In this document: positions 1-41,439 of the stretch, piece after piece | Numbering within the stretch: position 1 is the first letter of the stretch | How the letters are laid out: each line of letters starts with the position of its first letter | Source: Paracoccaceae bacterium | GTDB taxonomy: Bacteria; Pseudomonadota; Alphaproteobacteria; Rhodobacterales; Rhodobacteraceae | Direction: 5' to 3' | NCBI GenBank assembly: GCA_902602765.1 | Contig: CACKSH010000015.1 | Coordinates: 1-41,439 of the forward strand | Length of the DNA: 41,439 nt | The notes under the pieces: model-generated | What the model was told of the DNA's origin: nothing | What the model saw: the letters and a program-made list of their open reading frames with translations, nothing else | Databases searched by the model: none | Program-made: the position numbers and the translations under genes

Positions 1-36
1 TAAATTTTATCTACAAAACAACTCTAGGGAGTTAAT

Positions 37-1194
37 ATGAATTGGCGTACAAAACTTTTAAATCCGGCGCCACGAGCGCGACGCGATTTCTCTTCTCTTA
101 CAATGCCAGTTTACCGAGGCTCCACTGTATTATTCGATGATCAAATGGCTGTAAGAGATGATTGGCAGCAGGCTAAAAATGGTTACTCTTATGGTCTTTA
201 TGGAACCCCCACAGCATTGGAGCTCGCCCATCGCATTGCTGATTTAGAGGGCGCACGCGAAACCTTAATAGTACCTGGTGGCCAAGCTGCCATAGCACTA
301 ATTTACCTATCCTACTGTACTGCAGGCAGTCATGCGTTGGTACCTTACTCAGCTTATGGCCCTAACAAAGCGATTGCTGAAGGTATGATGCGCGGCCTTA
401 ACGTTGAGGTTGAGGCTTATGATCCGATGGTTGGCGCAAGCATTGATGATTTGATCCGCGATAATACATGCCTTATTTGGTGTGAAAGCCCTGGATCCGT
501 TACTATGGAAATTCAGGATGTCCCAGCCATTGTTAAAAAAGCACACGCAAAAGGCGTCGCGGTAGCTTTAGATAACACCTATACTGCTGGCGTTATGTTT
601 GATGCCTTTGCCTATGATGTTGATGTAAGTATGCAGGCGTTAACAAAATATATTGGTGGTCATAGTGATCTACTGCTTGGAGCCGTATCCGCCCGGGATG
701 ATGCCGCTCTAACCAAGCTGGGCTCGATTTACCAGCAGCTTGGATTGGCAGTCTCACCAGACGATTGTAGTCTCGCACTACGAGGGCTTCAGACGTTAGC
801 GGTGCGCCTTGATGTACTAGAAAGTGCAACTTTGGAAATTGCAAACTGGCTCGCGAGACAACCGCAAGTCAGTGATGTTTTCCATCCAGCGCTTCCATCC
901 TGCCCAGGCCACAAAATTTGGAAGCGAGATTTTACTGGATCAACCAGTATATTTTCCTTCACATTTAAGGACAACATCTCAGAAGACCAAGTCGTTACTT
1001 TTATAAACACTCTCAAGGTATTCAAAATAGGAATGAGTTGGGGCGGCGTGAACAGTCTTGCCATTATTTACCCAGATTTGCAGCGACCAGATAGAGAGTT
1101 TGGTGGATGCATCGTACGCCTTAACATAGGCCTCGAGCAGCCGACGGACCTTATAGCTGATCTAAGGCAGGCATTAGAGCGTTTAACTCAATGA
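37..1194 (+). CDS. metC: Cystathionine beta-lyase-like PLP enzyme
   Basis: A 385-residue Cys/Met-metabolism PLP-dependent enzyme of the fold-type I trans-sulfuration family, expected to cleave cystathionine to homocysteine, pyruvate and ammonia in the cytoplasm. What is seen: a phosphate-binding stretch PGGQAA at 80-85, an Asp at 179 (ALDNTY) that should contact the pyridine nitrogen, and the Schiff-base lysine K204 in TKYIGGHSD. Length matches the proteobacterial MetC group. The ATG has a good ribosome site (AGGGAG about 7 bases upstream). It converges on the cupin gene at 1236, separated by only 41 bases. Close paralogues such as methionine gamma-lyase or other C-S lyases cannot be excluded by eye, so the family is firm and the exact substrate is inferred. 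Confidence 0.85.
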   Translation: MNWRTKLLNPAPRARRDFSSLTMPVYRGSTVLFDDQMAVRDDWQQAKNGYSYGLYGTPTALELAHRIADLEGARETLIVPGGQAAIALIYLSYCTAGSHALVPYSAYGPNKAIAEGMMRGLNVEVEAYDPMVGASIDDLIRDNTCLIWCESPGSVTMEIQDVPAIVKKAHAKGVAVALDNTYTAGVMFDAFAYDVDVSMQALTKYIGGHSDLLLGAVSARDDAALTKLGSIYQQLGLAVSPDDCSLALRGLQTLAVRLDVLESATLEIANWLARQPQVSDVFHPALPSCPGHKIWKRDFTGSTSIFSFTFKDNISEDQVVTFINTLKVFKIGMSWGGVNSLAIIYPDLQRPDREFGGCIVRLNIGLEQPTDLIADLRQALERLTQ

Positions 1195-1235
1195 GAGCCA
1201 TAGCGTATGTTCAATAGAAATTAGGTTTGAAAACC

Positions 1236-1922
1236 TCAGCTACCCAGTCTAGCAAGCTCATGCTCTATCTCTTCCCAATCATCACAGAGGACCAATTTGC
1301 AAAGTGAACTTACGTTTTCAAGCCAAACAAAGACCGAGATGAATGGCTGCTCATAAACTCGGGTAGCGTGGGTTGCGCCTGATGGGTTCCAAATGAGTGA
1401 CCCAGCTGGATAATCTTTCCAGTCACGTGTACCAAACCTCCATCCAGATTTGTCAGACAGGTTTACGTAAAGCTCTGGCGCTTCGTGGTTATGGTCACGG
1501 TAAAGCGTACGGGGCCCGAGCATGAAAATGCCAAGGCTAAAATCAGGATGGTAATGCCCGCATGCGTCCGATCCGATTAGTAAAGTATGAAGATTGCATT
1601 TCGTGTACCCTTTTCCCAAATCAGCACCTTGTTGATAAAATTGAGCGTTATCTTCGCGCCAAACCAAATCATCTTTGGCCGCTTTCAGACAAATGGCGAT
1701 GTCAACCAATTCGGGAGCGACAATCCCGGCGATCGCATTGCTTAGAACCTCATCATGTCGGGTACTTTGGGATGGTATATCAATAAGCCTCTCATCAGAC
1801 AGGTTCATGCCTGCCAACTTGTCCAACGTAATATCGACGCCTGACAAACAACCTCTGTGAGCCTTCAGGTAGTTTACAATGGAAGAAATAAGCGCCTGAA
1901 TTCGATTTTGCTTGTCTGTCAC
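1236..1922 (-). CDS. Cupin of the DMSP-lyase-like family
   Basis: A 228-residue protein with a C-terminal cupin barrel that resembles the DddL/DddQ/DddW dimethylsulfoniopropionate lyases. Seen: H144, H146, E150 and Y152 (motif HNHEAPELY) plus H185 in SGATHATRV. The spacing H-x3-E-x-Y followed by a later His matches the metal ligands and catalytic Tyr known for DddQ. GIFMLGP before the motif and GSLIWNPSGATH after it also fit this family. It starts with GTG. It lies 107 bases downstream of the class-III aminotransferase on the same strand, so it is probably co-transcribed. DMSP lyase activity (DMSP to acrylate and DMS) is one possibility, but the wider superfamily contains enzymes not acting on DMSP, and the neighbours suggest an amino-acid-like substrate. 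Fold and metal site are well supported; the substrate is not. Confidence 0.7.
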   Translation of the reverse strand: MTDKQNRIQALISSIVNYLKAHRGCLSGVDITLDKLAGMNLSDERLIDIPSQSTRHDEVLSNAIAGIVAPELVDIAICLKAAKDDLVWREDNAQFYQQGADLGKGYTKCNLHTLLIGSDACGHYHPDFSLGIFMLGPRTLYRDHNHEAPELYVNLSDKSGWRFGTRDWKDYPAGSLIWNPSGATHATRVYEQPFISVFVWLENVSSLCKLVLCDDWEEIEHELARLGS

Positions 1923-2029
1923 AGTTTTTAGCCCGCATCCTTAAACGATTAAGATTAACAGCTATTATTTTCTATGATCAAAGTTTACCTAGACAAAAAA
2001 TATACTGTATTTAAATGTTACTTTGACTA

Positions 2030-3364
2030 TCATATGCGCTCGTTATCCGACATTTGCTCCAAAGCATTTCCTGCAGCCTCAATCGAAGTGTCAATATCAG
2101 CCTGAGTATGCTCGGTGCAGCTCAGATTATGAAGAATTTTATTACCGGAAAAGAAAACACCTTGATCCCTCATTTTTTGCGAAAAATCCGCATACTTTGC
2201 CAAATTTACCGTCTGGCAAAAGTCCCGGTAGTTAGTAATTGCGTCAAGATCGGTAAAGACTGGGTGAAACATTGAACCAATATTTTGAACCCGCATATTC
2301 TGTCCTGTGTCAGCAGCGGCTTGGTTTAAACGCTTAGTCATTTGATCTCCAATTTCAGAGATCTTTTTATATCCAGCGAAATTACCGCGGCTCATTTCCT
2401 CAAGCATGGTTTTCGTTGCAAAGAGGCCCAAACGCGGAGCATTGTGGCTTCCATAATGTAGTACTTTACCATATTCGATGCTTTCCATGATATGATTGGG
2501 ACCTGCGATTGCAGCGATCGGAAAACCTTGACCCAGAGCTTTGCCGTAAGTGACTATATCAGGCTTTAATCCGTATAGTTCAGCCACGCCACCTGGAGCC
2601 ACCCGAAATCCAGTGACTGTTTCATCGAGGTAAAACAAGACTTCGAACTCTCCGCAAAGGGCCTCGACCGCTTTTAAGTAGCCTGGGTTAGGTGGTATGA
2701 CTCCCATATTTGACATCACACCTTCCATAACAACACAGGCAATTTCATGTCCGTGAGCGCGCAGCACTCGTTCCAACGCCTCCACATCATTCCAAACACA
2801 GACCAAAGTATCTTCCCAGGAGCCTGGTGTTAATCCAGAACTGTCAGGAATGCGCACAGGATCATTTGGATGCCCGAGCGAAGTTACATACTGCGGATTA
2901 GAACTTACCAACAGACCATCATACCATCCATGATAATGTCCCTCAAACTTTAGGATTTTCCTCTTACCAGTGATGCCACGTGCCATTCTAACTCCGGTCA
3001 TACAGGCTTCTGTACCTGTATTTGCAAATCGCACTTTATCTACGTGGGGCAGCACACTTACCATCAGTTCGGCGGTCTCCACTTCAACTTCAAGAGCTGT
3101 TGCGAAATGGGTACCGCCAGCAACTTCTCGCTGAATCACCTCCACAATTTTTGGATGAGCATGGCCCATCGGAAGACAGCCAAACGATAGTTGCCAATCA
3201 ATGTACTCATTTCCATCTACATCCCAGACTCGAGCTCCCCGTCCCTCGCGAATATAAGGCGGAAACGGTTTGTAATTCATAGGCCCCCGTGACGCGGAGC
3301 TGCAACCTTCCACCAAAACGTCCATCGCGCGTCCAAATAAAACTTCAGATTGTTTGTGCTGCAT
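2030..3364 (-). CDS. Class-III aminotransferase, glutamate-1-semialdehyde aminomutase-like
   Basis: A 444-residue PLP enzyme of the class-III aminotransferase family, closest in look to HemL-type aminomutases. Seen: the cofactor-binding NTGTEA (115-120), HYHGWYDG (143-150), the pyridine-N acid in DETVTGFR (D247) and the Schiff-base lysine K275 in YGKALGQGFP. It is probably not the haem-pathway HemL: the sequence departs from the usual HemL lysine motif (GKxxGGGxP), and it sits in a small catabolic-looking operon after a Rossmann-fold protein (23-base gap) and before a cupin. Its own ATG start is clear. Likely role: amino transfer or amino migration on an amino-acid-like substrate, inferred from family only. 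Confidence 0.8.
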   Translation of the reverse strand: MQHKQSEVLFGRAMDVLVEGCSSASRGPMNYKPFPPYIREGRGARVWDVDGNEYIDWQLSFGCLPMGHAHPKIVEVIQREVAGGTHFATALEVEVETAELMVSVLPHVDKVRFANTGTEACMTGVRMARGITGKRKILKFEGHYHGWYDGLLVSSNPQYVTSLGHPNDPVRIPDSSGLTPGSWEDTLVCVWNDVEALERVLRAHGHEIACVVMEGVMSNMGVIPPNPGYLKAVEALCGEFEVLFYLDETVTGFRVAPGGVAELYGLKPDIVTYGKALGQGFPIAAIAGPNHIMESIEYGKVLHYGSHNAPRLGLFATKTMLEEMSRGNFAGYKKISEIGDQMTKRLNQAAADTGQNMRVQNIGSMFHPVFTDLDAITNYRDFCQTVNLAKYADFSQKMRDQGVFFSGNKILHNLSCTEHTQADIDTSIEAAGNALEQMSDNERI

Positions 3365-3387
3365 ATCTTATCCCATCAAGTTTTAGC

Positions 3388-4458
3388 TTAGCTCAGAACA
3401 TGTAAAAGATCGTTTGCCTGATCTTGGGCGGTTTCCGTAGAGAGGGTCTCAATATTTTTTCCAAGAAGTTCACGCAATGCTTTTTGTGTCTCAACCGTAA
3501 ATACAATAGTCCCATCTTCTGTCATCTCGTCAATACCATCCCACTTTATGGATGCTTCATTAACCGCGATTGCCTGTTCCAAAGACCATTCATCAGGAAG
3601 ATCAATTTTAATACAAGAATTACCAACACGGACAGGATACCCTCCAACAAGAGTCCCAATACCTGGCAAATGAATTGATCTTTCCGTTTCCCCCGTAAGA
3701 GCATGCAGTGCAACAAGGGCCGATGAAGCAGTAACACGGTTAAAATGCAAATCATACGGAAACGGAAAAACCTCGCGAAGCACATTTTCAGCGATCTTGG
3801 TAACATCTTTACCCGCAACAGTAGTTTTGAGCAAATAAGGGGGTAACTTATCTGGTTTGCGATCATTTAGAACAAAATACTCAAACGCATGTTGTGCTAC
3901 TAACTTCACTTCAACATTCTGAGGTGAACAGTTGAGTTCGCGACCAACACCAATTTGAATTTTTGCAATTGGTTCTTGAACATTTCCAATACCAAAGTCC
4001 GGACCAAATCCTGTTCGGTTCAGCATGGCGTTTATCACATCTGGGAAAGAAGCCCCAATCCAGATAGAATTAACACCAGATTCTGCAATCCGGTTTCTAA
4101 ATTTCTGCATTAACGAGAGGTGAAGCGCAGTATAGCCAGCAAATGGCATATCAATCCCATCTGGCGCTAATTTCCACCACGGCAGAAGGGACGGCGCAGA
4201 AAAAATAAAATCAGGCTTTATCTCTCTAAGTTTAGTAGAAAAATTATTGCTGTGAACATCTAATTTTTCTGAAATTATGCGTGGGAAAAAACCCTCAATT
4301 CCCGCACCCAGCACTGCGTTGTTTGCTCTTTTTTGAGCCTTTTCCAGATCTCTGCTTGCAACGACAATAGTGTCGAATATGTCGCTCCTAGCGACGGCCT
4401 CTAAAAGATGTGTTGCAAGTTCGCCCATTGAGATGAAAAGCAAACATGGCTTATTCAT
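3388..4458 (-). CDS. Rossmann-fold protein, saccharopine-dehydrogenase-like
   Basis: A 356-residue protein with an N-terminal nucleotide-binding-like fold: a beta strand CLLFISMGELATHLLEA is followed by a VVASRDLEKA strand typical of NAD(P)-binding dehydrogenases that act on amino acids. The usual GxGxxG is altered to SMGELA, so cofactor binding is uncertain. A GTG nine bases further upstream is also in frame, but I chose the ATG at 4458 because an AGGTG ribosome site sits 6 bases before it and would be buried by the upstream start. It is the first gene of the aminotransferase-cupin operon. I do not recognise a named function; a dehydrogenase or a non-catalytic relative is plausible. Confidence 0.6.
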   Translation of the reverse strand: MNKPCLLFISMGELATHLLEAVARSDIFDTIVVASRDLEKAQKRANNAVLGAGIEGFFPRIISEKLDVHSNNFSTKLREIKPDFIFSAPSLLPWWKLAPDGIDMPFAGYTALHLSLMQKFRNRIAESGVNSIWIGASFPDVINAMLNRTGFGPDFGIGNVQEPIAKIQIGVGRELNCSPQNVEVKLVAQHAFEYFVLNDRKPDKLPPYLLKTTVAGKDVTKIAENVLREVFPFPYDLHFNRVTASSALVALHALTGETERSIHLPGIGTLVGGYPVRVGNSCIKIDLPDEWSLEQAIAVNEASIKWDGIDEMTEDGTIVFTVETQKALRELLGKNIETLSTETAQDQANDLLHVLS

Positions 4459-4531
4459 TTTATGCACCTAAAAAAATATATAATTAATAGTCAAAGATTT
4501 ATATACAGCATATCCTGCGTTGTATACTTAT

Positions 4532-4711
4532 CTAGCAAGCGAACATTACATCAAATTCAATTTCTAAATTGCACAATTTATTTACCTGGGAAATATCAGA
4601 TATAGTTAACTGGGTAATAAAAGATTGTTCAGATTCGCGACATTGGGGGATTTTGTTTTCCAAAATTATGTCAGTGAACGTGCCGCCTACGTCTACTCCA
4701 ACCCGTATCAT
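4532..4711 (-). pseudogene. N-terminal stub of a hydantoinase/oxoprolinase A gene
   Basis: A 59-codon frame opening with MIRVGVDVGGTFTDIIL, the nearly invariant N-terminal ATP-binding segment of HyuA/5-oxoprolinase subunit A proteins, which normally run to about 700 residues. The ATG keeps a good ribosome site (GGAG 7 bases upstream). After residue 17 the similarity is lost and a stop follows, so this is the head of a deleted gene. It lies upstream of and in line with the Rossmann-aminotransferase-cupin operon, so the lost hydantoinase may once have led that operon; that part is inference. Confidence 0.7.
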
Positions 4712-4940
4712 TAATATTCTCCTGTTAAATACAAACGCTTTGTTGCCTTGGCGAAATTTAGTAACTTATTATTTCAATCACCTTAAGGGGAATCCCGAAT
4801 TTCAATCTGTGCGAACACATTTCAAAAAGCAATTCAAATAAGTTTCATTTTTGGAAAAGCGGTGCCAAAAGTGGTCTACTCAAAGTATGATAAGCAGTTC
4901 TGGCTGAATTGGTTTTTTCATTTGTAGCAGGTTGATTGGT

Positions 4941-5135
4941 CTAAGAAGTTCCAAGAAAAGGACGAAGACTTTTCAGTTTCTCATCCGAATACCCTAACTC
5001 ATTGGCTATATCATCGTTATGCTCCCCAATCTGCGGCAAACCACGATGAAGTCCAGGCCGAAATCCATTATATTCAACGGGAAGTGCCGGAACCATTGCT
5101 CGCATACCATTACTTAGCAAATGAGAGATAAAATG
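4941..5135 (-). pseudogene. C-terminal stub of a CaiB/BaiF class-III CoA-transferase
   Basis: This 65-codon stretch on the minus strand ends in IGEHNDDIANELGYSDEKL, which matches the characteristic C-terminus of CaiB/BaiF (formyl-CoA transferase family) proteins: a G-x-H-x4-L-x-E-L-G-Y-S pattern followed by a short helix and stop. Upstream residues MRAMVPALPVEYNGF also fit the last beta strands of that family. The other roughly 300 residues are missing. The stretch begins directly after the TAG of the small ORF at 5136-5456 and is in the same frame as it, so a deletion probably joined unrelated sequence here. Confidence 0.65.
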
Positions 5136-5456
5136 CTAATTACAATTCTTTTTCCATTCTGCATCGAAGTTTTCCCATAAAGGTTCAATTTTGGATGTTA
5201 ATATATCAATTCTCATTGCTTCCTCGAGATCTCCCGACCAACTACTGGGCATGTTAATAACTTCAGATGCCATATCTTTTAACTTGTCGTATAATTCAGT
5301 GGACATTTTATCGCGAAGAAAGTCTAAGTTTTGTTCGCAGTTCGCTAATTCACTAATCCTATTTTTCTCATCAATTGAGACTAACGCGTTGTACAAGTCT
5401 TTTAATGCATTTAAGAATTCTCTACTATTAATTGTAATCTTTTTAATATGGGACAA
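5136..5456 (-). CDS. Small helical protein of unknown function
   Basis: A 106-residue frame that starts with TTG, preceded by an AAGGA ribosome site with 8-base spacing; an ATG just upstream is followed at once by a stop. The product is charged, largely helical by appearance (NALKDLYNALVSIDEKN, ELYDKLKDMASEV), with no signal peptide, membrane segment or cysteine cluster motif. I do not recognise the family. Its stop is followed in the same frame by the CoA-transferase stub, so the C-terminus may itself have been made by the deletion. Flanking sequence on both sides is decayed, which lowers confidence that it is an active gene. Confidence 0.45.
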   Translation of the reverse strand: MSHIKKITINSREFLNALKDLYNALVSIDEKNRISELANCEQNLDFLRDKMSTELYDKLKDMASEVINMPSSWSGDLEEAMRIDILTSKIEPLWENFDAEWKKNCN

Positions 5457-5645
5457 ATTTACATTCCTTATTATAGATAGGTTAATTATTAATTAAGAGG
5501 TATTCTATTAAAACCTTGTAACCATATTTTAAGTAATATTTTCGCCCGGATATCTCCACTAGATATGAGGCATCTATGTACAAAAGCTTTGCTCTAATAA
5601 TTTTAGTATTGGCTGAATGCGATAATAATTTCCCAACTATTTAAG

Positions 5646-6521
5646 TTACTTCGGCCGTCTTCCAGGTACAGAGCCAACCACAAATTTGCGTGATAGAATA
5701 GTTAAGCTATTCATTGCCTTCTTCATTTCTACTGCATCTTTGGCAAGGATTCGGGCTGAAAGACCATTTCCATTTGGGAGTTCTGATACCCCGGCCATAA
5801 TACTCTCATTATCAGAAAAAGATGTACGGTAGGCCTCACGAAGGCTCGGAATATTGGCTGAAGGAGCTATCATGATAAAGCTACCGTGGCAAGCGAAGCT
5901 CCCCATTATTCCTATTGTGCCTGAAATAAAGTCATGACCGGTTAGGTTTATGCGATCAATTACCAATGGTTTCCCATTCCAATCCGAAAAATAGATAAGG
6001 CTTTCCATACGCTCGAAAACACTGCCAGTTCCATCATAGTCGTGGGCCATAAAGCTATCACAAAGAGCTATGGATGCTGTTGGACTTATCTTCACCCGAA
6101 TTTCAGACTTAAGATAGGAGCCTGGGAAAAGGATTGCGGGATCCGGAAGATACTCTACCAAAGCGCGATCGCCTGCCCGTATAAAAACAGCCTGACTAGC
6201 CGGAGTTTGCTTGCTACGATGTACAATCGTTGAAGCTTGAGTTGTTAGTTGTGCCTGCGCACCAGGGGTGGCTTCAATAACCGTCTGCAAATGATCTTTA
6301 GAGTATAAACCTCCCGAGCAAGACTGAGTGTAAATAGTAGCCATTCCCTTAGCCTCTTCTTCATCAAGGTAGAAGGGGCGACAGATGTGAAATGGATAGG
6401 AAGAATACTGCTTTTCGATGCAGGTCTTGCCATGCGGATCCAATGAAAATGTCAAATGTAGCTTTCCGGTCGAGGGTCCGAAGGTCTTAGTATTATTACA
6501 AGTATGGGTATGATTAGACAT
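5646..6521 (-). CDS. ureD: Urease accessory protein UreD
   Basis: A 291-residue UreD/UreH protein, the scaffold that binds apo-urease and, with UreF and UreG, delivers nickel and CO2 to the active site. Seen: the family N-terminal pattern [15 protein letters not shown], then [21 protein letters not shown], and [11 protein letters not shown] (the typical UreD TQAxxKVY-like region). It is the last gene of the urease operon here, overlapping the end of ureG by 8 bases. In most alphaproteobacterial urease operons ureD comes first, so this position is unusual. The function is inferred from family and operon membership. Confidence 0.9.
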
Positions 6522-7170
6522 CAGTAAACAAAACGTCTTGAATTAATTGGTCTACTAAAGCGTCGATCCCAATTTTTCGTTTACAATCTGTGAGTAAAGT
6601 AGGACGATGATTCCGCACCTCAACAGCCTCTTGTTTAATCAAATCCACATTTGCGCCAACGTATGGTCCAATGTCAATTTTGTTAACAACAAGCAAATCG
6701 CTTCGGATGATTCCTGGTCCTTTCTTTCGCGGAATGTCATCACCTGCACCTGTATCAATGACAAACATCCAGTAGTCCACCAGGTCTAGAGAGAAGGTAG
6801 AAGCAAGATTGTCACCACCGCTTTCGATGAATATTACATCAAGTTCGGGGAAACTTGCATTAAGATTATCTGCAGCTGCAATATTTAGTGATGGATCTTC
6901 ACGAATAATCGTATGGGGGCAAGCTCCCGCTTCTACGGGTAAAACACGGTCTGGGGAGATTAGACCACTATTCTGTAATCTCTTTGCGTCCTCTTTGGTT
7001 ACAAGGTCGTTGGTCACAACTGCCACCTCGATACCACGAGAAACCAAGTCAGGAATTAAACACTCAATCAATGCTGTCTTTCCAGATCCAACTGGCCCAC
7101 CTATTCCTACACGCGCCGCAGACTTCTGTGACCCACTGGTTGTTTGAGTTCGTAGATCTTTATCGTTCAT
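6514..7170 (-). CDS. ureG: Urease accessory GTPase UreG
   Basis: A 218-residue SIMIBI-class GTPase that powers nickel insertion into urease. Seen: P-loop GPVGSGKT at 25-32, the nickel-binding Cys-Pro-His in [15 protein letters not shown], the switch-like [13 protein letters not shown], and the guanine-specificity NKID. Length is usual for UreG. There is no long N-terminal His-rich extension, so it probably does not store nickel. The start lies 10 bases after ureC, and the end overlaps ureD by 8 bases, showing tight translational linkage. Confidence 0.95.
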
Positions 7171-7180
7171 CCGGTCGCCC

Positions 7181-8893
7181 TCATCGGAACATATACAGTT
7201 GTGTTAATGGCAGTTTTTGGGATGGTTCACACCAAGCAAGATCACCATCGATAAATACATCGAAAGTCTGAGCGTCAACGCGGATATCTGGGCAAAGATC
7301 ATTATGTAACATGTCACTCTTTTTAAGCTGCCGCGTGCCACTTGCAGGTAGTAGAGATTTAGAAATATTAAGCTTGTCGGAAAGATTATCTTCAATCGCA
7401 GAGGGATGCACGAAGCACGCTGAGATTGCTTTCTTAGCTTCGCCAAATCCTCCCCATTGTGGGCGCATCTGTATTGGCTCACAGGTCATCAGCGAAGCTG
7501 CAGAGTCCCCCATCGCACCAAAGGCAATAAAGCCTCCCTTGACTACGATCTCAGGTTTGATCCCAAAAAAACCCGGCTTCCATAAAACTACGTCGGCCAT
7601 TTTTCCTTTTTCGAGTGAGCCCACATGCTGTTCAATGCCAAAACTTTTTGCTGCATTGATAGTGTATTTGGCTATGTAGCGCTTTATCCGCTCGTTATCA
7701 CCTTTCTTCGTATTTTCACTTGAAAGCCGCCCACGTTGGTCTTTCATTTTAGAAGCTAGCTGCCAAGTCCGAGTTATCACCTCATTAATCCGACCCATGC
7801 CCTGACTGTCAGAACCAAGCATCGAAATTGCACCCAAATCGTGCAGGATGTCTTCAGCCGCAATCGTTTGCGCCCGAATACGGCTTTCAGCGAATGCTAC
7901 ATCCTCAGGGATTGACGGGCTCAGATGGTGACAAACCATAGTCATATCAAGATGCTCATCAAAAGTATTTACCGTGAATGGATTCGTTGGGTTGGTAGAA
8001 GATGGAAGACAGTTCATTTCGCCTGCTACCCTAATAACGTCTGGAGCATGACCGCCGCCAGCACCTTCGGTATGATACATGTGGATTGTCCGGTTTGCGA
8101 TTGCTTCAAGAGTACTTTCGAGGAAACCGCTTTCATTAAGCGTGTCAGTATGTATCTGAACTTGAAAATCCAACTCGTCCGCCACGCTTAAACACGTATC
8201 GATTGCGGCGGGCATTGACCCCCAGTCCTCATGGATTTTCAACCCAACCGCTCCACCCTTTATTTGGTCATAGATTGAATTGGGCTTTGAGGTATTTCCT
8301 CGACCAAGAAATCCAAAATTCACAGGGAAACTCTCTGACGCCTGGATCATCTTGCCTACATTGAAAGCGCCACCACAGTCGATACCAACGGTAATCGGGC
8401 CTAATGAGCCCCCCATCAAGCTTGTGATACCCGAGGCGATAGCATGATCGCACAGCTGCGCACTGTCAAAATGTACGTGTACGTCGATGCCACCAGGAGT
8501 GGCTATTAATCCCTCAGCATCGCGAACAGTTGTTGCAACCCCACAAATTAGATCAGAATGTACCCCGTCCATTGTGCCTGGATTGCCGGCTTTACCAATC
8601 CCCACGATTTTACCGTCCTTTATCCCTATATCGCCCTTTACAATGCCTATTACTGGATCAATGACAGTAGCATTGCATAAGAGCATATCCAGCGCACCCA
8701 TAGCACTATCGTAGCCTGGAGTTAAACCCAGACCGTCGCGCAGTGTTTTTCCGCCACCATGCAGGCATTCATCTCCATGGGTAATGAAATCGTGTTCTAC
8801 TTCTGCAAAAAGGTTAGTATCACCTAACCTCACTGCATCTCCTTTAGTGGGGCCGTACATGTTCGCGTAATCTTTTCGTTTCATCTTACTCAT
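7181..8893 (-). CDS. ureC: Urease alpha subunit UreC
   Basis: The 570-residue catalytic subunit, which hydrolyses urea to ammonia and carbamate. All nickel-site residues are present: H139 and H141 (HVHFD), carbamylated K219 (GLKIHEDWG), H248, H274 and D362 (GSDSQGMG). The flap Cys-His is also intact ([14 protein letters not shown]321-H322). The start is ATG with GGGAG 7 bases upstream, only 2 bases after the fused gamma-beta gene. Nothing suggests inactivation, so the organism should make a functional Ni-urease if all accessory genes are expressed. Confidence 0.97.
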
Positions 8894-8895
8894 TA

Positions 8896-9588
8896 TTATG
8901 CTCCCTTGAATCCACGCGCCCGCGCGCGCTGCAATGCCTGACCCTTAATATCTTGACTACTGATCGGCCCATTTGTTAAATTATTTAAACCATAAAGCTC
9001 TTGAGTGCCGCCGAATTCAGTCAAAATTACTTCTTTGGCTTCGCCAGGTTCAAAACGTACGGCGGTGCCAGCGGGGATGTCTAGTCTCAAACCGAAAGCA
9101 GATGCTCTGTCAAAATCAAGTGCTTTATTAGTTTCGAAAAAATGGTAATGACTTCCAATCTGAACTGGACGGTCTCCAGTGTTTACTACTTTAATTGTAA
9201 CAGAGCGGCGACCGGCATTAATCTCGATCTCGCCTTCTTCACAGTCAAGTTCGCCAGGACTTACTCCATCAACTTTTTTCTTGCCGGGGCGGATTGGGTC
9301 ATGGACCGTAACCAGTTTGGTACCATCCGGAAAGGTACCTTCAACCTGGATCATTGAAATCAGGTCGCTTACACCTGGCAATACATCATCGGTGCTTAGT
9401 AGCGTTGATCCAAATGAGATTAAATCGGCAACGGACCGCCCCTCTCGCGCTCCCTCAAGAATTTCATCCGTTATGAAGGCAATAGCCTCAGGATGGTTCA
9501 GTTTCAGCCCCTTGGCTTTACGCTTTCGGGATAATTCGGCCGCGGTAAAAATCGTCAGCCGTTCCATTTCTGTAGGTGTTAGCAGCAT
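8896..9588 (-). CDS. ureAB: Fused urease gamma-beta subunit
   Basis: A 230-residue protein that joins the two small urease subunits. Residues 1 to about 100 are the gamma subunit ([21 protein letters not shown] start, [50 protein letters not shown]). Residues from about 110 to 230 are the beta subunit ([60 protein letters not shown]). There is no stop or frameshift between them. Most Proteobacteria have separate ureA and ureB; a natural fusion is known from Helicobacter and some other groups. It lies 19 bases after ureF and 2 bases before ureC. Confidence 0.95.
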
Positions 9589-9607
9589 ATATTACTCCTT
9601 CAGTTTA

Positions 9608-10294
9608 TCAATTCATAAACAAACGCATCTCGTCCATCTCGTGCATCATTGATGCAATTTCAATTTGTGGTGTGAAGCTATGCGCTTCTTCCGGTTCTAA
9701 GACTGGTTCTTGCAGGGCCGCAACAACGGCAGGAAGAAAAGCTGAATGAATACGCTGTGCGTCCGCATGACCTATCACCGAAAGCCGCACAGCGGCACTC
9801 AGTATCGACGTAACAAGACCATGTGCCGCCATGGACTGAGCCTGATAAGAATCAAAATTTAGCGCTCGCCAAAGTACTCCTTGTACAACAGGCACATGAC
9901 CATAAAGCCTACCTTTCGAAATACCAGCGCTTAGTTCCCTGGCTGTTTTAGTGCCCAACTTACAGTGCATTTGCAGCATTGCAGCACCCATCAGTTTCGA
10001 ACCTTGGCGTTGCTCAGCACTCAAGGATTGAACTTCTGTGAGCGTGTCAAGCCAAGATAGTCGATCAGGATCACTCCAGGATTGATGTGCATGCACTAAG
10101 ATAACACGATCTAAACTAGCCCATCTTGCGATCAGGTGCGCGTTCAAAAACGCTTGTACATCATCTGCTTTAGTAACCATTCCACGGTTAACTAGCGTTT
10201 CAAGCCCCCAACTAAAACTGACCGATCCACTTGGGAAGGCACTATCGCTGTGTTGCAGAAGCATCAACGGTATGATCTTATTATCTTCAGTCAT
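9608..10294 (-). CDS. ureF: Urease accessory protein UreF
   Basis: A 228-residue all-helical UreF, which joins UreD on the apoenzyme and acts as the checkpoint for UreG GTPase. Seen: the family N-terminal pattern LLQHSDSAFPSGSVSFSWGLE and the helix KADDVQAFLNAHL, plus the typical GRLYGHVPVVQGVLWRAL region. Its ATG overlaps the ureE stop by 8 bases. Placement of ureE and ureF before the structural genes departs from the usual alphaproteobacterial ureDABCEFG order. Confidence 0.9.
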   Translation of the reverse strand: MTEDNKIIPLMLLQHSDSAFPSGSVSFSWGLETLVNRGMVTKADDVQAFLNAHLIARWASLDRVILVHAHQSWSDPDRLSWLDTLTEVQSLSAEQRQGSKLMGAAMLQMHCKLGTKTARELSAGISKGRLYGHVPVVQGVLWRALNFDSYQAQSMAAHGLVTSILSAAVRLSVIGHADAQRIHSAFLPAVVAALQEPVLEPEEAHSFTPQIEIASMMHEMDEMRLFMN

Positions 10295-10739
10295 TCTCAG
10301 TAAGAGCTCTTATTTTACCAGTTTCAATGAGCAGTTCTAAGCGATCTAAATAGGTTTGCAGTGGGCCTTGCAAAGCTACTTTGAGCCTTTCACCTTCAAA
10401 TTCAACTTTCCAATGTAAGTTCCCTATGAAATACCCAACTTCGAGCGCTGCAGCATGATTTTGTGCCTCTAGTGAAAGCCATTTCTGTTGGGACAGACGC
10501 ACGACAATAGCTCCGTTGTCACTTATACTCAGCACCGCCCCATCAGAAAGCTGCTGGTCCCGATTGAGCACAATAACACACTCTGTGCCTTTGTCAGTCA
10601 TGGCTCTCATGCGCCTTCTAGAGGTGTCGTCCGCCGATATAGTTAGATATTCCACCTTTCCAGAGTGACTTAGATCGTGAAGTGCTGAATCAAACGGCTC
10701 ATCAGCTGCATACCCAAGTATCGAACTTAATATTTGCAT
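10287..10739 (-). CDS. ureE: Urease nickel metallochaperone UreE
   Basis: A 150-residue UreE, which brings nickel to the UreG complex. Seen: an N-terminal peptide-binding-like domain (residues 1-70) and a C-terminal metal-binding domain with the conserved dimer-interface His, H109, in YFIGNLHWK. The His-rich C-terminal tail present in some UreE proteins is absent, so it should bind few nickel ions. It is the first gene of the urease operon; the promoter should lie in 10740-10850. I saw no clear sigma-54 type promoter there. Confidence 0.88.
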   Translation of the reverse strand: MQILSSILGYAADEPFDSALHDLSHSGKVEYLTISADDTSRRRMRAMTDKGTECVIVLNRDQQLSDGAVLSISDNGAIVVRLSQQKWLSLEAQNHAAALEVGYFIGNLHWKVEFEGERLKVALQGPLQTYLDRLELLIETGKIRALTEND

Positions 10740-10974
10740 GTTATTTCAACCATTTGTTACTTTTAGAGACCTTCTAAAGTTGGAAATTCTGATAACCGCA
10801 ATACCGTGTTATCAGTCAACCGGCCATCTTAGCTTTTGATCTACTAGTTCCCTCTTGCCACTGTTGTACGCGTCATAACACAAAATTTACGCAAACCGCC
10901 AAACGCGAAGATGTACCGCTGACATCAAAAAACGGACAAAGATCGGAAATTTTGATGACATTTACACCACCACG

Positions 10975-11500
10975 TTAATCAGGAATACTAGCAATCCTTG
11001 TAACATCGGGTGACTCCAACCCTGCTGGTTCAATCGAGTTCAGGCCAGGTGCGGTTGAATCATCCATAACGTTGAAGTTAAAATCCAGATTCTGACCGTC
11101 CGTGCCCAGTCATGCTTTGTCAATAGCGTCCTTTACAGTTTCTTTAATTCCGCGGTCTAGCAGCTCATATTTTTGAAGGGAGCGTATACCCATTGCAGTA
11201 GCTAGGTCAATCCGACTTTTGAGTTAAGAGCGCTACGTAATTCCATATGGCTAATGTTCGCACTATCAAAGTTTGGTAAATCTAACAAACGCGAAACTGG
11301 CGAGAAATTAGTGTTTTAAACGACTCCTCAGTCTGAAGATGTATCAAGATGGCATTCAATCTGCACGTATTTGATTGTACTGTTTTTATGAAAATCAGAT
11401 AATGCTATCGATGCTAAATTTGTGGCAGAATGGTTACTGCCAGCAAAAACTAGTTCAACACCACCTTCAAGTATTTCTCCAAATACTGATATCAAAGTTC
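10975..11500 (-). pseudogene. Decayed coding remnant, family not recognised
   Basis: The minus strand carries protein-like sequence broken by several stops and a frameshift. In order: EILEGGVELVFAGSNHSATN, then stops, SRLLDLPNFDSANISHMELR with ALNSKVGL, then a shift into DLATAMGIRSLQKYELLDRG and IKETVKDAIDKA, an in-frame TGA, then LGTDGQNLDFNFNVMDDST ending in a TAA at 10975-10977. Composition and the way segments resume after each break look like a former gene, not chance frames. I cannot name the family. Confidence 0.5.
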
Positions 11501-11521
11501 ATGAAAACGCTTATCATTACC

Positions 11522-11571
11522 AGTGATAAAATATTAATGCCAGTGATGAAAAATTTTCAGTAGTGATGAAA
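11522..11571 (+). repeat. Three 20-bp-phased AGTGAT-A/G-AAA repeats
   Basis: AGTGATAAAA at 11522, AGTGATGAAA at 11542 and AGTGATGAAA at 11562 are spaced exactly 20 bases apart, close to two helical turns. The first also forms TTATCA-N7-TGATAA with the bases before it. They lie about 240-285 bases upstream of urtA. Phased repeats like these can be operator sites, but no regulator gene is next to them. Confidence 0.4.
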
Positions 11572-11655
11572 ATTTACAATCTGACCGCAGAAAGCGCATA
11601 AAAATTAATCAAAAATCTGGTAAATAGTAAGAAAGTGGGACAATATACATAGCAG

Positions 11656-11676
11656 AATCAATGTCAAACATTGATT
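11656..11676. promoter_or_regulatory. 8-bp inverted repeat upstream of urtA
   Basis: AATCAATG and CATTGATT form a perfect dyad around a 5-base centre (TCAAA), 130 bases before the urtA start. There is no T-run on either side, so it reads better as a protein-binding operator than as a terminator. The regulator is unknown. Confidence 0.35.
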
Positions 11677-11805
11677 AGGTGAGCGCAGGGTATTTAAAAC
11701 ACCCCAAAATAGACTTTTATAACTTAATCCGCTTCCAGCCAATAATGTGTAGTTTGTTATGATTGATTTGGCGGCTGCAAGAAATAAAATCCGAAAGGAA
11801 TAAAT

Positions 11806-13053
11806 ATGAAAAACAGAAGACAATTTTTGAAAGAATCCTCAGCTCTGGGTGCTGCTTCGTTTTTAGCTCCTTCTATATATGCTGGAACCGCTGCAGGCGC
11901 GAGCGAATTAGAAGTAGGCGTACTTTTCTCCCTGTCCGGAGGTTTGGCGATGATAGAAAAGTCACTATCAGATGCAACCCTTATGGCTATTGAGGAAATC
12001 AATGCTGCAGGTGGCGTCAATGGTATGATGATCAAGCCTATTTTGGAAGATGGTGCATCTGACCCAAAAACTTATAACGAAAAAGCTAGCAAACTGGTCA
12101 TCAGGGATAGAGTGCCGACTGTTTTTGGCTCGTATACTTCTGCTAGCCGGAAAGCGGTATTACCTGTTTTTGAAAAACGGAATAATATGTACTTTTATCC
12201 AACATACTATGAGGGGTATGAGTGTAGTAAAAATGTAGTTTACACAGGAGCTGTTCCCAATCAACAGCTGTCAAACTTCATTCCATGGATATTTAAAAAT
12301 CTAAACAAGAAAAAGTTTTTCATTGTTGGTTCAAACTATGTATATCCGCGAGAAATGGCAAAAGTTTGTAAGATTCTAATTGAACAAAACGGCGGTGAAA
12401 CTGTTGGGGATGAGTATTTAGAGTTGGGCCACTCTGAGTGGGGTGCAATGGTATCGAAAATTAAGAATTCCGGCTGTGACGTTGTTTTGTCGAACGTTGT
12501 AGGTGGGTCTGTAATTTCATTTTACAGAGAATGGAAAAACCAAGGTATGACGCATGATCAGTTGCCAATTTGTGCCTCAGTTACGTCTGAACTTGAAGTC
12601 TCTGCGATGGGAGCAGAGTTTGCTGTAGGCAGTTATGCGTCATTTCCTTACTTTCAGGCTATTGATACAGACGCCAATAACTCGTTTGTAGAGCGGTACA
12701 GAAAGTTTGTTAATGACCCCATGGCGCCTACGCACCATGCTTTAGAATCAAGTTACTTTCAGGTGTATTTGTGGAAACAAGCCGTTGAGAAGGCGGGTGA
12801 AGCGACACCCGATGCAATACGTGAAGGTATAAAGGGACAGGTATTCGATGCTCCCAATGGGCGCGTTACGGTTGATCCTGACAATCTTCACACGTATCTA
12901 ACCCCTCGTATTTGCCAATATAAAGAAGATGGCCAAGGGACTATCGTGGACGAATACTCTGAGCCTCTTCAGCCACTTCCTTATTCTGCGTACGGTGAGA
13001 CGTCAGATGACATGTATTGCAAAGAGTCTGGGCTAGATACATCAAAACTTTAA
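11806..13053 (+). CDS. urtA: Urea/short-chain amide ABC transporter substrate-binding protein
   Basis: A 415-residue periplasmic binding protein of the UrtA/AmiC/FmdD group. The N-terminus has a twin-arginine motif (NRRQFLK) and a hydrophobic stretch ending near TAAGA, so it is probably exported folded by the Tat system. Family features: VGVLFSLSGGLAMIEKSL, FGSYTSASRKAVLPVFE, YFYPTYYEGYECSKN, YTGAVPNQQ and YVYPREMAK. The C-terminus (RVTVDPDNLHTYLTPRI) looks like amide-binding relatives as well as UrtA, so the ligand could be urea, acetamide/formamide, or both. The start has an AGGA ribosome site. It leads a five-gene transporter operon and is followed by a GC-rich hairpin. Confidence 0.88.
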   Translation: MKNRRQFLKESSALGAASFLAPSIYAGTAAGASELEVGVLFSLSGGLAMIEKSLSDATLMAIEEINAAGGVNGMMIKPILEDGASDPKTYNEKASKLVIRDRVPTVFGSYTSASRKAVLPVFEKRNNMYFYPTYYEGYECSKNVVYTGAVPNQQLSNFIPWIFKNLNKKKFFIVGSNYVYPREMAKVCKILIEQNGGETVGDEYLELGHSEWGAMVSKIKNSGCDVVLSNVVGGSVISFYREWKNQGMTHDQLPICASVTSELEVSAMGAEFAVGSYASFPYFQAIDTDANNSFVERYRKFVNDPMAPTHHALESSYFQVYLWKQAVEKAGEATPDAIREGIKGQVFDAPNGRVTVDPDNLHTYLTPRICQYKEDGQGTIVDEYSEPLQPLPYSAYGETSDDMYCKESGLDTSKL

Positions 13054-13062
13054 CCTTTTAGT

Positions 13063-13084
13063 GGGGCGGGCAATTGCTCGCCCC
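13063..13084 (+). promoter_or_regulatory. GC-rich hairpin between urtA and urtB
   Basis: A 9-bp stem with one G-T pair (GGGGCGGGC with GCTCGCCCC) and a 4-base AATT loop starts 10 bases after the urtA stop. Only three Ts follow, so it is not a full rho-independent terminator. Such structures after a binding-protein gene usually stabilise its mRNA or partly stop transcription, giving more binding protein than permease. Confidence 0.6.
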
Positions 13085-13099
13085 TTTATGGTGCATAGA

Positions 13100-13993
13100 A
13101 TGGCAAATATCTTATTTATCGGCTTATCTCTATCTTCGATATTATTATTAATCGCATTAGGTTTGTCGATTACCTATGGGGCTATGGGCGTAATTAATAT
13201 GGCCCACGGCGAGTTAGTAATGATCGGAGCCTACACAGCAGTTTTATCAGGTTTATATTTAAATCTAAATCTTTTCCTTGCTTTGCCACTGGCATTTTTA
13301 GTCTCTGCGGGGGTGGGATTAGCAGTAGAAAGGGTAATAATCCGGCAATTATATGGACGAATAATCGATACGTTATTGGCGACTTGGGGTGTGGCTATAT
13401 TGCTGCAGCAGTTGATACGATTAGAGTTTGGCCTCAGTTTTTTTGGTATCCACGTGGATGGTTTAGGTCCGGGATTTCAAAGTTTTCCGATACCGGCCTT
13501 TTTGAGTGAAAATTTTGACATTTTGGGTTTTACTGTGCAACCTTACAGAAGCTTCATAATCGTGCTTACAATTGCTCTAACTTTTCTTACTTGGTTCTTG
13601 ATGTATAGAACTTCACTGGGTACTCAGGTTCGTGCGATCATGAGAAACCCGCAAATGGCCGCAGCTTGTGGGATAGATGTCAATCGGATATCCGCATGGA
13701 CATTCGCATATGGTTCAGGGTTGGCAGGAGTAGCGGGCGTACTATTGGCAGGATTTAAGGCCGTTCTTCCTAACATGGGCGAATCTGTCGTTGTGGATGG
13801 CTTTTTGGTAGTAGTCGTTGGCGGGGTAGGAAGTTTATTTGGAACGCTATTATCTGCTGCCGTGCTAGGGCAAATTAATGGTGTATTTGCGATTCTTACA
13901 AATGATATCGTTGCACGAGCAATTGTGTTTGGGGTCGTTATTTTCCTCATTCTTTTAAGACCTAATGGGTTATTTGGATTCAAATCACGGTGA
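13100..13993 (+). CDS. urtB: Urea/amide ABC transporter permease UrtB
   Basis: A LivH-type inner-membrane permease of 297 residues with about eight hydrophobic segments. It opens with the family signature LGLSITYGAMGVINMAHGE and has the cytoplasmic coupling loop RAIMRNPQMAAACGIDVNR followed by AGVAGVLLA. A GTG at 13061 would add 13 residues but lies inside the intergenic hairpin, so I chose the ATG at 13100, which gives the usual short N-terminus. The long periplasmic N-terminal domain seen in some UrtB proteins is absent. The stop overlaps the next gene. Confidence 0.88.
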   Translation: MANILFIGLSLSSILLLIALGLSITYGAMGVINMAHGELVMIGAYTAVLSGLYLNLNLFLALPLAFLVSAGVGLAVERVIIRQLYGRIIDTLLATWGVAILLQQLIRLEFGLSFFGIHVDGLGPGFQSFPIPAFLSENFDILGFTVQPYRSFIIVLTIALTFLTWFLMYRTSLGTQVRAIMRNPQMAAACGIDVNRISAWTFAYGSGLAGVAGVLLAGFKAVLPNMGESVVVDGFLVVVVGGVGSLFGTLLSAAVLGQINGVFAILTNDIVARAIVFGVVIFLILLRPNGLFGFKSR

Positions 13994-15129
13994 AACTAAT
14001 GATTGAAAATCGTTCTCTTGCTCAAAAGCTTGATTGGGCTGTCTATATTACATTTTTTGTGGTGGTCCTCTGTCTCCCATTGCTTACGGACGATGTCTTT
14101 TGGCTGAACAGAATTTCAAAATTTTTGGTCTTTGGTCTACTAGGCTTAGCCATTGCCCTGAGTTGGGGATATGCCGGTGTATTAAATCTTGGTCAGGGGC
14201 TTTTTTTTGGTCTTGGCGCTTATATGTTTGCAATGTCTTTGAAATTAAAAAGTGGTACAAGTTTGCAGCAAGGCTCTGATAAACCGGTTCCGGATTTTAT
14301 GGTTTGGAATGCTGAACCTGGATCACCGACGGAGTTGTGCTGTATTGTACCCGGCTCATGGCTTTGGCTTCCATTTCAGTCTCAGACTTTTGGAATGATA
14401 ATGGCCGTTGCTCTGCCTATCCTTGTGGCTTTCGTAGTTGGTTCAGCAATATTTAGACTTCGCGTTTCAGGCGTCTATGTAGCGATAATAACCTTGGCTT
14501 TGGTTTTGTTAGTTCGCCTGTTGATTATCGACGCGCAACCAATAACAAATGGGTTTAATGGGTTGACTGATCTTGGATGGTTAAATCTGTTTGGAGTCGA
14601 ATTTGACCCATATATGTATGAAACCTACTACCTAGTTGCAGTCTCATGTTGTGTAATTATGCTTGCAGCGCGATGGTTGGTTAGTACGCGCGCTGGCCTT
14701 ATACTACAGTCTACTAGGGATGATGCAAATAGATCCCGTTATTTGGGCTACGATGTAGCTGCTTACCAGATCTTCTTTTTCGTAGTCTCTGCCGCGATTG
14801 CTGGCTTTGCAGGGATGCTTTATGTTGTGGCAGCCGAGTTCGCTTCTCCAACTTTTTTAGACATTTCGTTTTCTATTTCAATGGTGGTTTGGGCTGCAGT
14901 TGGAGGCAGGAGTTCACTTATTGGAGCCGTGATAGGAGCAGTTTTAATAAACTCGATTGAGGCTTCAGTAAGTGAAACTGAAATTTTTAAAGAGGCATGG
15001 AAACTGATTATAGGCGTTATTTTTATCTTTGTAGTATTGCTCTTACCTCGGGGTATTGCTGGGGTAGCTCGCGATTTTGCGCGTTGGTTAGAAGATAGTT
15101 ACCTTCAGTCTACATCTAAGAGAGGTTGA
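13990..15129 (+). CDS. urtC: Urea/amide ABC transporter permease UrtC
   Basis: A 379-residue LivM-type permease that pairs with UrtB to form the membrane channel. Seen: multiple hydrophobic segments, the family motif LGLAIALSWGYAGVLNLGQGLFFG split over two helices, and the coupling helix RDDANRSRYLGYDV. It starts with GTG overlapping the urtB stop; an ATG 9 bases later, with GGTGA just before it, is an equally good start. The long loop around residues 80-120 is typical of UrtC. Confidence 0.9.
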   Translation: MKLMIENRSLAQKLDWAVYITFFVVVLCLPLLTDDVFWLNRISKFLVFGLLGLAIALSWGYAGVLNLGQGLFFGLGAYMFAMSLKLKSGTSLQQGSDKPVPDFMVWNAEPGSPTELCCIVPGSWLWLPFQSQTFGMIMAVALPILVAFVVGSAIFRLRVSGVYVAIITLALVLLVRLLIIDAQPITNGFNGLTDLGWLNLFGVEFDPYMYETYYLVAVSCCVIMLAARWLVSTRAGLILQSTRDDANRSRYLGYDVAAYQIFFFVVSAAIAGFAGMLYVVAAEFASPTFLDISFSISMVVWAAVGGRSSLIGAVIGAVLINSIEASVSETEIFKEAWKLIIGVIFIFVVLLLPRGIAGVARDFARWLEDSYLQSTSKRG

Positions 15130-15131
15130 AC

Positions 15132-15878
15132 ATGAGTTTTGCATTAACTGTAGATGGCCTGACCGTAGATTTTAACGGCTTTAAAGCTGTTGATAATTTC
15201 ACAACCACAATTGAAATGGGGGAGTTAAGGGTAATACTAGGTCCAAATGGCGCCGGAAAGACGACCTTGATGGATCTGATAAGCGGAAAAACCACCTCCA
15301 CTAGTGGGGAAGTAAAGCTTTTTGGGCGAGAGATCACCAGGCTAAGCGAACATCAAATTGCGAGAGCTGGTATTGGACGGAAGTTTCAAATACCGAGTAT
15401 TTTCAGAGATCTTTCGGTAATACAGAACCTCGAGGTTTCTGCCAGTGGTGAGCCGTCTGTCTTCAAAAACCTTAAATATTCTATCACACGAGAGGAGAAG
15501 CAGAAGATAGAAGAAGTAATTGAGCTAACAGATTTATCTGATGTTTTAAAATCATCAGCCGGCGACTTGTCTCATGGTCAAATGCAATGGTTGGAATTGG
15601 GCATGCTGATTACTCAAGATGCAAAGGTAATTCTGCTGGATGAGCCAACAGCCGGAATGACAAAGCAAGAAACCATGAAAACAGCCGATATTATAAAAAA
15701 ATTAAAAGGAAAACATACTATACTTGTTGTGGAACACGATATGGCTTTTGTACGAGATATTGCGGAACGAATTACCGTAATGCACCTTGGCAAACTGCTA
15801 GCAGAGGGCGATATCGATACGATTGAGAAAGACGAGGCAGTAAGAGAAGCATATCTCGGATCAGGGGGTATTCATTAA
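15132..15878 (+). CDS. urtD: Urea/amide ABC transporter ATPase UrtD
   Basis: A 248-residue ABC ATPase. Walker A GPNGAGKT is at 37-44, Walker B is VILLDEPTAGMT, and the signature is LSHGQMQWLELGM, in which His replaces the usual Gly; this LSHGQ form is characteristic of UrtD. The ATG at 15132 is preceded by GAGG with 6-base spacing and follows the urtC stop by 2 bases; an upstream TTG is less likely. It works with UrtE as the mixed ATPase pair at the cytoplasmic face of UrtBC. Confidence 0.93.
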   Translation: MSFALTVDGLTVDFNGFKAVDNFTTTIEMGELRVILGPNGAGKTTLMDLISGKTTSTSGEVKLFGREITRLSEHQIARAGIGRKFQIPSIFRDLSVIQNLEVSASGEPSVFKNLKYSITREEKQKIEEVIELTDLSDVLKSSAGDLSHGQMQWLELGMLITQDAKVILLDEPTAGMTKQETMKTADIIKKLKGKHTILVVEHDMAFVRDIAERITVMHLGKLLAEGDIDTIEKDEAVREAYLGSGGIH

Positions 15879-16570
15879 TGCTAGATGTTCAAAACTTGAA
15901 TAGTTTCTATGGCCGTAGCAAAGCGATTCAAGATCTTTCGATTAAAGTTTTAGACGGGGCAGTTTTTGCAATTTTAGGTAGAAATGGGGTTGGAAAAACA
16001 ACGCTTCTTAGAACAATTCTGGGTCTCACCGACAAATGTGAGGGCTCTATAAAACTTAATGGTACTGAAATTACTGGCAAACCTACTTTTGAAAGAGCCA
16101 GGGCGGGAGTTGCCTATGTCCCTCAGGGGAGGATGATCATTCCAGATTTTTCCATAAAGGATAATATTTTGATGGGAGGTTTTGCATCTTCTAAAGGACG
16201 AAAAATTCCTGATCTTGTGGCGGAGCTTTTTCCATATCTTATGGAAAATCTAGAGCGGCCTGGTGGTGTTTTGTCAGGAGGCCAACAGCAGCAGTTAGCT
16301 ATTGCTCGTGCTCTCGCCTCTGATCCCAAGTTATTACTACTGGATGAACCAACGGAAGGCATCCAACCAAATATTGTAGAACAAATTGAAGAATGCATAA
16401 CGCGTCTTAATAGGGAATTGAAATTAACCATCGTGTTGGTGGAACAAAATGTGGATTTTGCTAGAAAAGCTGCATCACATTTTGCAATGATCGAAAATGG
16501 TACGTGCAAGGTCGATGGCAAAATTAAAGCACTTACTGCGAAAATTGTCTCACAGTACATGACAATATAA
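15878..16570 (+). CDS. urtE: Urea/amide ABC transporter ATPase UrtE
   Basis: A 230-residue ABC ATPase. Walker A GRNGVGKT is at 34-41, the signature is LSGGQQQQLAIARAL, and Walker B runs into LLLLDEPTEGIQPNIV, the TEGIQP form being typical of UrtE. Its ATG shares a base with the urtD stop. Together with UrtD it completes a five-part high-affinity transporter. Confidence 0.93.
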   Translation: MLDVQNLNSFYGRSKAIQDLSIKVLDGAVFAILGRNGVGKTTLLRTILGLTDKCEGSIKLNGTEITGKPTFERARAGVAYVPQGRMIIPDFSIKDNILMGGFASSKGRKIPDLVAELFPYLMENLERPGGVLSGGQQQQLAIARALASDPKLLLLDEPTEGIQPNIVEQIEECITRLNRELKLTIVLVEQNVDFARKAASHFAMIENGTCKVDGKIKALTAKIVSQYMTI

Positions 16571-16875
16571 TGAAAATACACGGTAAAGTATCAGATACTG
16601 CCAAGAGACCTTCTGGCGGCCTTGTACGAAAACTAGAGTATAAGCACGCAGTTGATACCATTCGTTTGAAAAATGATCATCTTTCTGGTGTGCTTTTTAC
16701 TTTAAAAACTATTTTTTTTAAACCTATTCGTATTTCGTTGCATAGATCGTTAAAATTAGTTGATGATGACATAATTTTAGAAAAAATAGTCTGGCTATAT
16801 TTTAAAATTTGCGCAAAAGTCTTTACCAGTATTGCGCGTAACAGAATCCACTTGGGCTTTGGCTCGCGAGGGTAG
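16570..16875 (+). CDS. Possible small ORF between urtE and amiE
   Basis: A 101-codon frame whose ATG overlaps the urtE stop (TAATGA arrangement), so it could be translated by coupling. The product is basic, with a hydrophobic middle (LYFKICAKVF), and has no motif I recognise. There is no independent ribosome site and the later codons look random, so it may be a chance frame in the urtE-amiE gap. Confidence 0.25.
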   Translation: MKIHGKVSDTAKRPSGGLVRKLEYKHAVDTIRLKNDHLSGVLFTLKTIFFKPIRISLHRSLKLVDDDIILEKIVWLYFKICAKVFTSIARNRIHLGFGSRG

Positions 16876-16930
16876 TACGGGACAGGTCCCGAAAGTAAGA
16901 AGAAAGTAGCTTAAAGAGAAAGGAAAATCA

Positions 16931-17971
16931 ATGTATCACGGAGACATAGGTAGTAGTAATGACACGGTAGGCGTGGCAGTTGTAAATTATAAAATGCCGA
17001 GATTGCATACTAAAGCGGAGGTGCTTGAGAATGCAAAAAACATCGCAAATATGTTGAAAGGGATGAAGCGTGGCTTGCCGGGGATGGACCTTGTAATCTT
17101 TCCTGAATATTCCACACAAGGTATAATGTATGATGAAGCAGAGATGTACGAAACAGCATCTGCAATACCAGGAGATGAAACGGAAATCTTTGCTGCAGCA
17201 TGTCGCGAAGCTAACGTTTGGGGTGTGTTTTCATTAACCGGTGAAAGACACGAACAACATCCAAATAAGGCACCGTATAACACCTTAATATTAATGAATA
17301 ATGAAGGTGAAATCGTGCAAAAATATAGGAAGATTATGCCATGGGTCCCAATTGAAGGTTGGTATCCAGGTAACTGCACATACGTTTCTGATGGCCCAAA
17401 AGGTTTGAAAATAAGTCTTATCATATGTGACGATGGTAACTATCCAGAGATTTGGCGCGATTGTGCAATGAAAGGCGCCGAATTAATTGTTCGATGTCAG
17501 GGATATATGTATCCAGCTAAGGAACAGCAAATTGTAATGGCGAAGGCTATGGCTTGGGCCAATAACAGCTATGTCGCTGTTGCGAATGCCGCAGGTTTTG
17601 ATGGAGTGTATTCATACTTTGGCCATTCCGCTATTGTAGGTTTTGATGGACGTACATTAGGAGAGTGCGCAGAAGAAGAGAATGGAATTCAGTATGCACA
17701 ACTTTCTGTTTCCGGAATACGTGATGCGCGAAGAAACGCACAGAGTAACAATCACTTATTTAAATTGGTGCATAGAGGATATACTGGTATGATAAATTCT
17801 GGTGACGGTGATAAAGGTCTAGCAGAATGTCCATACGAATTCTACAAAAAATGGGCTGAAGATCCCGAGGGGACACGGGAGATGGTTGAGGCTATGACGC
17901 GACCCACCGTCGGTGTTGATGAATGCCCAATTGACGGGGTTCCAAATCAAGAAGATATAAAACATAGCTAG
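16931..17971 (+). CDS. amiE: Aliphatic amidase
   Basis: A 346-residue nitrilase-superfamily amidase, the same length as Pseudomonas aeruginosa AmiE and very similar throughout. It hydrolyses short aliphatic amides such as acetamide and propionamide to the carboxylate and ammonia in the cytoplasm. The catalytic triad is in the same positions: E59 (FPEYSTQG), K134 (YRKIMPW) and C166 ([12 protein letters not shown]). The start [17 protein letters not shown] is diagnostic for aliphatic amidase; formamidase AmiF is a close alternative. It has an AGGAAA ribosome site and follows the transporter on the same strand. A strong hairpin separates it from the next gene. Confidence 0.93.
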
Positions 17972-17978
17972 AATGGAG

Positions 17979-18005
17979 GCCGAGTAGCGATTTTAGCTAC
18001 TCGGC
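17979..18005 (+). promoter_or_regulatory. Strong hairpin between amiE and the cbbQ-like gene
   Basis: A perfect 10-bp stem (GCCGAGTAGC with GCTACTCGGC) with a 7-base loop starts 7 bases after the amiE stop and ends 7 bases before the next ATG. No T-run follows, so it is not a standard terminator. It occupies the place where the cbbQ-like ribosome site should be, which suggests control of translation or protection of the amiE mRNA end. Confidence 0.6.
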
Positions 18006-18012
18006 ATAAATA

Positions 18013-18810
18013 ATGGATATAGCTGAATTTTTTATCACTCAAAAACCAAATTATATTAACGTGGGTGACGAGACAGATTTATTCGAAGCAGCGTTCACAA
18101 ATAAAATACCAGTAATGCTAAAGGGCCCTACTGGTTGTGGCAAAACTAGGTTTGTGGAGTATATGGCTTGGTTTCTCAAAAAACCTTTAGTTACAGTTTC
18201 ATGCCATGAGGATATGACAGCCGCAGATTTAGTGGGCAGGTATTTGCTAAATAATGATGGTACTTTTTGGCAGGATGGGCCCCTCACAATCGCTGCACGA
18301 AATGGTGCTATTTGCTATCTAGACGAGGTGGTTGAGGCGAGGCAGGATACTACAGTTGTAATACATTCGATTACTGACGATCGAAGGGTTCTGCCTATTG
18401 AAAAAAAAGGTGAACTGTTAAAAGCTGATGAGGATTTTCACCTCGTTATATCTTATAACCCTGGCTATCAGAGTGTCGTCAAAGATCTCAAAGAGTCTAC
18501 CAAGCAGAGATTTTGTGCACTTGATTTTGAATATCCAGCCAATGAAGTGGAAACCAACATAGTTTGCTCTGAGGCAGATGTTGAACTCGACATTGCATCT
18601 TCACTCGTGAAGATAGCCGATAAATCAAGGAATCTGAAAGGTGCAGGTTTGAACGAAGGAGTTTCAACCAGGATGCTTATCCACGCGGCTAAATTGAGTA
18701 AAAATGGTCTAAGCCTACTTTCTGCGTGCGAGGTAGCGTTGGTAAATGCGATAACCGATGATCAGGAAGTACGGAAAGCTCTCAGAACCACTATATCCGC
18801 CTGTATTTAA
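18013..18810 (+). CDS. MoxR-type AAA+ ATPase, CbbQ/NirQ/NorQ family
   Basis: A 265-residue AAA+ ATPase. Walker A GPTGCGKT is at 38-45, Walker B CYLDE at 101-105, followed by the family motifs SITDDRRVLPIEKKGE, VISYNPGYQSVVKDLK and STKQRF. Known CbbQ and NorQ proteins remodel or load metal cofactors into Rubisco or nitric oxide reductase together with a VWA partner. Neither of those targets is in this window; the neighbours are an aliphatic amidase, a VWA protein and a CoA-transferase. The gene has no visible ribosome site because the preceding hairpin fills that space. Family is firm; the client protein is unknown. Confidence 0.9.
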   Translation: MDIAEFFITQKPNYINVGDETDLFEAAFTNKIPVMLKGPTGCGKTRFVEYMAWFLKKPLVTVSCHEDMTAADLVGRYLLNNDGTFWQDGPLTIAARNGAICYLDEVVEARQDTTVVIHSITDDRRVLPIEKKGELLKADEDFHLVISYNPGYQSVVKDLKESTKQRFCALDFEYPANEVETNIVCSEADVELDIASSLVKIADKSRNLKGAGLNEGVSTRMLIHAAKLSKNGLSLLSACEVALVNAITDDQEVRKALRTTISACI

Positions 18811-18852
18811 TTTTGGTCAACTATCAAAATAGAACAGGATCTGGAGACCTTA

Positions 18853-21033
18853 GTGGAAATTGAGATGTCACTACAGCATAAAAATCGTATCAAATACGCT
18901 GGATATGGTCGTAATGTTTTTAAGGCGTATGAGGACGCAGCTGATAAAATTACAATTCAAATTGGTTCAGCGTTTCTTCAAGAGTTTACTGATACAGTCT
19001 CATACTTATGTATAAAAGGTGGCAAAGCTGATGCGGTATTATTTTGCAAGTGCGCTGTAGAACTACGCTTTAAGAATTTAACTGAAAACATGTTTTTTGA
19101 GTGGCAGAGAAAGATTAGCGATGTTGCGAAAATTTCTCCAAGGGTGTGCAAAGTATTGCTCGAAAATAACTCTACAACCACAGGCAGTTTAGATTTAGCT
19201 GGTTGGCTGGATTGGGTTGCAACAGGTCTTAGATATGGTGCGAACAGTACCGACAATATGGCAGACTATTTTTCGTTATCAAACCAGGTCAGTTTAAGCT
19301 TTTTTAATGAACATTCTGGCACACTAATGTTTACTAACATAAAGGAGCAGCTTAAATTAGAATTAAAATCATTATTCGATATTTCGCCTGAGTTAATTTC
19401 AAATACAGTAAAATTCCAAAGCGCAGCAAAACAGAGATCTTCTTTCACAGATCGTTTTTTTCTTTTACCTCCAACTTATCTTGGATCTAGTAAACGCGCG
19501 CTTAAGACTTATCAGGCAGCTGTTTTTCATATGGGGGCACATCTGCGTTATGGGAAAAAATCTTTTGAAGTTGGTCAGTTGAAGCCAATGCAGGTTGCCA
19601 TTGTATCAATAATCGAAGATGCAAGAGTTGAGATGCTTGCTGGCCTGGAGCTACCCGGGCTTAATAGGTTATGGACTGAATTTCATGATGCACCCTCTTC
19701 TGGAATAAATACGGCACAAAGAATGTTTGAAAGATTGTCTAGAGCGTTGATTGATCCCAATTTCCATACAGATGACGGCTGGGCCGAGAAGGGTAAAAGG
19801 ATGTTTTATCAGGCGCGGGATAGTTGGGATGATCCTCGGATTAGTCGTGTAATTGGAAACATCTTGGGTAACGAGCTTGGTCAACTTCGCGTTCAATTTA
19901 ACGCTAAGGATTATGTTCCAAACCCCGTTTATAGGGATGACAATAATGGACTTTGGGCCTTTCCTGAGGCACCGTCAGAAGATATGCAAGCACACGATTT
20001 AAACGTTGATTTAGTTGAGGCACGCAGGCCAATCAGAGGCAATCTAAAAAATTCTAATAAGCAAGAAGAAACCTCAGAAAATGAGAACGAAAATTATGGT
20101 ATTGCGAAACCATCAATCGTAGATGAAAATTCGGGACGTTTAATTGTAAAATTACCAGAATTTGATTACTTAGCGAACAAACTACGAAAAGACTGGGTCA
20201 GCATTCTTGAGTACAGAAATATACTTGGCTCTTCAAAATACTTAGATTATATCGAAAGCGAGTATTCTGAAGTAATACAAAAGTCCGAACGATTATTCAG
20301 ATCATTATCTTTGGGTTCTAGTAGAAAGCTAAAGAAACAGGCTGAGGGCGAAAACCTAGATCTGGACGCATCAGTCGACGCATTGATTTCGATCAGGACT
20401 AAAACAGCTCCAGAACAAAATATTTTTGAAAATAGATCTAAGCCATCGCGTAGTCTAGCCATCCATCTTTTACTTGATACTTCGGAGTCAACTCGCGCAT
20501 TAGTTCCAAATTCTTCAAAATCGATACTAGAATTGGAGAGGGAGGCAGCTGCTATCTTGTTGAAATCATTTAAAAAGACTCGCGATCCATTTGCTATAAC
20601 AGGTTTTTCATCAAATGGACGGCATGATGTGAGGATTCAAACCGTTAAACAGTTTGATGAAGAATTTGGTATAAGCAATGAAATGAGCCTAGCTGGGTTA
20701 GCGTCTGGATATTCAACTCGAATGGGTGCGGCACTCAGATATTGTGGGAATTCTTTCAAAAAAATACTTACAGACAGGAAATTAATCCTTTTAGTAACAG
20801 ATGGTGAACCTTCGGACATTGATGTGAATGACGCAAAGTACCTAACATGTGATACTAAACGAGCGGTGAGTGAGTTAAAAAACGTGCAAGTGGACGTTTT
20901 CTGCGTCGCTCTAGGGAAACAAGCAGGTAACCACGCAGAGCAAATCTTTGGAAAATCAGGATGCGTATCGATAAATAATTTATCAAGTCTGCCAGCAAAA
21001 CTCACAAATTTATATGTTAAATTGACATCATAG
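18853..21033 (+). CDS. VWA-domain protein, CbbO/NorD-like partner of the AAA+ ATPase
   Basis: A 726-residue protein with a C-terminal von Willebrand A domain. Its metal-ion site is intact: D542-x-S544-x-S546 (LDTSEST) and D650 in LLVTDGEPSD. The middle has the NorD/CbbO-type stretch SIIEDARVE (252-260), and a charged low-complexity linker lies at about 400-425. It starts with GTG, chosen because GGAG lies 6 bases upstream. In this family the VWA protein bridges the AAA+ hexamer to its substrate, so this pair with the gene before it should form one machine. The target here is unknown. Confidence 0.85.
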   Translation: MEIEMSLQHKNRIKYAGYGRNVFKAYEDAADKITIQIGSAFLQEFTDTVSYLCIKGGKADAVLFCKCAVELRFKNLTENMFFEWQRKISDVAKISPRVCKVLLENNSTTTGSLDLAGWLDWVATGLRYGANSTDNMADYFSLSNQVSLSFFNEHSGTLMFTNIKEQLKLELKSLFDISPELISNTVKFQSAAKQRSSFTDRFFLLPPTYLGSSKRALKTYQAAVFHMGAHLRYGKKSFEVGQLKPMQVAIVSIIEDARVEMLAGLELPGLNRLWTEFHDAPSSGINTAQRMFERLSRALIDPNFHTDDGWAEKGKRMFYQARDSWDDPRISRVIGNILGNELGQLRVQFNAKDYVPNPVYRDDNNGLWAFPEAPSEDMQAHDLNVDLVEARRPIRGNLKNSNKQEETSENENENYGIAKPSIVDENSGRLIVKLPEFDYLANKLRKDWVSILEYRNILGSSKYLDYIESEYSEVIQKSERLFRSLSLGSSRKLKKQAEGENLDLDASVDALISIRTKTAPEQNIFENRSKPSRSLAIHLLLDTSESTRALVPNSSKSILELEREAAAILLKSFKKTRDPFAITGFSSNGRHDVRIQTVKQFDEEFGISNEMSLAGLASGYSTRMGAALRYCGNSFKKILTDRKLILLVTDGEPSDIDVNDAKYLTCDTKRAVSELKNVQVDVFCVALGKQAGNHAEQIFGKSGCVSINNLSSLPAKLTNLYVKLTS

Positions 21034-21083
21034 AAAGAATATATTTTTTGTGACCCAGTAACGAGCAAAGAGGTTTTGAAAAA

Positions 21084-22631
21084 GTGAACAATAAATTGAT
21101 TTCAGCTGCTGAGGCAGTTAAGAAAATTAAAAGTTCAGATACAATAACAATCGCGGGATTTGTTGGAACTGGCGTTCCTGACGAACTCCTAAATGCGCTG
21201 AAGGATCGGTTTCTCATTGAACAAACTCCCACTAATCTTACACTACTTTTTTCTGCTGGACCAGGAGACGGTGATGTAAGAGGGATAAATCTTTTAGCAT
21301 TCCCAGAGCTGCTGAAGAGAGTAGTCGGAGGCCATTTTGGCTTGATACCGAAGATCTCTGAATTGGCACTTAATGATGAGATTGAAGCATATAATATTCC
21401 TCAGGGCATAATTAGCCATCTTTATCGCGATATTGCTTCTGGGAAACCAGGCGTATTCACTAAAGTTGGCTTAGGAACTTTTGCTGATCCACGTATTGAA
21501 GGAGGAAAGGTAAATAAATCATCGAAAGAAAATTTAATTGAACTGGTAAACATCAAGGAAGAAGAGTATCTTTTTGTACCAACTTTTCCTATAAATATTG
21601 GATTATTGCGAGGGAGTGTAGCTGATAAAAATGGGTCCATATCAATGCGCAATGAGGCCTTGATAATTGATAATTTGGCACAAGCCATGGCAGTAAAGAA
21701 TTCAGGCGGTATTGTAATATTTCAAGTTGGACAAGTTATTCAAGAGCTTTTACCGAGTCGCCAAGTTGATATACCTTCAGGTCTGGTGGATTTTTTAGTA
21801 GTTGGTAAAGCAGATAATCACATGCAAACATATGCGTGCCAGTATTCGAATTACTTAGATGGATCCAAACGCAAAATTGACTGGGACAATTCACAGCATG
21901 CGCTTGACCAGAAAAAAATAATTGCCAGACGGGCTTTTTTGGAATTAACAGGCTCAAAACAAGTAGTGAATCTTGGTATTGGCACACCAGAAGTTATTGC
22001 TGAAGTAGCAAAAGAAGAAGGTCAAATTGACAGATTAATTTTAACTACGGAAGCCGGAGTGCATGGTGGTCTGCCTTCTGGCGGCCTTAGTTTTGGAACC
22101 GCTGTCAACACAGATGCTGTTATAAGTCAGAACCAGCAGTTTGACTTTTATGATGGTGGTGGAATACATACTGCTTTTCTGGGAATGGCACAAATTGACA
22201 GAATGGGTAACGTAAACGTTTCGAGATTTTCTGGTAGACTTGCGGGAGCGGGAGGCTTCGTAAACATTAGCAGCTCTTCTAAAAATATTGTTTTTTGCGG
22301 AACTTTTACTTCGGGTGGATTACTTCTGCAGGTGGAAGATGAAAAGCTAAATATTTTAAATGAAGGTAAAATAATAAAATTTAAAAATAAAGTTGATCAG
22401 ATAACCTTCAGTGGTGAACGTGCCGAGACAAGTGGGCAATCAGTAAAATATGTAACTGAGAGGGCAGTATTCGAACTTAAAGAGGGTAAAATTCACCTAT
22501 CTGAGATAGCGCCCGGTATTGATTTAGAAAAACAAATTTTGGCATTTATGGACTTTGAGCCTTTCATTGACAAAGTTTCAATTATGGATTCGAGGGTTTT
22601 CTCATCGACCTTTATGATGCCTGCTGATTAG
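21084..22631 (+). CDS. Acyl-CoA:acetate/propionate CoA-transferase, fused alpha-beta
   Basis: A 515-residue family I CoA-transferase with both halves in one chain, like propionate CoA-transferase (Pct/YdiF). The N-terminal half has GFVGTGVPDELL, and the C-terminal half has VVNLGIGTPEVIA and the nucleophilic glutamate E323 in TTEAGVHGGLPSGG. It starts with GTG after an AGAGG ribosome site. It moves CoA between short carboxylates. As the last gene of the amidase arm it could turn the acetate or propionate released from amides into the CoA thioester; that link is inferred from context. Confidence 0.85.
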   Translation: MNNKLISAAEAVKKIKSSDTITIAGFVGTGVPDELLNALKDRFLIEQTPTNLTLLFSAGPGDGDVRGINLLAFPELLKRVVGGHFGLIPKISELALNDEIEAYNIPQGIISHLYRDIASGKPGVFTKVGLGTFADPRIEGGKVNKSSKENLIELVNIKEEEYLFVPTFPINIGLLRGSVADKNGSISMRNEALIIDNLAQAMAVKNSGGIVIFQVGQVIQELLPSRQVDIPSGLVDFLVVGKADNHMQTYACQYSNYLDGSKRKIDWDNSQHALDQKKIIARRAFLELTGSKQVVNLGIGTPEVIAEVAKEEGQIDRLILTTEAGVHGGLPSGGLSFGTAVNTDAVISQNQQFDFYDGGGIHTAFLGMAQIDRMGNVNVSRFSGRLAGAGGFVNISSSSKNIVFCGTFTSGGLLLQVEDEKLNILNEGKIIKFKNKVDQITFSGERAETSGQSVKYVTERAVFELKEGKIHLSEIAPGIDLEKQILAFMDFEPFIDKVSIMDSRVFSSTFMMPAD

Positions 22632-22795
22632 TGGTTGGTTGATTAGTAACATCGTACAGTTGCAACTAAAGCAGCATCGGCAGGCATTATTTACTGGGCG
22701 ATCAAGGGTTGTTAGGATTTGCAACAGCAAGACTTGAACCCACTGCAAATAGTTCTTTACCAAGTGATTGCTAATAAACGAGATAGATAGCATTA

Positions 22796-22990
22796 CATGC
22801 TTGGGCTGAGGTTTTTGTCGACGGTTTGGGTTGCCTAGGTTTTGATACAGCGAATAAATTTTTGCCAGATTACAGATATATCTGAATAGTAATTAGTCGA
22901 GACTACTCTGATGCTGCCCCGATAAAAGGTGTGACACTTGGCGTTCAACATGAACGCTTATCCGTATCCATTTTGAGTTTGGAGCAATAA
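22796..22990 (+). pseudogene. Transglutaminase-like protein, C-terminal remnant with a nonsense codon
   Basis: The frame HAWAEVFVDGLGCLGFDTAN, then KFLPDYRYI, runs into a TGA at 22883-22885 and continues in the same frame as IVISRDYSDAAPIKGVTLGV up to a TAA at 22988. This is the C-terminal end of the bacterial transglutaminase-like family, whose members read HAWAEV...GWxGFDPxN...RYxRVAxGRDYxDAAP. The premature TGA sits where an Arg codon (CGA) is expected. The N-terminal two-thirds of the gene is missing. Confidence 0.75.
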
Positions 22991-23181
22991 AGGTATGATT
23001 TACTGGTGGCACAGGTTTTATTGCAGGTCGGATAATTAAGTAGTTAGTGGCATTAGCAACTCAAGCAGTCTAGGTTTTAAACCCACCCCTTTGATCACAA
23101 AGTTATCAGTAAACTGTTTCCCCCATGTTTCCCCACAGAAGTTTGCATCCTACCCTCTCACACCTAAGTCATTTAAAGTAT

Positions 23182-23238
23182 TGGCGCACCGGGGAGGTGG
23201 TTCTACTCCTTACCCCTGCACTGCATCTGAGCTAACAC
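23182..23238 (-). pseudogene. Degenerate tRNA-Arg fragment (candidate attachment-site copy)
   Basis: The first 16 bases, TGGCGCACCGGGGAGG, are identical to the 3' end (including CCA) of the functional tRNA-Arg(ACG) at 27892. Read on the minus strand the fragment also keeps a D-arm-like TTAGCTCAGATG, but the anticodon arm is shortened and the T arm is degraded. This is what a recombined tRNA-end attachment site, or an old tRNA duplicate, would look like. Confidence 0.6.
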
Positions 23239-23427
23239 CCTGTTTTTATTACATACAGCATACACTAGTTCATCTCAATACTGCGTATCTTGGTCAGTAA
23301 TATGGTCAGTAATTCCTTATCGTTACTAGTATAGGGGTGGCACTGGGGTGTGGCATCCTTAATGTAACAATGACCTACCGCTTAACCGTGTGTAATACAT
23401 TCCCCCATACGGGACCCAAGCCAAATA

Positions 23428-23463
23428 ACGGATATACGTAGTTGTCCTGTTACACAGATAAGG
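23428..23463 (-). repeat. Imperfect repeat, copy 1 (PYLC...TTYIR)
   Basis: It shares ACGGATATACGTAGTTG (17 bases) and TTACACAGATA (11 bases) at the same spacing with 25510-25545. On the minus strand this copy reads PYLCNRTTTYIR and continues YLAWVPY; the other copy reads MPYLCKSSTTYIR, 9 of 12 residues being identical. The pattern resembles the start of many tyrosine recombinases (MPxLxxRxxTYYxR), so it may be a decayed integrase head. Confidence 0.5.
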
Positions 23464-23640
23464 TTTAACCAAAGCAGCAATAGCCAAGCAGTTAAACATA
23501 GGCAGGATGTCAGTGTATCACAGCTTGCAGGGTTAGTTAGAATAATAAACAAGAGCTTTTTACATAGCAGCAGTCGCTATTTTAGACTTTACAAATCATT
23601 GATGGGATATAAAATTTAAGAAGAACAGAGGAGAAGTATA

Positions 23641-23811
23641 ATGTGCGCAATTACAGGTTTTACAATATTAGGTCTGTTGGGTTGGGGTGTATATACTGCT
23701 TGTAAAGCAGTTTGGCAAAACCGTTCAACGATAGCTCGTTATGCGTACAGCTTTTATAACCTGCCTGAAACCACTTACCAAGCAGTTAAGGTTAAAGTAG
23801 ACCGTACCTGA
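23641..23811 (+). CDS. Small single-pass membrane protein
   Basis: A 56-codon gene with a strong ribosome site (AGAGGAG, 7 bases before the ATG). The product has one hydrophobic segment near the N-terminus (ITGFTILGLLGWGVYTAC) followed by a polar tail ending VKVKVDRT. I do not recognise it. It is the only plus-strand gene in the left part of the putative island. The ribosome site and clean frame make translation likely. Confidence 0.55.
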   Translation: MCAITGFTILGLLGWGVYTACKAVWQNRSTIARYAYSFYNLPETTYQAVKVKVDRT

Positions 23812-23930
23812 TATAAGGTTTCATGAGCTAGCCGTATTTAAGATAATTACTAGCACTTCCTTGGTTGGCAGAGAACAACGGATAGTATTGCTATTAGTTT
23901 TTTCATTTATTCACTCATTGTACCTGTGTG

Positions 23931-24245
23931 CTAAAGTTTCTTACAACTCATATAACCTTTATCCTCATAACCTACTCCAACTTGGCATAAGTAGATACCT
24001 TGAGGAACAGCCTGTAGTTTCATCCTGTTAGAGGAACCCTTATCAATCCTTACTTGATACAAAGCATTTCCAACTATTTCGTTTCCTCTAAAATCTTTCA
24101 TAGCTGTTGAGTGTATGATTTCACCATGTTGCATGATAAGTCTTGATAGGCGTTCATGATTTTCTGGATCACCACCATGAAAACCTGCATTGGCTGACAC
24201 TGGAAGCAATAACGCCAGAACTAATATCTTAATGACCTTAAACAT
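23931..24245 (-). CDS. Small secreted protein of unknown function
   Basis: A 104-residue protein with a clear Sec signal peptide: Lys, then VLALLLPVSANA, with cleavage likely after ANA. The mature part is about 80 residues, with two cysteines near the C-terminus (LCQVGVGY...MSCKKL) that could form a disulfide. I chose the ATG at 24245, which overlaps the stop of the upstream gene as TAATG, so the two are translationally coupled. No family recognised. Confidence 0.6.
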   Translation of the reverse strand: MFKVIKILVLALLLPVSANAGFHGGDPENHERLSRLIMQHGEIIHSTAMKDFRGNEIVGNALYQVRIDKGSSNRMKLQAVPQGIYLCQVGVGYEDKGYMSCKKL

Positions 24246-24520
24246 TACCAATAAACCTCTACATCTTTAAGGCTCTCTTTGTTTACTGCACTTCCTGTCT
24301 GCGCCAAAGAACTTTTCCCGACATAGACTAGACGCATTTGGTTGTTCCCTTGAAAGCCACACTTGGTACATCTTGCTCTACGCAGTACTTCATCACTGGT
24401 TATGTCCTCACCATACTCTTTTAGCAAAGCAGTGACTGGAACCATTGCATTATGACGGCACTGGTCGCTCTTACATTCAATGTAGAAGTGGTGAGACTTA
24501 TTTCGTTTTAACTGGATCAT
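24245..24520 (-). CDS. Small zinc-ribbon-like protein
   Basis: A 91-residue protein with two cysteine pairs, C17-x4-C22 (ECKSDQCRH) and C52-x2-C55 (RCTKCG), about 30 residues apart, a pattern expected for a zinc ribbon. The central segment NAMVPVTALLKEYGEDI is helical in appearance. Similar small proteins occur in alphaproteobacteria without known function. It is coupled to the secreted protein that follows. Possible roles are nucleic-acid binding or an accessory function, but neither is shown. Confidence 0.55.
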   Translation of the reverse strand: MIQLKRNKSHHFYIECKSDQCRHNAMVPVTALLKEYGEDITSDEVLRRARCTKCGFQGNNQMRLVYVGKSSLAQTGSAVNKESLKDVEVYW

Positions 24521-24611
24521 GCATGAAGGGTAATAGGATTTGGGAAGGTAGACAATTACGATCTACACCCATCTGTTTCAAAATATACTGGTGGTTCTTA
24601 AAATAAGTAAG

Positions 24612-25040
24612 CTATATAAACACTTCGCTCAGTTTTGTATGGTAGGCGCCATAGAAAATTAAACCTGCCGCTGCACTTCCAAAAAAACCAATTGCACCTA
24701 AAATACTATCAGTCAGAAATGGCCCAATAGGTATCGGTAGGATCACAATTAGTATCGTAGTTATGACAAAAAGACGCTTACCACTCCGTCTAAGCCGGTA
24801 TAGTAAGACTAAGCTGACTAAATGAGCTATTGCAGTAATTAAGAATATAGCAACCCAGATGAGTATTCCTGTATCATCATCAACAATTGGCCACATGTAG
24901 GCATCTAGTTGTTCTTCAATAGCCACCAAACCTTCTTCAAGCATCGAAAACTCGGTTACAAAAATATGTACAAATGCGAGTCCTACCCATGCAAGAATTA
25001 ACTTTTTAAATGTTGCTACTTCCATGTGCATTAATCCCAT
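24612..25040 (-). CDS. Small integral membrane protein
   Basis: A protein of about 142 residues with four hydrophobic segments (LILAWVGLAFVHIFV, ILIWVAIFLITAIAHLVSLVLL, LFVITTILIVILPI, AIGFFGSAAAGLIFYG). No family recognised. The start is uncertain: a TTG at 25085 would add 15 residues, but no ribosome site supports it; the ATG at 25040 or one of two slightly later ATGs is more likely. It heads the minus-strand run of small island genes. Confidence 0.5.
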   Translation of the reverse strand: MGLMHMEVATFKKLILAWVGLAFVHIFVTEFSMLEEGLVAIEEQLDAYMWPIVDDDTGILIWVAIFLITAIAHLVSLVLLYRLRRSGKRLFVITTILIVILPIPIGPFLTDSILGAIGFFGSAAAGLIFYGAYHTKLSEVFI

Positions 25041-25091
25041 TATTCGTTTTTTGCCAAAGTAAATGAACAAGAACCAATAATGCAATTTAAA

Positions 25092-25142
25092 AATAAAAAA
25101 CCCGAAAAGACAGGGAGGACACTTGCGGGTTTAGTACGACTT
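25092..25142 (-). terminator. Possible rho-independent terminator
   Basis: On the minus strand AAACCCG pairs with CGGGTTT across a 31-base loop and is followed by a run of six Ts. The loop is long, so confidence is modest. It would stop transcripts coming from the 25351-25548 frame. Confidence 0.35.
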
Positions 25143-25350
25143 AGGAAATCTATTAGGGAGGTTTGATTTGCCACTCATAAAGTGCTGTCTTTCCAAATAA
25201 TTTCATCAGCTATTAAGAAAAAGCCGTTATGCAAGTCACTCTACAGTCAATGTCCTCCCCAAAAGGCATTAACTGGAGTGGCCTTACTCCCCAGAAGTAC
25301 AAAGGTCTTTTAACACAGTCGTAGATGATGGGTCGACAGTGTGGCTCTGA

Positions 25351-25548
25351 CTAATAAGCAAAGAGAACAACAAACAGTATGGCTAATAGTTTTTTATTTT
25401 CCCTTAACCACCACTCATCCAGCCCAGGGGAGTTTTTAGGATCAATCTTTACTGTTTTTTTTGATGACATCATTTTTAGGGTGTAGTCACGCAGGACCCT
25501 TTGCAAGTGACGGATATACGTAGTTGAACTCTTACACAGATAGGGCAT
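25351..25548 (-). CDS. Doubtful small ORF with integrase-like start and membrane tail
   Basis: A 65-codon frame. Residues 1-25 (MPYLCKSSTTYIRHLQ) match the repeat copy at 23428 and resemble a tyrosine-recombinase start. The last 15 residues (LLAILFVVLFAY) form a hydrophobic tail, which does not belong to an integrase. The frame is best seen as a fusion of a decayed integrase head and other sequence; the internal Met-Met at 26-27 could start a 39-40-residue tail-anchored peptide, but no ribosome site is visible. Confidence 0.3.
   Translation of the reverse strand: MPYLCKSSTTYIRHLQRVLRDYTLKMMSSKKTVKIDPKNSPGLDEWWLRENKKLLAILFVVLFAY
25510..25545 (-). repeat. Imperfect repeat, copy 2 (PYLC...TTYIR)
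   Basis: The partner of 23428-23463, in the same orientation and 2,082 bases away. The conserved blocks are 17 and 11 bases long at identical spacing. The coding-strand similarity (9 of 12 residues) suggests that a protein-coding segment, not just DNA, was duplicated. Confidence 0.5.
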
Positions 25549-25638
25549 ACGTTTAACTTACCACACCTATTGGCATAACTGTTTCATATGCTACATGACA
25601 TAAACAATGAATTTTCCATAAGTGTTTAAAGGTTTCCC

Positions 25639-27471
25639 ATGTCTCAAAAAGAAATAGATCGCAAGGTTGCAATTATCTTAGCTACTGACGTGGTAAACTA
25701 CAGCAAACATATGGAAAAGAATGAAGCAGAAACGGTTAAAAACCTGCGAGCTTGTGAGAGTATTTTAAAGAAACTTATTGAGCAACATCAGGGTAGACTA
25801 TTTAATACTGGAGGCGACTCATTTTTTGTCGAGTTCTCAAGTGCTGTAGAAGCAGTTGAGTGTGCAGTAACATTTCAAAAGCAGATCGGAGAGAGAAACA
25901 AAGGTGAAAAGGTAACAGTCCCTTTACAATTTCGAATTGGCGTTAACATGGGAGATGTAATAAAAGAAAAAAGTAATCTTTTAGGCGATGGAGTAAATAT
26001 AGCAGCAAGGCTTGAAGCTTTGGCTCAAACTAATGGGGTTACTCTTTCAAAAAATATCTATGACCTAGTTAAAACAAAGACGTCCTATAGCTATAATGAT
26101 CTGGGAATACAGAAAATAAAAAAGAATGAATTTCATGCATATGATATTCTTCTTGAACCTTCTCAAAAACGCAAACTCAAAAGCCAAAAACCCAAGAGTT
26201 TAACTGTAGCGGCAGCCGCTGTCTTATCAATTTGTGCAATAATAGGGGTTTTCTTTGTAAATCAAACTGATCAATCAAAACCTACGGCACAGATTTCTTC
26301 GTTAAATACTATACTAGTTTATCCTTTTAAAAATAACTCCAGCACAGATGAAAAAGATAACCTCAGTGAGGCATTAACTGAAAGTATGATTGGAAGCCTC
26401 TCCAAATTTAAAGGTATTAAAATACTTTCCAGCAGTACGAGTTTTTACGCTAAAGAAAATAATTTAGACAGCACTGAAATTTCTGATGAGTTAGGAGTAA
26501 ATTATATTGTCAGAGGATCCATCCAAACTTTTGGCAACGAGTCAAGAATTAATCTTGAATTAAATGATGCAAAAAAAGACACGGTAGTCTGGTCCAATAA
26601 TATAGACTTTGAAATTTCAGATATCTTTAAAGCTCAAGACAAAATGGGCAGCGAAATACTAAATTATTTGCAGGTCGACCTTGTCACAGGTCATCGAACT
26701 TATGCGGAGACATTGGGAACAATTGAAAACCTAACAATGTCACTCAATGCTAGAGATGAATGGCGAAAATTTACCTTAGAGGGCAACGAGAAACACACCC
26801 AACTGATTGATGAATTAGCTGAAAGAATTGGAGACAACAACCCATATATACAAATGAGTAGGGGTTGGAGCATCTATCAAAAACTCCGTGCAGGTTGGTC
26901 TAAGAACAGAGACAGCGATATTGCTAAATTAGATGAACTTCTAGACAAAGTTTTAGCGTCTGATCTCAGAGACAGAGTACTTCACTTTAAAGCGATGGTA
27001 GAACTTACTTTCTTATCTAAAGATTGTGAAATTGCAAAGGAATTTGCAAGACAAGCAGTCGAGTTGGCAAGTAGTTCAGACGCATATACTGGGGCCGGTT
27101 TTGTATACTTTATGTGTAAAGAATATGATCTTGCTATAGACAGTTATCAAAATGGTCTAATCTTGACTCCCAATGATAATGGTTGGTTTATTACGAGATA
27201 CTTAGTGCCATCGATGTATAGGGCTGGATACTACGATCAGATAAAAGAGGTGCTAACACCAATTATTGATGCTACTGATATGCCCGCAAATTTGTTGGGC
27301 TATTATGCATTTCTGAAAGTAAACGAGGAAGAGAATGACACTGCAAAACAATATTTAGATAAAGCCAAGAGTAAAGGGCTTTCTAAAAAATATCTGACAA
27401 GATTCGAAATGGACGAACCCACCTTTAAGGATTTTGCTTCTGCGTTAAATACCGTTGGTGATATCCCATGA
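25639..27471 (+). CDS. Class III adenylate/guanylate cyclase with membrane segment and TPR region
   Basis: A 610-residue protein. Residues 1-170 are a class III nucleotidyl cyclase domain with both metal-binding aspartates (D17 in LATDVVNYSKHM and D60 in NTGGDSFF) and the transition-state pair N120 and R124 (GDGVNIAARLE), so it should be active. A membrane helix lies at about 189-208. Residues 220-340 look like the TolB/FlgO-like domain often found in such proteins (ILVYPFKNNS, LGVNYIVRGSIQ). The rest is helical, TPR-like. The product is probably cAMP; what it senses is unknown. It is the largest gene between the tRNA-Arg and the degenerate tRNA copy. Confidence 0.85.
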   Translation: MSQKEIDRKVAIILATDVVNYSKHMEKNEAETVKNLRACESILKKLIEQHQGRLFNTGGDSFFVEFSSAVEAVECAVTFQKQIGERNKGEKVTVPLQFRIGVNMGDVIKEKSNLLGDGVNIAARLEALAQTNGVTLSKNIYDLVKTKTSYSYNDLGIQKIKKNEFHAYDILLEPSQKRKLKSQKPKSLTVAAAAVLSICAIIGVFFVNQTDQSKPTAQISSLNTILVYPFKNNSSTDEKDNLSEALTESMIGSLSKFKGIKILSSSTSFYAKENNLDSTEISDELGVNYIVRGSIQTFGNESRINLELNDAKKDTVVWSNNIDFEISDIFKAQDKMGSEILNYLQVDLVTGHRTYAETLGTIENLTMSLNARDEWRKFTLEGNEKHTQLIDELAERIGDNNPYIQMSRGWSIYQKLRAGWSKNRDSDIAKLDELLDKVLASDLRDRVLHFKAMVELTFLSKDCEIAKEFARQAVELASSSDAYTGAGFVYFMCKEYDLAIDSYQNGLILTPNDNGWFITRYLVPSMYRAGYYDQIKEVLTPIIDATDMPANLLGYYAFLKVNEEENDTAKQYLDKAKSKGLSKKYLTRFEMDEPTFKDFASALNTVGDIP

Positions 27472-27558
27472 TAACTTCAGAATTAATAAAATATAAATTA
27501 AAAGTTTTTTGAAACAGGTGACCTTACCCTTGAGGCTAACTTTAGTTGTGGTTCAATG

Positions 27559-27590
27559 AAAAAAAGGGCTTAGCTTTTATGGCTAGCCCT
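27559..27590 (-). terminator. Rho-independent terminator
   Basis: On the minus strand AGGGCTAGC pairs with GCTAAGCCCT (9 pairs, one bulge) around a 7-base loop and is followed by seven Ts. It lies about 100 bases after the stop of the small ORF downstream of tRNA-Arg, so it probably ends the tRNA transcript. Confidence 0.7.
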
Positions 27591-27692
27591 CAAAAGGTAA
27601 AGATAAGAATTGGGAGACGTTAACTAACCTTGGTTAACCCGCACTAATTATGTCATGACACATAGTATATACGCACCGACATCTAGTTTGGA

Positions 27693-27854
27693 TCACAGTT
27701 TAACTGTTGCCATCGCAGCCGTGTATTCACCTAAGGTTTTATCTATAATTTCATCACGGGTTGTATCAGGTTCCTCTGTAATATTTTGAGGGTCGTTACT
27801 CTCTAGCACTTCTGCAATAAGATACTGCTTATGGCTAGGCAGTCTTCGGTACAT
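27693..27854 (-). CDS. Small ORF downstream of tRNA-Arg
   Basis: A 53-residue frame starting at MYRRLPSHKQ, with a purine-rich AGAGAG just before the ATG. A GTG at 27899 would give 68 residues but overlaps the tRNA 3' end by 8 bases, so I prefer the inner start. The product is acidic (SNDPQNITEEPDTTRDEIID) and has no recognised domain. It lies between the tRNA and a good terminator on the same strand, so it may be carried on the tRNA transcript. Confidence 0.35.
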   Translation of the reverse strand: MYRRLPSHKQYLIAEVLESNDPQNITEEPDTTRDEIIDKTLGEYTAAMATVKL

Positions 27855-27891
27855 CTCTCTAGTCTGCTTCAGATAAGAGTTAGGCTGTTTG

Positions 27892-27968
27892 TGGCGCACC
27901 GGGGAGGATTCGAACCCCCGACCCCTTGATTCGTAGTCAAGTACTCTATCCAGCTGAGCTACCGGTGC
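27892..27968 (-). tRNA. tRNA-Arg (ACG)
   Basis: A 77-base cloverleaf including an encoded CCA. The acceptor stem GCACCGG pairs with CCGGTGC, with discriminator G. The D arm is GCTCAGCTGGATAGAG, and the anticodon stem CTTGA/TCAAG holds loop CTACGAA with anticodon ACG. The T arm is GGGGGTTCGAATCCTCC. tRNA-Arg genes are frequent integration sites, and the 3' 16 bases recur at 23182. Confidence 0.97.
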
Positions 27969-28102
27969 GTCCGGCTCGTGGTTAAGGTGAATTCATGACC
28001 TTTGCAATAGATAAATATTGAAAAGTTTTTTTATCATATCCGATAAAACAAAAGATGAACTTTAAAATAAGAAGTGAAGGCCACTAGCTCTTTTAGCTAA
28101 AT

Positions 28103-29521
28103 TTATTTGAAAAATCTCTGAATAACGCCAACGTAATTTTTTAAAAGCTTATTACTAAAAACCTTTGGAGCATAGTATTCACTTATAACTCGCTTATTAA
28201 CTTCTCCCAGTGTGGGATACGGAGCCACCATTGCATTAATATTTGAAATTTTAATACTTTTTGCAATTACGAACGCCCAAAAAGATATTAGCTCACCAGC
28301 ATTTTTCGAAGTAATTGAGCAACCTATTACTTTTCTTCCAAGTAATATAACTTCGACAAATCCCTCTGCTTTACTATCCGTTATAGCCCGATCATTAGTT
28401 TTTAAATTCACAAATGAGCGCTCAACTTTTTTTCCAAAGCGCTTGACGGCATCCTCAAAATTCATTCCTACAGACGCTATTTCTGGATCAGTGTATGTAA
28501 CTTGCGGTATATGATCAGTCCGCAATTTGGATGGAAGCCCCAATAATATTTTTTTAAGAACGATACCTGCATGGTAGCTGGCCGTATGAGTAAATCGTGA
28601 TCCCTCTACTATGTCTCCTATTGCATAAACCGACCTATTGGTGGTTCGGAGTTTTCTATCAACGATTACTCCGAATTCACTGTACTCAACCCCTGCTCTT
28701 TCTAAGGCCAACTGCTCAATATTTGGCACGCGCCCAGCAGCAATTAACAAGTCGCTTACTAATAATACTTCCCCCGAGCTTAGATAAAGTTTGATATCAG
28801 CCTTGTCTTTTTCAACCCGATTAACAAACGTGTTCTCAAGAATATTTACGCCATCATCTATTAAACTTTTCTCAACAGGCTCAACAAATCTGCGCTCATG
28901 ACCAATCATAATTCTGTGCATCTCAATTAGTGTTGTTTTAACACCTAACCTAGCATGAGCCTGCGCCATCTCTAAGCCGATCGGGCCACCGCCTATTATA
29001 GCAAGATGACTCGGCGCTTTTCTTAGATTAAACAAAGTTTCATTTGTTAAATAAGACACTTCATCAAGACCATTTATATTTGGAATTTTTGCCCTGGAAC
29101 CAGTGGCCAGCACCATGCGGCGTGCAGTAATTTCGTATTCACCTGCAATTATCGTCTTGCGGTCTTTAAATTTAGCATATTGTCTTATGACTTTTACTCC
29201 CATTTGCTCGAAACGTTCTTGGCTATCATGTGGAGCAATTGCTGCTATTTTTTTCGTAACGTAGGCCATTACGTCGGCATAATTAGAACCGACTATTTTT
29301 GCCTTAATACCAAACTTATCAGAATGATTGACTTGATGAGCAGTATTTGCTGCAGCTAAAAGAGCTTTGGAAGGCACACAGCCATAATTTAGACAATCAC
29401 CACCCATCCGGTCACCCTCAACCAATACGACATTTGCCCCCAATTGTGCTGCACCAGAAGCAAGAACTAGTCCTCCCGACCCTGCCCCGATAACAAGCAG
29501 GTCTACCTTAATATTTTTCAT
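28103..29521 (-). CDS. Dihydrolipoamide dehydrogenase/mercuric reductase-like flavoprotein
   Basis: A 472-residue FAD-dependent pyridine nucleotide-disulfide oxidoreductase. Seen: FAD-binding GAGSGG (12-17), redox-active disulfide C43 and C48 in GGDCLNYGCVPSKAL, NAD(P)-binding IIGGGPIGLEMA, and the second FAD motif VYAIGDI. The C-terminal catalytic motif reads PYPTLGE; the His that acts as base in classical lipoamide dehydrogenase (HPTxxE) is a Tyr. It is therefore not a standard E3 subunit, and no dehydrogenase-complex genes are nearby. It overlaps the TVP38 gene by 14 bases, a pairing often seen in bacteria. Substrate unknown. Confidence 0.85.
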   Translation of the reverse strand: MKNIKVDLLVIGAGSGGLVLASGAAQLGANVVLVEGDRMGGDCLNYGCVPSKALLAAANTAHQVNHSDKFGIKAKIVGSNYADVMAYVTKKIAAIAPHDSQERFEQMGVKVIRQYAKFKDRKTIIAGEYEITARRMVLATGSRAKIPNINGLDEVSYLTNETLFNLRKAPSHLAIIGGGPIGLEMAQAHARLGVKTTLIEMHRIMIGHERRFVEPVEKSLIDDGVNILENTFVNRVEKDKADIKLYLSSGEVLLVSDLLIAAGRVPNIEQLALERAGVEYSEFGVIVDRKLRTTNRSVYAIGDIVEGSRFTHTASYHAGIVLKKILLGLPSKLRTDHIPQVTYTDPEIASVGMNFEDAVKRFGKKVERSFVNLKTNDRAITDSKAEGFVEVILLGRKVIGCSITSKNAGELISFWAFVIAKSIKISNINAMVAPYPTLGEVNKRVISEYYAPKVFSNKLLKNYVGVIQRFFK

Positions 29522-30248
29522 TTTTTTGTTCCGTCATCGTTCTCGGTAAAAAGCCAAAATGCCTAAAAATTATTGGTATGAGAAGTAGTGCTGTTATACC
29601 CAGTAGAGGACCTAAGATAGCAGGGGTAAATAGGAGTTCAATGTTAGGATAGTCGTTTCTATCGAATACCTCACCAACCCCTACCCCGATCCACGTAAAA
29701 ACTAAGCCACCGGGAATGATGCCAATAACTGTGGTCCAAATAAAATTAAAAAGTCTGACACTAACAAGTGCAGGCAAGATATTCGCTAGAAAGAATGGAA
29801 CCAGTGGGACTAGCCTCAGTATTAACATGATTGAAACTTGATTTTGAATAAGGCCATTTTTTATTTTAACGGCAAAGTTGTTATCAAAATCATTGGTTTG
29901 ATTATATTTAAAACTCTTCAGACCGTATCGGACTAATATGAACAATACTGTTGCACCAGTACTTGCAGCAGTAACATTTATTAATAGCCCTAAGTTGAGA
30001 CCAAATAAAAACCCACCCGAGACAGAGGCAACTGCTGCTCCAGGTAACGAAAAAACTACTAATAAAAAGTAAAATAACCAGAAAACAATTATAGATAGAA
30101 TAAAATTCTCATCCCGAAAGTCTGAAATATCTGATCTATTTTCTTTAAGAGCCTCAAAACTTATCAATTCACTAAAAAAAGAAAGACCGAAAGCAGCAAT
30201 AATTAAAAGTAATATTACAACTGTTTTTCTTAAATCTAACTTATTCAT
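29508..30248 (-). CDS. TVP38/TMEM64 family membrane protein
   Basis: A 246-residue inner-membrane protein with about six hydrophobic segments and the SNARE-associated/VTT domain. Seen: FSLPGAAVASVSGGFLFGL, then ILRLVPLVPFFLANILPAL, then TVIGIIPGGLVFTWIGVG, which are the usual motifs of this family, now linked to lipid scrambling or transport in other members. The ATG start is clear. It is the first gene of a two-gene operon with the flavoprotein; a shared membrane redox role is a guess. Confidence 0.85.
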   Translation of the reverse strand: MNKLDLRKTVVILLLIIAAFGLSFFSELISFEALKENRSDISDFRDENFILSIIVFWLFYFLLVVFSLPGAAVASVSGGFLFGLNLGLLINVTAASTGATVLFILVRYGLKSFKYNQTNDFDNNFAVKIKNGLIQNQVSIMLILRLVPLVPFFLANILPALVSVRLFNFIWTTVIGIIPGGLVFTWIGVGVGEVFDRNDYPNIELLFTPAILGPLLGITALLLIPIIFRHFGFLPRTMTEQKNEKY

Positions 30249-30481
30249 TGAACATTCACACCTTAAACGAGGCTAAATTTTTGGCTATCAAAATTACATG
30301 AGTAATTAAAGTGATAGTAACTCAAAGTCTTTACCTGGCAAAAAATAAGTCATCGGCAGTAAAAATAATTTTGCAGTATTAGAACGGTTTGACTTCTTGG
30401 GAATAGAAGCTTAAAACACTGACCTCAAGAGAGTTTGTTCTTGCGATTCTTGCGCAAAGATAAAAATACGGAGAATGATCG

Positions 30482-30616
30482 ATGAAACGTACATACCAGC
30501 CATCGAACTTGGTTAGAAAGCGCCGACATGGTTTCCGTTCACGAATGGCAACAAAAGCCGGCAGAAAAATTTTAAATGCTCGAAGAGCGAGAGGGCGAAA
30601 GTCCTTAAGCGCCTAG
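30482..30616 (+). CDS. rpmH: Ribosomal protein bL34
   Basis: A 44-residue, very basic protein beginning [19 protein letters not shown] and ending [11 protein letters not shown], the complete and typical L34 sequence of the large ribosomal subunit. It has a GGAG ribosome site. It heads the conserved rpmH-rnpA-yidD-yidC cluster that lies near the origin region in many bacteria. Confidence 0.98.
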
Positions 30617-30656
30617 GATTACTTTTAGTCCTGAGACGCACTTTTGGTGCAAACTC

Positions 30657-31031
30657 ATGGAAAATCTATCATCAGAAGATCGCAACTCTAAGCATGCCTT
30701 GGAAACTCTGTCAAAAAGAGTAGATTTTATTGCCGCGTCCAAAGCGGAAAAATTTATTGGAAAATCTATAATTGTTCAGGCTCGACCTAACTCACTTGAA
30801 ACTATAAGAGTAGGTTATACTGCAAGCAAAAAAGTTGGTAATGCAGTCATGCGCAACCGTGCTAAGCGACGCATGCGCGCAGCTGCAGCAGAAACCGTGG
30901 CTCAATATGGGACTTCTAGCACAGACTACGTTTTAATTGGACGAGCTGAGAGTACCTGTAATACAAAATTTAAAGACCTAAAATTTGAATTAATCCATGC
31001 TTTCAATAAGCTAAGTGTAAGGCAAAAATGA
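30657..31031 (+). CDS. rnpA: Ribonuclease P protein component
   Basis: A 124-residue basic protein that helps RNase P RNA cut the 5' ends of tRNA precursors. The family signature is [24 protein letters not shown], split around the RNR motif (RNRAKRR). The first dozen residues are poorly conserved, and a shorter start at the downstream GCCTTGGAA region cannot be excluded. The stop overlaps the start of yidD by 4 bases. Confidence 0.95.
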
Positions 31032-31258
31032 ATCCTATTTCGTTCCTCATTTCACTTCCAATTAGAGCTTACAGGGCTATTTTTTCACCTTGGGTAGGAC
31101 ATAACTGCCGATATCAACCAACGTGCAGCGCATACGCTTTAGAAGCCTTGGAAAAAAGAGGTGCAATCGTCGGAGTTTATTTAATTGTAAGGCGCCTACT
31201 TAAATGCCATCCGTGGGGTGGACAAGGCTATGATCCAGTACCTGAAAAAAATAAATAA
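31028..31258 (+). CDS. yidD: Membrane protein insertion efficiency factor YidD
   Basis: A 76-residue protein with the family signature [20 protein letters not shown] followed by YALEAL and [13 protein letters not shown]. Conserved cysteines are at CRYQPTCS and KCHPWG. An N-terminal amphipathic helix places it at the inner membrane, where it aids YidC. The start overlaps the rnpA stop. Confidence 0.96.
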
Positions 31259-31314
31259 TCTCAATTATATTCGCATCACTTGTTATGGACATTAATCTAA
31301 TTTAAAGCCTTGAT

Positions 31315-32142
31315 ATGCTAGACAATCTAAATGATATCCATCCTTTGTTTTACGGTGCACCATCAAGCACTGAATTCAAAAAACTAAGACGCAGGATCAT
31401 TCGAAACGTAAGCCAAGCTATTAGTGATTATGGCATGGTGGAGCGGGACGCACGCTGGTTAGTTTGTTTATCCGGCGGAAAGGACAGCTATACGCTTTTA
31501 GCGGCTCTCTACGAACTAAAATGGAGAGGTTTATTACCAGTTGAGATTTTAGCATGTAATTTAGATCAGGGGCAGCCTAACTTCCCACAAACCATTCTTC
31601 CAGAGTTCTTAGAAAAAATGGAGGTACCACACAGGATTGAATATCAAGATACCTACTCTGTGGTAGTCGATAAAATCCCAGAAGGTCGTACATTCTGCTC
31701 ATTATGCTCACGATTACGGCGCGGACATTTATACCGTATAGCGCGCGAGGAAGGATGTTCAGCAGTCGTATTAGGTCACCACAGAGATGACATACTTGAA
31801 ACGTTTTTTATGAACCTTTTCCATGGCGGTAGGCTTGCTACAATGCCTCCAAAACTTGTAAATGAAGAAAAAGATTTATTTGTCTACCGCCCCCTTGCTT
31901 ATGTGGCAGAAGCTGATTGTGAAAAATTTTCAAAGCAAATGGATTATCCAATAATTCCGTGTGATTTATGCGGATCTCAAGATGGACTTCAGAGACAACA
32001 GGTGAAAAGGATTTTAGATGGTTGGGAAAAAAATAGCCCTGGGCGACGTCAAGTAATGTTTCGATCTCTGATGAATACGAAACCGTCTCATTTATTAGAT
32101 AAGAATTTATTCGACTTTTTAGACCTTCAGAGAGAACTGTAG
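31315..32142 (+). CDS. ttcA: tRNA 2-thiocytidine synthetase TtcA
   Basis: A 275-residue PP-loop ATPase that thiolates C32 of some tRNAs, including tRNA-Arg. Seen: PP-loop SGGKDS at 53-58 and the three cysteines for a 4Fe-4S cluster, C129 and C132 ([11 protein letters not shown]) plus C217 (PCDLCGSQ). Length is typical. It sits between yidD and yidC, as in many Rhodobacterales. Confidence 0.9.
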
Positions 32143-32310
32143 AAGGAGAATAAAGCTCTGACTAATCAAGATAATTAAAAATTGAGTAAAATAATCTCTA
32201 TTTTTCTACTAAAAGTAACTTGGTATCTATAAATTCGCTGAAACAGTCTTGACCTTTTTGATCTTAGTCTGTTGAACGTGGGTAAACTAAAAAGATTTGG
32301 TGGCTTTTTT

Positions 32311-34095
32311 ATGGACGATCAGAATAAAAATCTAATCCTGGCATCTGTGCTTAGTTTTGTAGTTATTATAGCTTGGTTTATTTTATTTCCCCCACCAGAG
32401 CCAATCCAGACCAAAGAACAAAATATCGAACAAACACAGGTCCAAGGTTTGCCTGCTCAAAATATTCAAGAAACTGTCACCTTACCGTCCAACCTTAGTG
32501 ATAACAAAGATGTACCAAGCATCGAGATTGAGACAGACCGAGTTATAGGGTCGATCTCACTCGAGGGCGGAAGAATAGATAATCTATCATTAAAAGATTA
32601 CCGAGTTGCATTAGACGAAAACTCTGAGATTGTAACCCTTCTCAAACCGAGTACTGTCCCACATGGATTTTATGCTGCATACGGTTGGGCAGCTTTAGCC
32701 GGATTAGATCCTAAATCAGTTCCAAATCCAGATACCATTTGGTCTGTTTCAGGTAACCCAAAATTGACGCATCAAGATCCGGTAACGATATATTGGGACA
32801 ACCAAAATGGTCTTCTATTCAGCAGAACAATATCAATTGATAAAAATTATCTCTTTACAATCGACCAAACGGTTACGAATGAAAGCGGTGCAGAAGTACA
32901 GTTAAGACCCTACGGGCTGCTTAGACGTCATGGAGAACCAACTGGCCTCAAAAATTTCTTCATACTTCATGAGGGTTTAGTCAGAATGTCTGATGGAACC
33001 TTGGCAGAGGACAGTTATGATGACCTGAGAGATTATGGTTACAGTGACAGAGAAGCTGCATACGCTGACAGAATTGAAGTTGAAAATTCAGGATGGATTG
33101 GTTTTACAGATCATTTCTGGATGGCAACGCTTATTCCTGAGCAGAACAACAGGTTTCGCTCTACCGCAAAATACTATGATAAGTCTGATATTTTTCAGGC
33201 AGAAACAGTTTTTAGTCCACAAACTGTTCGCATTGGTCAATCAGCAAATGTTACTTCGCACCTCTTTGCTGGAGCAAAAGAATGGGAAGCAATTAGAAAT
33301 TACGAAAAAACGGGCGTCGAAGGCTTTTTGGATAGCATCGATTGGGGCTGGTTCTTTTTCTTAACAAAGCCGATCTTCGCAGCTTTGCATTACTTAAATA
33401 AATTTATTGGTAATACGGGCTGGGCAATAATTGGACTAACTTTGCTAATAAAAACTTTATTGCTACCTTTGGCATATAAATCATACGTTTCAATGGCAAA
33501 GATGAAAGAGCTCCAGCCAGAAATGGAAAAAATAAAGGAGCGAACAGGCGGCGATCGACAAAAATTACAAGCTGAAATGATGGGTCTTTACAAAAAGGAA
33601 AAGGTTAACCCGGCGGCTGGTTGCTTACCAATTTTACTACAGATACCAATTTTCTTCGCGCTATACAAAGTTATCTTTGTCACTCTAGAACTTAGGCATG
33701 CTCCATGGATTGGATGGATAAAAGATCTTAGTGCTCCCGACCCATCTACCATATTAAACCTTTTTGGTCTGCTTCCATGGGGAAACCCATTCCAACCAGA
33801 AAGCATTCTGTTTATTTTTTCATTGGGCGTTTTGCCAATCTTACTCGGCATTTCCATGTGGCTTCAGCAAAAACTAAATCCCGCGCCGACCGATGCAACT
33901 CAGGCTATGATTTTCGCATGGATGCCGTGGGTATTTATGTTCATGCTCGGCACTTTCGCTTCCGGACTAATTATATATTGGATTGCGAACAATGTGATAA
34001 CTTTTGCGCAACAGTATATGATTATGCGATCTCAGGGTTATAAGCCTGATGTATTCGGCAACATAAGGGAAAGCTTCAAGCGAAAAAAAACTTAA
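32311..34095 (+). CDS. yidC: Membrane protein insertase YidC
   Basis: A 594-residue insertase. The first helix (NLILASVLSFVVIIAWFILFPP) is followed by a long periplasmic beta domain (about 80-340) and a C-terminal 5-helix core (INGWAI-like NTGWAIIGLTLLIKTLLLPLA, the AGCLPILLQIPIFFALYKV helix, and FASGLIIYWIANN). I chose the ATG at 32311, preceded by GGTGG with 7-base spacing; a TTG at 32272 would add 13 residues before the canonical MDDQNKNLI start. Confidence 0.96.
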   Translation: MDDQNKNLILASVLSFVVIIAWFILFPPPEPIQTKEQNIEQTQVQGLPAQNIQETVTLPSNLSDNKDVPSIEIETDRVIGSISLEGGRIDNLSLKDYRVALDENSEIVTLLKPSTVPHGFYAAYGWAALAGLDPKSVPNPDTIWSVSGNPKLTHQDPVTIYWDNQNGLLFSRTISIDKNYLFTIDQTVTNESGAEVQLRPYGLLRRHGEPTGLKNFFILHEGLVRMSDGTLAEDSYDDLRDYGYSDREAAYADRIEVENSGWIGFTDHFWMATLIPEQNNRFRSTAKYYDKSDIFQAETVFSPQTVRIGQSANVTSHLFAGAKEWEAIRNYEKTGVEGFLDSIDWGWFFFLTKPIFAALHYLNKFIGNTGWAIIGLTLLIKTLLLPLAYKSYVSMAKMKELQPEMEKIKERTGGDRQKLQAEMMGLYKKEKVNPAAGCLPILLQIPIFFALYKVIFVTLELRHAPWIGWIKDLSAPDPSTILNLFGLLPWGNPFQPESILFIFSLGVLPILLGISMWLQQKLNPAPTDATQAMIFAWMPWVFMFMLGTFASGLIIYWIANNVITFAQQYMIMRSQGYKPDVFGNIRESFKRKKT

Positions 34096-34839
34096 ATGGC
34101 TTACTTATCAGAAATATGGCGCTATCCCATAAAATCACATGGGCGAGAGAGTGTTTCGGAGGTTAAAGTAACAGCTGGCGCGGCGCTTCCACATGATAGA
34201 CTTTGGGCCGTCACTCATGAGGACAGCACTGCAGATGGCAGTGAGTGGGTAGCATGCCACAATTTCTCAAGAGGGGCTAAGGCTCCTAGTTTAATGGCCA
34301 TTGCAACACATTTCGATGAGAAAAAAAATACTTTAACAATGTCACATCCAAATAAAGAAGAGATAACTTTTTGCCCGGATACTGAAGGTGAGAAGTTAGT
34401 TCAATGGACCAAAGATCTGATACCCGGTGATAGAAGTGGATCTGCAAAGCTTATAAGAGCAAGGTCAGCTGCTATGACGGACACGGATTATCCTTCAATA
34501 ACTATTTGCAGTTCAACATCGCATCAGGCTTTAGCTTCAGAAATGGGCTTGGATTTATCAAAAAATCGATGGAGGGGAAATCTTTGGATCGATGATCTAG
34601 ATCCGTGGACAGAAATGGATTGGATAGGCAAAATTGTTCAAATTGGCAACGTGCAATTTGATATAGTGGAACCTGTACAAAGATGCATGGCGACAACCGC
34701 TAACCCTGAAACTGGAATACGGGACGCGGACACCTTAGGTGCATTACAAGCTCACGGTCACCAAAATTTCAGTGTTTACGCAGTTGCTAGAAATAATGGA
34801 AATTTGAGTCTGGGCGATAAACTAACGGTAATTGATTAA
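34096..34839 (+). CDS. MOSC-domain protein
   Basis: A 247-residue protein with an N-terminal MOSC beta-barrel (LSEIWRYPIKSHGRESV) and a MOSC sulfur-carrier core; the family's Arg-Cys is present (EPVQRCMATTANPETG). MOSC proteins bind or transfer sulfur on molybdenum cofactor or form mARC-like reductases. It starts directly at the yidC stop and its own stop overlaps the engB start, so it is co-translated with both. The substrate is unknown. Confidence 0.85.
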   Translation: MAYLSEIWRYPIKSHGRESVSEVKVTAGAALPHDRLWAVTHEDSTADGSEWVACHNFSRGAKAPSLMAIATHFDEKKNTLTMSHPNKEEITFCPDTEGEKLVQWTKDLIPGDRSGSAKLIRARSAAMTDTDYPSITICSSTSHQALASEMGLDLSKNRWRGNLWIDDLDPWTEMDWIGKIVQIGNVQFDIVEPVQRCMATTANPETGIRDADTLGALQAHGHQNFSVYAVARNNGNLSLGDKLTVID

Positions 34840-35486
34840 TGCTAGAGTTTAAGGAAAGTCCTGATCCAGATGATTTTGCGAGAGAAAAAGGACGGAAGCT
34901 ATTTGCAGGAAACGTAGATTTTTTAAAGGGCGTTGTCGATATGACCGGTCTTCCGCCAGCAGATAGACTGGAAGTTTGCTTTGCTGGGAGATCTAACGTA
35001 GGAAAATCTTCATTGATAAATGCAATTACCGGGAGAAAGTCCATCGCAAGGGCATCAAACACTCCTGGAAGAACCCAAGAAATTAATTTTTTCAAAACTG
35101 GAGATCATCACTATCTTGTTGACTTGCCAGGCTATGGTTTTGCCAACGCTCCAATTGATGTTGTAAAAAAGTGGCAGGAGCTATTGAAACAATATCTATC
35201 TGGTCGATCATCACTTCGTAGAGCGTTTGTACTTATTGATATTCGTCATGGAATTAAAGAAGTCGATGAGGAAATTATGAATTTATTGGACATTTCTGCA
35301 GTCACATTTCAATGTATATTAACAAAGTCTGACAAAGTAAATTTAGAGCAAAAAAAACACGTGCTTAATCAGGTACGAAAGAAACTGCAAGCACATCCTG
35401 CTGCCTTTCCAGAGCTAGTAGTTACTTCTGCAGAAAATAAGACAGGTCTAGAAGGGCTACGGAGTATAATTGCAACATTAGACTAG
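34839..35486 (+). CDS. engB: Ribosome biogenesis GTPase EngB/YihA
   Basis: A 215-residue GTPase needed for 50S assembly. Seen: P-loop GRSNVGKS at 50-57, switch G2 with NTPGRTQEINFF, G3 DLPGYGFA, and G4 TKSDK. Length is typical. The ATG overlaps the MOSC gene stop by one base. Confidence 0.96.
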   Translation: MLEFKESPDPDDFAREKGRKLFAGNVDFLKGVVDMTGLPPADRLEVCFAGRSNVGKSSLINAITGRKSIARASNTPGRTQEINFFKTGDHHYLVDLPGYGFANAPIDVVKKWQELLKQYLSGRSSLRRAFVLIDIRHGIKEVDEEIMNLLDISAVTFQCILTKSDKVNLEQKKHVLNQVRKKLQAHPAAFPELVVTSAENKTGLEGLRSIIATLD

Positions 35487-35560
35487 TATGTTGAAATATA
35501 ATCTTTCACTAAAAGGCAACAATGAGATAGTAGAAATCACTCCACACTTTTGGATTATTT

Positions 35561-36421
35561 ATGAAGAAGCAAAATATGAATAGAGATTGGATAGCAACGG
35601 CAGAAACATTGTCACAAGCGCTCCCTTACTTGCAAAGGTATTCTGGCGCTATCATTGTGATTAAATTGGGTGGTCACGCTATGGTAAGCGATGAAGCCCT
35701 CGAAACTTTCGCAAGAGACGTCGTGCTCATGCGCCAGGTGGGTATAAACCCCGTTATCGTTCATGGTGGCGGACCAATGATTAATTCTATGTTGGATAAA
35801 TTGAACATTGAATCCAAATTCATTAATGGAAAGCGCGTAACAGACACAGAAACTATGAATATAGTTGAAATGGTTTTGTCTGGAAACGTGAACAAAAACA
35901 TTGTTCAAGCTATTAATAATCAAGATGGGCGTGCTGTGGGTATATCAGGAAAAGATGCAAAACTTATTACCTGCTCTCAAGACAAACCAGAATTGGGACT
36001 CGTAGGCTCTCCAAAGGATGTTAATCCTGAAGTAATTTTTAATTTATTTGAAAATGATATGATACCCGTAATCGCGCCTCTTGGAGCAGGAGTTGACGGA
36101 CAGACTTTGAATATAAATGGCGACACTGTTTCCGGTGCTATTGCCGCGGCTCTAAAGGCGGACAGATTACTACTTCTAACAGACGTGAGCGGCGTTCAGG
36201 ATAAAGATGGATCAATTATAACAGAACTGGACTCGAGCCAAATAAAGAGTTGGATAAATGAAGGTATTATATCTGGTGGTATGATTCCTAAAACAGAGAC
36301 CGCGCTTATGGCTCTTGAAGGCGGTGTTCGAGGCGTCGTGATCTTGGATGGGCGAGTACCAAATGCATGTCTATTGGAGTTATTCACCGAACATGGAGCT
36401 GGCTCGCTTATAAGAGCCTAA
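35561..36421 (+). CDS. argB: Acetylglutamate kinase
   Basis: A 286-residue amino-acid kinase, which phosphorylates N-acetylglutamate in arginine synthesis. Seen: the substrate-binding [31 protein letters not shown], and the ADP-binding [15 protein letters not shown] and [14 protein letters not shown]. The N-terminal helix present before the kinase core (about residues 5-25) occurs in arginine-sensitive forms, so feedback inhibition is likely. It lies 74 bases after engB. Confidence 0.95.
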
Positions 36422-36497
36422 GAATTCTTACTTACATGAATTAAATAAAAATCCTATATGGGTTGAAAATTTAGGTCTTTAAAGTAAATCTCAGGGT

Positions 36498-37292
36498 ATG
36501 GATAATGACATATTAATTAGGCTTTTCATTTTCTTTTTTGCTTTTGCAACTTTGGCTTTACTTGAGCAACTTAGACCGCGCAGATCACAAGAAGCAAATA
36601 AGGGGCCAAGATGGAGAACGAATTGGTCCTTCATAATTGTTGATAGCTTTTTTTTGAGATTACTGGCTGTCGCAATTCCACTGCTAGCAATAGGAGCAGC
36701 TATAGATGCAAAGACAAATTCAATTGGGATTTTTAATTTATTTGATTGGCCTATCAGCATTGAATTTATTTTATCAATATTAATTCTAGATTTTGCGATT
36801 TGGGTGCAACATGTAGTAACGCACAAAATTCCATTTCTATGGAGGGTGCACCAAGTCCACCATTCAGATCCTGAATTTGATGTTTCTACAGCTATTAGAT
36901 TTCATCCTATTGAAATTATACTATCTATGCTGTTTAAAGTTGGTCTTGTTTACCTACTTGGACCATCCGTACTTGCTGTTTTAGTATTTGAGATATTACT
37001 TAATGCCAGTTCAATGTTTAATCATGCCAATATAAAAATCTCATCAAAATTTGAAAAAATCTTAAGGTTATTCATAGTAACACCAGACATGCATCGAATA
37101 CACCACTCCTCAGATAGGAGTGAGCACGATACAAACTACGGTTTCGCATTATCCATTTGGGACAAATTATTTGGCACCTATAAAGTAGAGCCCAATCTCA
37201 GTCACGAGGAGATGGAAGTAGGTTTGACATGGCAAAACGATAAACCCACAAACTTTTGGTGGAGCATATGGCTACCTTTCAGAAACAAGTAA
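36498..37292 (+). CDS. Sterol desaturase/fatty-acid hydroxylase-like di-iron membrane protein
   Basis: A 264-residue membrane protein of the fatty-acid hydroxylase superfamily. The His boxes that bind two irons are present: HVVTH, WRVHQVHHSD, FHPIE, NHANI and MHRIHHSSDRSEHDTNYG. Four hydrophobic segments are seen. Members hydroxylate or desaturate lipids or carotenoids; the substrate here is unknown. Its last 25 bases overlap the ferredoxin-like gene, so both are probably co-expressed, and that neighbour could supply electrons (inference). Confidence 0.85.
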   Translation: MDNDILIRLFIFFFAFATLALLEQLRPRRSQEANKGPRWRTNWSFIIVDSFFLRLLAVAIPLLAIGAAIDAKTNSIGIFNLFDWPISIEFILSILILDFAIWVQHVVTHKIPFLWRVHQVHHSDPEFDVSTAIRFHPIEIILSMLFKVGLVYLLGPSVLAVLVFEILLNASSMFNHANIKISSKFEKILRLFIVTPDMHRIHHSSDRSEHDTNYGFALSIWDKLFGTYKVEPNLSHEEMEVGLTWQNDKPTNFWWSIWLPFRNK

Positions 37293-37921
37293 CCTACGCG
37301 TCTATTAATAAGAAATTAAAAAGAAATGGCCTCATTTTGCGAGGAGGATTTACGCAAGAATGTCAAACAATATTACTCATTGGACCTAATGAACCTTCCT
37401 TTTGGGAATATTTTAGAAACTCCTCTGAGTATAAAGACTCTCTTCCAGACCCAATGGATAGATGGTCAAAACGCGTTATTGGCGAAATAGCGTCCGATTT
37501 TAATTCAAACGCTGTATATCCTTCAGACGGGCCACCCTATGCACCTTTTTACACTTGGGCAGTCTTGAGTAAAAATGCATTCGTTTCACCATTGAAAATG
37601 CTTGTACATGAGGACGTCGGTTTAATGATTTCATATCGAGGGGCGTTGATATTGGAGCAGTCAATTGAGTTGCCGGTGACAAGTGAGAAATCGCCATGCG
37701 AAGCATGCGATGAACCGTGCTTAAGTGCTTGCCCAGCGGATGCATTGAACCAAGCTTCATATGATACCGATGCTTGTAAGTCTTATTTAGGTGCTAGCAC
37801 TGGACAAGATACGTGCTTTAAACGAGGATGCCTCGTTAGAATAAGTTGCCCTTTATCACCAAAAAATGGTAGATATGAAGATCAAACAAAGTTTCATATG
37901 AAAGCGTTTTTAAAACTATGA
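37268..37921 (+). CDS. Ferredoxin-like protein with C-terminal cysteine cluster
   Basis: A 217-residue protein whose C-terminal third has many cysteines: CEACDEPCLSACP, then DACKSYLG, TCFKRGC and ISCP. The first part reads as C-x2-C-x3-C-x3-CP, a 4Fe-4S-like arrangement. The N-terminal 130 residues have no motif I can name. The ATG at 37268, with GGTGG just upstream, is preferred to an earlier TTG that would extend further into the previous gene. The stop overlaps the phosphatase gene start. Confidence 0.65.
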   Translation: MATFQKQVTYASINKKLKRNGLILRGGFTQECQTILLIGPNEPSFWEYFRNSSEYKDSLPDPMDRWSKRVIGEIASDFNSNAVYPSDGPPYAPFYTWAVLSKNAFVSPLKMLVHEDVGLMISYRGALILEQSIELPVTSEKSPCEACDEPCLSACPADALNQASYDTDACKSYLGASTGQDTCFKRGCLVRISCPLSPKNGRYEDQTKFHMKAFLKL

Positions 37922-38400
37922 AGCGTCTGATACTAATGCGTCATGCTGAAGCTGGATGGCATATAAATATTGATGACCATGAACGGCCACTGAGTACTTC
38001 GGGCATTCAAGATGCAAGAAAAGTTGGTTTATGGTTAAAAGAAAAAAAATATATACCTGATGAAGTTATCTTGTCTACTTCTACAAGAACCAGAGAAACT
38101 TTTAAGGGCTTACTGTTAGAGTGCGTACCAACCTTAGAAAAGTCGTTATACTTAGCCGACGCCAACCATATGAAGTCAATGCTTCAAAAGCTTCTTTCGA
38201 ATACGGTAATTTTATTGGGCCACAATCCAGGAATAAGTGAATTGGCATATGAGTTAATACAAAATGATGAGAAGTACACACACCTTATAGATTTCCCAGC
38301 TGCTTCTACTTTGGTTATAGATTTCAACGTAGGCCATTGGAGCAAAATAAAATCAGACAGTGCGAAATTCGTCGATTTTATTACGCCTCAGCAATTATAA
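37918..38400 (+). CDS. SixA-type histidine phosphatase
   Basis: A 160-residue small histidine phosphatase with the N-terminal catalytic motif LMRHAEAGW and the second catalytic His in LLGHNPGISELA. SixA in E. coli removes phosphate from a His-phosphotransfer protein, but other members act on different phosphoproteins. It overlaps the ferredoxin-like gene by 4 bases and is the last gene of the plus-strand block. Confidence 0.85.
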   Translation: MKRLILMRHAEAGWHINIDDHERPLSTSGIQDARKVGLWLKEKKYIPDEVILSTSTRTRETFKGLLLECVPTLEKSLYLADANHMKSMLQKLLSNTVILLGHNPGISELAYELIQNDEKYTHLIDFPAASTLVIDFNVGHWSKIKSDSAKFVDFITPQQL

Positions 38401-38440
38401 GCTAGTTCAACATAAAAAGTACTGTAATAAAACCTTGAAC

Positions 38441-39208
38441 TTAGTGACCTAGAATCTGACTTAAAAATAGTTTTGTACGATCTGACTGAGGATTATTAAA
38501 AAATTGCTCAGGCTCATTTTGCTCTACGATCTGTCCATCATCCATAAAAATAACTCGGTTAGCAACCTGACGGGCAAATCCCATCTCGTGAGTAACACAA
38601 ATCATTGTCATACCGTCTTCTGCCAGCTCAATCATCGTATCAAGCACTTCTTTAATCATCTCAGGATCAAGCGCAGACGTAGGCTCATCAAAAAGCATAA
38701 TTCTGGGTCGCATACAAAGTGATCGTGCAATCGCAACGCGCTGCTGTTGTCCACCGGACAACTGCCCCGGATACTTTTCAGCTTGCTCCGGAATCTTCAC
38801 TTTTTCTAAAAAGTGCATCGCTGTTTCCTCAGCTTCTTTTTTCGGAATCTTTCTTACCCAAATAGGCGCTAAAGTACAGTTTTCTAAAATACTTAAATGG
38901 GGAAATAGATTAAAATGTTGGAAGCACATTCCTACTTCAGATCTAATTCTATCAATATTTTTTATATCGGATGTAAGTTCGGTACCATCCACAATGATTT
39001 GACCAGTCTGGTGCTCCTCAAGGGCATTGATACATCGAATAAGGGTTGATTTTCCAGAACCAGAGGGACCGCACACAACAATACGTTCACCTCTATTCAC
39101 GGTTAGATCAATATCACGCAAAACATGAAAAGAACCAAACCACTTATTCATGCTCTGAATTTTAATTGCAACTTCATCAGAAACTTCAAGTTTTAACTTT
39201 TCAGCCAT
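38441..39208 (-). CDS. bztD: Glutamate/glutamine/aspartate ABC transporter ATPase
   Basis: A 255-residue polar-amino-acid ABC ATPase. Walker [10 protein letters not shown] is at 47-55, the signature is [15 protein letters not shown], and Walker B is [15 protein letters not shown], followed by the switch His in CVTHEMGFA. It is the last gene of the three seen here, in the order expected for bztABCD or aapJQMP of alphaproteobacteria. Confidence 0.92.
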
Positions 39209-39223
39209 GTAGCTATCCTTTTT

Positions 39224-40507
39224 CTACCGTTTACCAGTTTCAAGTTGCCGTTCCAACCATTGAGAATATTTCGATACACTAAAACATACAACAAAAAAGA
39301 TTGCAGCGGCCGCTCCGAATAGTTCCCAGTACACACCGTTCCAGTCCGTCGACGACAAAATTGGTCCCCTAATCATTCCAACCAAGTCAAACATAGATAT
39401 AATTGACACCAGAGTAGTATCTTTAAGCATTCCAACTGAAACATTCACAATACCTGGTATCGAAATCTTTAATGCTTGAGGAAGTATTATAAACCGCATC
39501 GATTGGGTGTAATCGAGGCCAATACTATCTGCGGCCTCGTATTGCCCTTTAGAAAGTGCCGCCAGACCACCCCTAACAACCTCAGCAATATATGCAGCAT
39601 TGAAAAAGGTCATCATAATCAATACCCGCAATATAAGATCTATAGAGGTGTCGGGCGGAAAGAAAAATGCTAGGATAACATTTGCAACAAATAAAAGAGT
39701 TATAAGCGGTACACCTCTTATGAACTCAATGAAAACTACACAAATCCATTTAATTATAGGCATACCTGACTGGCGGCCCAAAGCCAGCGCAATTCCAAGT
39801 GGAATAGATAGACAAACTGCGATTGTACCCAATAAGAGATTGAGCATAAAACCGCCCATATCTCGTGAGGCAACAACTTTCAATGACAGAAACGATGCGT
39901 TCAAGTCAACAATATAACCACCAATAATCCACCAAACATTAGCAGCGATGAGGCTAATCAAAACTGCTATTGCAAATGATCGACTAGAGAACCTTCGATA
40001 ACAAATAACAGCGATTGCACATCCTAAAAATGCAGATACTGAAGTTAATATTGATCCTCCCCATATCAACCAAAATGCCAGAAATGGATATACTGCGGTA
40101 AATATTAAAAGCTGACGCGGGAGCCTCCTAAACAAAATTGGAGCCAAAGCAACAATGAGTAATACGGTAGCTATATTTGGTCTCCAGTATTCTGATGACG
40201 GGTATTTAAACCCATAAATGAGCTGTGGGAACCTTTCCTTTAAGACAGCAAAACATGCCCCACTCTTACCATCTAATAAGTCGTAGCATTCTCGAACGGT
40301 CTTAGCATCCCAAACTCCATTCAAAAACCAAGGAGTGACTGCAATAGTAATCGAGTATATCACCCATAGTGAAATGAACGTCATAATTGTGTTAAAAGCA
40401 GATGAAAATAAATTTTCCCGAACCCATTTAAGTAGGCCCCTGTCAGCTGCGGGAGGAATACGTTCTGAAATCATTTCCTTACGAACAAACGAATTATTTT
40501 CAGACAT
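39224..40507 (-). CDS. bztC: Glutamate/glutamine/aspartate ABC transporter permease
   Basis: A 427-residue permease. The long N-terminal part with extra helices and a loop with paired Cys (CYDLLDGKSGACF) is typical of BztC/AapM, and the C-terminal part has the HisM-type core with the EAA loop (EAADSIGLDYTQSMRFIILPQAL). Two bases separate its start from the bztB stop. Confidence 0.9.
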   Translation of the reverse strand: MSENNSFVRKEMISERIPPAADRGLLKWVRENLFSSAFNTIMTFISLWVIYSITIAVTPWFLNGVWDAKTVRECYDLLDGKSGACFAVLKERFPQLIYGFKYPSSEYWRPNIATVLLIVALAPILFRRLPRQLLIFTAVYPFLAFWLIWGGSILTSVSAFLGCAIAVICYRRFSSRSFAIAVLISLIAANVWWIIGGYIVDLNASFLSLKVVASRDMGGFMLNLLLGTIAVCLSIPLGIALALGRQSGMPIIKWICVVFIEFIRGVPLITLLFVANVILAFFFPPDTSIDLILRVLIMMTFFNAAYIAEVVRGGLAALSKGQYEAADSIGLDYTQSMRFIILPQALKISIPGIVNVSVGMLKDTTLVSIISMFDLVGMIRGPILSSTDWNGVYWELFGAAAAIFFVVCFSVSKYSQWLERQLETGKR

Positions 40508-40509
40508 AA

Positions 40510-41439
40510 CTAGCGCTCCTTTAACATAATACTGCGATTATAAACGTTCATAATCGCAGATATGCTGAGACTTATGGCTAAATAGAATAACATTAACAGA
40601 AGTACGGCCTCGATCGCACGGCCAGTCTGGTTCAGTGTTATGCCACCCAGTGTACCCGTTATATCCATATAGCCAACAGCTAATGCCAAAGAACTATTTT
40701 TAGTAATATTTAGATAAAAGGAAATTAGCGGTGGAACGATAACCCGAAGTGCCTGAGGCAAAATAACTAAGTTCATTATAAAATTAGGTCGCATGCCAAG
40801 CGCACCTGCTGCTTCACTTTGGCCCTTATCTACGGATTGAATACCTGCTCTAACAACCTCCGCTATAAAAGCACCCGTGTAGATTGAGAGCGCAAACCAA
40901 AGTGAAATTAAAGATCCTCTTGCGTGTATTCCACCTTTAAAATTAAATCCCTTTAGTTCTGGGTATTCTAGGCCAATAGGGCTTCCTAGCGCAAAGTAGA
41001 TTATGAGTGTCGGAATAAAAAATATTCCAACGCTGCTCCAGCGGGTCTCTAATAGCGTGCCTTCTGAATAAAGTTTTTGTCGGGCATAGTACCGAAATGC
41101 AAAAATCCCTATTATTGATAGTATAAAAGTGACGATAACAATAAAAGATCCATCATTAAATACAGGCTTAGGTATATAAAATCCTCTACCGGTGAACGCG
41201 AAAGCATCCCATAACATAGTTGCTTCTGGGTTCTCTCCTCGGAAAGCTTTTGGCTGAGGCAAAAAAGCTAAAAAAACAGAATGAATAATTAATATCCAAA
41301 TAAGAACGGGTACATTTCTAAAGATTTCAACATAAATCATCATCAGTTTTGCAACGATCCAGTTGTTTGATAACCTTAGAATACCAGCAGTAACACCGAA
41401 AAAAGTTGCAGCAATACAACCCAAAAATGCTACCAAAAG
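40510..41439 (-). CDS. bztB: Glutamate/glutamine/aspartate ABC transporter permease, partial
   Basis: The C-terminal part, about 309 codons, of a BztB/AapQ-type permease; the frame is still open at the window edge, so the N-terminal portion (roughly 90 residues, judged by family length) lies outside. Seen: an inner-membrane core with VEIFRNVPVLIWILII and the EAA loop EAAGALGMRPNFIMNLVILPQALR. It pairs with BztC to form the channel. The binding protein gene (bztA/aapJ) is expected just beyond the right edge. Confidence 0.9.
   Translation of the reverse strand, partial: LLVAFLGCIAATFFGVTAGILRLSNNWIVAKLMMIYVEIFRNVPVLIWILIIHSVFLAFLPQPKAFRGENPEATMLWDAFAFTGRGFYIPKPVFNDGSFIVIVTFILSIIGIFAFRYYARQKLYSEGTLLETRWSSVGIFFIPTLIIYFALGSPIGLEYPELKGFNFKGGIHARGSLISLWFALSIYTGAFIAEVVRAGIQSVDKGQSEAAGALGMRPNFIMNLVILPQALRVIVPPLISFYLNITKNSSLALAVGYMDITGTLGGITLNQTGRAIEAVLLLMLFYLAISLSISAIMNVYNRSIMLKER

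Follow-up and report, generated by a model that had tools for sequence, protein, structure and literature searches.

The window analysed here, a 41,439-nucleotide stretch of Paracoccaceae DNA (contig CACKSH010000015.1), contains an operon that is probably an acquired amide uptake and hydrolysis unit beside an acquired urease, and that includes an AAA+/VWA protein pair which would act as a CbbQO-type remodeller with the aliphatic amidase AmiE as its client. The UrtABCDE-type transporter of the operon, with its amide-type pocket, would import acetamide-like substrates and perhaps urea, AmiE would convert the amide to ammonia and acid, and a CoA-transferase would activate the acid product. We have observed directly the gene content, its recurrence, the separate clade of most such pairs, the pocket residues and the co-occurrence of a C-terminal AmiE tag with the pair; from these we infer the physical recognition and remodelling of AmiE and the substrates.

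The operon consists of nine open reading frames, all on the plus strand, and their coordinates confirmed the initial annotation of nine recognisable genes with overlapping or nearly touching ends. A UrtA-like periplasmic binding protein (11806..13053) is followed by the permeases UrtB (13061..13993) and UrtC (13990..15129) and the ABC ATPases UrtD (15126..15878) and UrtE (15878..16570), with overlaps of 4 bases (UrtB/C and UrtC/D) and 1 base (UrtD/E). Then come AmiE (16931..17971), a CbbQ/NorQ-type MoxR AAA+ ATPase (18013..18810), a CbbO/NorD-type protein with a C-terminal VWA domain (18853..21033) and a YdiF/FadX-like family I CoA-transferase (21084..22631), the spacers being 41 bases after AmiE, 42 after the AAA gene and 50 after the VWA gene. 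The sole large gap in the operon, 360 bases, separates UrtE from AmiE. An ORF of 101 codons at 16570-16875 is probably not a gene, judging from its lack of a family and from its matching, among 80 loci, the sister locus L032 alone (69%). Divergent from the operon and upstream of it, the urease genes (5646-10739, minus strand) include fused gamma and beta subunits in one protein (8896..9588; PF00547 and PF00699), the alpha subunit UreC (7181..8893) of a second, acquired urease clade, and the accessory genes ureG and ureD (5646..7170), which match annotated ureG/ureD in locus L196; ureE and ureF are named by position only.

All nine operon genes look alive. A comparison of ten genes with L032 (ureC, the five urt genes, amiE, AAA, VWA and CoA-transferase) gave rough dN/dS values of 0.00-0.13, indicative of purifying selection, and the AmiE protein was identical in the two loci despite a 21% synonymous difference. 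Sigma-54-type promoter matches in the window (26 vs 22.4 expected) were not in excess, nor were promoters and terminators in the window relative to shuffled sequence, and tRNA was the only RNA family matched there.

The five-subunit order UrtABCDE was found, and UrtB (TIGR03409), UrtC (TIGR03408), UrtD (TIGR03411) and UrtE (TIGR03410) each scored above the NCBIfam cut-off. The binding protein reached 408 bits with TIGR03407, below the urea-UrtA cut-off of 492.75 bits. At the urea-pocket sites W120, S122, Q144, Y190 and N246 it carries Y, S, Y, Y and V, respectively, and its pocket string is YSYTYEYYVV vs YSYTPEYYVT in AmiC. According to the accessible part of a study of Prochlorococcus UrtA, mutation of Q144 and N246 abolishes or strongly lowers urea binding (PMC10392092). 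In the UrtA tree, from which 22 rows were dropped (4-kb loci for which context was lacking, plus four unrelated paralogues), the window protein fell within a 120-row clade with the amide sensor AmiC (1pea) and amidase-linked proteins (SH-aLRT 100) and not with urea-only UrtA, which left intact the initial suggestion that it combines features of UrtA and AmiC/FmdD. A canonical urea UrtA was thus ruled out by the score, the replaced pocket residues and the tree. The same three observations make it improbable that the operon encodes an ordinary urea transporter feeding the adjoining urease with amiE as a passenger, although UrtBCDE pass the urea-transporter cut-offs, urease is adjacent and the sister transporters serve urease alone. 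In the genome of origin (82% complete), the sole other UrtA-like protein was 23% alike.

It had also been suggested that one transporter might supply urease as well as amidase. Its sharing by the amidase and the second, fused-subunit urease is plausible on these sequences, since the nearest sister group of the window clade consists of transporters beside urease alone and the Tyr-144 pocket is unlike both pure types; it is unproven, as the pocket-enzyme link comprises about three independent contrasts (median p 0.25), and for the same reason residue 144 is only a candidate specificity switch. Whether the Tyr-144 pocket would accept both urea and amides is nearly a balanced call, leaning slightly to the negative; under such bispecificity, Leu at this position would mark amidase only, Trp or Phe urease or formamidase, and Gln the urea-only UrtA. 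With sensors and transporters pooled, 42 of the 48 binding proteins accompanied by fused urease or FmdA had a residue other than Leu at position 144, and 80 of the 92 accompanied by AmiE alone had Leu. Counted by genome, fused-type urease was present in 11/16 with a Tyr-144 transporter vs 3/27 with a Leu-144 one. These three Leu-144 genomes speak against bispecificity, as do the few contrasts and the lack of a visible fused urease in five of the 16 genomes with Tyr-144 (L043, L076 and three of Thioclava).

The core urtABCDE-amiE-AAA-VWA was found again in other genomes, and because of this recurrence the arrangement is beyond chance. The first 80 loci were the best 80 of at least 589 matches to the window AmiE, some of them short, and AmiE with the pair is over-represented among them. 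Of 385 genomes sampled across the class, five had AmiE at the cut-off used, two of them with the pair. The gene order was conserved for the core next to urt genes, but not for the CoA-transferase, which besides the window occurred in L032 only (1/80 loci).

AmiE scored 714 bits with NF009802 (equivalog cut-off 427 bits) and has solved aliphatic amidases as relatives; Glu59, Lys134 and Cys166, which we take to be its catalytic triad, were invariant in 44 rows. The CoA-transferase matched PF01144 (CoA_trans), with YdiF as best solved relative, and reached 373.5 bits with NF052271 (FadX) against a cut-off of 750. It likely converts acetate or propionate to acyl-CoA. Of the complete route from external amide to ammonia plus acyl-CoA that had been claimed, the amide uptake and hydrolysis part was supported and the last step was not conserved. 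In a few relatives, the same slot holds acs or a family-III CoA-transferase, unrelated genes that also form acyl-CoA, so the acyl-CoA route is likely present here and optional in the group.

CbbQO is a Rubisco activase in which the MoxR AAA+ protein CbbQ works with the VWA protein CbbO. The AAA protein of the window contains AAA_5 and CbbQ_C domains (PF08406, 98.6 bits), and its best solved relatives are CbbQ and then NorQ. The VWA protein has a full MIDAS (D542, S544, S546, T622 and D650; DxSxS..T..D), invariant in 54 sequences, and its fold was best matched by NorD, followed by the Rea1 MIDAS. In both the VWA and AAA trees, most amidase-linked pairs, including that of the window, formed their own clade apart from CbbQO; the amidase-linked rows outside the main clade were 10/76 (VWA) and 9/77 (AAA), with three AAA rows lying beside CbbQ. 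We have rejected the pair as a Rubisco CbbQO, since it adjoins amiE and its clade is separate from CbbQ/CbbO, and as NorQD, based on gene neighbours and trees. Both kinds of pair were present in one Thioclava genome, and in the incomplete genome of origin CbbQ_C was found at this locus only. The CbbQ/NirQ/NorQ C-terminal domain, the full-MIDAS VWA partner and the His-X tail of AmiE agree with a CbbQO-type system of which AmiE would be the client. The initial annotation gave the pair no role; we consider it the most interesting part of the locus.

The last two AmiE codons (17963..17968) encode His-Ser, a putative C-terminal recognition tag suggested by tail comparison and by the Rubisco parallel. 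Mutagenesis has shown that CbbQO requires the C-terminal HK/R motif of Rubisco, of which the last residue is changeable and the penultimate His hardly so (PMC4660213), and CbbQO specificity was switched by three C-terminal residues (PMC8718961). Among carboxysomal Rubiscos, the motif is missing where cbbQO is absent, and some that do have cbbQO end in -NR (PMC8718961), so that His is preferred, not universal, even in Rubisco. Among 116 script-scored loci, the pair and a penultimate AmiE His were both present in 79, both absent in 36 and in disagreement in one (115/116 agree). Three more loci were hand-scored as having the pair, raising agreement to 118/119 (79, 36 and 1 when they are dropped): L073, where the AAA gene falls past the contig end; L084, whose pair sits on a different contig; and L224, with a fragmented VWA gene and no AAA gene in sight, which becomes a second exception if counted as pair-less. 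Five truncated loci (L111, L099, L051, L039 and L085) were left out of this count. The tails next to the 80 script-scored pairs were HR (72), HK (3), HS (2), HA, HG and AD (one each), the window AmiE ending in -HS and not -HR. In the exception, L161, an AmiB ATPase lies beside AmiE, and the CbbQ/VWA pair groups apart and adjoins a tubulin-like protein ending in -HA.

This pattern came from scanning many features, so the phylum sample obtained later is a fairer test. Among the 22 phylum-sample loci retrieved once the pattern had been noticed, the penultimate-His tail was present in 6/6 AmiE with the pair and 0/16 without it, and the whole sample of 25 AmiE gave 7/7 vs 0/18 (Fisher 2.1e-6). Seven plasmid loci fetched likewise (L223-L228 and L251) also agreed, L224 by hand scoring. 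With either AmiE tree, independent pairs over all branches were concordant in eight cases, opposite in none and without difference in one, and no opposite case arose when the hand-scored loci were scored differently. Well-supported branches gave just 5 to 0 with one tie in the DNA tree (p 0.0625) and 2 to 0 with one tie in the protein tree, so shared ancestry may still account for the association.

As background, a penultimate His was found in 21/1012 other predicted ORFs above 150 residues. Two Rubisco tails next to CbbQO, used as positive control, end in -QHR and -SHR, and, as negative control, none of six NorB-like tails next to NorQD (two annotated, four by position) was tagged. An AmiB-type ATPase lay near 13 of the 36 AmiE without the pair and neither partner was seen for 23, indicating that the pair is not required for basic AmiE activity in general. 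Within the AmiE core a single weak column tracked the pair, the signal sitting in the tail; the predicted AmiE model was poor (pLDDT 70) and its low-confidence tail says little.

By analogy with CbbQO, the pair would grip AmiE through the His-X tag, the metal site of the VWA protein would probably bind an acidic surface residue of AmiE, and ATP would be used to distort AmiE, thereby restoring or maintaining activity. The state relieved might, as a guess, be a dead-end acyl- or carbamoyl-enzyme, perhaps derived from urea; a literature search for urea inhibition of amidase found no report. We only tentatively advance, as a rather unlikely extension, that a CbbQO-type machine has shifted from Rubisco to an enzyme of an unrelated class via the same tag and serves as an amidase activase, freeing AmiE from a dead-end complex that would probably be a urea-derived carbamoyl-enzyme, with the penultimate C-terminal His marking CbbQO-like clients (Rubisco, AmiE and the tubulin-like protein). 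Such a carbamoyl-enzyme would account for the company the pair keeps with urease and a urea-open transporter.

Repair is not the only conceivable task, and the pair could instead be a chaperone for the assembly or folding of oligomeric AmiE, comparable to NorQD in cNOR maturation, with the tag as grip site. We find this possible, if doubtful: AmiE is not known to have a metal cofactor, its relatives at the 36 judged loci manage without the pair, and the tag fits CbbQO, a repair machine, rather than the NorB-like tails. In its favour, the accessible part of one report describes iron insertion into new enzyme by NorQD, the closest of the solved homologues of the VWA protein (PMC13036017), and in that of a 2026 paper on a plasmid the authors suggest assembly/activation as the task of such a pair (PMC13209695). 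A client elsewhere in the locus, through urease nickel insertion or the transporter, would reduce the AmiE tail to a lineage marker; the frequent proximity of the pair to urease and urt genes and the partly clade-bound distribution of both tail and pair are compatible with it. It is nevertheless very unlikely, because the pair was present in 59/67 well-covered loci vs 15/67 for fused urease, stays next to amiE in loci without urtBC (L049, L054, L069 and L091) and is missing from the two Aminobacter urt-urease stretches compared, while in the loci studied UrtA, B, C, E, UreC and UreAB never end in His-X and UrtD does in 20/106.

If AmiE is indeed the client of a CbbQO-type remodeller, an unrelated enzyme would bear the C-terminal tag of Rubisco and would have acquired and lost it along with a CbbQ/O-like pair of its own, which would make the MoxR/VWA repair of inhibited active sites a module that can be transferred and whose address label can be read. 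The His-X tail would then offer a simple rule to find clients of orphan MoxR/VWA pairs. The locus also cautions that genes named urea transporters can be amide transporters, which pocket residues distinguish.

The Pseudomonas-type amidase operon comprises AmiE, the AmiB ATPase, the AmiS channel and the AmiC/AmiR antiterminator. It shares with the window AmiE, an ATPase partner and amide uptake, and AmiC/AmiR are encoded in relatives of the window. The window itself has an ABC transporter and lacks these two: no ANTAR match was found in it, and a decayed AmiC/AmiR at 10740-11805 was rejected, as nothing there matched one Thioclava AmiC and AmiR. The AmiB-type partners seen, found in Peribacillus and others, differ in being Clp/Hsp100-like (AAA_2 + ClpB_D2-small), with other AmiE tails and, except in L161, no CbbQ-type VWA partner. 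In fmdDEF of Methylophilus, a UrtABCDE-like transporter, the inferred amide carrier, likewise lies beside an amidase or formamidase, whereas the window protein belongs to the AmiC clade, not the FmdA-linked one, and the window has no FmdA. The same holds for the Urt-like amide cluster blr0968-blr0973 of Bradyrhizobium japonicum (PMC3098086), and the Bradyrhizobium loci of this kind examined mostly lack the AAA/VWA pair. On a Pseudomonas veronii Yu15 plasmid, AmiE also occurs together with genes resembling CbbQ and NorD (amiE-amiC-amiR-CbbQ-NorD), for which the authors suggest assembly/activation; the accessible part of the paper contains no tag, survey or Rubisco parallel (PMC13209695, 2026). 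NorQ/NorD, which act in nitric oxide reductase maturation, have the same AAA/VWA architecture, with NorD as best fold match, but the NorB-like tails seen are untagged, the window AAA is nearer CbbQ and the clade is separate. CbbQO differs in acting on Rubisco instead of a nitrilase-superfamily amidase, most amidase-linked pairs form their own clade, and an activase role is here a prediction; the two systems have in common the CbbQ_C AAA protein, the full-MIDAS VWA partner, the order enzyme-Q-O and the His-X tail on the putative client.

The open reading frame check recovered the nine genes of the initial annotation (urtABCDE, amiE, AAA, VWA and CoA-transferase, 11806-22631, +), all on the same strand and either overlapping or closely spaced. 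Family searches confirmed UrtB, UrtC, UrtD, UrtE and AmiE, and likewise the CbbQ-type AAA+ ATPase, the VWA protein and the family I CoA-transferase. The source genome (1.85 Mb) is incomplete, being 82% complete. The same locus was present in its sister, a Red Sea MAG (L032), and all ten genes compared between the two were under purifying selection. The window-type binding protein and the second-kind urease encoded upstream were each found in just 2 of 16 genomes of the genus; together with the distribution of the other urease of the genus (below), this suggests that the locus is an acquired island. Further downstream, a 610-aa ORF (25639-27471, +) has, by eye, an adenylate-cyclase-like start, as well as repeats.

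We have scanned a genome collection for AmiE, which gave at least 589 relatives. The best 80 loci were kept, 67 of them being well covered (5.5 kb or more 5' of amiE and 4 kb or more 3' of it). Among these 67, the AAA/VWA pair was present in 59, an ANTAR regulator in 51 and a fused urease in 15, while the strict contiguous one-strand order urtABCDE-amiE-AAA-VWA was found in 18. Several loci kept the pair beside amiE without urtBC (e.g., L049, L054, L069 and L091). AmiC/AmiR was not found within the window, nor AmiC elsewhere in its own incomplete genome, though most of these loci have an ANTAR gene.

The initial annotation had joined amiE, the pair and the CoA-transferase in one unit. The AAA/VWA part recurred, but the CoA-transferase was seen in only one of the best 80 loci (some of them short), that of the sister L032. 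An acetate-CoA ligase lies directly 3' of the VWA gene in Rhizobium etli and at an equal distance in a gamma-proteobacterial MAG and, as an apparent remnant, in an Agrobacterium plasmid; Aestuarium has a family III CoA-transferase two genes after the VWA gene. Since the CoA-transferase is so rare and unrelated acyl-CoA-forming genes occur in a few other loci, acid activation looks like an optional step performed by unrelated enzymes. About 20 kb from the CoA-transferase, the window also carries a DMSP lyase family gene (1236-1922, -; PF16867, E 1.5e-19). DMSP lyase produces acrylate, which could also require CoA activation.

The urease upstream (5646-10739, -) has fused gamma and beta subunits and belongs to a second urease clade. 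Across amide-operon loci its UreC was 72-77% alike, against 49-59% in comparison with the remaining ureases seen. The other urease of the genus, with a UreC just 53-54% alike, occurred in 10 of 16 genomes, and L032 had both. In two Aminobacter plasmids a fused-clade urease is accompanied by urt genes and an AmiC/AmiR pair of its own, and the stretch contains no amiE. The window UreC (7181-8893, -) reads SDSQGMG where an aligned solved urease has SDSQAMG (Ala to Gly), within a conserved active-site stretch.

The binding protein scored below the urea-UrtA cut-off (408 vs 492.75 bits). In Prochlorococcus UrtA, mutation of W120, S122, Q144, Y190 or N246 is reported to abolish or strongly lower urea binding (PMC10392092). 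The corresponding residues are Y, S, Y, Y and V in the window protein and Y, S, P, Y and V in AmiC, the amide sensor of P. aeruginosa. Across the fetched loci, pocket type followed gene neighbours: the urea-type WSYVQEYYNS (19 rows, 14 genes) had an ordinary urease within the stretch for two rows, WSYTF/MEYWVS had FmdA in 14 of the 16 rows for which a wide stretch was available, YSYTLEYYVT neighboured AmiE, the window's YSYTYEYYVV went with AmiE, with or without fused urease, and YTWTWEYFVT (three rows) with fused urease alone. The initial annotation had seen features of both UrtA and AmiC/FmdD in this protein. In a 163-row tree built without the pocket columns, it grouped with AmiC (1pea) in a 120-row clade (SH-aLRT 100) and not with urea-type UrtA; the family's urea-type UrtA, the solved urea-bound UrtA (8hic) and another solved protein sharing that pocket (8tg1) all fell outside.

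It had also been proposed that the transporter may serve both urease and amidase. The nearest sister group of the binding protein consists of three transporters beside fused urease alone, which is consistent with one transporter for the two enzymes. However, the association of residue 144 with the enzymes present amounts to only some three independent contrasts (median p of 0.25). Counted by genome, fused-type urease was found in 11/16 with a Tyr-144 transporter, 3/27 with Leu-144 and 0/6 with Phe-144. AmiC-like sensors vary at residue 144 too (e.g., L196 948-2102 and L080 3101), most amidase operons having Leu, the three rows with urease alone Phe, and two Bradyrhizobium loci that encode both enzymes Gln.

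Among solved proteins, the window AAA protein was nearest to CbbQ and then to NorQ. The VWA part matched NorD, and the predicted VWA model (pLDDT 83) matched NorD and then the Rea1 MIDAS. Most amidase-linked pairs, including the window's, formed a clade separate from both CbbQO and NorQD (SH-aLRT 99 for 67 VWA rows and 96 for 69 AAA rows). Outside it fell 10 of 76 VWA and 9 of 77 AAA rows labelled amidase-linked, three of these AAA rows grouping beside CbbQ. One Thioclava genome has both kinds of pair, one adjoining Rubisco and the other amiE.

The presence of the pair was closely matched by a penultimate His at the AmiE C-terminus. At the 80 loci scored by script as having the pair, AmiE ended in HR (72), HK (3), HS (2, the window and L032), HA (1), HG (1) and AD (1). 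Of 116 script-scored AmiE, 79 had both pair and penultimate His, 36 neither and one was discordant; adding three hand-scored loci gave 82, 36 and 1 of 119. Of these three, L073 has its AAA gene past the end of the contig, L084 carries the pair on a different contig, and L224 has a fragmented VWA gene and no AAA seen; L224 would be a second exception if counted as pair-less. It is a plasmid of Acidithiobacillus caldus whose AmiE, with the tail -RHK, adjoins the broken VWA gene and insertion sequences, the tag being retained while the pair is apparently decaying. As background, 21 of the 1012 other predicted ORFs longer than 150 aa at the first 80 loci had a penultimate His.

After the pattern was first seen, it was tested in a sample of 334 phylum genomes, 25 with AmiE. 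The 22 new loci had His-X in 6/6 cases with the pair and 0/16 without; the whole sample gave 7/7 vs 0/18 (Fisher 2.1e-6). On trees of AmiE from which the tail had been omitted, counting independent pairs along all branches gave 8 concordant and 0 opposite, with 1 showing no difference. Alternative scorings of the hand-scored loci left 7 or 8 concordant and none opposite, and well-supported branches only gave 5 to 0 (DNA, p 0.0625) and 2 to 0 (protein), with one tie each.

At the sole script-scored discordant locus, L161, an AmiB-type ATPase adjoins AmiE, whose tail is of AmiB type. Its CbbQ/VWA pair groups apart and comes after a tubulin-like protein ending in -HA, an arrangement also found in an Agrobacterium plasmid. 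Such proteins, ending in -HA, lie directly 5' of another CbbQ/VWA pair at L161 6283-7977 and L177 52-1746 (the L177 protein alone gave a Pfam tubulin match, below the cut-off), and are a possible third client type with the tag. Rhodococcus plasmids have genes annotated as tubulin-like near amiE.

AmiB is a Clp-like ATPase. AmiE near AmiB had mostly -KEK/-KER type tails and a penultimate His in 0 of 14 cases, which suggests that amidases use two kinds of ATPase partner. AmiE near Clp-like AmiB ATPases was observed at L223, L225, L227 and phylum-sample loci; in Pseudomonadota, KEK or KER mostly stood close to the tail end.

The urt-like amide cluster has been known since 2010 (PMC3098086), and an assembly or activation role was suggested in 2026 for a CbbQ/NorD-like pair beside amiE (PMC13209695). 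The top matches in openly licensed papers mentioned neither the AmiE tag nor a tag/pair survey nor a connection with CbbQO recognition.

Rubisco activation by CbbQO is reported to require a C-terminal HK/R motif of the large subunit, with activation abolished by one residue removed or added; the final residue can be changed, and the penultimate His can be replaced only partly, by aromatics (PMC4660213). The motif is described as absent from carboxysomal Rubiscos without cbbQO, and exchange of three residues at the C-terminus changes which of two CbbQO systems is effective; -NR is the end of some carboxysomal Rubiscos that do have cbbQO, though His is preferred in vitro (PMC8718961). In our fetched loci, the two Rubisco tails seen beside CbbQO were -QHR and -SHR, whereas a penultimate His was absent from the six NorB-like tails next to NorQD. 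The window's -HS fits the published rule, in which the penultimate His alone is strict. Since AmiE is unrelated to Rubisco yet carries the same tag, this is best read as an address common to clients of one kind of machine.

The pair would most likely grip AmiE by its C-terminal tail and act on it using ATP, and may thereby assemble, repair or protect it. Aliphatic amidase is slowly inactivated by urea and cyanate via a carbamoyl-enzyme (no source for this was found among the top matches in openly licensed papers), which makes a repair role of the pair on AmiE an attractive possibility. Carbamoyl-AmiE would then parallel the sugar-phosphate-inhibited Rubisco, within an operon that also handles urea.
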